DNA of 64,000 bases, taken from contig OU696574.1 in assembly GCA_916048095.2 (NCBI GenBank), forward strand, positions 5,011,001 to 5,075,000, given 5' to 3'. The notes beneath the pieces are model-generated. The model made no database searches and was not told the DNA's origin. It saw only the letters and a list, made by a program, of their open reading frames with translations. The DNA is from Sacculina carcini. Lineage: Eukaryota; Arthropoda; Thecostraca; Sacculinidae. The position numbers were made by a program, and so were the translations under genes. Positions 1-64,000 of the stretch are shown piece by piece (position 1 is the first letter of the stretch; each line of letters opens with the position of its first letter).

Positions 1-397
1 TCGTTGAATGTTAACTTTTCTCATTGCAATGGATGTCGTAAGTGAAATAACTGATGTAATTAACTCTGGGATGTCCCATTTTAGTATTTGTTTTGTTGGT
101 TCGGAAATTGTTTTTAAAATAAACGTTAATTCTCGTTGTGTGTTGATGTACGCTCTGACTAATCTATATTAATCTACCTTGTAATTTCACTCCAGCTATT
201 TGTCCCGAATGTCTATTGACCGCTTGGTGGTGTGCGTATATGTGGCCAGCGGTGTGAGTTTGCGGTTGTCACCCGCATAACTTGCGATTTCAACAGTTGC
301 ATCTTCTTCTGCCCAATTCACAGCACTGATCTGGTGCTAGGCAAGTGGCTTTGCGGTCCACTCCAATCGCCAATGCAAACTTCCTGTGTGTTCCTAA

Positions 398-455
<58 letters not shown>

Positions 456-764
456 AGTGGTTGTTTTGCCTTAGTGGTTTGTTTTGTGGACGGTTGTGAG
501 TGTAAGTACATGTGTGTGTGTATGTATGTGTGTCTGTACTGTGGTCTGCATATTTGTGGCCGACTGTGAGCACCTCGTTATCATCGTATCAGCGTTTTTA
601 ATGCATTGTCAACCTGTGGTATTTGTGGGTTCCACCTGCGTGCCAGTACTGTATCACTATGAGCTGTTCAGCGCATGACCAGCGGTGAAAATTCAATAAC
701 ACGTGCATCTTGGCGTACTTCAATTGGTGCATATTTGTTACTCCGAATAGTCCAATGGTTTAGA
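1..764. other. Non-coding stretch, no gene seen
   Basis: I see no coding region, RNA gene or recognisable element here. Open frames on both strands are short and are produced by the (TG)n tract at 402-451. The stretch is AT-rich with scattered TG-rich runs. Confidence 0.6.
402..451. repeat. (TG)n microsatellite
   Basis: An almost uninterrupted run of about 25 TG dinucleotides. It generates poly-Cys/Val and poly-Thr/His pseudo-frames on the two strands. Confidence 0.97.
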
Positions 765-1083
765 AGAGGGGTTCTTAACCGGGGGTATTCATACCCCTTG
801 GGGGTTTGGGAACCAAAAGCGGGGGTATTGGACTCGATTTCTGGGTTCTGGCATGAATTATTAATGGCTTATATATGATGAAATTTTCAATGGTAAGGTT
901 ATATTAGTAATCCGTATCTAAAGTACAATAAATTCAAGCAATTAAACACTCGTGGATTTAGAAAACATACTGGAACATATTAGGTTTTGTGACAATTATT
1001 TGAACAGTCAAGTAAGTCGGGGTATGGGACCATATTCGGCAATCCATCGGGGGTATGGGAGCATCAAAAGGTTAAGAATCTCT
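765..1083. mobile_element. Decayed MITE-like inverted-repeat element
   Basis: The left end reads AGAGGGGTTCTTAACC (765-780) and the right end GGTTAAGAATCTCT (1070-1083), imperfect inverted repeats. Inside each end lies a G-run with GGGGGTAT motifs. GTTCTTAACC-type termini resemble hAT-related MITEs, but the flanking 8-mers do not match, so no target duplication is visible. There is no coding capacity. Family assignment is inference. Confidence 0.4.
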
Positions 1084-1640
1084 TGTATCAGGTTTGAGAC
1101 TTGACCTGGTGCTTTCATCTGCTTTTATCAACTTTTCCTCTTGGATCTAAGAGAAGGTATCACTGTGCATGGGCACACAGCCAATTTTTAAAATGCCCAT
1201 CCAACTAAATTTGTCATCGTACATCTAGAATGGATACAGGTGAGCGCTCAGCGTGAGATCTAGAAATGGGTTTATGAGCGTCTATGAATGGCCTTGATGG
1301 TAGTGTCCGGGATCATAGCTAGAATGGGCTCTATATCCAGTATTACTGAATCTATTATTATTATTAGTGTCATCAGTATTGCACAAAACGAACAAAGTGA
1401 TGCAGGAAGAGCACAAAAGCTGCGTCATGCAGCATTGCACGTGGAAAATATGGGAAACTGTAAGGAAGAGAGAGAGAGAGAGAGGAGAAATATGGTCCAT
1501 AAATAGCACTAATCACGAATCACGTACATGCAGACACTAACACATATATCATGTTGAATAACAAATAAAAAATGAACAAAATGAAGATATTTCACGCAAA
1601 TGAGCAGAACTTGCAGAATATTGACTAGATTCGTTGGATT

Positions 1641-1689
<49 letters not shown>

Positions 1690-1753
1690 GCGCACACACA
1701 CACACACACGCACGAATGTACACTCAATAACATATATTTTAACTATGTTTTAA

Positions 1754-1827
<74 letters not shown>
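1084..1827. other. Non-coding stretch with simple repeats
   Basis: No gene is seen. The stretch holds a short (AG)n run near 1469-1484, a (CA)n tract at about 1642-1709 interrupted by TC and GCG variants, and a (TA)n tract from about 1755 to 1829 that runs up to the Penelope-like repeat. Confidence 0.6.
1642..1709. repeat. (CA)n microsatellite
   Basis: An imperfect CA run with TCACACGCGCACAC interruptions. The reverse strand gives Cys/Val pseudo-frames. Confidence 0.9.

Positions 1828-1829
<2 letters not shown>
1755..1829. repeat. (TA)n microsatellite
   Basis: A run of about 37 TA dinucleotides abutting the left repeat of the Penelope-like element. Penelope-like copies in other genomes are often next to TA-rich tracts, so this may mark the insertion side. 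Confidence 0.92.
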
Positions 1830-1832
<3 letters not shown>

Positions 1833-1907
1833 ATAAGATGAAGTTGAACTTCTTCAGACACAATATTTATTTTTTTACCACAACGTTTCGCCTTACGGCT
1901 TTATCAA
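1828..1907 (-). repeat. Penelope pseudo-LTR block, 3' copy
   Basis: This 80-bp block is repeated in the same orientation at 4580-4659 with almost no change. It contains the hammerhead-like core described separately. It lies downstream of the ORF in the sense direction. Confidence 0.85.
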
Positions 1908-1908
1908 G
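1881..1908 (-). ncRNA. Degenerate hammerhead-ribozyme-like core
   Basis: On the minus strand the sequence reads TTGATAA, then GCC-GTAA-GGC as stem-loop II, then GAAAC. This matches the order of the hammerhead core (CUGAUGA, stem II, GAAA), with two changes in the first box. Hammerhead motifs in Penelope pseudo-LTRs are known from the literature. I could not find a convincing stem III partner, so cleavage activity is doubtful. Confidence 0.5.
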
Positions 1909-1997
1909 CAGTGATAACATATCGTCAGCCATTGTAAGAAACCAAATTCACAAAAATATGTTAAAACACGTGATCATACATTAATTGGATATCTGAC

Positions 1998-2000
<3 letters not shown>

Positions 2001-2065
<65 letters not shown>
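2001..2065. repeat. (TA)n microsatellite in Penelope 3' UTR
   Basis: About 32 TA dinucleotides between the pseudo-LTR block and the stop codon side of the Penelope-like ORF. Confidence 0.92.
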
Positions 2066-2071
<6 letters not shown>

Positions 2072-2094
2072 ATTTAAGGATATACTCTGTTGTC

Positions 2095-4503
2095 TCAAAA
2101 CTTGCAGTTGAGATCAACTCCTCTGCAGCCGTTCATCAATTTACTGGGTTCCACTTCCCGTATATATGCGGCCTCAACGTATTTTCTCTGGATGTGATCT
2201 CTCAGACCTTCATGTATTATTGACCATTTGATCCTTGCGGGGTTCGTCTGATGCTCCTCTCTGAAATGTTGTAAGACTGCACTATTCAGTTTAGGATTAG
2301 TGTGCTCTATGATTCTAGTTTTGATAGGTCGGGCCGTTTCCCCAATGTATATTTTATGACACATGCCACATTCGATTTTGTATATCAAGTGCTTTTTCCA
2401 GCACTGTTGCTTTTTGTTAGCCATATGGCATGTGTTACATTTCTCTGGGCAACCCAGTTTTTCTTTTGGAGGTCCAAAGATACTTTTTAGAGGTCGACCA
2501 GCATCGAACCATACCCGAACCTTATCAGACAATCCTGTGCGTCTTAGAAGAGCCTTACATTGACGTTTGTGCGCTTCCCCGAGAAATGGCATTTTCAAAT
2601 AGTAGAGATTCTTGTCTAAATTTCTCTTTTGTTTTCGTTCTGACTCGATGGCTCGTTTTTCAATTTGTTTTATAGCATGATGGGGGTAGTTATTTTGTTT
2701 CAAACGCTGTTTTACTTTGCCAAGCGATATGCTCATATCCTGTGGTGTTATCGACCTCCTACAAGCCCTCACAAATTCTCCATGTGCAACTGAATGTTTT
2801 GCTTGCCTAGGTCCATGGGAATGCCAGTTCATAATAGAGCCACTGTGAAACGGCTTCATATAAAGTTCACTTGTGAATTGATCACCATCGTATTTCACTT
2901 TGCAGTCCAAGAATGGGAGGGATTTGTCTGATGAAACTTCCATTGTGAATTGTATGGAGGAACAGACAGAATTGGCGACTTCAAGAAGATTTTGAGGATC
3001 AATGTCGTCGTACCACACAACAAAGATATCATCGATGTAGCGTTTCCACAGAACGATGTATGGTAGCTTTGCTTGGATCTGTCGTTCAATATAATCAGCG
3101 TATATGATCGCTAGTTGTGGAGCCATCGCATTACCCATAGACAATCCATTGGTTTGTTCATAGCTGTTGCCGTCATGTATAACAACATCGTTTGACATTG
3201 CTAGACGAATTAGTTCTATAACATCGTCGGTTTTTATCATGCAGATAACGTTCTCTTTTGATTTGTTATTTTCCAAAAATATTCTCATCACATCATATAG
3301 ACCGAGCTCTTCTTTTGTCGAATTTCGTGGAATATTTCCATATAGATTTTTCACATCTAGAGATGCAAATCCTTTTACTCCGGTTTGCTGGATGGTTTGT
3401 ATCCATGAAAGGAAACCATTTGTACTTCTGATGTGTGCAGGAATAACGTCCAAAAAGCTGTCCAACTGCTTAGAAAAAGACTGAGCCAATTTAGTAGCAG
3501 GTCCATCAATAGATGCGACGATAGGTCTCCCTCTTAGTTGTCCCTCTTTATGATCTTTGGGCAGAATGTACGTACTGCTCGGCATTGGAAAACTGCATTT
3601 GAAGCTATTGATGTACTTTTCAACTTGTTCATTATTTTTGTATTTTTTTGATATTGTGCCAAGTTTCCTATTGAAATTTGCCTGTCTTGTAGATGGTAAT
3701 ACCGTTGGAATTTTCGTAAAGTTTTCTGTATTAACGGTGGCTTCAGATAACATTTGTGCGTACTCATTTTCCTTCATTGCAATGAGACGACCAGTTTTAT
3801 CTGTCGATGTAATCACAATTTCACTTTTCTTTATGTCCCTTATTTGTTCAGCTTCTTTTGTTTTTCGGTGAGGTAGTAGTTGATCACTGCATTTTAGAAG
3901 CTTCATCATGCCACCTGAGAATTCTTGTATAGTTTCTCTTTCGATGCCATCTTTTTTCATAGTATCTGAACATTTTTCTATGAAAGCACCACATTCCTTC
4001 TTCAATCGTTGACTGTCTTTGAGACTGTATTGATTCGGTATATATGAAGGTCCTTTTTTCAGAAGTTCTGAGTGTGGAACCTGGTCCGTTTTGTCGATAA
4101 ATAGTGAATCGTTGTTAGACACGCTTTGTTTATTTTCCACCCTGTCACTTTTATTCAAAGATTTTGAGTATATGTTCTGAAATTTTCTTTTCTTTTTTGA
4201 TTCCAGCTCTGAGCGGAATTTTAGCATGATACGATGCTCCTCTTCCTTCAGCGGATATATGGCACATTTCAATCTTTCTAAGCGTTGGTATTCCGCATCT
4301 AATGCCATCTGCAGCCACTGTTTGCTATGTCTCTCGGTCAGTCGATCTGCTGCCAACGACGGAAATGTACTTCGTAGAACATTTTTTGCTCTCAATCCCA
4401 TCGGAATTATTTTATTTTTACGACATAAACGTAAGAACTCAATGTTACTCCGACATTGTTCCAGCTTTTTAGCTTTGAATAAGTTGATGTCACATAACTG
4501 CAT
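2095..4503 (-). CDS. Penelope-like reverse transcriptase with GIY-YIG endonuclease
   Basis: The 802-residue protein starts at an ATG (4501-4503) and is uninterrupted. The N-terminal third is charged and typical of this family (CRKNKIIPMGLR near residue 30). The RT domain shows PKDHKEG, RGRPIVAS, GLSMGNAMAPQLA and the catalytic YIDDIFV near residue 490. The C-terminal part has a Cys-rich segment (CPEKCNTCH) and the GIY-YIG-type motif IYKIECGMCHKIYIGETARP near residues 708-730. Such proteins copy element RNA onto target DNA cut by the GIY-YIG domain. Length is normal for full Penelope-like ORFs. Introns are known in the family, but none is needed here. Whether it is still expressed is unknown. 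Confidence 0.93.
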   Translation of the reverse strand: MQLCDINLFKAKKLEQCRSNIEFLRLCRKNKIIPMGLRAKNVLRSTFPSLAADRLTERHSKQWLQMALDAEYQRLERLKCAIYPLKEEEHRIMLKFRSELESKKKRKFQNIYSKSLNKSDRVENKQSVSNNDSLFIDKTDQVPHSELLKKGPSYIPNQYSLKDSQRLKKECGAFIEKCSDTMKKDGIERETIQEFSGGMMKLLKCSDQLLPHRKTKEAEQIRDIKKSEIVITSTDKTGRLIAMKENEYAQMLSEATVNTENFTKIPTVLPSTRQANFNRKLGTISKKYKNNEQVEKYINSFKCSFPMPSSTYILPKDHKEGQLRGRPIVASIDGPATKLAQSFSKQLDSFLDVIPAHIRSTNGFLSWIQTIQQTGVKGFASLDVKNLYGNIPRNSTKEELGLYDVMRIFLENNKSKENVICMIKTDDVIELIRLAMSNDVVIHDGNSYEQTNGLSMGNAMAPQLAIIYADYIERQIQAKLPYIVLWKRYIDDIFVVWYDDIDPQNLLEVANSVCSSIQFTMEVSSDKSLPFLDCKVKYDGDQFTSELYMKPFHSGSIMNWHSHGPRQAKHSVAHGEFVRACRRSITPQDMSISLGKVKQRLKQNNYPHHAIKQIEKRAIESERKQKRNLDKNLYYLKMPFLGEAHKRQCKALLRRTGLSDKVRVWFDAGRPLKSIFGPPKEKLGCPEKCNTCHMANKKQQCWKKHLIYKIECGMCHKIYIGETARPIKTRIIEHTNPKLNSAVLQHFREEHQTNPARIKWSIIHEGLRDHIQRKYVEAAYIREVEPSKLMNGCRGVDLNCKF

Positions 4504-4579
4504 GGTTGACGATTTGTTGAGTACGAGGTAGAATATTTAGATCCAAAATGTATGATGTACTCACGTGTCTGGTGGATAA

Positions 4580-4659
4580 ATGATATAAGATGAAGTTGAA
4601 CTTCTTCAGACACAATATTTATTTTTTTACCACAACGTTTCGCCTTACGGCTTTATCAA
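4580..4659 (-). repeat. Penelope pseudo-LTR block, 5' copy
   Basis: Direct repeat of 1828-1907, placed about 80 bp upstream of the ORF start in the sense direction. It ends abruptly at TTATCAA and joins the inverted ORF fragment at 4660. Confidence 0.85.
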
Positions 4660-4660
4660 A
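4633..4660 (-). ncRNA. Second degenerate hammerhead-like core
   Basis: Same TTGATAA / GCC-GTAA-GGC / GAAAC arrangement as at 1881-1908, in the 5' pseudo-LTR block. The first box has the same two deviations, so they are inherited and not copy-specific. Confidence 0.5.
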
Positions 4661-4886
4661 ACTAGAATCATAGAGCACACTAATCCTAAACTGAATAGTG
4701 CAGTCGTACAACATTTCAGAGAGGAGCATCAGACGAACCCCGCAAGGATCAAATGGTCAATAATACATGAAGGTCTGAGAGATCACATCCAGAGAAAATA
4801 CGTTGAGGCCGCATTATATACGGGAAGTGGAACCCAGTAAATTGATGAACGGCTGCAGAGGAGTTGATCTCAACTGCAAGTTTTGA
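4660..4886 (+). pseudogene. Penelope-like ORF, C-terminal fragment
   Basis: This is an inverted copy of about 2097-2314: it encodes the end of the GIY-YIG region (TRIIEHTNPKLNSAV, HFREEHQTNPARIKW). A one-base insertion near 4814 (GCATTATATACG versus GCATATATACG in the intact copy) shifts the frame and gives an early stop. It ends at the assembly gap, so its true extent is unknown. Head-on pairs of partial copies are common for Penelope-like elements. Confidence 0.88.
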
Positions 4887-5086
4887 NNNNNNNNNNNNNN
4901 NNNNNNNNNNNNNNNNNNNNNNNNNNNNNNNNNNNNNNNNNNNNNNNNNNNNNNNNNNNNNNNNNNNNNNNNNNNNNNNNNNNNNNNNNNNNNNNNNNNN
5001 NNNNNNNNNNNNNNNNNNNNNNNNNNNNNNNNNNNNNNNNNNNNNNNNNNNNNNNNNNNNNNNNNNNNNNNNNNNNNNNNNNNNNN
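4887..5086. other. Assembly gap of 200 N
   Basis: Exactly 200 N, probably a fixed-size placeholder between contigs. The sequence on either side belongs to unrelated elements, so order and distance across it are not certain. Confidence 0.99.
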
Positions 5087-6804
5087 ATTTGGCCGCGAGC
5101 TTTTGGCTATTTACGCCGCCATACGACGTTTCAGACATTCTGTTGAAGGTCGGCCGTTAATTGTGTTCACTGATCATCGCCCACTGGTCACCGCTCTGAA
5201 CTCTGCCTCAGACCGATATTCTCCAAGGGAGACCAGGCATTTAAATTTTGTGACACAATTTACATCCGACATCCGGCATGTGGCAGGATCCACCAACGTC
5301 GTCGCTGATACGTTGTCACGCGCTGTCAACGTGCTTGAGACACCTGAGCTGCCGCTCCATGACTTTGAATTCCTTGCGAAAGAACAAACGGGCGATTCAA
5401 CTCTACAGGAATTCTTGAAGAAGCCACATTCACTGAGAATCCGTGATACGAAACTTCCAAGTGGTGCATCACTACTATGTGACATCTCAACAGGAAAAAC
5501 ACGGCTATTGATCCCAACAACATTACGCCGATTAAATTTCAACAGGTGGCATGGCATGTCTCACCCCGGCGTACGAGCAACACAAGACATGGTGACGTCT
5601 CGGTGCGTGTGGCCTAACATGAAAACAGATATCAGTCGGTGGACTCGTGCCTGCGAGAGATGCCAACGAGCCAAAATCCATCGGAACACTCGCTCACCTC
5701 CTGGTAAATTTGAATTGCCACGCCATCGGTTCCGGCACCTACATGCCGACATTGTGGGGCCACTACCGCCATCGGACGGCGGTCAATACCTATTTACGTG
5801 TATTGATCGATACACCAGATGGGCTGAGGCCATCCCTATTCCAGATATTCGCGCTGATACGGTATGCCGAGCATTCGCGTCCGGCTGGATAGGGCTTTGG
5901 AGTACCTGAAGCCATCATCACTGGCAGGGGCACTCAGTTCACTAGCACAGCTTGGAAGAACTTATGCTCTACCCTGGGTTGCACACACAAAACAATCACT
6001 AGCTACCACCCAGCCAGCAATGGACTAGTTGAACGATTCCACCGTCACCTAAAATCAGCGCTACGTTGTCTTCCAAACACCAAGTGGACTGACACACTAC
6101 CAACCGTTCTTCTCGGCCTCAGATCTGCAGTCAAAGTAGACACGAAGACTTCGTCAGCAGTGCTTGTATATGGTGAGCCGCTCAGAATCCCATGCGAGAT
6201 GGTAGAGCCGTCGCGCGCACATTCAACGCCATGCTCAAAATCTTCATTCGCCGATGTCATGCGAACAGTCATACGACGACTGCGTCCATCGCCACCTCGG
6301 CAGTCGAAAATATCATCACATGTTCCATCAGCGCTTCAAACATGTTCGCATGTATTTGTGCGATGTGGAGCACACAGGGCACCAATAGACCAACCGTTTA
6401 CTGGGCCATTTCGAGTTGTGCGACGAACCGACAAGACCATAACAATACAGCGATTGTCTGGGGAGGACACCGTCTCAATCGATCGAGTAAAGCCAGCTGC
6501 GATTGAAGATGAATCTTCCATCCAAAATCACCAACCCATCAAGGTGCAATCTACATCAGCATCCCAAACGCAGTGTTGTCGTGGGCCTCAACCAATACTC
6601 TACGATAAAGTCTACACTCCACGCTCACCCGTTCAAGCCACTGCCCGGAAAACCTAAAAAATTCCGCGGCCAACGAATGCTGTGACACCTAGTACCTCGT
6701 CTCAAGAACCAGCAGAAACTCCTACGTCTATCCTGCGCACCCGATCTGGACGCCTCGTGCAACCACCTCGTCGACATCGTTTGACGTTTGCATTGACGTC
6801 ATAG
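5087..6804 (+). pseudogene. Gypsy-4 pol remnant (RNase H and integrase)
   Basis: RNase H ends are seen in ELLAIYAAIRRF and FTDHRPLVTAL. Integrase follows: HHCC finger (HGMSHPGV, then CERCQRAK), first catalytic Asp in LHADIVGPLPP, the second region as ITGRGTQFTS, and YHPASNGLVERFHR with the Glu. A one-base shift near 5890-5900 breaks the frame between GWI and FGVPEAI. The Asp expected in IT-D-RGTQF is Gly. The C-terminus has the GPF motif (FTGPFRVVRR), then another shift near 6650 before the terminal TRSGRLVQPPRR and stop at 6804. Confidence 0.88.
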
Positions 6805-6894
6805 TTGAGAAATGCATCGCCTCATGTACACAGTGTAAATATTTCCTGCCAAATACTATTGATGTTCCTCTAGTATTTTCTAACAGGGGGGCAG

Positions 6895-7454
6895 TGTAGC
6901 GTATCACACGCTCTTCACCGCTGTGGCCACACACACACATCAGAGCGACTCTCTGCTTGTCAGCCGAAGGGTAAACGGCAGCGTAGGCCGCTGACAGTAC
7001 GACATGCTCTTCACCGCTGCAGCCTCACACACATCAGCGCCACCCTCAGGCTCTGCCTCTCAGCCGAAGGGTAAACCATAGGGTAGGCCGCTGACAGTAT
7101 CACACGTATCACACACTCTTTCACATTCCGGTCTCACACACAGCAACACTACCCTCACACTCTGCCTAGTGCCAGCCGACGTATAATCCCTTTGGGTAGG
7201 CCACGGACACGCATCACGACGGCGAACATAACGGGACGGTGCGAGGCAGTCTTCCTTGGTTTGTGACGTGATACGGTGTGTGCCCGGTGCATGGTGTAAT
7301 TGGCGAAATATTAGTTGTATGTGTGATATAGTGTGATTGTGATTCATTGTGTATAGTGGTTGCGTGCGGCAAATATAATATACGTTTTAACCATTTCTAC
7401 GCGGTACTCGTTCAGTACATTATCTCCGGGCATATAGATCCTGCCTACCCAACA
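6895..7454 (+). repeat. Gypsy-4 3' LTR with internal tandem repeats
   Basis: It begins TGTAGCG right after the polypurine tract and ends near CCCAACA. The first 320 bases hold three diverged tandem units of about 100 bp (roughly 6899-7000, 7001-7101, 7102-7213), each with CACAC-rich, CAGCCGAAGGGTAAAC-like and GTAGGCC(G/A)C motifs. Such units in the U3 part of an LTR are often enhancer-like. The 5' LTR is not present for comparison, so the end is approximate. Confidence 0.7.
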
Positions 7455-7893
7455 GTACGTTGGCACAAAGGAAAAATTGCATCACTAATGTGAGAAAGAG
7501 CTTCAGATAAGAAATCAGGGAGAACAAGTGTAGGGAGATGAACATAGTTTGAGAGGCAGAATATGGAGTTAACCAATAAGTGAAATTTAGAAGGATCAAA
7601 AAGTTTGTAATTGCGATAGCGAAATATTTCATTTGAGGATTGTTTAGGCGGCCGAGGTGAAAACAGTTGAAAAGTAATAAGGCTATGGTCAGAAATTTCA
7701 GGAGCGGGTGGATAGGTTATTGTTTCAGCGAAAAACAGTTTGGAAGAAGAGGGAGTCGAAATAACAAGATCAAGAGTATGTCCAGATAGATGAGTTGCGG
7801 CGCAGTTCATGATCTTAAGATCCCAGGAATCAAGTAAGTGAATAAATTCGGAGGCATAAGGATAAGAGGAAGGGGAATCCACCCAGATCTGTG
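7455..7893 (-). pseudogene. LINE endonuclease fragment
   Basis: The minus strand encodes part of an apurinic-type endonuclease and the linker: HLSGHTLDLVIS, then PEISDHSLITFQLF, then IFRYRNYKLFDPSKFH. It aligns by eye with residues about 180-310 of the LINE ORF2 at 55680-58562 (HTSGHTLDLILS, SISDHSLLL, FTYRNYKKFDPSS). Both ends are cut: by gypsy-4 on the left and by a (TCTTG)n run and the miniature LTR element on the right. Confidence 0.85.
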
Positions 7894-7911
7894 TCTTGTC
7901 TTGTCTTGTCT
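7894..7911. repeat. (TCTTG)n short tandem repeat
   Basis: Three to four TCTTG units sit exactly between the LINE fragment and the LTR start, apparently replacing the first bases of the LTR. Confidence 0.8.
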
Positions 7912-8247
7912 TGAGCGCGGTGTATCAGCAAGGCACCGCTGCCTACACACCACGTAGCTGCACTCTCTCCGCTCTCTCCAGAGCGCTCACGCGCTGCTGG
8001 CTTGCAGGAGCATCGCGCCACTGGGCGTGGCTTCAAGCGCTTGCGGACGTTTCCGCCAGGCGCCGCCACGGGCACTGGCTGCGACATCTGGCGTGTTTGT
8101 ATGTGTGTGTGTGTATTTGTGTGTATGAGGCATGTAATTCATCAGTCGTCAAATAAATTTCCGAGGAAGTACTTGTGTTTCACTGGTGTAGCGAGGCGGC
8201 GCGATGCCTAACATCTCAGCATTGCGTCGCCTAACGACTCCGCTACA
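7912..8247 (+). repeat. TRIM-like 5' LTR
   Basis: It shares AGCGCGGTGTATCAGCAAGG with the stub at 8758-8777 after the polypurine tract. A TATA-less GC-rich first half is followed by a (TG)n stretch, AATAAA at 8152-8157, and the CA-ending terminus before the primer site. Confidence 0.75.
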
Positions 8248-8777
8248 TTGGTGACCCCTGTGGGAACACTCTTTCCTTCTGTTTTGTTTGCTTTGCTTTT
8301 CATCGTCTTCATCCTCGCGTTTTATCTTCATCATTTTCGGATTTTTGTCAAGACTTTCTGCCGGCTCAGGAGGCAGCACGCGGCCATCACCATCAACGCT
8401 ATCGCTGCACAGACGCGTCACCTCGACACAGCAGCGACAGCAGCCGGCTCCGACGGGTGACAGCCAAGCTGGACGGCCCCCGGCAACGACGTCTGCTCTC
8501 CAGATACGCGCGCCTCGCGGACTCACTGGCGGCGCCTCAGCCTGGGCCTCATTCAGTTTTCCCACCCCAGCCAAGCACACCACAACGCATAAGCCTCCTG
8601 CAGCTCCAAAATTTCGCCGCTCGCCTTTCGCAAATCACATCGTTCGCCTCATCGTCACACACTTCTTCCACCACTCGTCCTCCGATCCACATCGTTCCAA
8701 TAAAGCCACATTCGCCGTTCGTCCTCTCCGTGGCCGCCCGTCTAGGGGGGAGATGTGTAGCGCGGTGTATCAGCAAG
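7912..8777 (+). mobile_element. Miniature LTR retrotransposon (TRIM-like), 3' LTR cut by E1
   Basis: A 5' LTR (7912-8247, ending CCGCTACA) is followed by a primer binding site TTGGTGACCCCTG (8248-8260), about 490 bp of internal sequence with no gag or pol, a polypurine tract CTAGGGGGGAGATG (8742-8755) and the first 22 bases of a 3' LTR (8756-8777). The 3' LTR is interrupted by transposon E1 after TCAGCAAGG. The primer site resembles that of gypsy-3 (TGGTGACCC), so a gypsy of that lineage probably mobilises it. The internal frames read as low-complexity Ser/Thr/Pro peptides and I do not call a gene. Confidence 0.75.
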
Positions 8778-9074
8778 GGAGTCTAGTACCTTTGGTGCGA
8801 CATCCACTTCACGCGACGCTGCTTTGCACTGTACATACCTGTTACGTCATCGACTTCCGAACGAGTGACGTATTTAGGTCCACCAGTGATGCCAGCAAGC
8901 CATAGAGAAATTGTAAGCCACTTCGTTCGACACCTTGGTTTATCACCAGATTTCCCGGTTGACCACTCATACTCGACAGTGTATCTTTGGTGCGCGTCGT
9001 GTGTGTTCGTTCTCGGTCTTTGGCGTGTGTTCTGCAGTGGTCATTTTGATGGTACGTGGTTATCTTTCTTACTA
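8778..9074. other. E1 terminal segment before the satellite
   Basis: About 300 bp of unique sequence between the element tip and the satellite array, about 97 percent alike by eye to 34932-35231 and to the reverse complement of 53223-53521. It has no gene. It contains two CGTCA/TGACGT motifs near 8847 and 8867. Confidence 0.8.
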
Positions 9075-9551
9075 GTAGTATATTGGTATTAAATATGGTC
9101 TGAATTGACTGCTATATCAGTACTCTCTATAATCATGTTTCTTTTTCATTTTTGATTGTGAGATATATTGGTATTAAGTATGGTCTGAATTGACTGCTTT
9201 ACCAAGACTCTCTATAATCATGTTTCCTTTTCACCTTGATTATGAGATATATTGGTATTAAGTATGGTCTGAATTGACTGCTTTATCAATACTCTCTATA
9301 ATCATGTTTCCTTTTCATTTTTGATTGTAAGATATATTGGTATTAAGTATGGTCTGAATTGACTGCTTTACCAAGAGTCTCTATAATCATGTTTCCTTTT
9401 CACCTTGATTATGAGATATATTGGTATTAAGTATGGTCTGAATTGACTGCTTTATCAAGAGTCTCTATAATCATGTTTCCTTTTAACCTTGATTATGAGA
9501 TATATTGGTATTAAGTATGGTCTGAATTGACTGCTTTATCAATATTCTCTA
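9075..9551. repeat. E1 satellite array, part 1 (84-85 bp unit)
   Basis: Between five and six units of the satellite with the core GGTATTAAGTATGGTCTG. Successive cores start at 9170, 9254, 9339 and 9423, giving periods of 84 or 85 bp. The array is interrupted by gypsy-1, which duplicated CTCTA of a satellite unit. Confidence 0.95.
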
Positions 9552-9804
9552 TGTGTGAGTGAGCGCAGTTCGATGAGTCATCGCATTTGCGGGGTCGATG
9601 AACCCGTTGAACCGAAGCTCGTGACAAAGGGGGTTTTGGTCTGCGTCTGAAGGACGTTGACGACAGTATCTATTGGATTGTGTTCGAGTGTGTACGTGCG
9701 TGTTGTGTGGGTCCATTGGACCAGTGTCGTTGTCTTACCTGCGTTTCCTATTGAGTTAAGAATATATGACGTGTCTCGGTTAACCATTGAATACAACTTG
9801 AACA
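9552..9804 (+). repeat. Gypsy-1 5' LTR
   Basis: 253 bp, TG...CA, same as 13845-14097 by eye. The last base of the LTR is also the A of the first plausible gag ATG. Confidence 0.95.
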
Positions 9805-12800
9805 TGGCGCAGCCGACAGTTGACACAGCAAGCTCGTCTCATCAGAGGAAGCCGTCTCAAACGTCAGTATGGGCCGGGAGAGTCCCTATGCCCGAAAAAC
9901 TGGACCTGAGTGTTGACCGGAGCGAGTCATTTTTCGTGTGGAAAGATCGTTGGGAAGATTATGTGCTATTGACCGGTCTTCAAAACCAACCCAGAAAAAT
10001 GCAGGCCGCAGTACTTCGATCGTGCCTTAGCGATGAAACGCTGAGAACAGTGAGAAATTTCCAAATAGATGAAAACGACAAAGACAACATCGACGTCATC
10101 GTTCGTATGCTGGCAGAGTATGCAAAAGGCCAGGTAAACGAAGTCATCGAACGGAAAAACTTCAACGGCCGCTCTCAGAAAATTGGCGAGTGCTTCGAAG
10201 ATTTTTTGATCAGCCTCCGAGAGATGAGCACCACTTGCAATTTCTGTGACCAATGCCGGGATTCCTTGATCCGCGATCGCATCGTCGTCGGTGTCAGAGA
10301 CACAGCAACAGTGAAAAAACTTTGCAGCGTGAAAAATCTAACGCTATCTACAGCCGTTGAGATATGCAGAGCTGAAGAGGCAGCCAACCGCGACACAGAT
10401 TTGATCGAAAACAGTCGGGATACTCACGTCAATAAAGTGCACCATAGGCACCCCACTGTGACACATGATAGGCGCACAGGAAGGGACACGAACGAGTGCA
10501 CAAGATGCGGACGTCGCCATCAAGCGAGCGAAAAATGTCCAGCGCTCGGAAAACAATGCAAACGGTGCGGTAAATTTGGTCATTTCGAAATCAAGTGCCG
10601 TAGCGTGATTAGCACAAACAAAAAGACGCATCAGAAATGTACAGATAACGACCGTGTCTCTGCAGCAGTCGTTTCAAACGTAACCACTGTAAAAGCACCA
10701 AAGGTGGACGTCGTGCTTGGGGATCAAATTCGTGTGTCGGCTCTTCCAGATACCGGAGCAGACATTACAGTCGCCGGCACGGACATCATGAAACATTTGA
10801 AGAATGTCAGATTGAAAGCCAGTACTGAAAGCCCCATTGCAGCAGACGGAACCAAAATGCGTTCGATGGGTGTCTTTCAAACCACCATCTCCATTGGCAA
10901 CGCATCGACTACGGTAGACATTACTGTCGTAGAAGGCGTTCATGGACTCCTTCTCTCATGGCATGTTTGTCGTGAGCTACGTTTGATTCCGGTAAATTAC
11001 CCTGTACAAATGTCACCGTGTATGCCATGTGAAACTGCACATCAGGTGAATCAAATGAAATCGCACTCGTATGACATATTCAGTGAATTTGCAGATGTGT
11101 TCAGCGATGAAATTAAAGTTCTGACTGGCGAGACATTCAAAATAAAATTGCGAGAGGACGTAATTCCGCATAGTGTCTCAGCACCACGCAGAGTACCACT
11201 TCCACTACAAGCAGGACTGAAAGACGAGATTCAGCAATTACAAGAACAAGGAATTATATCACCTGTAACTGAACCTACAGATTGGTGCTCACCAATTGTA
11301 GTCACGCCGAAAAAAAATGGAGGTGTTCGTCTGTGTGTGGACCTCACCAAATTGAACAAATGTGTGAAACGTGAACTTTTTCAGTCCGGCACTCCCTCGG
11401 AATGCGTTGCATCAATTATTGCGTCAGAGGCAAAATTTTTCGCAGTATTTGATGCGAAAAAAGGTTATCATCAATGTCCGCTCGATGCTGACAGCCAAGC
11501 ACTCACGACGTTTATTACACCGAACGGCAGATACATGTTCAAGCGCGCTCCATATGGTATCTCTTCCATATCAGATCATTACAATCGGCGCATGGATGAA
11601 TCACTGGAAGGACTGCCGGGCATCCAGCGTCTTGTCGACGACGTCATAATATACGGCCGCACAAAGCAGGAGTTGCAGACGCGCGTGCGTAGTTTTTTGT
11701 TGAGATGTCGCGAGAAAAGTATCACACTGAATATTACTAAAGCGCAGTATATGCAAACACAGTGCAAGTTCGCCGGATTTGTGCTGAACGCAGAAGGGTA
11801 CAGCATTGACCCAGACTTGTATGAGGCCATTGCGCAACTTCCGGTTCCAACCGACGTAACAGGTCTGAGATCGTTCTTCGGATTGTGCAATCAGATCGGA
11901 TCATTTTCACCTGAGCTATCGAAACGGCTCACACCTCTGCGCGACTTATTGAGCGCAAAAAGAGTGTTTGTTTGGGAAAATCACCACACCGAGTGCTTCA
12001 AACGAGCTCGTGAAGCTCTATCATCGCCGACAATACTGAAATATTTTCAGCAAGATGCTCCGACTTTCTTACGCACGGACGCCAGTCGACTGCACGGCTT
12101 GGGATTTGTCCTGCAGCAGAAACAAGATGACGGCAAATTATGCGTCATACAGTGTGGCTCCCGCTTCCTCACTGATGCGGAATCTAGATATGCTGCTATT
12201 GAGCTGGAGTTGTTGGCTATTGTTTGGGCGTTCAGAAAATGTCGCATGTTTCTCTCCGGTCTACAACATTTTGAAGTAATCACTGATCATCGTCCTTTGG
12301 TACCGATTTTAAACTCAAAATCTGTCGATGACCTAGCGAACCCTCGAATTCAGCGCTTGAGATTGAGGCTTGAAGAGCTTGGACCATTCTCGGCACAATG
12401 GACGCCAGGAAAAGATCACGCCGCAGCGGACGCGTTATCGCGTTTTCCTGTATCTTCCGTTGCTGCTCCCGGAGAAATGGGTGAAGAATTTTCCATCATC
12501 GCGACAATTTCGACAGACGCAGCTATATCAGATGTTGAATTACGAAAATTGCACGACATATCCGCTTCCGACGCCGAGATGAAAATGCTGCGAAAAAACA
12601 TAATGGAAGGATTTCCCACTCGCAAATGCGATGTGGACCCCATTATCAGTCGATATTGGCCGGTGCACGAGCATCTCTATATTGATGATGACTTCATATT
12701 TTATGGAAGACGGCTCGTCATACCAGCGGGCATGCGAAAACAAATTCTGCAAGAACTACACGCTGGTCATGCTGGTAAAGAAAAAACAAAACAACGTGCG

Positions 12801-13943
12801 CGGGATATTGTTTATTGGCCCGGGATCGACGTAGATATTGACAACATCACAAAACATTGCAAAAAGTGTCAAGTGTACTTACCATCACAACCAAAAGAGA
12901 CCATCCGCCATCACGAGAAACCTACAAGACCGTTTGAACACGTCTCGGTCGATTTCGCCGAATACGGAAGCCATAAATTCGTGGTGCTGGTGGATCATCT
13001 ATCTGGCTGGCAATTTGTCAACGACCTTGGACAAACATCCGTCACAAATAAACTTTTATCGACACTTCGCACAATTTTCTGCATGGTGGGAGTACCAGTG
13101 ATATTGTATTCAGACGGTGGACCTCAGTTCACATCTGGCGAGTTCCATCAATTCGTCAACAAGTGGAAAATCTCACATGTTCGCTCCTCACCACACTATC
13201 CGCAGTCTAATGGGAGGGCGGAGGCAGCAGTAAAATCAGCAAAAGCTCTTATAAAAAAGTGTTGGTGTGAAGAAAAAAAACAATTGAACGAACATGATTG
13301 GTGCAGAGGGATATTGCAGCAAAGAAACACACCTGGACCAGATGGAAGGTCACCTGCAGAAATACTCTATGGCCGTCCCGTTAGAGATTTCATCCCTGCA
13401 CACCGACGCCAATTTCAAGGCATGTGGCAGCAATCAAATGAGCAGATCGAAAAACGTGAACAGGACAGAATAATGAAGACAGACGAAAAGTACAACCAGA
13501 GTGCCCGAGATCTAAGTGACATCGCGACAGGAAGTCACGTAGCGATACAATGCCACATCACCAAGGAATGGAATCGGCATGGGATTGTGATCGAGCAGCT
13601 ACCTCACCGACGCTACTTAATCAAGATGGCTAGCGGACGAGTCGTAGCTCGAAACCGGCGACATGTACGTCGCAGACACGGTCACGTCAATCAAGATTCA
13701 GCCGAAAATGGACAACGTACTCACATTGCACCAACAAGTGATGAAGCGGAAAAGGAACAAGCAGAGGGTCAACTTCGGCGGTCGTCAAGAAACACCCGTC
13801 GTCCTCAGCGGTTAATTGAAGTCATGTCCATGACTAGGGGGGCGTGTGTGAGTGAGCGCAGTTCGATGAGTCATCGCATTTGCGGGGTCGATGAACCCGT
13901 TGAACCGAAGCTCGTGACAAAGGGGGTTTTGGTCTGCGTCTGA
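9804..13943 (+). CDS. Gypsy-1 Gag-Pol polyprotein
   Basis: A 1379-residue single-frame polyprotein if started at the ATG 9804-9806; the frame is also open upstream into the LTR without an ATG. Gag has two CCHC knuckles (CTRCGRRHQASEKC, CKRCGKFGHFEIKC, residues about 231-266). Protease shows LPDTGADITV (about 315). RT has VRLCVDLTKLN and LVDDVIIYG as catalytic box (about 610). RNase H has RTDASRLHGLGF. Integrase has the HAGH...CKKC finger (987-1019), VDFAEYG, YSDGGPQFTS and SSPHYPQSNGRAEAAVK. The last motif is typical of K02A2.6-like gypsy elements. The C-terminal 33 codons are encoded by the 3' LTR. Confidence 0.95.
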   Translation: MAQPTVDTASSSHQRKPSQTSVWAGRVPMPEKLDLSVDRSESFFVWKDRWEDYVLLTGLQNQPRKMQAAVLRSCLSDETLRTVRNFQIDENDKDNIDVIVRMLAEYAKGQVNEVIERKNFNGRSQKIGECFEDFLISLREMSTTCNFCDQCRDSLIRDRIVVGVRDTATVKKLCSVKNLTLSTAVEICRAEEAANRDTDLIENSRDTHVNKVHHRHPTVTHDRRTGRDTNECTRCGRRHQASEKCPALGKQCKRCGKFGHFEIKCRSVISTNKKTHQKCTDNDRVSAAVVSNVTTVKAPKVDVVLGDQIRVSALPDTGADITVAGTDIMKHLKNVRLKASTESPIAADGTKMRSMGVFQTTISIGNASTTVDITVVEGVHGLLLSWHVCRELRLIPVNYPVQMSPCMPCETAHQVNQMKSHSYDIFSEFADVFSDEIKVLTGETFKIKLREDVIPHSVSAPRRVPLPLQAGLKDEIQQLQEQGIISPVTEPTDWCSPIVVTPKKNGGVRLCVDLTKLNKCVKRELFQSGTPSECVASIIASEAKFFAVFDAKKGYHQCPLDADSQALTTFITPNGRYMFKRAPYGISSISDHYNRRMDESLEGLPGIQRLVDDVIIYGRTKQELQTRVRSFLLRCREKSITLNITKAQYMQTQCKFAGFVLNAEGYSIDPDLYEAIAQLPVPTDVTGLRSFFGLCNQIGSFSPELSKRLTPLRDLLSAKRVFVWENHHTECFKRAREALSSPTILKYFQQDAPTFLRTDASRLHGLGFVLQQKQDDGKLCVIQCGSRFLTDAESRYAAIELELLAIVWAFRKCRMFLSGLQHFEVITDHRPLVPILNSKSVDDLANPRIQRLRLRLEELGPFSAQWTPGKDHAAADALSRFPVSSVAAPGEMGEEFSIIATISTDAAISDVELRKLHDISASDAEMKMLRKNIMEGFPTRKCDVDPIISRYWPVHEHLYIDDDFIFYGRRLVIPAGMRKQILQELHAGHAGKEKTKQRARDIVYWPGIDVDIDNITKHCKKCQVYLPSQPKETIRHHEKPTRPFEHVSVDFAEYGSHKFVVLVDHLSGWQFVNDLGQTSVTNKLLSTLRTIFCMVGVPVILYSDGGPQFTSGEFHQFVNKWKISHVRSSPHYPQSNGRAEAAVKSAKALIKKCWCEEKKQLNEHDWCRGILQQRNTPGPDGRSPAEILYGRPVRDFIPAHRRQFQGMWQQSNEQIEKREQDRIMKTDEKYNQSARDLSDIATGSHVAIQCHITKEWNRHGIVIEQLPHRRYLIKMASGRVVARNRRHVRRRHGHVNQDSAENGQRTHIAPTSDEAEKEQAEGQLRRSSRNTRRPQRLIEVMSMTRGACVSERSSMSHRICGVDEPVEPKLVTKGVLVCV
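9805..9818 (+). promoter_or_regulatory. Gypsy-1 primer binding site
   Basis: TGGCGCAGCCGAC starts at the first base after the LTR. A TGG start is complementary to the CCA end of a tRNA; the tRNA species was not determined. The site overlaps the start of the gag coding sequence. Confidence 0.8.
13834..13844 (+). promoter_or_regulatory. Gypsy-1 polypurine tract
   Basis: CTAGGGGGGCG lies immediately before the 3' LTR and would prime plus-strand synthesis. Confidence 0.8.
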
Positions 13944-14097
13944 AGGACGTTGACGACAGTATCTATTGGATTGTGTTCGAGTGTGTACGTGCGTGTTGTG
14001 TGGGTCCATTGGACCAGTGTCGTTGTCTTACCTGCGTTTCCTATTGAGTTAAGAATATATGACGTGTCTCGGTTAACCATTGAATACAACTTGAACA
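13845..14097 (+). repeat. Gypsy-1 3' LTR
   Basis: 253 bp, apparently identical to the 5' LTR. It encodes the C-terminal end of the polyprotein, with the stop at 13941-13943. Confidence 0.95.
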
Positions 14098-14647
14098 CTC
14101 TATAATCATGTTTCCTTTTCACCTTGATTATGAGATATATTGGTATTAAGTATGGTCTGAATTGACTGCTTTATCAAGAGTCTCTATAATCATGTTTCCT
14201 TTTCATTTTTGATTGTGAGATATATTGGTATTAAGTATGGTTTGAATTGACTGCTTTATCAAGACTCTCTATAATCATGTTTCCTTTTCATTTTTGATTA
14301 TGAGATATATTGGTATTAAGTATGGTCTGAATTGACTGCTTTATCAATACTCTCTATAATCATGTTTCCTTTTCATTTTTGATTATGAGATATATTGGTA
14401 TTAAGTATGGTCTGAATTGACTGCTTTATCAAGACTCTCTATAATCATGTTTCCTTTTCATTTTTGATTATGAGATATATTGGTATTAAGTATGGTCTGA
14501 ATTGACTGCTTTACCAAGACTCTCTATAAAAATGTTTCCTTTTCACCTTGATTATGAGATATATTGGTATTAAGTATGGTCTGAATTGACTGCTTTATCA
14601 AGAGTCTCTATAATCATGTTTCCTTTTCATTTTTGATTATGAGATAT
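14098..14647. repeat. E1 satellite array, part 2
   Basis: Between six and seven 84-85 bp units continuing the array after gypsy-1. It is cut by a LINE copy whose (ATT)n tail starts inside the GAGATATATTGG part of a unit. Confidence 0.95.
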
Positions 14648-15101
14648 TATTATTATTATTATTAACGTTTATTTGTATAGCGCACATTAAAACACACGCG
14701 CGAAAAGAAAAATCTTGGTGCAAAAATATAAACAAATATGTAAGACACGCCGCTTAGGGAAAACAAACATGCGGACAATACACACACCCAGAAGCACACA
14801 CACACTCACACAAACACACACACACACACGCACACAAACATACTCATGCACACACACCGCCAAATTGAAACATGGCAGTAAGAAAGAGCATAAAAAACAA
14901 CAAGAAAACTTCTAGTAAATATATCACGCGAGACGGGTACGGTATGACAGCTCAGAGCGAAGCGTAAGGAGTAAGAGAGTGAGAGTCATGATCAAAAGAT
15001 TTATCAAAGAGATGATTGCGCAGAGAAGAGGAAAACGATGATAAGGATGTGGAGGAGATAACATGGGAGGGAAGAGAGTTGTACAAACGTGGAGCATAGA
15101 A
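14648..15101 (-). pseudogene. 5'-truncated LINE, 3' end only
   Basis: The minus strand encodes the last part of the LINE ORF2 (APRLYNSLPSHVISS, then SFDHDSHSLTPYASL), matching the C-terminus of the ORF2 at 55680-58562 (GPRIYNSLPSHIISS, SFDPASHTLTPFAKL). The 3' UTR follows with (CA)n and the conserved tail hairpin (CGCGTGTG ... GCGCTATA in sense) and an (AAT)n tail at 14648-14662. It inserted in the satellite of E1. Because of 5' truncation it is dead. Confidence 0.88.
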
Positions 15102-15505
15102 AGGTATTAAGTATATTGGTATTAAGTATGGTCTGAATTGACTGCTTTATCAAGAGTCTCTATAATCATGTTTCCTTTTCATTTTTGATTATGAGATATA
15201 TTGGTATTAAGTATGGTCTGAATTGACTGCTTTATCAATACTCTCTATAATCATGTTTCCTTTTCACCTTGATTATGAGATATATTGGTATTAAGTATGG
15301 TCTGAATTGACTGCTTTATCAAGAGTCTCTATAATCATGTTTCCTTTTCATTTTGATTATGAGATATATTGGTATTAAGTATGGTCTGTATTGACTGCTT
15401 TATCAATACTCTCTATAATCATGTTTCCTTTTCATTTTGATTATGAGATATATTGGTATTAAGTATGGTCTGAATTGACTGCTTTACCAATACTATCTAT
15501 AATCA
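15102..15505. repeat. E1 satellite array, part 3
   Basis: Between four and five units of the same 84-85 bp satellite, ending at the CTATCTATAATCAATTTTCAG junction with the unique arm sequence. Confidence 0.95.
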
Positions 15506-18458
15506 ATTTTCAGCCACCTGATTCATTGTGATCCTGAGGTGCTTATTTGTCACATTAATAGACAGTATTTGTCGTGTTATATATTCTGGTGTTGACATGT
15601 AACCTGATCGCATGCCGTGATTTGTTTTTCAGTTGAGTCGCCGGCGCGCTGTGCATGCAGTCTCGGGGCTCATCACAGTACTTGATCGAGGCTGGGTGGA
15701 GGATTGATCATCTCGTCGCCCACATCGAGATTAAGAACGGTCTTGTATCTTGCTGTATGTAGTGTCTGGTTTCTGGATGTGGCAGGGCAACTGACATGTA
15801 TTCTCACTGCATGCGTGTTCAGCCGACGACGACGGTGATTACTAGTTGTTCAGTTATCACGTCCATGTTTCAATTGTTTTATCGTGTGTTAGCTTGCGTG
15901 CATGTGCTGTAGTGTTTGGTGACGGTGTGTGTGTGTGTGTGAGTGTGTGTGTGTGATTGATTCAGTGGATCGTGTATTGTTATGCAGTAGTGTTACGAGA
16001 TCGCAGCTTCGCTCGTACTGTTTTTGCTCCATTATTCAAGTCATGTTTGATATCACCAGTGTTCTTGCACTATTATCTCTTGGCTCGGTTATAGACATTA
16101 ATTCGTCTCAAATTAGCACTTTATTGCATTATATTTTTTGCATCGAATTTTCGTTTTTGCGTTTTTTCTTACCTCATTCGTTCTTACCTCGCCTTGTTTG
16201 TGCGATTTTTTCAGCTCCACACAAAACTTCAAAACCCCACTTCTTCCTAACTTAATTTTGCCTATATCCGCCCGAGTGGTATATTTCGCTTGAAATTCAA
16301 TATAAATGTTTGTGAACTTTTTGCAAATAGTGCTGAATTTTCTCAACTGTTTACCGGTTCTACTTTATCTCTCAATATGTGTTTATTGTTGTTTTTTTTC
16401 TCTGTTTCTCATGTTGCTTCATGTTATCATATAGTGTCATGTGTCAGTGTTTATTGCACCATGAATGTTTTTGTTTGTGTGCTTTGTCCATTAATTGCGT
16501 GCTTGTATAATATGCTACGTTGTTACTGTTGTTTCGTGGTCTTATGACATGCTTGTATTGTGCATATATTGGCTGGCTATGATATGTATAAGACATTCAG
16601 GGTAACATTATTATATCCTGCGTTATGAGCATTTGATGGACCTGATTTTTGTTATAATCATTTGTAATCGTCGTCTCTGTTCTTACATGTCTTCTAACCA
16701 ATACATTGTTACATATCATATTGTTTAGTGGCGGACAGAGTACGTAGCGAAACGGAGAGTTTAATTAAGTACATCGTCGAGCACATGTGCTTATTCCAGA
16801 AGCGTTTTTCTAGTGTGTACGTGTAGTTTACCAATATTGTAATTGAAATTCATATTGATTTTCCTATCAGTGTTTGTTTTTCACATTGGCTCTACACACC
16901 GTGTCATGTAGTTGAACTTTTGTGGCGTTGGTCTCATCACGGAGCTTCACTGGACCAATTTTCTGGACCGACTATATGCTGCGACATACACGACTGCAGA
17001 TCAGATTGTAATGACACACAAACAGATTGCTGCAATCTCAGAGAAGACTGTGCGCTTGTGTGCTTGGTAACAGTGTTTTGTATGTTTTGTAACAGCGGAG
17101 CGACCTCAAAACTACACACAAATATACATGCACACACACATGAATATTTACATTTTCATTTCGTTCAATTTCTACACAATTTCTAGGTTGTGCAGACAGT
17201 ACAATAATTACAATGTGGACTTGAACAAACGTACACACATACATGTACGTTCATTCATGACAACATACAAACACGTACATTCGGCGTGAGTGTGGATTTA
17301 TCACTGTCACTGACAGGTCCGTTAGAATCCTTCGGCATTTCGGCATCAAGACAGAACGTGATGTATAGCCAAAAGGACCGCACGCACATGTATACAAGTA
17401 TAAGCAGTCAGGCAGGCTGGAAAACATGGCTGACAGCCACTAACCCTTCTGCTTTTCAAAACAGGTCTTATTTTCACCATGTATGACCGATATTCCACAC
17501 CTGCTGACCGATATACACATATCCACACGCACTCACACACAGGCAAACAGAACACCGACCCTCGTCTTCCCCTACACACGCGTACACGCGCACAAACACA
17601 CACATACACACAAACATACACCGCCGTCACAGGCACAAAGGCCAGTGACAGCGGCGATACAACATGATAACAGAAAGACGTGCGAATGCAAACGACAGTT
17701 ATGCATAGAAAAACGATATAAATATTTGTATAACATTTGAATATTTGTAATATTTGATTAACATTGGTAGACCAAAACAATGCAAATGCATCACATCCTA
17801 CTATACAACAACAAAAACAACAACAACAACATATATTTAATATAGCGCACATATTTATACACAGGCGCGAAAAAGACAACCGACAGGAACATCACAGCGA
17901 GCAGGGAGTAGGCACAAATAGAAAAATGAAAACACGTTTGCAAACTGGAACATGCTAGATGGCCGTTGGCTATCAGATAGCTCATCCGCCCTTGCAACAG
18001 GTTTTGTTTTTTTTCCTGTCGGGTGTCTAACCACCCTCCTCACTGTAGAACAGTGGGGGAGGCGGTTTAGTCGCCGACGACTCGACCATGAATATGGTTG
18101 TACTGGAATTACACGGTTACCAGTAGCAGGGCGAAGCCTGACCAGACAACGATAGACAAGCTATATACAATGCCAGTAATTATTCACAACAATAATAACA
18201 CACACATTCAATATCTCATTCACAGCGAATACTTCGGCTTTATGCAGAATTTTCCGATCATCAGATATTTGGAGCAAGTGTTTAAATATTTGATATTTGA
18301 AGATAATATAAGATATTAATATTGATTGATGTCAGATAGATAAGATAGATCATATAAATGGACAGATAAATATTGTAGATTAGATAGGTTTTTATTATTG
18401 ATTAGATATTGATAAATAATGCAAAATATTTGAAGCAAGTGTTTTTTCAACCAGTTCT
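15506..18458. other. E1 left arm, unique part
   Basis: No gene. The segment is about 97 percent alike by eye to 37147-39762 and to the inverted right arm of E2. It includes (TG)n near 15927-15955, CA-rich stretches near 17100-17640 and a GATA-rich part near 18330-18400. A LINE-tailed SINE (17809-18155) is present only in this copy. Short open frames are not conserved in length between the three copies. Confidence 0.75.
17809..18155 (-). mobile_element. SINE-like insertion with LINE-type 3' tail
   Basis: This 347-bp block is absent from the paralogous site in E2 (ATACAAGCTATA near 39452), and ACAA flanks it on both sides. In sense (minus) it ends with CGCGCC...GCGCTATA followed by (GTT)n, the same hairpin plus microsatellite tail as the LINEs here. 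The 5' two thirds include GTCGAGTCGTCGGCGAC and a short inverted repeat CCCCCACTG...CAGTGAGG. It has no ORF. A polymerase III promoter is not clear, so the origin of the head is unknown. Confidence 0.65.
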
Positions 18459-18667
18459 TGAGACGTTTATATAATAAGAATCCAGAGTAATCGTACATGA
18501 GTAATCGTATAATAACGCTTAACAAGACAAAATACAGCCACGCGTGAAATGCTCCAGACAATAACAGACAGACACAATTCGCATCACACGCGTCATTCAT
18601 ACGCGCACACAAGAACGATAAATATACCACAATGTATATTTATCGTTCGAACGATAAATATACCACA
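18459..18667 (-). repeat. Gypsy-2 3' LTR
   Basis: 209 bp. It contains a near-palindrome around TATCGTTCGAACGATA (18642-18657) and the self-priming segment TTAACAAGACAAAATA at 18519-18534. Next to it (18668-18680) the minus strand reads CAGCCGGGGTGAT, a weak polypurine tract. Confidence 0.94.
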
Positions 18668-18782
18668 ATCACCCCGGCTGACTTTTCACAGAACAGCACG
18701 TACAAACACACAAAGAAACATCAAACAGTGTGACTCTAGAGCACCACTTCAGGATGTGTCCGAACAGGACAAATGCCACCGA

Positions 18783-21700
18783 TCATTCATCACGGAAACG
18801 AGCTGGAGGTCTCCTCAACCGACTTGAACGTCTCAACTGTATTTCTTGGGATGGAGCGCTGTTATCGACGGCTAAATCAACATTTGAGTGAGACGGAGGA
18901 ATCACTGGATCTTCTGGATCGGCTTCTGTTTGTATTCCGGAACCATTGCTCTGACTTCTGTGAATATTGTTGTCATTCTCCGTCACAAAGCTGTGTTCCG
19001 ACAATCTCCGCTCACATGGACCACCTTTTTCACTGGAACAGTCGTTCGGACATGGAGCCAAATCTCTCGTAGACACAGTCGTTTCTCGTCCGCTGGAAAA
19101 TCTCACATGAGCATACTTGTCGTTAGCTTCAAGTAATTCAACTTCTTCGACAGAATCATCATATTTAGAATGTCTATTATGATTTCTCAGATATGCCCGT
19201 TTGGAGTCAGTCAACCACGAAGGAATCGAAATCCCCGTGCTAGATCGTCGATTGAACGAAAACATTCTCTCATGGGGAGTGCAGTTTGTTGCGACACACA
19301 ATAACGATCTTATTGAATGCAGCGCGTCATACATGACATCTTGCCAGTTAGCTACGCTCAGCCCCTTCGATTGAGTTGCAAGTACAAGCGCTTTCCAGAT
19401 CGTATCATTATATTTCTCACATTGACCATTTCCTTGTGGATGGAAAGCTGTTGAGCGACTGGTGGCTACTCCCCGAGATGATAAAAACTCTTTCAACTCG
19501 TATGACATAAAAGCTGATCCTCTATCAGAATGGATAAATCCTGGTAGTCCAAAGATAGAAAATAAATGCGTTAAGCAAGCGATGACAGACCTAGAACTGG
19601 TATCAGCACAAGGATAAATGAAAGGGAATCGCGAATATTCATCAACAATAGTCAAAAAGAACCTGTTCTTGTTATACGATGGTACTGGTCCCTTAAAATC
19701 TAGACTCAATCTTTCAAACGGCTGAGTAGCCTTAATCACATGATACTCATTAGCCGAATGATAAAACCTGGGCTTATATTTAGCACAAGTAGGGCAACAT
19801 CTGCTCACTTCCTTTACATCTTCGATTGAGCAAGGAACATTCTTACTCTTGAGAAAATGATAAAGCCTGGTAATACCTGGGTGACAAAGATCGTTATGAA
19901 TTTTCACGAGGTCTGACTTGGTAACGGCCAAACAGTACTTACGTGAAAGAGCATCTGCTGAAACGTTTTCTCGTCCAGGTCGATACACAATATCAAAGTT
20001 GTAGTTTGACAGCTCCAGGCGCCAACGAAAAATCTTGAAGTTCTTAATCCGGGAACTTAGAGTCTGGTTGAACATAAATGCTACAGCCTGTTGATCGGTG
20101 ATCAACGAGAACCGCCTACCGCAAAGATAATGACGCCACCGCTTAACAGCTTCAACTATGGCTAACGCTTCTTTCTCAACGGAAGACCAATGAGTTTCAG
20201 ATTTCGATAATGTTCTGGAGAAGAATGCAACCGGACGATCGTTTTGACTCAAGGTAGCGGCCAAGGCTCTATCAGAAGCGTCCGTTTCAACAACGAACGG
20301 CACATCTGGTTCAATTGCGCGTAAAGCAGCGTTCGCAATGCTGTTCTTGAGCTCTTCAAAAGCTAATACAGCTGATTCATCCAACGGGAACTCTGATTGG
20401 ATTAATGGTTTTATCTTGTCTGCAAAACAGGGAACCCATTTGGAGTAATACGAGAATAGTCCTATAGTGCGCAACAATTGTTTCCTAGTTGTTGGTAAAG
20501 GCATCTCCCTTAGTGGTTGCAGTCTTGAAGGGTCAGGTCGAATAATTCCATCAGATACGAGGTATCCCAAAATTTTAACCTCCGTCACAGCTGACTGACA
20601 TTTGGAATGATTGAATGTGAGACCGACATTCTGAGCCGCCTTCATGAACCTTTGAAAGTTGACATCATGCTCTTTCTGGTTACTTCCACAAATTGTAATA
20701 TCATCTAAATAAGCATATGTCGCATGAAGATCATAATCACGAATAAAATCATCAATAAACCTCTGAAAGCACGCAACACCATTTGTAATCCCGAATGGAA
20801 TTCTACGAAACTGGAACAGTTGATTACCAGACTGGAACGCAGTGAAGGGCTTATCATTCTCATCAATAGGTACCTGATAGTATGCATTTTTCAGATCAAC
20901 AGTACTAAAGAATCGATGCTGTGCTATAGATTCTACAGTTTCTTCAATATTAGGTAGAGGATATGCATCGGGACGAGTGAATCTATTGACCGTCTGCGAA
21001 TAATCCACTACCATTCTCTTCTTCCTTTGATCACTTTCAACGACCACGACCTGTGCTCGCCATGGCGACACCGACGGTTCTATCACTCCTTCCTTCAGTA
21101 AGCGATGCGTTTCCTGCTTGATGAAATTCTTCTCATCCGGAGTGTACCTACGCGACTTAGTGGCGATTGAATGAGTGTTCTCGTCCATGTTACTGAACAG
21201 CGGCGGTGCACACTTTGTTTTCACGGCTGCCAAACCGCACACAAGCGGAGGCAAATCTCCTCCAAACTTAATTTCAGCAGATTGATGTTTACTGAGAAAG
21301 TCATGCCCAAGAATAACGTCAGAACAAAGCTGAGGCATCACCAACAACTTCAAATATTTGTACGTTTTTCCGCGAACGTGAAGGTTTGCCGTACACATTC
21401 TGTTTATTTGTGAAACCATCGAGCTGGAAGCCATCGATACCCTCTCTTCACAACAGCGCGTCCTGAGATTCAACCGAGATACAACAGCTTCAGATATATA
21501 ACTCACCGAGCTTCCCGTGTCCAATAACGCGTCCAACAGGTGTCGTTCATCCAGTAAAACATAGATTGTAGACTTCTTTAGGTCAGCAGGCACAGCAGCT
21601 ACATGTGTGGTCGCCGCTAACGTGTTAGTCGCTGCCGCCGCCGCGTTCACCTTCGAATTTGTTACACGACACACCCTGGCAAAATGTCCACTCTTTTGAC

Positions 21701-22439
21701 ACTTGCGACAGACTGCATTGCGAGCTGGACAATGCTGCCGATTATGCCGTTCTCCGCCGCAAAACCAACATGATTGATTAGAACGACCCGGTGGTGTCCG
21801 GTCCATTCTCCTGACTGCTGCAACAATCTGATCGGCTTCGTCCTGATGCTCAGTTTCTGTGATTTGGTCATTACGAGCCACTGGAATGACCGCGGCTGAT
21901 AAAGGCATAGACTGCAGTTGGGTGCAATTGAGTCTAGCCAACTCCAGTGACCTAGCAAGATCAATAGCAGTCTCCAAATCAAGATCAATCTTCTCTAGAA
22001 GACGCTGCCTGATATCATCAGAATGTAAGCCTCTAATGAAAGCGTCACGAATATACTCACTACGATATGTGACACCATCAACTGCTAAAAAACCACAGTC
22101 TTTTGACAACTCCTTCAATATTTGGATGTACTGGTCAACGCTTTCATTTCCACTTTGTCTTCGGGCGGCCAACTGATGCCTTGAAAATACTACATTTTTC
22201 CGTTTCACGTACAACGACTGAAGCGAGGAAATCGCGGACGAATAAGTAGAGCATTCGGCGATAAAACGATATACTTCTGGACTGACTAAATTCACAAGCA
22301 ACGGTAGTTTTTGATTTTCATCGGCATTTATAGCATCTATGAAATTATCAAACGTGTTCTTCCAGTGTAACCACTGTTGAGTTGAATCATTCGAGTTCGG
22401 TTCGACTGACAGGCGTTCAGGTCTCAAATACTTCTCCAT
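18783..22439 (-). CDS. Gypsy-2 Gag-Pol polyprotein
   Basis: A 1218-residue single-frame polyprotein with an ATG at 22437-22439, only 28 bases inside the 5' LTR. Gag carries two CCHC knuckles (CWFCGGERHNRQHC, CRKCQKSGHFARVC, residues about 222-257). Protease has LLDTGSSVSYI (about 306). RT has STVDLKNAYYQVPI and YLDDITICG (about 577). RNase H has VETDASDRALAA and EKEALAIVEAVKRWRHYL. Integrase has an H-H-C-C finger (HNDLCHPG...CCPTCAKY, about 850-885), LDFKGPVP, HSDRGSAF and FHPQGNGQCEKY. All catalytic residues I can place are present. Pol follows Gag without a frameshift. Confidence 0.95.
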   Translation of the reverse strand: MEKYLRPERLSVEPNSNDSTQQWLHWKNTFDNFIDAINADENQKLPLLVNLVSPEVYRFIAECSTYSSAISSLQSLYVKRKNVVFSRHQLAARRQSGNESVDQYIQILKELSKDCGFLAVDGVTYRSEYIRDAFIRGLHSDDIRQRLLEKIDLDLETAIDLARSLELARLNCTQLQSMPLSAAVIPVARNDQITETEHQDEADQIVAAVRRMDRTPPGRSNQSCWFCGGERHNRQHCPARNAVCRKCQKSGHFARVCRVTNSKVNAAAAATNTLAATTHVAAVPADLKKSTIYVLLDERHLLDALLDTGSSVSYISEAVVSRLNLRTRCCEERVSMASSSMVSQINRMCTANLHVRGKTYKYLKLLVMPQLCSDVILGHDFLSKHQSAEIKFGGDLPPLVCGLAAVKTKCAPPLFSNMDENTHSIATKSRRYTPDEKNFIKQETHRLLKEGVIEPSVSPWRAQVVVVESDQRKKRMVVDYSQTVNRFTRPDAYPLPNIEETVESIAQHRFFSTVDLKNAYYQVPIDENDKPFTAFQSGNQLFQFRRIPFGITNGVACFQRFIDDFIRDYDLHATYAYLDDITICGSNQKEHDVNFQRFMKAAQNVGLTFNHSKCQSAVTEVKILGYLVSDGIIRPDPSRLQPLREMPLPTTRKQLLRTIGLFSYYSKWVPCFADKIKPLIQSEFPLDESAVLAFEELKNSIANAALRAIEPDVPFVVETDASDRALAATLSQNDRPVAFFSRTLSKSETHWSSVEKEALAIVEAVKRWRHYLCGRRFSLITDQQAVAFMFNQTLSSRIKNFKIFRWRLELSNYNFDIVYRPGRENVSADALSRKYCLAVTKSDLVKIHNDLCHPGITRLYHFLKSKNVPCSIEDVKEVSRCCPTCAKYKPRFYHSANEYHVIKATQPFERLSLDFKGPVPSYNKNRFFLTIVDEYSRFPFIYPCADTSSRSVIACLTHLFSIFGLPGFIHSDRGSAFMSYELKEFLSSRGVATSRSTAFHPQGNGQCEKYNDTIWKALVLATQSKGLSVANWQDVMYDALHSIRSLLCVATNCTPHERMFSFNRRSSTGISIPSWLTDSKRAYLRNHNRHSKYDDSVEEVELLEANDKYAHVRFSSGRETTVSTRDLAPCPNDCSSEKGGPCERRLSEHSFVTENDNNIHRSQSNGSGIQTEADPEDPVIPPSHSNVDLAVDNSAPSQEIQLRRSSRLRRPPARFRDE

Positions 22440-22450
22440 TGTTCTTAAGT

Positions 22451-22466
22451 TATTTTGTCTTGTTAA
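22451..22466 (-). promoter_or_regulatory. Gypsy-2 self-priming site
   Basis: In sense, the 16 bases TTAACAAGACAAAATA lie one base after the 5' LTR, where a tRNA primer site normally is. Their exact reverse complement, TATTTTGTCTTGTTAA, is in the sense LTR at 22528-22543 (LTR nucleotides about 134-149). In Tf1/sushi-type elements the 5' end of the RNA folds back on such a site and primes cDNA. This implies that R starts near 22543 (inference). Confidence 0.85.
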
Positions 22467-22467
22467 T

Positions 22468-22676
22468 TGAGACGTTTATATAATAAGAATCCAGAGTAAT
22501 CGTACATGAGTAATCGTATAATAACGCTTAACAAGACAAAATACAGCCACGCGTGAAATGCTCCAGACAATAACAGACAGACACAATTCGCATCACACGC
22601 GTCATTCATACGCGCACACAAGAACGATAAATATACCACAATGTATATTTATCGTTCGAACGATAAATATACCACA
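22468..22676 (-). repeat. Gypsy-2 5' LTR
   Basis: 209 bp, identical by eye to 18459-18667. Sense order: two TATATTTATCG copies in the putative U3, then the putative RNA start near TATTTTGTC at 22543, then about 75 bp to the LTR end. Confidence 0.94.
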
Positions 22677-22681
22677 GTTCT

Positions 22682-23061
22682 TGAAGACATTCAGAGATCG
22701 GGACGATTTTACGTAGAATGGATATTCATTATACAAGCTGGGAGCATAAAACATCGAATATAATGGGTGTGGCGGGTAGGAAACTTCAACAAGGCATAAC
22801 AAGGCAATACAACTTATGTATGGCATTTATAATATGCTATACATATATTTTATTTTGATATATTAATTTAATTATCACTGTGTACATTTCTGGTAAGTGA
22901 TTTTTCGTTGCGCATTACAACTCACATTGTAGCTAAAGGTAAGGATTTAGAGACGAGAGCGTCGGTTTTGCGCACGCATACATGTCTTTTCGCGCATGCA
23001 CATTTTTACTTATAACTTCATGCGGTTCTTGTCGCTAGTAGATCTTCGTTGTCAATTATAT

Positions 23062-23097
<36 letters not shown>

Positions 23098-23741
23098 TGA
23101 GTGTGTGTGTTTGTGTATGTGTGTGTGAGTGTGTGTGTGTGTGTGCGTTCTTACACAGTCTAACAACATAGATTTTACTTTGATTTACGCACATAGAATC
23201 ACCCACAAATGCACACACACGCACACACCCACAAACACACATACACATGGACGAAGTTTCGAGCAATCATTAAATTGATTGACTGTATGTATAGAATATA
23301 TGTGAAAAACGAAAACACATAAACAATGTTATTTACAAATACAATAAGTGTGTTTGCATGTGTGTATGTGTATGTGTGTGAGTGTGTGTGAGTGTGTATG
23401 TATGTGCGATCGCTCCGCTTCTACAAGCGTGTCAGAACAGTTCGCAGAAATGAAGCAGAAATCGCAGATCGCAGGTAAGTTTCTAGCAATCGTTCAATTG
23501 AATGACAGTGTGTAGAATGAAAGTGAAAAACAAACACTAATAGAAAAACCAATGTTAATTACATTTACAATATTGGTAAGCTACACATACACGCTCGAAA
23601 AAGGTTCTGGAACACGCACATACACGACGATATACTAAACACTATATAATTAAACGCTCTATTTTACTATGCGTTCTGTCCGCCACTGTGCATTTGAAAC
23701 ACTGCTGAGTAATTTAAACACTCGCTGCAATACATGTTCAG
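22682..23741. other. E1 internal region, part 1
   Basis: Matches 39767-41840 of E2 except for the hAT-like insertion there. No gene is seen. It contains (TG)n runs at 23064-23146 and 23355-23405. The stretch is AT-rich. Confidence 0.7.
23061..23146. repeat. (TG)n microsatellite in E1
   Basis: TG run with TTTGTGAG interruptions. The E2 copy at about 41412-41471 is shorter, so the tract length differs between copies. Confidence 0.9.
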
Positions 23742-24594
23742 CCAATGCCACCTAGATACAAGGCCGTTTCACGATTTTGTGACGTCACAGCGTTCGGCCA
23801 ACGTCGGTGCAGTGTGTATGTGTTGCGGTGCACTGTTAGTTGATATTTTGCGTACGCCGGTGCATTATTTTCACAATTACTCCCAGTTTTAAATGAAACC
23901 TTGCATTTAGAAGCTGTATAATGCTTAACAATTCTTTTTACAACCTAATACAAACAAAATTTAGGAGGTTTACGATCATGTATTGTACCAAGCGTGCGAA
24001 TTAACAACAAGAAAACGGTCAAATATAGAAGCCAATATGACATGTTTCATTAATTACTTGCCACAGTGAATTCAGACACGGGCACGCTATTTAATTCATC
24101 ATTCACAACATGCTGCAGCCCATCAACATGTCGACAAAAACGTGTTTACACACTTCACGAATACAACATTGTGAAATACAAAGCCAATAACTGAGCATAA
24201 ATTCCAGCATTGACAAACAACAATAAATGTGATGGTTATTTATGCTTAAATATCGCATAGAACAGCGGTCCGAAACATGCGCTAATTATCCGCTGATAGA
24301 TATTGTAAGTGTGTTTGTAAGTGTTGATTTGTCAATTGTAAGTGTCGCTAAGTGGGGAACTAATGTCGGATAGAAGGACAAATGCGTGTTTTTATCAATC
24401 CGAAATCTTTCATTTTCGCTTATATCGACTTCCTGACATTAAATTTGTTCGAACCACTGGATTCATAAGATTTCTCAGCGGTGCCAAGAAATCAATGAAT
24501 TGACACGCTTTCACATGAGAATATTGAATAATCGATCTTAAAGCAAATCCATGGGCAATATTCACTCTATATCAACGATAATGACACACGCAGA

Positions 24595-24745
24595 TATACA
24601 CCATACCACACATTAACACCATATCACTCATCAACGATAATGACACACGCAGATACACACCATACCACACATTAACACCATATCACACATTAACACCATA
24701 TCACAAATTACCACCATATCACAAATAAACACCATATCAGAAATC
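24595..24745. repeat. Short tandem repeats around ACACCATATCAC
   Basis: Repeated units of CACCATA(C/T)CACA with ATTAA spacers, plus a duplicated CAACGATAATGACACACGC block. They lie next to the (AATCAG)n tail of the LINE fragment. Confidence 0.8.
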
Positions 24746-25443
24746 AGAAATCAGAAATGTATTGCCACTTTATACAACAAAGTATTGGCATGGATGAAAA
24801 TATACATACAAATCACACAATGTACACACAAATGAAAATGCATCATAAATAAACTTGGGCTCACAGCGGAATAAGACAAACAAGAGTCACACAAAAACAC
24901 GTATACTACAGAAAAACGAATAATATCGGTGTGGGCTCAAGAATCTATGTACATATCCAAAAGATATTTATATGATTTGCTGCTGAAAGATTTATAGGAG
25001 CTGGAAGATGTAATTGAACGCGGAAGTTTATTGAACAGACGGGGGGCAATGTATTGGAAGGATTTGGAAGACCATGATGATTCGGAAACTGCTCGGGGTT
25101 CTAGAAGGGCACTAGATGATCGAGTGTTAGTGTTGTGTGAGACTGGCACTACCAGCTCCTTCAGATAGGGTGGAGGGTAGGGGGAGTTGATCAATTTGAA
25201 AGTGAGACAACATATTTTGTGTTGGGTCATATATTTAAAAGAAAGCCATCTCAATGTTTTTAGGTATCGAGAGGTGGGATGACGGATAGGAAGTCTGAAA
25301 ACAAAACGGCACGATTGGTTGAGAATAGATTGGAAGGAAGAAATGTCTTTTTTTGGTAGAGAATAAAACAAAGAGGAGCAATAATTGAGATGGGGGAAAA
25401 TAAAAGCATTAATTAGAGCAATGGAGCAACGAGGAACGAGGAA
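24740..25443 (-). pseudogene. 5'-truncated LINE with ORF2 C-terminus
   Basis: The minus strand (stop side 24937) encodes FPHLNYCSSLFYSLPKK, LNQSCRFVFRLP, SESSWSSKSFQYIAPRLFNKLP and SITSSSSYKSFSSKS. It aligns with the ORF2 C-terminal region at 58080-58500 (LDYCNSLYFSLPRS, LNQSCRFVL, NESSWSSKSFTFFGPRIYNSLP) but is clearly diverged. The 3' UTR ends in ATCAGAA repeats at 24738-24757. It lies within the 3.06-kb TIR element. Confidence 0.87.
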
Positions 25444-26623
25444 ATATCACACATTAACGCACAATTTGCACGCATCAACATTTACATATATATTATTGTA
25501 TATTGGCATGTCTTGTTTGATAGCTGTCATCCATTTCTTTCGGAGCACCTCCTCTTTCGGTGAATAGAAAACGCTCACTTTGGAGCCACTATTGTAGTTG
25601 TCTTTGCACCCGGACACATCACTTATCTGGCATGTTTCCTGAACAACATAATAACACAATATTGATGCACTATACTTGGGGTACCTTTTGAACCTTTGAA
25701 CTTTGAACCTTTACCTTTTGAACTTTTGAACCTTATCAACCTTTTGATGGTTCCATACCACCAATGTATTGTCCAATATGATTCAATACCCGCGACTTAC
25801 TTGACTGTTCAAATAATTATCACCAATCCTATAATAATTTGCCAGTTTGTCTTCCAGATCCACGAATATTGCAATCGCTTGAATTTACTGTAATTTAGAT
25901 ACGGATTACTAGGAAATAGCCAATGATAAATTTGTTATTTTATTATTATTTGAGTTATTTTATTCACTTTGTTACTTTTAATATTATTATAGCTATTGCT
26001 AATTTATAGCGGTATCCAGATATTTAATCCCATACCTCCGACCTTTGATTCCCATTCCACCAAGGGGTATGGATTCTCCCGGCTAATAACCACTGGACTA
26101 AACAATCACAACGCAATACCAGCTTTTTCAAACAATGGGAGTAAGAATCGTAAGATGTAATAGATAATGTCATTATTAAGATATAAAATGCAGCGCATAA
26201 AATGATCAAATATTTCAAAAAGATTGAAACATATCTTAACTAATTCAACAAAATCAGGTTCAACGGAAGAGATGAATGAGTGAGCATTTATTGACTTACC
26301 TTTCACTCCGAAAGGTGAAATTTTCCGGAATACACCAATCTAATAATACTTGAAGTAAACTTGCGGGAAACACTACAACACTGCTTAAAGTATGATAGAA
26401 GCAACAGCGAATTCAAACGCTCAATGGCACTACAATTGTGAACGCAATACTAACATAAACACGTCGAACCAACTACGCTGCACTGAAAATATAATGCGCA
26501 CAACGCCACAAATAATTATCACAGCGAACACACGTACAATCGCAAAACGCGCAACGCCACAAATACACACAACACCACAAACACGCGCTGACAACGAACT
26601 GACAACGCTACACTGACAACGAA

Positions 26624-26639
26624 CTGATCACGTGATCAG
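26624..26639. repeat. Perfect 16-bp palindrome
   Basis: CTGATCACGTGATCAG, a perfect inverted repeat with no spacer, inside the 3.06-kb TIR element near its right end. Confidence 0.9.
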
Positions 26640-26808
26640 CGATGCAGCGTCAGCGTTTCAATGGTTTGTAGCTGAGTCATTAGCATCGGTTTATAGATGA
26701 GTCATAGCAAGATGTGATACCCAGGTAGCGTTAGGACGGACGAGCTGACGTAACACCCCCCATGGGGAGGGGATGGAAGGGCCTTGTATCTAGGTGGCGT
26801 TGGTTCAG

Positions 26809-27503
26809 CACACAGATACGCACACCTGTACACACCAATGTGCCGTTGGTGACACGCACACACACACATGTACGGTCTAGATCACAATAGCTTTATTATT
26901 CTAGATCACAATAGCTGGTATCTCCTTGTTTACATTAGTTTGCGTATAAGCAGTACGAGGCCAGAACGTCGGTCTTGTGCACGCAAATTTACATTCATTA
27001 CTGTAAACACAATGGGTATCCACGCTGATTGTTGCTAGTTGCTCGATTAATAGGGACAATGCTTGCATAGTAACCACCGTGGGGACGTGTATTTTATAGT
27101 TGTATATTATAGTTGTTGCAATGCACTGTGCTGACATTGTAGTACTCGTAAATTAAGAGTTCGTGTCTAGCTTGGAGCTGAATAGCGTAATATGCGGCGC
27201 TTGTTAGACGTATTAAAGCAGCTGTTTTTAACATTCTGGGTCGTATACACAACTGGTAGAATGTGTTTGGACAAAGAGATAGTTGAGATAGATTGTGAGG
27301 GGATGTACAGCTGAGAGGATGTGTTTGAGACCGACGCATTGCAGTTCATCTGCAATGCAACTGTGTTTGAACTGGACGTCAATAATTAATGCGGCACACC
27401 ACTCTAAGAGGCCTGCACGACATCATGATTATAAAACTAGATCACATTGACAAACTGTGACGGTTTGTAGCCGTGCAAACTGTAACAAAATGTTTTCAAC
27501 AAG
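26809..27503. other. E1 internal region, part 2
   Basis: Matches 42942-43438 of E2, where about 150 bp corresponding to 27016-27215 is missing. No gene is seen. Confidence 0.7.
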
Positions 27504-27511
27504 CTGATCAC

Positions 27512-28740
27512 TAGGGCTGTCAAAAGTTAATAAAGTTACTTTTTTACCTAAAGGTCACTTTTTCATAAGCTACCTAAAACTGCATGAAAAAGTTATGTAC
27601 GATAATTATTCAAAAAGTTATTAGGTTACCAAAAGTTACTTTTTCATCGTTAGGTTACTTTTTTGCTTTTAAGGTTACTTTTTTATCGTCAGGTTACCTT
27701 TTGTTATTTTTCTTGTTATTAGGTAAGTTTACCACGAAGTTTGGTGACTTTTTGCAGATAAGAGGCACAAAAACGGTATATATGAGGATAAAATAGGAAA
27801 AGAAATGGAATATTAGGTCTAAAGATCAAGAAATGTCAACATTTCTGCTGTTAGGATTTAGCAATTGATATTCATCCGTGCTACTCGATATTTATACGTT
27901 TTTGGGTACGCAGGATAGTGTAATTCCATTTTAGGAAATGTCCACGAACTGGAGGGTGTCGTGAGATGTTTGGAGCGTGGTATAGTACGATGTGTGAGCT
28001 CTCTATACCAGATACTGCACTGTAGCACTTGACAGTACGTATTTACTTTAACAGGAATTTGCACGTGATTTTCAGGGCGTGAGATAGCGCCATTATCCCA
28101 CGTTTGACATATGGGAGGACGGGGGGCATTCACACATGCAGTGTTAAAAGAAAGTGTTAAGTGAAGAGAGTGTTAAGTGTTAAGTTGATAAAAAGTTCAT
28201 TGAAAAAATATACAGAACATTATTGCGACCATTACTAAAAATATTTACATTTGCAATTAGTGTATTTCGCATTTGTATGAGCTTTCCACTTGAAATTACA
28301 TTTTGATGGTTATGCTCCTTTTTTCGATGTTAGCTAAATTATGTTAAGTCACTTTTGGTTGTTTGTTGTAAAAATGGTACCAGATCGGAGAGGGTGTAAA
28401 AGTAGTATCAACTCGGAAAGGTGATAAAAAAGAAGGACTGGTGTATTTTCTTCCTTCAGAACTGCAAACAGAAATTGACCTTTTTTGAAGGAGGTTATTT
28501 TTAGGTTACCTTTTTATTGGTTATTAGGTTACTTTATATGTTCACAAACAAACAACAAACAAACCGTGTATTTCACATGGCGCACTAATCAGCAAAGGCG
28601 TGATAAACATGTGATAAAACGATACAAAAGTGACAATAACATTAAAACTCAGGTTATTTTTAGGTTACTTTTTTAGGTTACTTTTTCTCGAAAATAAAGT
28701 TACTTTTTCTGATTTTTAGGTTACTTTTTTGACAGCCCTA
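27512..28740. mobile_element. hAT-like non-autonomous element, copy 1
   Basis: 1229 bp, TIR TAGGGCTGTCAAAA...TTGACAGCCCTA. The 8-bp target duplication is CTGATCAC (27504-27511, 28741-28748). E2 at about 43436 has the empty site. Both sub-terminal zones contain many copies of GGTTACTTTTT. This copy is the most diverged of four. No transposase frame is found, so it depends on a helper. Confidence 0.93.
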
Positions 28741-28748
28741 CTGATCAC

Positions 28749-29387
<639 letters not shown>

Positions 29388-29400
29388 TGTGACGGAACGG
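29388..29400. mobile_element. Extra Ginger-B terminal stub
   Basis: TGTGACGGAACGG directly precedes another TGTGACGGAACGG at 29401. It is either the tip of an outer Ginger-B in which the next one inserted (target ACGG, the reverse complement of CCGT) or a 13-bp slippage duplication. Confidence 0.6.
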
Positions 29401-29639
29401 TGTGACGGAACGGATGGCGACCTGGAACGGATGGCGACCTGACGTTTGCGACGCGTTTAAGGCATTCAATGCCTTCACTGAATATTTATTCCTTCACTGA
29501 AACTTGTAGGGTCTGTTATGAAATTGCATTTGTTGTTTGAATAGTCTCTTGCTGTCATATTCTGAGTTCGCATTGATTTAATACGTCTTATTGGGGCCTT
29601 TATTTACTTGAGTGCTTATTCTGGTGTCATATTTTGTTG
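29401..29639. repeat. Ginger-B left TIR (inner part lost into gypsy-3 split)
   Basis: It opens TGTGACGG, then twice the word AACGGATG followed by GCGACCT, then TTGCGACGCG and the conserved TTTAAGGCATTCAATGCC. From there it is closely similar to the Ginger-A TIR. It ends at GTTG (29636-29639), the target duplication of gypsy-3. Confidence 0.88.
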
Positions 29640-30013
29640 TGTAACGCTTCGACTCCACAAGTATACAAACACCGGCCACGGCGTGGAACAGAATAAGAAT
29701 GTATTGCATTTCCTGCGGGCTTATATAGGGTCGGTCAGGTCATGTCGTGTCATCAGTTGATTGGTCCACGTCAGCAGTAACACGGTCACACATACAGGAC
29801 AAATCCGTCAATACACAAAGCGCTTAACATTACATTAATTTACAAACATTAATTAAGGCGATGATTCATAAAAACAATATTCAAACGTAATTAAATTAAA
29901 TGATCACAAATCAATTCATAAAGAGAAACAACAAACGACCGCAGCTCACACACTCTCGATGAGGGATGCCAATTGAGACCAATCTGGGTCACAAATTGTT
30001 GCCACTCACTATA
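29640..30013 (-). repeat. Gypsy-3 3' LTR
   Basis: 374 bp. Its 306 leftmost bases match 34626-34931, and the rest matches 53531-53598 after E2. Adjacent (30014-30026) the minus strand reads GGTAGGGGGAGTCC, the polypurine tract. Confidence 0.92.
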
Positions 30014-30027
30014 GGACTCCCCCTACC
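30014..30027 (-). promoter_or_regulatory. Gypsy-3 polypurine tract
   Basis: In sense GGTAGGGGGAGTCC, directly before the 3' LTR start TATAGTG. It supports the non-canonical LTR boundary. Confidence 0.75.
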
Positions 30028-30118
30028 AGAGCGGAGCTGGGCGATACACGGACAAGGTACATGATACATAAGACACACGAGAGAATACACACGGCGTACG
30101 TGCACGCACTGCACCAGC

Positions 30119-30496
30119 TGATTACACATACAAACTAATGGTGATGACGGTGATGATGATCATGATGATGAAAAAATGATGATGAGGACATATGTATAAC
30201 AAATATATAACAATAAACACTATATGAATTATTGCACAATAACATCAGCACGCAGGAAGCAGCAGTGAACGACGTGCGCCCCACTGTACTACACAGGCCT
30301 ACTCTGGCATACAGCAGATATACGAAGTAGCCCGTGCAGAGACGTGAGACGTGGGTGTTAAAGGTATACACGAATAAACCTAGAAATATAAATGGAGACA
30401 ATGCGACAAATGCAACAAAATCAGCAATGGACGGAACACGAAAAAACTATAGAGATAAGTCAAATCAAAACGTCAGTCTCGAAATCAAGGGTATGG
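30119..30496. other. Gypsy-3 3' untranslated region
   Basis: Between the pol stop and the 3' LTR lies non-coding AT-rich sequence with a (GATGAT)-rich stretch near 30139-30190. No gene is seen. Confidence 0.6.
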
Positions 30497-33400
30497 TCAA
30501 GAATAGTCAAAGTCTGGGTCTACCTTAAACCGGACTTTCCGACCTGCCCGGGTGGTCTTCTGTGGTGGCGGCTGCGGTGGCAGCTGTGGTGGCGGAGAGG
30601 CACGAGGCGCCGGTACAGGGGTAGGAGGCGGGGCGGTTGCAGTCCTCGGAGCTGGTGTGGGAGGTGCGGACGGCGCCAGTTTGGCGGCAGACACTGCGGC
30701 TGGAACGACGGCCGGTTTGAGGCGGTCGATTGACACAGTCTCCGACCCGCCAGTTGGTAGGGCGATCTTGAACACCTTCGGAGACCTCGAAACGACGCGG
30801 AACGGACCGCGGTAAGGCGCCTCTAGCGGTCTTCGCACTCGGTCCTCACGAACCCACACCTGCTCACAGGACATCAGCTTAGCCGGCACATAAGACGGAG
30901 ACGTACCAAGCACTGTACCGGCCGACATGCTGTGGAAATCCACCTCCTGCATCCTCCGGGCCAACTCCATCACAAACTGGTGCTGCGTCCTGGTCGAGAC
31001 GGTGTCGCCCGTCGGGACTCTGGGACACAGCAGGTATCCGCCAGTGACAGCTGTGAAAGGAGAAATGCCTGACTCAGTCGGCAGCAGTCGCACACCCAGC
31101 ATCACCACCGGCAGTGACGAGAGCCAGTCCTGTCGCCGAGCTGTTAAAGCTGTTTTTATCACCCGATGGAGTCTTTCCACGAGGCCGTTTGACTGCGGGT
31201 GGTACGCCGTAGTCCTCACACGGTGGAAACCGACCAGGGCGGAAAGTTCACGGAACAGCTCCGACTCGAACTGGGTACCGCGGTCAGTCACCACACGAAG
31301 TGGCACACCAAACCGGGATACCCAGTGGTACATGAAGGCCTCAGCGACGGACGCGGCAGAGATTTCCGTCAGCGGCACGGCCTCGGACCAACGGCTGGCT
31401 CTGTCGATACAGGTCAACAAGTAGCGGTAGGGTGTCGACTGCAGGTGGTAGCGCGACGTGGCCGGCGGCAGCGGTCCCACTATGTCCAAGTGGACGCACT
31501 CGAAGCGTGTACTTGGAACGTCGAATTCTGTCCGTGGCGACTTGGTGTGCCTGGTTATCTTGGCCTGTTGGCACGCGGTGCAGGCGCGGACCCACGACTT
31601 GATATCTGACTCCATCTTCGGCCAGACATACCGAGATTTTATCATCTTGACACTGGCCGCAATACCTGGGTGGCACAGACTGTGCATTTGATTGAACACA
31701 GGTAAGCGGCACTTCTCGGGCAGGAACGGTCTGGGGTGTGGAGTCGACAGGTCACACAACAACGGAAGATCTCCTGACGTCTTCACCGGCGTTAGCGAAG
31801 CAGCAGCAGTCTGGGTCTCAGCGTCATCTGCTTGTGTACGTGCGATGGCCGGCAGGTCGCAGACATCGATTTCGACAGCGTTCACGCTGCGTGAAAGACA
31901 GTCCGCGACCATGTTGTCAGCGCCCTTGATGTGCTGCACATCCGACACGTACTCGGTGATGTACGACCAGTGGCGCTGCTGACGGTCAGACTTGGCCACG
32001 TTGGGACTGCTGAACGCTGACACCAGCGGCTTGTGGTCGGTCAGCAGCGTCACCGATCGACCCTCCAGGTGGTGCCGGAAATGCAGCACGGCGTAGTAGG
32101 CGGCCAGCAGCTCGCGGTCGTACACTGAGTACTTCCTTTGCGCCACGGACAGCTTCTTTGAGAAGAAAGATACCGGTTGTGGGCTGCCGTCGACCATTTG
32201 ATGCAGGGCCGCGCCGGCGGCCGTGGACGAACAGTCGGTGACGAGCTGCAGGTGTGAGCACTTGGGCAGCGGATGTGGAAGAGTGCACGCGTTCTCCAGC
32301 GCCTCCTTGACAGCGACGAATGCCGCTCTCTCTTCGTCATCTAACGTGAGGGACTTGGCGTTGGGCTGCATCTTGGTCCGTTCCGAGAGTGGATGGACTA
32401 TCTTGGCGAAACTCGGAATCATTCGCCTGTAAAAACCCACCATTCCGAGAAAACGTCGGAGAGAGGCAGAATCCGAAGGTGCTGGGAAATCGCTGATGGC
32501 GGCGATCTTGGCGTCCGGAGGGCGAACTCCGTCAGCTGTGATATTGTGGCCCAGGAAGTCGATGCTCGTCTGGAAGAACGAGCACTTCTCTAGGGACAGG
32601 CGGAGGCCATACTGTTCGAAGACCTCAAACACAGCTGACAGGTCGCGCTTGTGCTGCTCCTGATCCCGCGAGAAAACCAGCACATCGTCCAGGTAAGCAA
32701 ACGTACAGTCTAGGTGCCCAAGAACGCTGTTGATCAGCCGCTGGAAGGTGGCGCCGGCGTTGCGCAGCCCCAGCGGCATGAACATGTACTCGAAGAGCCC
32801 GAACGGAGTGACGACGGCGGTCTTCGGAATGTCGTCCTCGTTCATAGGCACCTGGTAGTACGCCTGCAGCAGGTCCAGCTTGGAGAACACCGCCATGCCC
32901 GCCAGCCGCGCCGACAAGTCCTGCACGTGCGGGAGAGGGTACCTGTCTGGTACCGTGCGGGCGTTGAGCGCACGATAGTCGCCCGTGATGCGCCACTCAC
33001 CGGGGGTCTTCTTGGCGACCATGTGGAGCGGAGAAGACCACGGCGAGTTAGATCGACGGACGATACCGGCCTCGATGAGGTGGTCGAAGGCGGCTTTTGC
33101 GGCGGCCTCTTTGTCGGGTGTGAGTCGACGCGGGCGAGCGAAAACAGGGGCCACACTGCCGGTATCAATGTTGTGATGGACGGGCATCACAGTCCGGCAG
33201 TTGACCTCACGCGGTGAGAGCAGCGGCGAATGTTGAGTCAGCAGCGAACGGACATACGCCGGCAGGTGACCCAAATCATTCACCACCAGGCCCACGTGTT
33301 GCTCACGGCTGGCGGTGGCAGGCGCTCTCAACGTTGTCGTGGCGTCGCGGATGCAGCTGTTGCGACAGTCGACGATGAGTTCAAAGTGTCGAAGGAAATC

Positions 33401-33702
33401 GTGGCCGAGCAGAGGGTAAACAGAGTCCGACACGACGAACGTCCAGGTGAAGGTGCGTCGCAGCTTCGGCACGGCGATCTGCAGTCGGGCCTCGCCATGA
33501 ACCGTCATGGGCTGGCCGTTGGCTGCAGAAATACGGACCGAAGTAGGACACAGAGAGGACCTGTTCACCATGCTCGGCGGGACGATGGAGATTCCGGCGC
33601 CGGTGTCCACCACGAACTGTACCCAGCGTCCACCAACACGGGCTGCAACTGTTAGAAGCGGCAGGCCTGATGGTGCAGCCACCATAGCCTGCCGCTCTAG
33701 TT
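30497..33702 (-). CDS. Gypsy-3 Pol polyprotein
   Basis: About 1068 residues, read by a -1 shift from gag; there is no suitable ATG. Protease has VVDTGAGISIVP (near 33605). RT has SKLDLLQAYYQVPM and FAYLDDVLVF (near 32690). RNase H has VTDCSSTAAGAAL, with Cys after the Asp where Ala is usual, and LLTDHKPLV. Integrase has HSLCHPGI...CTACQQAK, LDIVGPLPP, VTDRGTQFES and YHPQSNGLVERLHR, then the GPY/F motif RGPFRVVSR near 30815. The tail is Pro/Ala-rich. All catalytic residues that I can place are intact. The coding sequence is strongly GC-rich at third positions. Confidence 0.94.
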
Positions 33703-34440
33703 TTCCGGCTGGCGCTGCGGAGACGTGGAACGAGACGCAGGGCGCGACGACGGCTCCAACGTGACGACAGTGCGTTTGTCCGGCCACGTACACCACGGCT
33801 TACACGTTCTAGCCTCGGGGCCGTAGAAGTAGTGGCTAAGACAAACTTTGGGTCGCTGGCCTCTGCGGAACGGCCTCGGTCCACGTCCACTCGGTCCACG
33901 CTGGTGGTTGGCCGGTTGTTGGTAGTTGGAGGTGTTGAGGACTGCGAACGGTTGTGCTGACTGGTAGGACCTGGCGAGAGGCATCAGGTCGTCCGCTAAC
34001 TCCGCCAATTGGTCGAGAGACAGGGTCGTCTTTGCTGCCAGGACAGGACCGATGGATGGCGGCAGAGTTTGGGTGAATTTGTGACGAATGAGGTCGTCCG
34101 AGGCTCCCACTCTGCGCGCCAGGGTCTGCAGCTCGCACATCAGCGCCGAAGGTTTGCCGGATAACGTCGCCTTCGCCATCAGCTCCTCGAAGAGTTCTGT
34201 CTTGGTGCGCTCGAAGATCCTGAGGACCTCAGCTCGGAGCAGCGTGAAATTCTCCGAGTCCAGTACACTGGCGGCGAGCCGTCTGATGACGTTGGTCGGC
34301 AGCGCTGACATGGCATGATGAAACTTGGTCGACTCGACCGTCACGCGGCTCAGCTTGAATTGAGACGCCAGCACCCTGAACCACGCCTCAGCGTCCGTTT
34401 CGACAAACTGCGGTGTGGGCTTGGGATATTCCGTCTCCAT
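33697..34440 (-). CDS. Gypsy-3 Gag
   Basis: The ATG at 34438-34440 begins METEYPKPTPQF; 247 residues. The motif WFRVLASQFKLSRV, the helix-rich middle (FEELMAKATLSGKPSALMCE, LARRVGASDDLIRHKF) and a Cys/His segment (CLSHYFYGPEARTCKPWC) are typical of the Gag of this gypsy lineage. The last codons are GAA AAC TAG. Pol overlaps in the -1 frame, so GGAAAAC at 33700-33706 next to the stop is the likely slip site (inference). Confidence 0.9.
   Translation of the reverse strand: METEYPKPTPQFVETDAEAWFRVLASQFKLSRVTVESTKFHHAMSALPTNVIRRLAASVLDSENFTLLRAEVLRIFERTKTELFEELMAKATLSGKPSALMCELQTLARRVGASDDLIRHKFTQTLPPSIGPVLAAKTTLSLDQLAELADDLMPLARSYQSAQPFAVLNTSNYQQPANHQRGPSGRGPRPFRRGQRPKVCLSHYFYGPEARTCKPWCTWPDKRTVVTLEPSSRPASRSTSPQRQPEN
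33700..33706 (-). promoter_or_regulatory. Candidate -1 frameshift site gag/pol
   Basis: In sense GGAAAAC immediately precedes the gag stop TAG. Pol is open in the -1 frame across it. The heptamer is not a textbook slippery sequence, so the exact site is uncertain. Confidence 0.5.
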
Positions 34441-34607
34441 GATGAGGGTGAAATGATGTGGATGAATGTGATAGCACGATAATGTGACGCAAAATGAGGG
34501 CAATGAAAATTAAATAACGGAGAAAATGACCAGAGGATAAGTAAGCAGCGAAAATACAGGGAACGGAATTGAATATGAACCAATAATATGAAAATAAAAT
34601 GATAGAA

Positions 34608-34624
34608 CGTCGTAGGGTCACCAC
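34608..34624 (-). promoter_or_regulatory. Gypsy-3 primer binding site
   Basis: In sense, after the LTR end GCGTTACA and two spacer bases (AG), the sequence reads TGGTGACCCTACGAC. TGG fits a tRNA CCA end. The same TGGTGACCC core occurs in the TRIM-like element at 8249. Confidence 0.75.
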
Positions 34625-34625
34625 T

Positions 34626-34931
34626 TGTAACGCTTCGACTCCACAAGTATACAAACACCGGCCACGGCGTGGAACAGAATAAGAATGTATTGCATTTCCT
34701 GCGGGCTTATATAGGGTCGGTCAGGTCATGTCGTGTCATCAGTTGATTGGTCCACGTCAGCAGTAACACGGTCACACATACAGGACAAATCCGTCAATAC
34801 ACAAAGCGCTTAACATTACATTAATTTACAAACATTAATTAAGGCGATGATTCATAAAAACAATATTCAAACGTAATTAAATTAAATGATCACAAATCAA
34901 TTCATAAAGAGAAACAACAAACGACCGCAGC
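34626..34931 (-). repeat. Gypsy-3 5' LTR, larger piece
   Basis: 306 bp that match 29640-29945. It stops at GACCGCAGC, the 9-bp target of E2. The missing 68 bp are at 53531-53598. Confidence 0.93.
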
Positions 34932-35231
34932 GAGTCTAGTACCTTTGGTGCGACATCCACTTCACGCGACGCTGTTTTGCATTGTACATACCTGTTACGT
35001 CATCGACTTCAAAACGAGTGACGTATTTAGGTCTACTAGTGATGCCAGCAAGCCATAGAGAAATTGTAAGCCACTTCGTTCGACACCTTGGTTTATCACC
35101 AGATTTCCCGGTTGACCACTCATACTCGACAGTGTATCTTTGGTGCGCGTCGTGTGTGTTCGTTCTCGGTCTTTGGCGTGTGTTCTGCAGTGGTCATTTT
35201 GATGGTACGTGGTTATCTTTCTTACTAGTAG
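34932..35231. repeat. E2 left arm tip
   Basis: Inverted repeat of 53223-53521, with few mismatches (for example TTTTGCATTG versus TTTTGCACTG). It is also the counterpart of 8778-9074. Confidence 0.93.
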
Positions 35232-37146
35232 TATATTGGTATTAAGTATGGTCTGAATTGACTGCTATATCAGTACTCTCTATAATCATGTTTCCTTTTC
35301 ATTATTGATTGTGAGATATATTGGTATTAAGTATGGTCTGAATTGACTGCTTTACCAAGACTCTCTATAATCATGTTTCCTTTTCACCTTGATTATGAGA
35401 TATATTGGTATTAAGTATGGTCTGAATTGACTGCTTTATCAATACTCTCTATAATCATGTTTCCTTTTCATTTTTGATTGTGAGATATATTGGTATTAAG
35501 TATGGTCTGAATTGACTGCTTTATCAAGAGTCTCTATAATCATGTTTCCTTTTCATTTTTGATTGTGAGATATATTGGTATTAAGTATGGTCTGAATTGA
35601 CTGCTTTATCAATACTCTCTATAATCATGTTTCCTTTTCACCTTGATTATGAAATATATTGGTATTAAGTATGGTCTGAATTGACTGCTTTACCAAGACT
35701 CTCTATAATCATGTTTCCTTTTCACCTTGATTATGAGATATATTGGTATTAAGTATGGTCTGAATTGACTGCTTTATCAATACTCTCTATAATCATGTTT
35801 CCTTTTCATTTTTGATTGTGAGATATATTGGTATTAAGTATGGTCTGAATTGACTGCTTTATCAAGAGTCTCTATAATCATGTTTCCTTTTCATTTTTGA
35901 TTGTGAGATATATTGGTATTAAGTATGGTCTGAATTGACTGCTTTATCAATACTCTCTATAATCATGTTTCCTTTTCACCTTGATTATGAAATATATTGG
36001 TATTAAGTATGGTCTGAATTGACTGCTTTATCAATACTCTCTATAATCATGTTTCCTTTTCACCTTGATTATGAGATATATTGGTATTAAGTATGGTCTG
36101 AATTGACTGCTTTACCAAGACTCTCTATAATCATGTTTCCTTTTCACCTTGATTATGAGATATATTGGTATTAAGTATGGTCTGAATTGACTGCTTTATC
36201 AATACTCTCTATAATCATGTTCCCTTTTCACCTTGATTATGAGATATATTGGTATTAAGTATGGTCTGAATTGACTGCTTTATCAAGAGTCTCTATAATC
36301 ATGTTTCCTTTTAACCTTGATTATGAAATATATTGGTATTAAGTATGGTCTGAATTGACTGCTTTACCAAGACTCTCTATAATCATGTTTCCTTTTCACC
36401 TTGATTATGAGATATATTGGTATTAAGTATGGTCTGAATTGACTGCTTTATCAAGAGTCTCTATAATCATGTTTCCTTTTCATTTTTGATTATGAGATAT
36501 ATTGGTATTAAGTATGGTCTGAATTGACTGCTTTATCAAGAGTCTCTATAATCATGTTTCCTTTTCATTTTTGATTGTGAGATATATTGGTATTAAGTAT
36601 GGTCTGAATTGACTGCTTTATCAATACTCTCTATAATCATGTTTCCTTTTCACCTTGATTATGAAATATATTGGTATTAAGTATGGTCTGAATTGACTGC
36701 TTTATCAATACTCTCTATAATCATGTTTCCTTTTCACCTTGATTATGAGATATATTGGTATTAAGTATGGTCTGAATTGACTGCTTTACCAAGACTCTCT
36801 ATAATCATGTTTCCTTTTCACCTTGATTATGAGATATATTGGTATTAAGTATGGTCTGAATTGACTGCTTTATCAAGAGTCTCTATAATCATGTTTCCTT
36901 TTAACCTTGATTATGAAATATATTGGTATTAAGTATGGTCTGAATTGACTGCTTTACCAAGACTCTCTATAATCATGTTTCCTTTTCACCTTGATTATGA
37001 GATATATTGGTATTAAGTATGGTCTGAATTGACTGCTTTATCAAGAGTCTCTATAATCATGTTTCCTTTTCATTTTTGATTATGAGATATATTGGTATTA
37101 AGTATGGTCTGAATTGACTGCTTTATCAATACTCTCTATAATCAAT
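35232..37146. repeat. E2 left satellite array
   Basis: About 22-23 head-to-tail units of 84-85 bp. Variants are CACCTTGATTAT versus CATTTTTGATTGT, GAGATATA versus GAAATATA, and ATCAAGAGTC, ATCAATACTC or ACCAAGACTC. They recur in blocks of several units, for example the GAAATATA variants near 35650, 35988, 36325, 36662 and 36915, indicating a higher-order structure. Confidence 0.95.
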
Positions 37147-39769
37147 TTTCAGCTACCTGATTCATTGTGATCCTGAGGTGCTTATTTGTCACATTAATAG
37201 ACAGTATTTGTCGTGTTATGTATGCTGGTGTTGACATGTAACCTGATCGCATGCCGTGTTTTGTTTTGTTTTTCAGTTGAGTCGCCGGCGCGCTGTGCAT
37301 GCAGTCTCGGGGCTCATCACAGTACTTGATCGAGGCTGGGTGGAGGATTGATCATCTCGTCGCCCACATCGAGATTAAGAACGGTCTTGTATCGTGCTGT
37401 CTGTAGTGTCTGGTTTCTGGATGTGGCAGGGCAACTGGCATGCATTCTCACTGCATGCGTGTTCAGCCGACGACGACGGTGATTACTAATTGTTCAGTTA
37501 TCACGTCCACGTTTCAATTGTTTTCTCGTGTGTTGGCTTGCGTGCATGTGCTGTAGTGTTTGGTGACGGTGTGTGTGTGTGTGTGTGTGTGATTGATTCA
37601 GTGGATCGTGTATTGTTATGCAGTAGTGTTACGAGATCGCAGCTTCGCTCATACTGTTTTTGCTTCATTATTCAAGTCATGTTTCATATCACCAGTGTTC
37701 TTGCACTATTATCTCTTGGCTCGGTTATAGACATTAATTCGTCTCAAATTAGCACTTTATTGCATTATATTTTTTGCATCGAATTTTCGTTTTTGCGTTT
37801 TTTCTTACCTCGTTCGTTCTTACCTCGCCTTGTCTGTGCGATTTTTATCAGCTCCACACAAAACTTCAAAACCCCACTTCTTCCTAACTTAATTTTGCCT
37901 ATATCCGCCCGAGTGGTATATTTCGCTTGAAATTCAATATAAATGTTTGTGAACTTTTTGCAAACAGTGCTGAATTTTCTCAACTGTTTACCGGTTCTAC
38001 TTTATCTCTCAATATGTGTTTATTGTTGTGTCTTTTTCTCTGTTTCTCATGTTGCTTCATGTTATCATATAGTGTCATGTGTCAGTGTTTATTGCACTAT
38101 GACTGTTTTTGTTTGTGTGCTTTGTCCACTCATTGCGCGCTTGTATAATATGCTACGTTGTTACTGTTGTTTCGTGGTCTTATGACATGCTTGTATTGTG
38201 CATATATTGGCTGGCTATGATATGTATAAGACATTCAGGGTAACATTATTATATCCTGCGTTATGAGCATTTGGTGGACCTGATTTTTGTTATAATCATT
38301 TGTAATCGTCGTCTCTGTTCTTACGTGTCTTCTAACCAATACATTGTTACATATTATATTGTTTAGTGGCGGACAGAGTGCGTAGCGAAACGAAGAGTTT
38401 AATTAAGTACATCGTCGAGCACATGTGCGTATTCCAGAAGCGTTTTTCTAGTGTGTACGTGTAGTTTACCAATATTGTAATTGAAATTCATATTGATTTT
38501 CCTATCAGTGTTTGTTTTTCACATTGGCTCTACACACCGTGTCATGTAGTTGAACTTTTGTGGCGTTGGTCTCACGAGCTTCACTGGACCAATTTTCTGG
38601 ACCGACTATATGCTGCGACATACACGATTGCAGATCAGATTGTAATGACACACAACCACATTGCTGAAATCTCAGAGAAGACTGTGCGATTGTGTGCTTG
38701 GTAACGGTGTTTTGTATGTTTTGTAACAGCGGAGCGACCTCAAAACTACACACAAATATACATGGACACACACATGAATATTTACATTTTCATTTCGTTC
38801 AATTTCTACACAATTTCTAGGTTTTGCAGACAGTACAATAATTACAATGTGGACTTGAACAAACATACACACATACATGTACGTTCATTCATAACAACAT
38901 ACAAACACGTACATTCGGCGTGAGTGTGGATTTATCACTGTCACTGACAGGTCCGTTAGAATCCTTCGGCATTTCGGCAAGCAAGCATTTCGGCATCAAG
39001 ACAGAACGTGATGTATAGCCAAAAGGACCGCAAGCACATGTATACAAGTATAAGCAGTCAGGCAGGCTGGAAAACATGGCTGACAGCCACTAACCCTTCT
39101 GCTTTTCAAAACAGGTCTTATTTTCACCATGTATGACCGATATTCCACACCTGCTGACCGATATACACATATCCACATGCACTCACACACAGGCAAACAG
39201 AACACCGACCCTCGTCTTCCCCTACACACGCGTGCACACGCACAAACACACACATACACACAAACATACACCGCCGGCACAGGCACAAAGGCCAGTGACA
39301 GCGGCGATACAACATGATAACAGAAAGACGTGCGAATGCAAACGACAGTTATGCATAGAAAAACGATATAAATATTTGTATAACATTTGAATATTTATAA
39401 TATTTGAATAACATTGGTAGACCAAAACAATGCAAATTCATCAAATCCTACAATACAAGCTATATACAATGCCAGAAATTATTTACAACAATTATAACAT
39501 ACGCATTCAATATCTCATTCACAGCGAATACTTCGGCTTTATGCAGAATTTTCCGATCATCAGATATTTGGAGCAAGTGTTTAAATATTAGATATTTGAA
39601 GATAATATAAGATATTAATTTTGATTGATGTCAGATAGATAAGATAGATCATATAAATGGACAGATAAATATTGTAGATTAGATAGATTTTTATTATTGA
39701 TTAGATATTGATAAATAATGCAAAATATTTGAAGTAAGTGTTTTTTCAACCAGTTCTTGAAGACATTCA
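37147..39769. repeat. E2 left arm, unique part
   Basis: No gene. It is paralogous to 15506-18458 and, inverted, to 46442-51308. It has (TG)n at 37570-37591. A candidate exon-like block at about 37277-37381 is framed by TTTGTTTTTCAG and AACGGT, but its frame closes quickly. Small open frames are broken differently in each copy. Confidence 0.8.
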
Positions 39770-40084
39770 GAGATCGGGACGATTTTACGTAGAATGGATA
39801 TTCTTTATACAAGCTGGGAGCATAAAACATCGAATATAATGGGTGTGGCGGGTAGCAAACTTCAACAAGGCATAACAAGGCAATACAACTTATGTATGGC
39901 ATTTATAATATGCTATACATATATTTTATTTTGATATATTAATTTAATTATCACTGTGTACATTTCTGGTAAGTGGTTTTTCGTTGCGCATTACGACTCA
40001 CATTGTAGCTAAAAGTAAGGATTTAGAGACGAGAGCGTCGGTTTTGCGCACGCATACATGTCATTTCGCGCGCGCACATTTTTA
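39770..40084. other. E2 internal region, part 1
   Basis: Counterpart of 22685-23010 in E1. AT-rich, no gene seen. Confidence 0.7.
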
Positions 40085-40092
40085 CTTATAAC

Positions 40093-41357
40093 TAGGGCTG
40101 TCAAAAAAGTAACCTAAAAACCAGAAAAAAGTAACTTTATTTTCGAGAAAAAGTAACCTAAAAAAGTAACCTAAAATAACCTATGAGTTGTAATGTTATT
40201 ATTACTTTTGCATCGCTTTATCACATGTTTATCACGCCTTTGCTGATTAGTGCGCTATATCAAATACACGGTTTGTTTGTTGCTTGTTTGTGAACATAAA
40301 AAGTAACCTAATAACCTATAAAAAGTAACCTAAAATAACCTAACCTTCGTAAAAATAACCTTCAAAAAAGGTCAACTTCTGTTTGCAGTTCTGAAGGAAG
40401 AAAATACACCAGTCCTTCTTTTCTATCCTCTTTCCGAGTTGGTACTATTTTTCTATCCTCTCTCCGATCTGGTACCATTTTTACAACAAACCACCAAAAG
40501 TCTCTTAATATTATTTGGCTAACATCGCAAAAAGGAGCATACCCATCAAAATGCAATTTAAAGTGGAAAGCTAATACAAATGCGAAATACACTACTTGCT
40601 AATGTAATTATTTTTAGTAATGGTCGCAATAATGTTCTTTATATTCTTTCAATGAAACTTGTTATCAAATAGAACGTACTACAGCTTGCATTTTAGTGTG
40701 AGCCTAAACACTACAAGCATATGTAGCAGCCTGTGCTCACTGTGTTATAAATGTCAAACGTGGGAAAATGGCGCTATATCACGCCCTGAAAATCACGTGT
40801 TAATTCCTGTTCAAGTAAATGCGTACTGTCAAGTGCTACAGTGCAGTATCTGGTATAGAGAGCTCACACATCGTACTATACCACGCTCCATACATCTCAC
40901 GACACCCTTCGGTTCGTGGACATTTCCTAAAATGGAATGACGCTATCCTGTGTACCGAAAAACGTATAAATATCGAGTAGTACAGATATTAAGGTGCATA
41001 TCAATTGCTAAATCCTAACAGCAGCAACTTTGACATTTCTTGATCTTCAGACCTTATATTCCATCTCTTTTCCTATTTTATCCTCATATATACAGTTTTT
41101 GTGCCTCTTATCTGCAAAAAGTCACCAAACTTCGTGGTAAACTTACCTAATAACCAGAAAAGTAACAAAAGGTAACCTGACGATAAAAAAGTAACCTAAA
41201 AGCAAAAAAAGTAACCTAACGATGAAAAAGTAACTTTTGGTAACCTAATAACTTTTTAAATAATTATCGTACACAACTTTTTCATGCAGTTTTAGGTAGC
41301 TTATGAAAAAGTGACCTTTAGGTGAAAAAGTAACTTTATTAACTTTTGGCAGCCCTA
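40093..41357. mobile_element. hAT-like non-autonomous element, copy 2
   Basis: 1265 bp with TIR TAGGGCTG and TSD CTTATAAC (40085-40092, 41358-41365). E1 has the empty site TTTTTACTTATAACTTCATG near 23013. It is nearly the same as copy 4 in inverted orientation. The longest frame (76 codons, minus strand) has no recognisable domain. Confidence 0.95.
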
Positions 41358-41365
41358 CTTATAAC

Positions 41366-41839
41366 TTCATGCGGTTCTTGTCGCTAGTAGATCCTCGTTG
41401 TCAATTAAATTGTATGTGTGTGTGTGTGTGTGAGTGTGTGTGTTTGTGTATATATGTGTGTGTGTGTGTGCGTTCTTACACAGTCTAACAACATAGATTT
41501 TACTTTGATTTACGCACATAGAATCACCCACAAATGCACACACACGCACACACCCACAAACACACATACACATGGACAAAGTTTCGAGCAATCATTAAAT
41601 TGATTGACTGTATGTATAGAATCTATGTGAAAAACGAAAACACATAAACATTGTTATTTACAAATACAATAAGTGTGTTTGCATGTGTGTATGTGTATGT
41701 GTGTGAGTGTGTGTGAGTGTGTATGTATGTGCGATCGCTCCGCTTCTACAAGCGTGTCAGAACAGTTCGCAGAAATGAAGCAGAAATCGCAGATCGCAGG
41801 TAAGTTTCTAGCAATCGCTCAACTGAATGACAGTGTGTA
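41366..41839. other. E2 internal region, part 2
   Basis: Counterpart of 23012-23512 in E1, with shorter TG runs (41412-41471). No gene seen. Confidence 0.7.
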
Positions 41840-41844
41840 GAATG

Positions 41845-42713
41845 TGTAGTCTTGATTTCTTCCGATAGCACCCGTTTGTGGTCACGGTGGTGCTTCTTCT
41901 CGCGATTCTTGTGATAGTCTAGATTTGTTTTCCCAATAGCTCGTGTTAATAACTCTCCCCCACGGAGGTCTGCCGGTCCAGCTTGTTGAACAAACGTAAA
42001 CACTGTATTTGTCAACAGCAGCAGCGTAGCGATGCGATATCAAACAACACACGGACGATAGTGGTCAAACAGCCCAAACACAAAGCACGATCGACCAAGC
42101 CACAAGGCTCAACACGAGTAAACGAATAGACAATAGACCAGACCAAAAACTCTCGAGGACCAAGGTCCAAAAGAACTCCGTAAGACCTAACCCGAAAGAC
42201 CTAGAGAATCGCCTCCCTGTCTCTTTTATGCGACGCGCGACGGTCAACTGAGGCAGAGCTAGTGCAAGCGCGTACCTATGCTCCTCACCGGCTGGTTGGT
42301 GTTAGTTTCCTCGTAAGTCTCTGACTAATCTTCCCCGGGTGGACAAATTTGGATTCCCTGCTATTGTTTTTGTCGGTTAACCTACTCATCGAGCGGGTAA
42401 TAAAATTCTCATAAAGTGGTGTGATTTCTCTGGACGCTCTGGTCAACACGTGTTAAGCGGGAGACAAGTCTGGGGTTGACACATTTCTGTGAGATGAATT
42501 TATGGCCCCTGCATTCCTTCACGCGCGCTAGCTGCTTGCAGTAGCTCGTCGCTGTCCGCCACGCGCTCATATTACATGCTGACTAAGCATAGGCGTGCGG
42601 GGTTGCCACGCTTGTTGGGATACACACAGATACGCTTAACAGGCAATTATATAATTAGCTTTTACACACAGAAATAAAGCAGAATAAATGAAGCGAGAAA
42701 CATCTCTGCTACA
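41845..42713 (+). mobile_element. Solo LTR
   Basis: 869 bp from TGTAGTCTTG to TCTGCTACA, flanked by GAATG on both sides (41840-41844, 42714-42718). The counterpart in E1 (GTGTAGAATGAAAGTG near 23515) lacks it. Two AATAAA signals near the right end (42673-42687) favour the plus orientation. There is no internal sequence, so LTR-LTR recombination probably removed it. Gypsy or BEL/Pao origin is not resolved. Confidence 0.9.
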
Positions 42714-42718
42714 GAATG

Positions 42719-43467
42719 ACAGTGAAAAACAAACACTAATAGAAAAACCAATGTTAATTACATTTACAATATTCGTAAGCTACACATACACGCTCGAAAA
42801 AAGGTTCTGGAACACGCACATACACGACGATATACTAAACACTATATAATTAAACGCTCTATTTTACTATGCGTTCTGTCCGCCACTGTGCATTTGCAAA
42901 CACTGCTGAGTAATTTAAACACTCGCTGCAATACATGTTCAGCACACAGATACGCACACCTGTACACACCAATGTGTCGTTGGTGACACGCACACACACA
43001 CATGTACGGTCTAGATCACAATAGCTTTATTATTCTAGATCACAATAGCTGGTATCTCGTTGTTTACATTAGTTTGCATATAAGCAGTAGGAGGCCAGAA
43101 CGTCGGTCTTGTGCACCCAAATTTACATTCATTACTGTTACGTATTGAAGCAGCTGTTTTTAACATTCTGGGTCGTATGCACAACTGGTAGAATGTGTTT
43201 GGAAAAAGAGATAGTTGAGATAGATTGTGAGGGGATGTACAGCTGAGAGGATGTGTTTGAGACCGACGCAATGCAATTCATCTGCAATGCAACTGTGTTT
43301 GAACTGGACGTCGATAGTTAACGCGGCACACAACTCTAAGAGGCCTGCACGACATCATGATTATAAAACTAGATCACATTGACAAACTGTTTCGGTTTGT
43401 AACCGTGCAAACTGTAACAAACTGTTTTCAACAAACTTATCACAGTAACAAACTGTTTTATTTGGTG
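42719..43467. other. E2 internal region, part 3
   Basis: Counterpart of 23517-23741 plus 26804-27503. It contains the uninterrupted sites of the 3.06-kb TIR element (near 42939) and of hAT-like copy 1 (near 43436). No gene seen. Confidence 0.75.
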
Positions 43468-43471
43468 CCGT

Positions 43472-43741
43472 TGTGACGGCCCAAGATGCGACCTGGCCCA
43501 AGATGCGACCTCGACGCTTGCGACGCGTATAAGGCATTCAATGCCTCCTAGGGTCTGTTATTATCTGTTATGAAATTGCATTTGTTGTTTGAATAGTTTC
43601 TTGCTGTCATATTCTGAGTTCACATTGATTTAATAAGTCTTATTGGGGCCTATATTTACTTGAGTGCCTATTCTGGTGTCTTATTTTCGTTGCAGTGGAA
43701 GTTGTTTGGACCAATTCCATTGTTTGTTGTGTTTTGTTGTG
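43472..43741. repeat. Ginger-A left TIR
   Basis: 270 bp. The tip is TGTGACGG, then word CCCAAGAT, GCGACCTGG, word CCCAAGAT, GCGACCT, CGACGC. It matches the reverse complement of 45633-45902 with few differences. Confidence 0.93.
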
Positions 43742-44973
43742 GGAATGGTATCTGTTCAGGAAAATAGCTGCAGACGTTGAGCTATTATCTAGGTGATATT
43801 TGTCTTTGTGAACGATTTTTGTCTTTGTGCGTATTTGTCTTTGTGTTTGTGGTGTAGTCGTATTGTAGGCCCCAAACATGAGTTTCTTGGGAATTTCGTT
43901 TTGAGCGTGTTCTCCACATGTGTTCATTGCATGCTCCATCTGTTTTCGTTTTTCCTCCTTTTCATCTCTTATGTTGTCAGTCCTGTATTTCTGACTATTT
44001 CTACGAGTTTTGTTTGGCAATTAAACCGAATAAAATCGTTGATCGGTGGTTTGTTTTTCTACGCGTGAGCATGTGCATATTTAAGAAAAACTAATCGAAG
44101 ACGAATACAAACGAATCGAACTAAACGAATCGAAGCTACCTAAACACGTTTTAAATGTATGTAGGTGTACACGTGCATTCACATAGGGGTCATTTGTAGT
44201 GACCCACAGGCTTGGTTCATCCTTAGATTCTTCTGCAATTATTTAGTTCATTGTTGACTGTCGAAGTGTCTCTTGAGTGACTGTTTTCTGAGAATGCATG
44301 GCTGATTTACAGCTCGGCTTACAATCAAAGCATCACCATTTCTTACTAAATCAAATCTAGTTCTGCCACGGGGCTAGCAGAGTGGAATGCAGATGTACAT
44401 GTCCACAATGACTACAGGTTCCCCTTCACCATGGAAAGTATTATCCGCTCAGAGGCGGGGTCTCATAGCTGCCACGCTGCTCGCTGTGACCTGCTTCTCA
44501 TGGACGAAATTCGAGCATACACATACACACACACACACATTGTGTTCAACACTAATCTGAGTAGAATCAGATTGGTTGATGCTGAACAAGTGTTATACCA
44601 ACCATGCAGTTTGAACTTGGACGCCCACTGGAGAATCTGATGTTTGATTATTGAAGAGGGCAGCGATGTTTGTAAATATACCCTCACATCCCCCAGAGTA
44701 GTGATTTAAGTTACATGAACTTCAATAGTTTTTAGTGTGCGTAGCCTACTTTGTCCACATATTGACCATATATAGATTGTTGACCATACGCATTTAAACA
44801 CATCAGTAGAGAAGGCTATGTTCGCGTGTAATTTTGCGGGGGCAAAGCCTCACGGTCCCGGCTGGCACACCGCAGGTCCGGCCGCCACACGGGTTTTCGC
44901 AGTCACAGCCAGCACAGAAATACTTTCTCGACACTCGTATCAATCACGTCACCGTTTGACCAACATAAAGCCC
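43742..44973. other. Ginger-A interior, left part
   Basis: No gene. The part 44816-44973 is closely similar to the reverse complement of 53963-54120 in Ginger-B; it has a GC-rich imperfect dyad around GGCACACCGCAGGTCCGGCC. A short TTTGTCTTTGTG repeat lies at 43799-43850. Confidence 0.7.
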
Positions 44974-44979
44974 ACCACC

Positions 44980-45317
44980 CTTTTGTGGACTCCGTGGTGC
45001 AGTTGTTAGCACACCCGCCTCACAAGCGGGAGGTCCGTGGTTCGAAACCCGGCGGAGCAGAATTTCATTGGGCGAATTCTACACTCCCACAGCCCCTGTC
45101 CACCCAGCAGAAAATGATGGTACCAGATATCAGTCATGGGTTGTGCCATGCATTCTCGGGAGGTGGCCCTCTCTAATACGTCTTACGTCCTTGTGGCGCC
45201 ATAGCGTGGAGAGGGTCGGTTATGCGGTGGCAGCGAGCTGCACGGGGCACACCTGTGTGTTCATAAGCTTCGGCTTCTTCCCGTGTAGCAGCTGTCACTT
45301 AGGCATTTAACCTATTA
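44980..45317 (+). mobile_element. tRNA-derived SINE
   Basis: 338 bp flanked by ACCACC (44974-44979, 45318-45323). Ginger-B has the empty site with a single copy (GGTGGT, 53957-53962). The head is a tRNA-Val-like segment with A and B boxes; the body of about 250 bp has CACCCAGCAGAAAATGATGG and GGAGAGGGTCGG motifs and ends without a poly(A). It is the innermost level of the nest. Confidence 0.92.
44988..45060 (+). tRNA. tRNA-Val(CAC)-like SINE head, not a functional gene
   Basis: D stem GTGC/GCAC is perfect. Anticodon stem CCCGC/GCGGG encloses CTCACAA, giving anticodon CAC. The acceptor keeps only five pairs (CTCCG/CGGAG) and the T stem has two mismatches. A box TGGTGCAGTTG and B box GGTTCGAAACC match polymerase III promoter consensus. 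The continuation into a SINE body and the broken acceptor argue against an active tRNA. Confidence 0.8.
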
Positions 45318-45323
45318 ACCACC

Positions 45324-45632
45324 AGGGAAAACAGTTTAACTCGTGCACTAACCAACAAAGTAACAAGACCAATCAAGCAATAATATATTTCGTATAGCGC
45401 ATATAACCACATATGCGAGCACAAATAATCAACGGCAAGAATAAATAGAATGGATCAAATATAGCAAACACGTATACACACACAATATACAGAAACATCA
45501 AAACCAGATCAAGCACACATGAGAAAGCTAAAAGATTGCCGAAAACAACAGGCAGCAGAAAATAAACGTGCGCTTATCAGTTTAACCACTTAATCACCTG
45601 CGGTATTAACAAACAGCGATCAGAATCAATCG
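45324..45632 (-). other. Ginger-A interior, right part with old LINE tail
   Basis: In minus sense it contains the hairpin-type LINE tail TGCTCGCATATGTGG...ATGCGCTATACGAAATATATT (45375-45425). The same fragment is at about 53868-53905 in Ginger-B, so it was acquired before the two families separated. No gene is seen. Confidence 0.7.
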
Positions 45633-45902
45633 CACAACAAAACACAACAAACAATGGAATTGGTCCAAACAACTTCCACTGCAACGAAAATAAGACACCA
45701 GAATAAGCACTCAAGTAAATATAGGCCCCAATAAGACTTATTAAATCAATGTGAACTCAGAATATGACAGCAAGAAACTATTCAAACAACAAATGCAATT
45801 TCATAACAGATAATAACAGACCCTAGGAGGCATTGAATGCCTTATACGCGTCGCAAGCGTCGAGGTCGCATCTTGGGCCAGGTCGCATCTTGGGCCGTCA
45901 CA
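45633..45902. repeat. Ginger-A right TIR
   Basis: 270 bp, inverted copy of 43472-43741. Its tip carries the same word CCCAAGAT twice (as ATCTTGGG on the plus strand). Confidence 0.93.
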
Positions 45903-45906
45903 CCGT

Positions 45907-46441
45907 GCTTCACGACCAAACAGCACTGTTATAGCAACGCTGGCTTACAAAAATGTTGATGGCTTAGACGAATATCATAATATACCGATATTTGATATTG
46001 TCTGTTTATAGATGAATATTCATTTATTTGCTCACACACACACACACACGCAGACACACACTCGTCTCTTGCCTCTTTTCGGAAGTTACAAATATTTCGC
46101 TTTTTACTGGTTACATGTAATCTACTTGCTATTGAATTACGTATTTTGTTAACTGTTGAATCAGCAGAATTGGGAATGCGAATGAACCCGTTCTTATACG
46201 TTAAATTTCTATTCACTCAGTGATACGCTTTAACAACAAAGATTTCAATTTGTTTTGCGCACACAGCCTCAATCACATATGAACACACACACACACACAC
46301 ACACAATTAAACAAACACACATACACGTTTTTATCCCTCTCTCCATTTTCAGTGATCTCTCAGAGGTAGTATACCCACTATGCACAAATATGCGCGGTGT
46401 GTGTATATATGTGTGTGCATGTGTGTGCATGTTGGATGGAT
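45907..46441. other. E2 internal region, part 4
   Basis: Counterpart of 28777-29387. It has short AC runs at 46034-46050 and 46283-46304. It ends at GGATGGATG, where the inverted right arm begins (TCTTCAAGAAC). No gene is seen. Confidence 0.75.
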
Positions 46442-47286
46442 GTCTTCAAGAACAGGTTAAAAACCAATTGCTTCAAATATTTTGCATTATATATCAATAT
46501 CTAATAAATAATCAAAATCTATCTTATCTATCTAATTTACAATATCTATATGTCCATTTATATGATCTATCTTATCTATCTAATAAATCACAACCTTCTG
46601 CACAATGTGAGACCAGCAGGCCAGCTGTCACTGGCCTTTGTGCCTGTGCCGGCGGTGTATGTTTGTGTGTATCTGTGTGTGTTTGTGCGCGTGTACGCGT
46701 GTGTAGGGGAAGACGAGGGTCGGTGTTCTGTTTGCCTGTGTGTGAGTGCATGTGGATATGTGTATATCGGTCAGCAGGTGTGGAATATCGGTCATACATG
46801 GTGAAAATAAGACCTGTTTTGAAAAGCAGAAGGGTTAGTGGCTGTCAGCCATGTTTTCCAGCCTGCCTGACTGCTTATACTTGTATACATGTGCGTGCGG
46901 TCCTTTTGGCTATACATCACGTTCTGTCTTGATGCCGAAATGCTTGCTTGCCGAAATGCCGAAGGATTCTAACGGACCTGTCAGTGACAGTGATAAATCC
47001 ACACTCACGCCGAATGTACGTGTTTGTATGTTGTTATGAATGAACGTACATGTATGTGTGTACGTTTGTTCAAGTCCACATTGTAATTATTGTACTGTCT
47101 GCAAAACCTAGAAATTGTGTAGAAATTGAACGAAATGAAAATGTAAATATTCATGTGTGTGTGCATGTATATTTGTGTGTAGTTTTGAGGTCGCTCCGCT
47201 GTTACAAAACATACAAAACACTGTTACCAAGCACACAAGCGCACAGTCTTCTCTGAGATTTCAGCAATGTGGTTGTGTGTCATTAC

Positions 47287-48529
47287 TAGGGCTGTCAAAA
47301 AAGTAACCTAAAAACCAGAAAAAAGTAACTTTATTTTCGAGAAAAAGTAACCTAAAAAAGTAACCTAAAAAAACCTGAGTTGTAATGTTATTATTACTTT
47401 TGCATCGCTTTATCACATGTTTATCACGCCTTTGCTGATTAGTGCGCTATATCAAATACACGGTTTGTTTGTTGTTTGTTTGTGAACATAAAAAGTAACC
47501 TAATAACCTATAAAAAGTAACCTAAAATAACCTTCAAAAAAGGTCAACTTCTGTTTGCAGTTCTGAAGGAAGAAAATACACCAGTCCTTCTTTTCTATCC
47601 TCTTTCCGAGTTGGTACTATTTTTCTATCCTCTCTCCGATCTGGTACCATTTTTACAACAAACCACCAAAAGTCTCTTAATATTATTTGGCTAACATCGC
47701 AAAAAGGAGCATAACCATCAAAATGCAATTTAAAGTGGAAAGCTAATACAAATGCGAAATACACTACTTGATAATGTAATTATTTTTAGTAATGGTCGCA
47801 ATAATGTTCTTTATATTCTTTCAATGGAACTTGTTATCAAATAGAACGTACTACAGCTTGCATTTTAGTGTGAGCCTAAACACTACAAGCATATGTAGCA
47901 GCCTGTGCTCACTGTCTTATAAATGTCAAACGTGGGAAAATAGCGCTATATCACGCCCTGAAAATCACGTGTTAATTCCTGTTCAAGTAAATGCGTACTG
48001 TCAAGTGCTACAGTGCAGTATCTGGTATAGAGAGCTCACACATCGTACTATACCACGCTCCATACATCTCACGACACCCTTCGGTTCGTGGACATTTCCT
48101 AAAATGGAATGACGCTATCCTGTGTACCGAAAAACGTATAAATATCGAGTAGCACAGATATTAAGGTGCATATCAATTGCTAAATCCTAACAGCAGAAAT
48201 GTTGACATTTCTTGATCTTCAGACCTAATATTCCATCTCTTTTCCTATTTTATCCTCATATATACAGTTTTTGTGCCTCTTATCTGCAAAAAGTCACCAA
48301 ACTTCGTGGTAAACTTACCTAATAACCAGAAAAGTAACAAAAGGTAACCTGACGATAAAAAAGTAACCTAAAAGCAAAAAAAGTAACCTAACGATGAAAA
48401 AGTAACTTTTGGTAACCTAATAACTTTTTAAACAATTATCGTACACAACTTTTTCATGCAGTTTTAGGTAGCTTATGAAAAAGTGACCTTTAGGTGAAAA
48501 AGTAACTTTATTAACTTTTGGCAGCCCTA
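47287..48529. mobile_element. hAT-like non-autonomous element, copy 3
   Basis: 1243 bp; TSD GTCATTAC (47279-47286, 48530-48537). The left arm has the empty site (GATTGTAATGACACAC near 38638). Very similar to copies 2 and 4, with small deletions in the sub-terminal GTAACCTAA repeats. Confidence 0.95.
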
Positions 48530-49705
48530 GTCATTACAATCTGATCTGCAATCGTGTATGTCGCAGCATATAGTCGGTCCAGAAAATTGGTCCAGTGAAG
48601 CTCGTGAGACCAACGCCACAAAAGTTCAACTACATGACACGGTGTGTAGAGCCAATGTGAAAAACAAACACTGATAGGAAAATCAATATGAATTTCATTT
48701 ACAATATTGGTAAACTACACGTACACACTAGAAAAACGCTTCTGGAATACGCACATGTGCTCGACGATGTACTTGATTAAACTCTTCGTTTCGCTACGCA
48801 CTCTGCCCGCCACTAAAGAATATAATATGTAACAATGTATTGGTTAGAAGACATGTAAGAACAGAGACGACGATTACAAATGATTATAACAAAAATCAGG
48901 TCCACCAAATGCTCATAACGCAGGATATAATAATGTTACCCTGAATGTCTTATACATATCACAGCCAGCCAATATATGCACAATACAAGCATGTCATAAG
49001 ACCACGAAACAACAGTAACAACGTAGCATATTATACAAGCGCGCAATGAGTGGACAAAGCACACAAACAAAAACAGTCATAGTGCAATAAACACTGACAC
49101 ATGACACTATATGATAACATGAAGCAACATGAGAAACAGAGAAAAAGACACAACAATAAACACATATTGAGAGATAAAGTAGAACCGGTAAACAGTTGAG
49201 AAAATTCAGCACTGTTTGCAAAAAGTTCACAAACATTTATATTGAATTTCAAGCGAAATATACCACTCGGGCGGATATAGGCAAAATTAAGTTAGGAAGA
49301 AGTGGTGTTTTTGAAGTTTTGTGTGGAGCTGATAAAAATCGCACAGACAAGGCGAGGTAAGAACGAACGAGGTAAGAAAAAACGCAAAAACGAAAATTCG
49401 ATGCAAAAAATATAATGCAATAAAGTGCTAATTTGAGACGAATTAATGTCTATAACCGAGCCAAGAGATAATAGTGCAAGAACACTGGTGATATGAAACA
49501 TGACTTGAATAATGAAGCAAAAACAGTATGAGCGAAGCTGCGATCTCGTAACACTACTGCATAACAATACACGATCCACTGAATCAATCACACACACACA
49601 CACACACACACACACCGTCACCAAACACTACAGCACATGCACGCAAGCCAACACACGAGAAAACAATTGAAACGTGGACGTGATAACTGAACAATTAGTA
49701 ATCAC

Positions 49706-50970
49706 TAGGGCTGCCAAAAGTTAATAAAGTTACTTTTTCACCTAAAGGTCACTTTTTCATAAGCTACCTAAAACTGCATGAAAAAGTTGTGTACGATAAT
49801 TATTTAAAAAGTTATTAGGTTACCAAAAGTTACTTTTTCATCGTTAGGTTACTTTTTTTGCTTTTAGGTTACTTTTTTATCGTCAGGTTACCTTTTGTTA
49901 CTTTTCTGGTTATTAGGTAAGTTTACCACGAAGTTTGGTGACTTTTTGCAGATAAGAGGCACAAAAACTGTATATATGAGGATAAAATAGGAAAAGAGAT
50001 GGAATATAAGGTCTGAAGATCAAGAAATGTCAAAGTTGCTGCTGTTAGGATTTAGCAATTGATATGCACCTTAATATCTGTACTACTCGATATTTATACG
50101 TTTTTCGGTACACAGGATAGCGTCATTCCATTTTAGGAAATGTCCACGAACCGAAGGGTGTCGTGAGATGTATGGAGCGTGGTATAGTACGATGTGTGAG
50201 CTCTCTATACCAGATACTGCACTGTAGCACTTGACAGTACGCATTTACTTGAACAGGAATTAACACGTGATTTTCAGGGCGTGATATAGCGCCATTTTCC
50301 CACGTTTGACATTTATAACACAGTGAGCACAGGCTGCTACATATGCTTGTAGTGTTTAGGCTCACACTAAAATGCAAGCTGTAGTACGTTCTATTTGATA
50401 ACAAGTTTCATTGAAAGAATATAAAGAACATTATTGCGACCATTACTAAAAATAATTACATTAGCAAGTAGTGTATTTCGCATTTGTATTAGCTTTCCAC
50501 TTTAAATTGCATTTTGATGGGTATGCTCCTTTTTGCGATGTTAGCCAAATAATATTAAGAGACTTTTGGTGGTTTGTTGTAAAAATGGTACCAGATCGGA
50601 GAGAGGATAGAAAAATAGTACCAACTCGGAAAGAGGATAGAAAAGAAGGACTGGTGTATTTTCTTCCTTCAGAACTGCAAACAGAAGTTGACCTTTTTTG
50701 AAGGTTATTTTTACGAAGGTTAGGTTATTTTAGGTTACTTTTTATAGGTTATTAGGTTACTTTTTATGTTCACAAACAAGCAACAAACAAACCGTGTATT
50801 TGATATAGCGCACTAATCAGCAAAGGCGTGATAAACATGTGATAAAGCGATGCAAAAGTAATAATAACATTACAACTCATAGGTTATTTTAGGTTACTTT
50901 TTTAGGTTACTTTTTCTCGAAAATAAAGTTACTTTTTTCTGGTTTTTAGGTTACTTTTTTGACAGCCCTA
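49706..50970. mobile_element. hAT-like non-autonomous element, copy 4
   Basis: 1265 bp; TSD GTAATCAC (49698-49705, 50971-50978). The left arm has the empty site (GGTGATTACTAATTG near 37478). It has the same length as copy 2 and appears almost identical to its reverse complement. Confidence 0.95.
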
Positions 50971-51308
50971 GTAATCACCGTCGTCGTCGGCTGAACACGC
51001 ATGCAGTGAGAATGCATGCCAGTTGCCCTGCCACATCCAAAAACCAGACACTACAGACAGCACGATACAAGACCGTTCTTAATCTCGATGTGGGCGACGA
51101 GATGATCAATCCTCCACCCAGCCTCGATCAAGTACTGTGATGAGCCCCGAGACTGCATGCACAGCGCGCCGGCGACTCAACTGAAAAACAAAACAAAACA
51201 CGGCATGCGATCAGGTTACATATCAACACCAGCATACATAACACGACAAATACTGTCTATTAATGTGACAAATAAGCACCTCAGGATCACAATGAATCAG
51301 GTAGCTGA

Positions 51309-53222
51309 AAATTGATTATAGAGAGTATTGGTAAAGCAGTCAATTCAGACCATACTTAATACCAATATATCTCATAATCAAGGTTAAAAGGAAACATGAT
51401 TATAGAGACTCTTGATAAAGCAGTCAATTCAGACCATACTTAATACCAATATATCTCATAATCAAAAATGAAAAGGAAACATGATTATAGAGACTCTTGA
51501 TAAAGCAGTCAATTCAGACCATACTTAATACCAATATATCTCATAATCAAGGTGAAAAGGAAACATGATTATAGAGAGTATTGATAAAGCAGTCAATTCA
51601 GACCATACTTAATACCAATATATCTCATAATCAAGGTGAAAAGGAAACATGATTATAGAGACTCTTGATAAAGCAGTCAATTCAGACCATACTTAATACC
51701 AATATATCTCATAATCAAGGTGAAAAGGAAACATGATTATAGAGACTCTTGATAAAGCAGTCAATTCAGACCATACTTAATACCAATATATCTCATAATC
51801 AAGGTGAAAAGGAAACATGATTATAGAGAGTATTGATAAAGCAGTCAATTCAGACCATACTTAATACCAATATATCTCATAATCAAGGTGAAAAGGAAAC
51901 ATGATTATAGAGAGTATTGATAAAGCAGTCAATTCAGACCATACTTAATACCAATATATCTCATAATCAAAATGAAAAGGAAACATGATTATAGAGAGTA
52001 TTGGTAAAACAGTCAATTCAGACCATACTTAATACCAATATATCTCATAATCAAGGTGAAAAGGAAACATGATTATAGAGTCTTGGTAAAGCAGTCAATT
52101 CAGACCATACTTAATACCAATATATTTCATAATCAAGGTTAAAAGGAAACATGATTATAGAGACTCTTGATAAAGCAGTCAATTCAGACCATACTTAATA
52201 CCAATATATCTCATAATCAAGGTGAAAAGGGAACATGATTATAGAGAGTATTGATAAAGCAGTCAATTCAGACCATACTTAATACCAATATATCTCATAA
52301 TCAAGGTGAAAAGGAAACATGATTATAGAGAGTCTTGGTAAAGCAGTCAATTCAGACCATACTTAATACCAATATATCTCATAATCAAGGTGAAAAGGAA
52401 ACATGATTATAGAGAGTATTGATAAAGCAGTCAATTCAGACCATACTTAATACCAATATATCTCATAATCAAAAATGAAAGGGAAACATGATTATAGAGA
52501 CTCTTGGTAAAGCAGTCAATTCAGACCATACTTAATACCAATATATCTCATAATCAAGGTGAAAAAGGAAACATGATTATAGAGACTCTTGATAAAGCAG
52601 TCAATTCAGACCATACTTAATACCAATATATCTCATAATCAAGGTGAAAAGGAAACATTATTATAGAGACTCTTGATAAAGCAGTCAATTCAGACCATAC
52701 TTAATACCAATATATCTCATAATCAAAAATGAAAAGGAAACATGATTATAGAGACTCTTGATAAAGCAGTCAATTCAGACCATACTTAATACCAATATAT
52801 CTCATAATCAAGGTGAAAAGAAAACATGATTATAGAGACTCTTGGTAAAGCAGTCAATTCAGACCATACTTAATACCAATATATCTCATAATCAAGGTGA
52901 AAAGGAAACATGATTATAGAGACTCTTGATAAAGCAGTCAATTCAGACCATACTTAATACCAATATATCTCATAATCAAGGTGAAAAGGAAACATGATTA
53001 TAGAGAGTATTGATAAAGCAGTCAATTCAGACCATACTTAATACCAATATATCTCATAATCAAAAATTAAAAGGAAACATGATTATAGAGACTCTTGGTA
53101 AAGCAGTCAATTCAGACCATACTTAATACCAATATATCTCACAATCAAAAATGAAAAGGAAACATGATTATAGAGAGTACTGATATAGCAGTCAATTCAG
53201 ACCATACTTAATACCAATATAA
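51309..53222. repeat. E2 right satellite array (inverted)
   Basis: About 22-23 units of the 84-85 bp satellite in the opposite orientation, spanning 1.91 kb, the same length as the left array within a few bases. The order of unit variants is not the exact mirror of the left array, and one unit near 52078 is two bases short (GAGTC instead of GAGAGTC). Confidence 0.95.
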
Positions 53223-53521
53223 TACTAGTAAGAAAGATAACCACGTACCATCAAAATGACCACTGCAGAACACACGCCAAAGACCGAGAACGAACACAAA
53301 CGACGCGCACCAAAGATACACTGTCGAGTATGAGTGGTCAACCGGGAAATCTGGTGATAAACCAAGGTGTCGAACGAAGTGGCTTACAATTTCTCTATGG
53401 CTTGCTGGCATCACTGCTAGACCTAAATACGTCACTCGTTCGGAAGTCGATGACGTAACAGGTATGTACAGTGCAAAACAGCGTCGCGTGAAGTGGATGT
53501 CGCACCAAAGGTACTAGACTC
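53223..53521. repeat. E2 right arm tip
   Basis: Inverted copy of 34932-35231, ending GGTACTAGACTC at 53521 and followed by the 9-bp duplication GACCGCAGC. Confidence 0.93.
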
Positions 53522-53530
53522 GACCGCAGC

Positions 53531-53598
53531 TCACACACTCTCGATGAGGGATGCCAATTGAGACCAATCTGGGTCACAAATTGTTGCCACTCACTATA
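53531..53598 (-). repeat. Gypsy-3 5' LTR, outer 68 bp
   Basis: It matches 29946-30013 of the 3' LTR and completes the 374-bp LTR that E2 interrupts. It is followed by GTTG, the gypsy-3 target duplication. Confidence 0.92.
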
Positions 53599-53602
53599 GT
53601 TG

Positions 53603-54555
53603 CAGTGGAAGTTGTATTGACCAATTACATTGTTGTGTTTTGTTGTGGGAATGGCTTTGATAGCTGTTTGGTTTGTTAATACCACAGGTGATTAATTGGT
53701 TAAACTGATAAAAGCACGTTTATTTTCTGCTGCCTGTTGTTTTCAGCAATCTTTTAGCTTTCTCTTGTGTGCATCTGGTTTTGATGTTACTGTATATTGT
53801 GTGTATACGTGTTTGCTTCATTGGATCCATTTTATTTATTCTTGCCGTTGATTATTTGTGCTCGCATATGTGGTTATATGCGCTAAACGAAATATATTTA
53901 TGCTCGATTGGTATTGTTGCTTTGTTAGTTAGTACACGAGTTAAACTGTTTTCCCTGGTGGTGGGCTTCATGTTGGTCAAACGGTGACGTGATTGATACG
54001 AGTGTCGAGAAAGTATTTCTGTACTGGTCGTGACTGCGAAAACCCGTGTGGTGGCCGGACCTGCGGTGTGCCAGCCGGGGCTATGAGGCTTTGCCCCCGC
54101 AAAATTACACGCGAACATAGCCTTCTTTACTGATGTGTTTAAATGCGTATATATCATGTATCGTATCGTATGGTCATGAACCAAGCCTGTGGTTCACTAC
54201 AAATGACTCCTATGTGAATGCGCGTGTACACCTACACACATTTAAAACGTGTGTAGGCAGCTTCGATTGGTACAGTCACCAATCGAAAAATGGGCCTCGA
54301 AGCGTTCTCCCTTAATATGCACATGCTCACGCGTAGAAAAACAAACCACCAATCAACGATTTTATTCGATTTAATTGCCAACAAAACTCGTAAAAATAGT
54401 AAGAAATACAGGGCTGACAACATAATAGATGAAAAGGAGGAAAAACGAAAACAGATGGAGCATGCAATGAACACATGTAGAAAAGACGCTCAGAACGAAA
54501 TCCCCAGAAAACTCATGTTCGGGACCTACAATACGACTACACCACAAACACAGTA
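53603..54555. other. Ginger-B interior
   Basis: It resumes the Ginger-B TIR (GCAGTGGAAGTTG) and continues with sequence homologous to Ginger-A in reverse order, including the uninterrupted SINE site (53957-53962) and the old LINE tail (53868-53905). No gene is seen. Confidence 0.8.
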
Positions 54556-55012
54556 ATGCAAGGTTCAGTTCAGTTCAGTGTATTTGTTATAGCGCCTGTC
54601 ATACACGGGCGCGCAGCAGCTAAACAGTATGTACAAGCGGACAAAGCTAAACAGTTATTACAGAAACAATAAAAAGAACACATCAATGAATAAATATTAC
54701 ACGATTCAAATAACACAATGAACACATTTACACAATGAGAAGAACACATTGAAGGGTGATTGAAAAACACAATAACAGAGAACAATAAACATAATTAGAC
54801 TAAAACATAGGTAAACACAAACATACATGCATTCGCGCCCACACACATATCAGAGAGGCAAAAGGAGTCAAGGAATGAGTCACGGGATCAAAGGAAATTT
54901 CCTCAAGATGTTTACGTAGAGAAGAGGTAAAAGATCGATACGTGAGCGAGGAGGTGATATGAGAAGTGAGCGAGTTATATAATCGAGGACCGTGGAAGGT
55001 TCTCAAAAGTTA
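54556..55012 (-). pseudogene. 5'-truncated LINE, 3' end only
   Basis: The minus strand encodes FHGPRLYNSLTSHITSSLTYRSF and SFDPVTHSLTPFASL, the C-terminus of the same LINE ORF2 family. In sense, the 3' UTR ends with GCGCGCCCGTGTATGACAGG-CGCTATAACAAATAC and a (CTGAA)n tail (54559-54578). Ginger-A lacks it at the homologous site. Confidence 0.88.
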
Positions 55013-55193
55013 TTGTACACAAAGACAAATATCACTTAGATGATAACTCAACGTCTGCAGCTATTTTCCTGAACAGAGACCATTCCCACAACAAAACAAC
55101 AATGGAATTGGTCCTTACAACTTCCACTGCAACGAAAATAAGCACTCAAGTAAATAAAGGCCCCAATAAGACTTATTAAATCAAATCAAATCA

Positions 55194-55604
55194 AAGAATA
55201 ACGTATCTCACGCTGTCTTGTCCCTCTCTCCATCTGTTCGTTCTCTGATCCGCTCGATTGGCGACCGTTTGTTTGTTGGTCTCCATTCCTGCCCAGTGTT
55301 CGATAGATATTGGGTCGCTCGCTGCTCACGATGTGCCGGCCTAGGGCACAAATCAACGCGATGTTCTAGCCGTGTAATGTGTGGTCACTGCTCTGGTGAT
55401 CATTCTTCATCTGATTGTCCGCGCTCAGCTCCTTCCAAATGTTGTAATTGTGGGCGCTCGGGCCGGAACCATTCCCATTCTCACTCTTCATTTGACACTT
55501 CGTGCCCTTCCTTCACTGCCGTCCGGGATTCCATCCGCCGCCGCACCGCCACCTCTGATTCTGATCTAATTTCGTTGGCTCAATCCCCGCAATCGAATCA
55601 TTGA
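55194..55604 (+). CDS. LINE ORF1, N-terminally truncated
   Basis: The frame is open from the LINE start without an ATG (NNVSHAVLSLSPSVRSL...). It has GDRLFVGLHSCPVFDRYWV followed by three Cys/His knuckles (CSRCAGLGHKSTRC, CGHCSGDHSSSDC, CCNCGRSGRNHS). This arrangement is typical of the nucleic-acid chaperone ORF1 of CR1/jockey-group LINEs. It ends at TGA 55602-55604, 75 bp before ORF2. Confidence 0.85.
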   Translation, partial: KNNVSHAVLSLSPSVRSLIRSIGDRLFVGLHSCPVFDRYWVARCSRCAGLGHKSTRCSSRVMCGHCSGDHSSSDCPRSAPSKCCNCGRSGRNHSHSHSSFDTSCPSFTAVRDSIRRRTATSDSDLISLAQSPQSNH

Positions 55605-55679
55605 CTATCCTCTCTTTCCTCATTTTCTCACCCCTCTCAATCTATCTCTTCATCACCTCAGTCATCATCTTCACCACCT

Positions 55680-58562
55680 ATGTCTTCATCTCCGGTCAAT
55701 CTTATTCTTCCCTCTCCTGGATCAGAGCGTATGTATCGCGTCTCCATTGGTTTTGTAAATATTAGATCGTGCCGACATAAAACCGATCATATCTTAAACT
55801 TCTGCTCTTCTTATGGCCTTTCCATTCTCTGTCTCGCTGAAACTTGGTTACTTGAGTCCGATGTATCGCTGTTTTCCTCCAACGTATCACCATTTAATTT
55901 TCTTCACAAGGCTCGCTCTAATTGTAAATCTTCTGGTGGCGGCGTTGGTTGCATTTTCTCAAACTCTCTCTCCATTTCCCCTATCTCTAGTTTGATTCCC
56001 CCTCCTTCTTCATTTGAATTTCTAGCCCTATCTCTTCATGTTCCTAACCACTCTGCATTCTGCTTACTTATATTATATCGACACAATCATACCGGCACTT
56101 CTCCGTTGTTCCTTGATGAATTTTCCCCTCTCCTTGAGGCTGTCACTACGTCTTTTTCTAGCAATTTCTTGATTCTAGGTGACTTTAATTTTTGGACTGA
56201 TTCTCCCTCCCGTAACCCCTACTGCTTAGGCTTTCTCTCTATGCTTGAATCTCATGGTTTGTTTCTTTGCAACTCTTCTCCTACTCATACCTCTGGCCAT
56301 ACCCTTGACTTAATTCTGTCTCCGTCGCCTTTCATCTCTTCTGATCGCCATCCTCCGGACGTTCTCACCATTCCTCCAGATCCGTCAATCTCCGATCACA
56401 GTCTCCTTTTAACCTCAATTCCGTTTTCTCCTCCTCCCGTTAATTCTTCTTTCACTTATCGTAACTATAAGAAATTTGACCCATCCTCGTTCCTATCACT
56501 CCTGGATTATTTTCTTCCTATCCATTTTCTGTACTCACTTTCTCCTGCCGAATTATTTCCGTGTTTGTCTGCTGCTCTTACGTCTATAAATGATTGCATT
56601 TTTCCCCTTCGGACATGCGCTTCTCTTTCTCCTCGCGGTCCTCCTTGGTTCAATTCTAATCTCCGTAGCCTTAAATGTTCTCAGCGCCGTCTCGAACGTT
56701 GTTGGCGACGCTCTCGTTCTTCATCTGATTGGCTATCGTTTTGCTCGGCTCGATCATCTTACATTTCTGCCCTCTCTCTCGCCAAGTGTAACTTCTATAA
56801 AACTCGTCTTTCTTCTCTTTCTCGCTCTCCCAAATCTTTATGGGCTACTTTGAACTCTCTCCGTGGTCTTCGTTCGCGTTCTATTTCTTCCACTATAACA
56901 GCCTCACAATTTTCTACCTTCTTTGAGGATAAAGTCAATTCGTTGCTTTCCGTTATTCCTCCTTCATTATCTCCTCTCAGACATATTTCCTCGCCTGATC
57001 ATTTTTCATCATTCAATCATCTTAGTGTGACTGACTTAACTGCCCTTATCTCATCAACTAAATTGTCGTTCTCTCCTTCTGATCCTATAAATTTTAAGGC
57101 AATTTCTGAATTGATTCCTTCCCTTTTGCCCTATTTTCTTCATTTGATTAATAGTTCTTTCCTCCATGGCGCTTTTCTTGCTGATAAACATGCTACAATC
57201 TACCCTATCCTTAAAAAACCCACGTTAGATCCAACTGTTATTAAAAATTATCGGCCTATTTCTCTTCTCAGCTTCCCTTCCAAACTTCTTGAATCTGCCA
57301 TCTCTTCTCAACTTTCTCCCTTCATTAACCAATTTCTTGATCCTTACCAATCTGGCTTCCGTCCTTCATATTCCACTCAGTCTGTTCTTATCTCTGTAAC
57401 CAATGGCGTTTTATCCCACTTCTCTTACCGTCGGTCTGCCTTGCTTGTTCTCCTTGATATGTCTTCTGCCTTTGATTTGGTTAATCACTCTATTCTTCTT
57501 CGTGATCTCTCTCATCTTGGTATCTGCTCTAGTGCTCTCTCCCTTCTCAAATCATATCTCAGTGGTCGGACTTATGCTGTGAAATTTAATTCCTGTGTCT
57601 CTTCTTCGGTTGCTCTACGTCATGGTGTTCCACAGGGCTCCATTCTTGGTCCTTTGTTATTTAATCTGTACATGTCTTCTCTTTGTCCTATTCTTCGTAA
57701 ACACTCTATAAGTTTTCATATCTATGCTGACGATATTCAGTTTTACATCCCGCTTCCTTTTCATTCTCCTTCCCTGCTATCTGACGTGCTTTCTGATATT
57801 TCTTCTTGGGCTGCAGCTCGCAATCTTCTCATCAACACTTCAAAGTCTGAGTTTCTCCCTCTTCATCCTCCGCGCATTAGTCCTCCGCTGCTCTCAGTTC
57901 CTCTAGCCGTTACCGTTCGAAATCTTGGTATTATTTTTGATTCTTCGCTCTCCTTTGTAGATAACATTCGCTCCGTCGCACGCACTTGTCGTCTGATCCT
58001 ACGTTCACTCTATCCCATTCGTCCCTGTCTCGATCAATCTTCATCTATTAAACTTGTTAATTCTCTTATACTCTCTAGATTAGACTATTGCAACTCACTA
58101 TACTTTAGCTTACCTCGTTCTTCCCTAAAAATACTACAACGTGTTCTTAACCAATCTTGCCGATTTGTTCTTCACCCTACTCCTTGCCGTCATACCTCCA
58201 GTTTTCTATTTAAGTTTCGTTGGCTTCCAATTGTCTCTCGTATCCACTTTCGCCTTTGCTGTCTAATCTTCAAACTCCTTCATGATCCCAGTCAACCGCC
58301 CTACCTAGTCAGTCTTTTAACTCGTTCTGATAATGTTTCTTCTCGTAGACCTGTTCCCCTTATCTGTCCTCGGGCCACTAATGAATCTTCGTGGTCCTCT
58401 AAATCTTTTACTTTTTTCGGTCCGCGCATCTATAATTCTCTTCCTTCTCATATTATTTCATCTTCTTCCTACCGCATGTTTGCTTCCCGACTTCAAAATC
58501 ACCTTTTTGACATCTCGTTTGATCCTGCTTCTCACACTCTCACTCCTTTCGCCAAACTATGA
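55680..58562 (+). CDS. LINE ORF2: endonuclease and reverse transcriptase
   Basis: 960 residues from ATG 55680. The apurinic-type endonuclease shows NIRSC, LAETWLLES (about 54), ILGDFNFWTD (about 165), TSGHTLDL and SDHSLL (about 238). RT shows YRPISLLSFPSKLLE (about 524), LLDMSSAFDLVNH, GVPQGSILGPLLFNLYM and the catalytic YADDIQFY (about 681). The C-terminal domain runs through LDYCNSLY and NESSWSSKS. The frame is complete, so an active enzyme is possible. The coding strand is strikingly pyrimidine-rich, with Ser, Leu and Phe over-represented. Confidence 0.95.
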   Translation: MSSSPVNLILPSPGSERMYRVSIGFVNIRSCRHKTDHILNFCSSYGLSILCLAETWLLESDVSLFSSNVSPFNFLHKARSNCKSSGGGVGCIFSNSLSISPISSLIPPPSSFEFLALSLHVPNHSAFCLLILYRHNHTGTSPLFLDEFSPLLEAVTTSFSSNFLILGDFNFWTDSPSRNPYCLGFLSMLESHGLFLCNSSPTHTSGHTLDLILSPSPFISSDRHPPDVLTIPPDPSISDHSLLLTSIPFSPPPVNSSFTYRNYKKFDPSSFLSLLDYFLPIHFLYSLSPAELFPCLSAALTSINDCIFPLRTCASLSPRGPPWFNSNLRSLKCSQRRLERCWRRSRSSSDWLSFCSARSSYISALSLAKCNFYKTRLSSLSRSPKSLWATLNSLRGLRSRSISSTITASQFSTFFEDKVNSLLSVIPPSLSPLRHISSPDHFSSFNHLSVTDLTALISSTKLSFSPSDPINFKAISELIPSLLPYFLHLINSSFLHGAFLADKHATIYPILKKPTLDPTVIKNYRPISLLSFPSKLLESAISSQLSPFINQFLDPYQSGFRPSYSTQSVLISVTNGVLSHFSYRRSALLVLLDMSSAFDLVNHSILLRDLSHLGICSSALSLLKSYLSGRTYAVKFNSCVSSSVALRHGVPQGSILGPLLFNLYMSSLCPILRKHSISFHIYADDIQFYIPLPFHSPSLLSDVLSDISSWAAARNLLINTSKSEFLPLHPPRISPPLLSVPLAVTVRNLGIIFDSSLSFVDNIRSVARTCRLILRSLYPIRPCLDQSSSIKLVNSLILSRLDYCNSLYFSLPRSSLKILQRVLNQSCRFVLHPTPCRHTSSFLFKFRWLPIVSRIHFRLCCLIFKLLHDPSQPPYLVSLLTRSDNVSSRRPVPLICPRATNESSWSSKSFTFFGPRIYNSLPSHIISSSSYRMFASRLQNHLFDISFDPASHTLTPFAKL

Positions 58563-58789
58563 TTCCATTCAGCTATCCATTTTCTATTCCTCCTTATTCT
58601 ACTCAAAACTCATGTGTATATGTGTATGTATAAGTGCATGTCTGTGTATGTATGTATATGTATAAGTGCATGTTTGTGTATGTGTGTATATGTATTAGTG
58701 CATGTTTGTGTATGTGTGTATATGTATAAGTGCATGTTTGTGTATGTATGTATATGTATATATGTATTTACGCTTTGTTGTTCGTCTTT

Positions 58790-58860
58790 AAGTTATGCGC
58801 GCCCGTGTTTTTACAGGCGCTATAGTAAATATATGTTTTTTTGTTTGTTTGTTTGTTTGT
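58790..58860 (+). other. LINE 3' hairpin and (TTTG)n tail
   Basis: GCGCGCCCGTG...CAGGCGCTATAG forms a stem of about five to six pairs (GCGCC/GGCGC), followed by TAAATATATG and TTTG repeats. The same fold with other tails occurs in the other LINE ends and in the SINE at 17809-18155. It is probably the recognition site of the LINE reverse transcriptase (inference). Confidence 0.75.
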
Positions 58861-59080
58861 GTATTCTGTATCCTGCGTGAATGATCGTCTGATTCTGATT
58901 TCGCGTGACTTGTTTTCCCATTCTTACTTATGGTGCCCCATGTGTATGTGTATGTTTTTTGCTTATGTATGTGTGTGTATGTCTGTGAGTGTGTGTGTGT
59001 TCCTATGTGTGCATTATGTGTTCTTACTGTTGTCACATGTTTATCTACATCGTTGTGTTTGCCTTTTAAATTTTGTCGCG

Positions 59081-59131
59081 CTTCTGTGCATATTAGCGCT
59101 ATAACAAATACATTGATTGATTGATTGATTG
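59081..59131 (+). other. Second LINE 3' hairpin and (ATTG)n tail
   Basis: GTCGCGCTTCTGTGCATATTAGCGCTATAACAAATAC followed by ATTG repeats. It is a diverged version of the module at 58790. Confidence 0.7.
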
Positions 59132-59318
59132 ATCAATGTGAACTTAGAATATGATAGCAAGAAACTATTCAAACAACAAATGCAATTTCATAACAGATAA
59201 TAACAAACCCTACACGTTTCAGTGAAGGAATTAATGTTCAGTGAATGCATTAAATGCCTTAAACGCGTCGTAAACGTCAGGTCGCCATCCGTTCCAGGTC
59301 GCCATCCGTTCCGTCACA
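59132..59318. repeat. Ginger-B right TIR
   Basis: Inverted counterpart of 29401-29595. The tip has word AACGGATG twice (CATCCGTT on plus) and CCGTCACA at 59311-59318, followed by CCGT. Confidence 0.88.
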
Positions 59319-59340
59319 CCGTTCCAGGTCGCCATCCGTT
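59319..59340. mobile_element. Remnant tip of another Ginger-B
   Basis: CCGTTCCAGGTCGCCATCCG-TT repeats the Ginger-B tip up to the base before its last CCGT. It shows that one Ginger-B end was itself inserted in the tip of another. Confidence 0.75.
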
Positions 59341-59344
59341 CCGT

Positions 59345-59595
59345 TGTGACGGTAAAAACGGGGACATGGATAAAACGGGGACATCGACGCATTTGATACA
59401 AACTCTGACGCATTGAAGGGATTTGAAGGATTTTCACTGTATTTTGTATGGATTTTGAAGGAATTTTAAGGTTTTACACCCAACCTGGGGCATGTGTACT
59501 CTATGGCGCGGTGGCAGTAAAGTAACAAGTTGCTTGGTGAAAATGGGGACATCGACAAGTCTCTATTGTTATTTATTGAAGTTATAGGGTTTGAT
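59345..59595. repeat. Ginger-C left TIR
   Basis: Inverted copy of 62329-62578 with scattered mismatches. It contains runs of GAAGGATTTT-like motifs and a third GGGGACATCGAC copy at about 59546-59557. Confidence 0.9.
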
Positions 59596-59838
59596 TTCGA
59601 TGCATGCTGGTTTTTATTATTGGAGCATGTTTGCTATTGGGAATATTTATCCGTTCATGTTCCATGCTGTCATGAACTTTTATCGCTTATGTAAACGTAA
59701 ACAGTTGATTGGACTTGACTAGTGAAGTTGTTTTTCTTGTTTGCTCTTATTTGTCTTTTTCCTCATTTTTTCTTCGTATGTCATTGAAGAAGTATATACG
59801 TTATGAGCATATACGTATATACGTATATACGTTTTCTG

Positions 59839-60452
59839 TCGTCAGACATCTCAATTTCTGTTTAAGTTTCGTTGGCTCCCCATTATTCATCGTATTCATT
59901 TTCGCCTTTGCTGTATTATTTTTAAACCTTTCCACGACCCTAGTCAACCCTCTTATTTTTCCGGTCTCCTCACTGTGTCTACTGCTCCTCGTCCTCTTAT
60001 CTGCCCTCGAGCCTTGAACGAGTCATCTTGGTCTTCTGAGTATTTTTCTTTCTTTGCTCACCGACTGAACAACTCGCTTCTCGTACTGTTCTATCAGCCA
60101 CTTCCTAATCCTCATTACGTTCGGCACTCATTAGATTCGTTTTGGCGGCGTCAGCAACCACTAAGCACGTTATATCATTTGAATGTGTACATGCAGTGTG
60201 CTTGTTGTGTGCGTGTGTGGTTGTGCGTGCTTGTTAGTGTGTTATAGCCAGTATCATGTTGGACTAGTGTGTGAATACATCCTGTAACTTGTGTTGTAAC
60301 TGTGGAAGCGTTTCCCACAACGTCATGTTTCCTTTTGTCATTTACTCTTGTGCTCGTTCATGTTTTGTGTTTCTCTGTGAATAGTTTTGGCTTATCTTGC
60401 TGTTTTATGCGCGTGTGTTTTTGATATGTGCTATACCAAATAAATGTTAATG
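59839..60452 (+). pseudogene. 5'-truncated LINE, 3' end only
   Basis: It encodes FLFKFRWLPI-IHRIHFRLCC, HDPSQPSYFSGLL and PRALNESSWSSEYFSFF in shifting frames, matching ORF2 at 58200-58440. The 3' end has GCGCGTGTGTTTTTGATATGTGCTATACCAAATAAATG. Frameshifts make it non-coding. Confidence 0.85.
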
Positions 60453-62328
60453 TGTGTATTTTGGTCATTGTATGACGGTTTTTGTGGTTTACCTGTGTTC
60501 CAAAACAATTTAGTTTATAAGGAAAGTTTCGTTAGCAGTTTCCCACAGGTATTTCTAGCGTTGTTGTTCTCGACGGCGCTTCGGTCGATGTCGACCATTC
60601 CAGTTTCAAATTGATATGTATCAGTAAAGATGGCCGTTAAAATAGTTGCAAACGTTGATCTGATTGTCACAACACCAATATGTTGAGATGTTGATCTTGA
60701 CCTTCGTCGTTAGGCTGATCGTGAAGTCTTCTGAGTTCCTCTTGTTGTTGTGTTCCGAGATAACTAGTAATAGTCACCCAGTGGAAGTTTAATTGTGTAT
60801 TGACAGTAACCAGTCAGCTCTACTACCTTAAAGCTACTACTAAAACTTAATCTCTAGTCTCTCCAGTATCTATAGTCTCTTGTCCTCATAGTCTCCCCAG
60901 TATTCATGATCCACTCTCTGTGTTTAGTATCTAGTCCCAGTCTCCGGTATCCCGCCCTATTTTCAGCACAACACGGGTATATATACCCACGACCACATGT
61001 CGTCGGCTCAATGCGTCACAAGTAATGCGAGTTGGCCAAACAGCACGGCTACACAACCAGGACACACGCTATTACTAAACATGTTCTGACTCCACACACG
61101 CGTGTTACCATGATCTGTTCAGCCAAGTCAGACACACAAAAAGGTCATAAATTAATTGTCAAGTTACTTCACAGATTGCCAATCATATCAGGCGCAGTGT
61201 ACTACTGACGCCACCCAACCACAAATGAGCCTAACGACAGCTGCACAAGCAGGCCGCGAAAAGAACGCGAAAGTAAACTGAGAGAGCGAAAAAACTGAGT
61301 AAACTGACGGATAGAAAACTGGTCTGATTATAACTGTTATACTGATATCCAAGTAACATTTTGATTCTTTTGTCGTATTTTCAGTTTCGGTTAGTTACCG
61401 ACTTTTCATTTGTTATATTGTCAGTCCTACATTTGTGGATCGTGTGCGGTGCATCACATGCTTGATGCGCTCTGTGATGTTTATAATGAAGACACGTCTG
61501 TGAAGAAGACATTGTTTATTATCGAAGCGTTTCCTGAATGTTGGCTGTTTCCTGACAATACATGACTTATTTCCAGCTCGCCTGAAACTCATAGTTTCAC
61601 CATGTCTTACTGAATCATACTTTGTTCAGCCACTGGGATAGCTGGGTGGAATGCAGGTGTCCATGTCCACACGTCCCCCTTCACACACGCACACATACAC
61701 AAGCGCTGGCACACGCAGCTGGTCATTGGTCCGTTGGCTGTTGGAGCTCTCAGCCTATCCGTTGATCTGCGAATGATACGCGTATTTTACAGCGTGCTTC
61801 ATCTGGAAGTATCACCTATTTGAATGATATTCGAATAAAAACAAAATGAGGAAAAATACGAGCAAACAAGAAGAACATCACTTCACTAGTTAAGTTCTGT
61901 TAAACATCACTTCACTAGTTCAGTTCTGTTAAACATCACTTCACTAGTTCAGTTCTGTCAAAGACGTGGTCATAATGGAGGCAATGTATTATCTGTACTC
62001 AGCAACAGCAAGCAGCGCAACAACTCACTCAACATTCACGACTGCGCATGCACACACTCCACTTCAGGATAGACACACAAGCATATATACAAATCAGACA
62101 TAGTCATACGCAAGCGGGCGTACCAATGTAGTCACACACAATGCAAGCGAATTCTACACCCAAGGTCGGTTAGCGAATGCACAAGCCTGTAAAGACACGT
62201 TTACATCAACAAGTTCAATCCACTATTACACGTTTATATAAACGATAAAAGTCGATTTCAGATTTGAACATTAAACGAAAAATACTCCCAATAGCTAATA
62301 TAAACTCAACACTAGCCCGCACCAAAAA
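60453..62328. other. Ginger-C interior
   Basis: No gene. It contains CTCTAGTCTC-like pyrimidine-rich repeats at 60850-60950 and the 29-bp tandem repeat. Inverted similarity to the left inner flank is seen near 61840-61870 (GAGGAAAAATACGAGCAAACAAG). Confidence 0.7.
61874..61960. repeat. 29-bp tandem repeat, three copies
   Basis: Units beginning AACATCACTTCACTAGTT start at 61874, 61903 and 61932. The partner region near 59720-59730 has only one TAGTGAAGTTG, so the repeat expanded on one side only. Confidence 0.92.
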
Positions 62329-62578
62329 CAAACCGTATAACTTCAATAAATAACAATAGAAACTTGTCGATGTCCCCATTTTCACCAAGCAACTTGTTAC
62401 TTTACTGCCACCGCGCCATACAGTAGACATGCACCAGGTTGGGTGAAAAATCTTAGAATTCCTTCAAAATCCTAACACCATACAGTGAAAATCCTTCAAA
62501 TCCCTTCAAATGCGTCAGAGTTTGTATCAAATGCGTCGATGTCCCCGTTTTATCCATGTCCCCGTTTTTACCGTCACA
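62329..62578. repeat. Ginger-C right TIR
   Basis: Inverted copy of 59345-59595 ending CCGTCACA, followed by CCGT. Confidence 0.9.
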
Positions 62579-62582
62579 CCGT

Positions 62583-62603
62583 TGTGACGGCCCAAGATGC
62601 GAC
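62583..62603. mobile_element. Ginger-A-type terminal stub
   Basis: TGTGACGGCCCAAGATGCGA follows the CCGT shared with Ginger-C. It has the Ginger-A word CCCAAGAT and is cut after about 21 bases by the LINE tail (ATCAG)n. Confidence 0.8.
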
Positions 62604-64000
62604 ATCAGATCAGATCAGATGAAAAGTTGAGGGTTAGCCTTTGCAACGGCCCCTCTTCGCTCATATTTGTATCACTTAATAGCAATATGTTCGTCCTGTT
62701 CGTCCGTTCCGTGTTTCTATTCTGTTTTTATTCCATTCTCCCTTTTCTTCCTCCTTTTCCAAAAACCATACAACCCCTCTTTCACCTTTTCCATTTCTTC
62801 CTTGTTTTCAAACATAAACAATGCTCTTCCTATGGCTTCTTCAGCTGTCTCTCCCTGTCCGCTCAACGCCCCTACCTTTTCCCTCAGATCTGCATATCCC
62901 TCACACTTCAACATAAAATGCTCTAAATTTTCATTTTCATTTTCGCACATCGGGCATTTGTTTTCTTCTGTCCACACCCTATTGTTTAGTTGCATACAAT
63001 TTGTTCGAGCCCTAAAAAAAATTTCTGATGCCGGTTTATTATCATACATGTAGTCTACCTTTCCTATTTCGTCTCTGTATTTCCTATATATTCCCAAGGT
63101 TGACTTTTCCAACATTCCTTCCTTCCATTTCCTCGTATCCCATGCCTTCACCATCCTATTCACTTCCGATCTTGTTGCATTTTCTAATGTTTTCCAGGTT
63201 ATTCCGGTGTCTTCCATAATTTTCCCCACATGTCTACTCCATATGTCTTCCCTGTCTTCTTTTCCATTCCTCATCAGCTTCTCAACTAGATCATTTCTTC
63301 CTCCTTTCAGCGTGCTGTTTATATAGCTGAACTTGTTCCTTGCCATTCTTGCTTCAAACGATGCTGCGCCTATTTCTCCCCTCAAACCTTCCTGTGCTGT
63401 ATATCGGCTGCCTCCCAAAATCACTCTGTACACACTATTTTCTATGCTTTGCAGTTTTTGTATTTCATTCCTGTTAAATTCCACTACACTTGTTCCATAC
63501 AGCAGGGACGGTAATACTATAGCTTTCCAATAAGTCTTGCCTATCATTACTTTATTGCAGCTCCTCATAATTACACTGTATGTCAAATTCGCCATCTTCC
63601 TCGCCTTTGTTATAATCTGTTCTCTGTACTCCTGAAAACAATCTTTCTTATTACAAACTGTCACCCCCAAGTATTTGATGCTATTGGTCACCTGTATACC
63701 TTCTATTTCTTTCATATCCTCCCTTGTGTTGAAAACTATGAACCAACTTTTTCCTTTGTTTATTTCCAATCCGAATTCCGCACTTACTTTGATCAGATTC
63801 CTAATATTTAAGCTTGCTTGTTCTTTATTTGTTGACATCTGTAATCCATCATCTGCGAAAAATAATGTATTAATTTTTACCTCTTTATCCTCGTATCCAC
63901 AGCCATTGTTTTCGAGTACGCTCAAAATCATGTACGTCACCAGTTTGAATAATGTTGTTGAGCATGTGCACCCTTGTTTTATTCCGTTCCTCACTTCTAC
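62604..64000 (-). mobile_element. Second LINE type, 5' part outside window
   Basis: In sense (minus) the element ends in a (CTGAT)n tail at 62604-62621 and a 3' UTR of about 95 bp. Its RT frame continues past the window end. It differs from the CR1/jockey-type copies: FADD instead of YADD and a C-terminal Cys/His motif. Confidence 0.85.
62717..64000 (-). CDS. LINE reverse transcriptase, C-terminal 427 codons
   Basis: The frame is open to the window end. RT motifs are NGIKQGCTCSTTLFKLVTY, FFADDGLQMS (catalytic FADD) and YLGVTVCNKKD. Downstream are YWKAIVLPSLLYG, LQSIENSVYRVILGG and LRGEIGAASFEARMARNK, then the zinc-binding-like CPMCENENENLEHFMLKC near 62945. The end is Lys/Glu-rich. Similar proteins are annotated in many invertebrates as reverse transcriptase domain proteins. 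The clade is not resolved. No frame break is seen in the visible part. Confidence 0.9.
   Translation of the reverse strand, partial: VEVRNGIKQGCTCSTTLFKLVTYMILSVLENNGCGYEDKEVKINTLFFADDGLQMSTNKEQASLNIRNLIKVSAEFGLEINKGKSWFIVFNTREDMKEIEGIQVTNSIKYLGVTVCNKKDCFQEYREQIITKARKMANLTYSVIMRSCNKVMIGKTYWKAIVLPSLLYGTSVVEFNRNEIQKLQSIENSVYRVILGGSRYTAQEGLRGEIGAASFEARMARNKFSYINSTLKGGRNDLVEKLMRNGKEDREDIWSRHVGKIMEDTGITWKTLENATRSEVNRMVKAWDTRKWKEGMLEKSTLGIYRKYRDEIGKVDYMYDNKPASEIFFRARTNCMQLNNRVWTEENKCPMCENENENLEHFMLKCEGYADLREKVGALSGQGETAEEAIGRALFMFENKEEMEKVKEGLYGFWKRRKKRENGIKTE

Follow-up and report, generated by a model that had tools for sequence, protein, structure and literature searches.

The 264-Mb genome assembly of Sacculina carcini (GCA_916048095.2; 43 contigs) contains a genuine family of large foldback transposons that were active recently. 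Within a copy, the inner arms are homogenised right up to the satellite arrays, and the signal fades outward across the satellite. The family was recognised in a stretch of 64,000 nucleotides of contig OU696574.1 (positions 5,011,001–5,075,000), hereafter called the window, to which all window coordinates refer. The element in the window spans 34932–53521, with GAGTCTAGTACC at 34932 on the plus strand and its reverse complement at 53510–53521. A copy of GACCGCAGC lies on either side, which bears out the inverted ends and the 9-bp duplication given in a preliminary description of this DNA. The sequence GACCGCAGC occurs a third time at 29937, inside the intact LTR of the gypsy element that the insertion interrupts. 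The features that define the borders are as follows (no strand assigned).

34923–34931: left 9-bp target-site duplication GACCGCAGC (sequence match and empty site)
53522–53530: right 9-bp target-site duplication GACCGCAGC (sequence match and empty site)
29640–30014: intact gypsy LTR, which represents the empty site (flank comparison)

The left flank of the element was identical to the intact LTR at 306 of 306 bases (29640–29945), and the right flank at 78 of 78 (29937–30014). The overlap of the two matches consists of precisely the nine duplicated bases, which proves the borders to the base and confirms that the window element is real. The common stretch measures 375 bp, one base from the 374 bp to which the pieces of the interrupted LTR had been summed in the preliminary description as proof of the same boundaries. 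No position differed between the interrupted LTR and its intact partner, so the insertion of this copy must be recent.

The window copy consists of tip, satellite array and inner arm on either side of a centre, with five nested insertions. The window also holds a second, damaged copy of the family.

34932–35231, plus strand: left tip, the outer domain of the inverted repeat, starting GAGTCTAGTACC (40 scored genome copies at 97–100%)
35232–37150, plus strand: left satellite array, about 23 units of 84–85 bp (unit anchors)
37151–39302, plus strand: left inner arm, pairing with the right inner arm at 98.6–99.0%
39303–46623, no strand: centre, non-coding as far as scanned, common to other copies, with three nested insertions inside (comparison among copies)
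40093–41357, no strand: nested hAT-like MITE, TAGGGCTG ends, 8-bp duplication CTTATAAC
41845–42713, no strand: nested probable solo LTR (TGTAG...CTACA), 5-bp duplication GAATG
43472–45902, no strand: nested TIR element (2.4 kb), TGTGACGGCCC ends, 17-bp repeats, 4-bp duplication CCGT
46624–51306, minus strand: right inner arm, in three pieces parted by two nested MITEs
47287–48529, no strand: nested hAT-like MITE, TAGGGCTG ends, 8-bp duplication GTCATTAC
49706–50970, no strand: nested hAT-like MITE, TAGGGCTG ends, 8-bp duplication GTAATCAC
51307–53221, minus strand: right satellite array, about 23 units (unit anchors)
53222–53521, minus strand: right tip, ending GGTACTAGACTC
8779–29390, plus strand: second copy of the foldback family, half-deleted and in pieces (similarity search in the window)

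Both arrays of the window copy contain 23 satellite anchors, and both tips are 300 bp long. Identity between left and right was 96.6% for the outer arms (34931–37488 against 53522–50969) and 98.6–99.0% for the pieces of the inner arm. The 8-bp duplications and TAGGGCTG ends of three nested insertions suggest that these are hAT-like. Set against L015, another member of the family, the window copy proves to contain five nested insertions, each with a duplication of its own, which make up about 7.1 kb of the 18.6 kb and leave a core of about 11.5 kb. The preliminary description had correctly given tips of about 300 bp and 22–23 units per arm, but the right inner arm is discontinuous, being split by two nested MITEs, and the epithet "giant" holds only in part, as some of the size comes from nested insertions and many copies measure 10–12 kb. 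The second copy comprises a tip with satellite (8779–9551), further satellite (14098–14658), an arm (15112–17808) and core pieces at 18156–18461, 22675–23742, 26803–27511 and 28740–29390, with other insertions between them; no second tip belonging to it was found in the 64-kb window. The sole run of N in the window (4887–5086) lies outside the element.

A search of the assembly with the 309-bp tip returned 103 candidates, and the 40 that were scored all showed 97–100% identity. The exact 20-base tip pattern occurred 49 times (reversed control, 0), and a 26-base tip pattern 78 times with up to 3 mismatches (control, 0). For the inner arm, a 32-base word allowing up to 2 mismatches matched at 70 places, against none for its control. 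Facing pairs of the inner-arm word, 6.7–21 kb apart and counted manually, gave at least 27 two-armed copies, from which we read 19 tip-to-tip pairs, the window copy included. The preliminary description had proposed looking for 9-bp duplications at other copies of the tip, and these were present: 12 of the 19 pairs are flanked by one (the window copy, L009, L011, L013, L015, L019, L021, L025, L027, L029, L036, and L038), two have an 8-bp duplication (L040 and L042), and five have none (L017, L023, L031, L033, and L044). All 14 duplications differ in sequence, with no obvious common motif. The family thus combines long inverted terminal repeats that contain tandem repeats with the marks of mobility, i.e., several copies with the same ends and duplications (14 of 19 pairs) and an empty site, as is characteristic of foldback-type elements.

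In a typical copy, each 300-bp tip is followed by an array of about 7 to 38 satellite units of 84 bp and then by an inner arm of more than 2 kb; the centre is non-coding. Arms and centre are common to the copies, mostly at 90–98% identity, and the centre occurs in either orientation, as expected because the element is almost symmetric. Uninterrupted arrays range from 7 to about 38 units, and the arms are unequal in unit count, interrupted, or both in 17 of 18 copies; equal anchor counts were found in the window copy (23/23) and in L029 (14/14, with the right array interrupted). Three copies depart further from this plan. In L025, the arms measure 6.27 kb at 99.1% identity and take in most of the centre while the 9-bp duplication is intact; they grew by inverted duplication of the centre within a copy. 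L031 belongs to a palindrome that reaches into its flanks and covers the 300 bp of flank examined, which explains why this copy lacks a duplication. L036 has a different centre of 5.3 kb, pieces of which it has in common with L031, and the inner parts of these two are in places only about 75% like other copies.

The palindrome at L031, which runs into the flanks, and a second tip-bearing locus on C36 are both very large and near-perfect, as one would expect if such inverted structures were chimeric hairpins created during assembly. We regard this explanation of the large inverted structure as highly improbable. In canonical copies, the arrays of the two arms are usually unequal, the tips are a median of 2% apart, and the structure is bracketed by 9-bp duplications; in the window copy, the nested MITEs sit at non-mirrored places. 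None of these features would result from an artificial fold. The difference of about 2% between the tips of a copy likewise argues against arms that were collapsed or copied in the assembly.

A 42-base word of the satellite unit has 552 exact matches in the assembly, and no free satellite outside the family was found among the units listed on contigs C1 and C2, all of which lie within about 17 kb of a listed tip. Across 640 units, the differences between units averaged 4.07 inside the same array, 4.25 for opposite arms of a copy, and 4.34 for different copies. In a search for a motif common to the 84-bp unit and the tip, the longest shared word was 7 bases, the same as for shuffled tips.

We compared the arms within and between copies using 1.57 kb aligned just inside the satellite in 18 copies. 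L033, whose ends are rearranged, was excluded from all arm and tip tests; the 18 copies of the arm test do include L036, with a left inner arm of just 393 bp, and L019, with a deletion in the left arm. Within a copy, the inner arms were a median of 0.54% apart (mean, 1.01%), compared to 1.84% between copies (mean, 2.20%), and in 14 of the 18 copies the nearest relative of the left inner arm was its own right arm. None of 20,000 shuffles was as tight as the observed pairing, neither for the 18 copies nor for the 14 with duplications. The 300-bp tips of the 18 copies were a median of 2.0% apart within a copy versus 2.33% between copies, and 2740 of 20,000 shuffles were as tight, although L044, whose right end is out of register (48% apart), distorts this shuffle; for the tips of the 14 copies with duplications, 17,191 of 20,000 random pairings were as tight. 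Bootstrapped ratios of within-copy to between-copy distance, based on 16 of the 18 copies, were 0.45 for the inner arms (95% interval, 0.25–0.66) and 1.05 for the tips (0.95–1.12).

Satellite units at defined positions in the same 16 copies showed where the signal is lost (twelve tests, uncorrected; the unit test, the bootstrap, and the T/C count below all omit L031 and L044). The innermost units −1, −2, and −3 paired within copies with p-values of 0.0008, 0.022, and 0.0008, units 5, −6, −5, and −4 gave values between 0.04 and 0.13, and the outermost units 0–4 gave 0.17, 0.07, 0.59, 0.40, and 0.36. In L023 and L029 the right array is interrupted, so that the truly innermost unit is a different one from that used in the test. 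The first 200 inner-arm columns beside the array differed by 0.35% within versus 1.11% between copies; in columns 400–800 the contrast was weak (1.7% versus 2.4% and 4.1% versus 5.1%). At the tips, a T/C site at position 15 formed mixed pairs in 11 of 16 copies, versus about 8 expected by chance, and among the nine mixed copies with known orientation of the centre, the C type was located at one end in seven and at the other end in two. Regarding mixed pairing of tips, both counts are suggestive only.

Four of the 18 copies (L019, L038, L040, and L044) were exceptions, in which the left arm was nearest to an arm of another copy. The right arms of L038 and L044, which lie on different contigs, were 0.71% apart, compared to 1.86% and 1.78% to their own left arms. 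The two copies are candidates for exchange between satellites of different copies, which is part of a different account of the pattern: the second arm might be resynthesised from the first by fold-back synthesis whenever the element transposes or a gap is repaired, and the tips might then be reassorted by crossing over in the arrays, so that the satellites would be hot spots of exchange and not shields. Inverted copying does happen, as seen in the arm extension of L025 and in the inverted duplication including flank at L031. Satellite units are, moreover, nearly as alike between copies as within them, and reassortment of tips between copies would yield a pattern much like shielding. However, the matching duplication is kept in 14 of 19 pairs, so such exchange would have to precede insertion, and a reciprocal partner of L023, a copy without duplication, was not found when sought via its left flank, the one match being of 17 bases in unrelated sequence without a tip. 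On balance, we consider this account unlikely.

Our preferred reading, which we judge to be probably correct as a whole, is that of a young non-autonomous foldback family that is moved by a MULE-type transposase and whose arms undergo gene conversion with the tips outside its reach. A transposase supplied from elsewhere would recognise the short tips and insert the element by a 9-bp staggered cut; the ends, the duplication, and the empty site are what the sequence shows. Between transpositions, the inverted arms may pair, either intramolecularly or in the course of repair, and gene conversion would then hold the inner arms of a copy nearly identical, consistent with the observed identities. 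Conversion, or copying, would start near the centre, move outward, and fade across the satellite arrays, where unequal array lengths would break the register and let the tips escape. Meanwhile the arrays lengthen and shorten, and at least one copy has extended its arms by duplicating the centre in inverted orientation. The tips, which the transposase presumably must bind, would thereby lie beyond the reach of conversion. A further and doubtful step would be to see the satellite arrays as a functional insulator, with a gradient across the array, that uncouples differing tips from a hairpin stem kept identical by conversion. If this were true, one part of the inverted repeat would evolve in concert and the other would not.

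Regarding coding capacity, 20 ORFs sampled from three copies were scanned against Pfam (L015, L036, and L038, the last being the shortest, at 9.8 kb; 3 ORFs came from L036 and 10 of the 23 ORFs of at least 75 aa from L038). No transposase was detected among them, as no match exceeded the curated cut-off, and the few weak matches below it look like chance. The family is therefore non-autonomous as far as read, in support of the initial view of a foldback-like transposon with a 9-bp duplication and no transposase. By eye, no transposase was seen among the listed ORFs of L031, and the longer ORFs of some copies resemble nested retroelements. No autonomous copy was found among the copies reached through tip matches. 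Two further tip-bearing loci were considered and set aside. The pair C36:118401/123882, taken up as a possible sister family, matches the tip, judged by eye, over no more than about 57 bp before passing into another repeat family (536 candidates, 40 scored); we read it as a chimera beside LINE frames in a 3.1-kb palindrome of 99.7% identity. A 4.3-kb tip pair on C20, taken up as a possible transposase-bearing partner, consists of a diverged inner arm (88–90% over 535 bp) and foreign sequence, and no transposase was seen by eye in 2 kb of it.

The length of the target-site duplication is usually 9 bp in the MULE superfamily, 8 bp in P elements and in hAT elements, and 6 bp in Maverick/Polinton elements, which carry genes for DNA polymerase B and integrase. 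Judged by duplication length alone, a MULE-type (Mutator/Phantom) transposase encoded elsewhere is the most likely mover, given 9 bp in 12 of the 19 pairs, 8 bp in two, and none in five. A Maverick/Polinton origin does not agree with the 9-bp duplications, and no such domain was present in the 20 scanned ORFs. The element could instead belong to the P superfamily, like Galileo, or to hAT. Galileo, too, combines extended arms with long inverted repeats that are repetitive internally, and some of its copies are chimeric and lack matching duplications (PMC3573991). We consider such an origin improbable, because 12 of the 14 duplications are 9 bp long, against 7 bp in Galileo (PMC3573991).

The copies are numerous, young, and well bordered enough to ask statistically why foldback arms carry satellites. 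The arms of a copy resemble each other on the inner side of the repeats but not on the outer side, which hints at a role of these repeats; the contrast also marks off the arm segment under concerted evolution from the segment that a transposase presumably must read. The foldback (FB) elements of Drosophila melanogaster combine a 9-bp duplication with long inverted repeats, whose internal tandem repeats are short, with units of tens of bp, and take up most of the arm. Our family resembles FB in its long arms with tandem repeats and in its 9-bp duplication, but differs in having an 84-bp satellite between the tip and a long inner arm. Further comparisons are by description. Tm1 of root-knot nematodes has composite inverted repeats, a variable number of tandem units, non-coding members, and no clear target consensus, and its duplications (8–10 bp in 45 of 53) are mostly of 9 bp as in our family; unlike the latter, it has units of about 14 bp, elements of 1080 and 2593 bp, asymmetric 7-bp ends, and members that encode a Phantom-type transposase (PMC3169594). 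Galileo of Drosophila mojavensis also shows variable inverted repeats with tandem repeats, inward extension of the arms, and chimeric copies without matching duplications; unlike our family, it belongs to the P superfamily, with a 7-bp duplication, arms of up to about 1.26 kb, and a known transposase (PMC3573991).

By architecture, the family is best set beside Tetris of Drosophila virilis, with which it shares the domain order of outer tip, tandem repeats of variable unit number, inner domain, and variable non-coding middle, in addition to duplications described as 8–10 bp, the lack of a conserved ORF, and an autonomous partner that was not found (PMC4079207). The two differ in scale. In Tetris, the inverted repeats reach 1735 bp, the units are about 220 bp long, with three or four in one array counted, and three structurally complete copies were described (PMC4079207). 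In our family, arms span about 3.5 to 6.7 kb, an array holds about 7 to 38 of the 84-bp units, and duplications were read at 14 copies. Units of Tetris also occur in longer satellite-like arrays (PMC4079207), whereas none were seen here among the places listed on C1 and C2. The repeats of two of its three complete copies group together, with conversion named as a possible cause, so within-copy homogenisation is not new as such (PMC4079207). New here is that the inner arms are homogenised and the tips are not, with the signal fading outward over the satellite; no statement of this contrast was found in titles and opening lines of abstracts of the open-licence literature, nor in the parts of the Tetris, Tm1, and Galileo accounts used. 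The suggestion that the family may be undescribed was likewise half right, in that the architecture had already been described for Tetris (PMC4079207), but the family and its size may be new. Since a Tetris-like architecture reaches 10–12 kb in Sacculina, elements of the foldback kind may be missed or misread as genomic palindromes. We file the family as a new one of a known kind, of foldback type by its anatomy and of the MULE superfamily by duplication length alone.

Foldback-family sequence was found at a second place in the window, 5.5 kb away from the first copy, and other features of the window were noted as well:

8779-29390: second foldback-family copy, in pieces
9651-13943: 1430-aa gypsy-like frame, recognised by eye, between two satellite stretches of the second copy
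29388-29441, 43472-45902 and 59278-59342: similar-looking 17-bp tandem repeats (GGCCCAAGATGCGACCT, GGAACGGATGGCGACCT)
2095-4536, minus strand: long open frame

The second copy is broken up by open frames that appeared gypsy-like by eye, and no second tip belonging to it was found within the window. The 17-bp repeats occur at both ends of the element at 43472-45902, which is nested in the centre of the first copy and flanked by a 4-bp duplication, CCGT. Repeats resembling them by eye were also seen in the flanks of two tip-to-tip copies elsewhere in the assembly (L013 and L021). Judged by eye from its sequence, the frame at 2095-4536 resembles a Penelope-like element carrying both a reverse transcriptase and a GIY-YIG end.

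Two palindromic loci were read outside the window:

G000:C2:7055644-7072358: L031-L032 palindrome, arms of 5.4 kb with 98.9% identity
G000:C36:111382-131381: L046, L047 and L048, locus with a 3.1-kb inverted repeat

At the C36 locus, the inverted repeat (99.74% identity) encloses LINE-like open frames and contains about 57 bp of foldback tip, joined to a different large repeat family. The inverted repeat may have arisen through recent inverted duplication, or it may be a fold produced by the assembly. The L031-L032 palindrome is an inverted duplication with a foldback copy at its centre, and its arm symmetry extends at 99% across 300 bp of flanking DNA, the extent read.

Regarding the tips themselves, the two ends were mixed at the T/C site at position 15 in 11 of the 16 foldback copies compared, and foldback copies possibly keep two tip types together.
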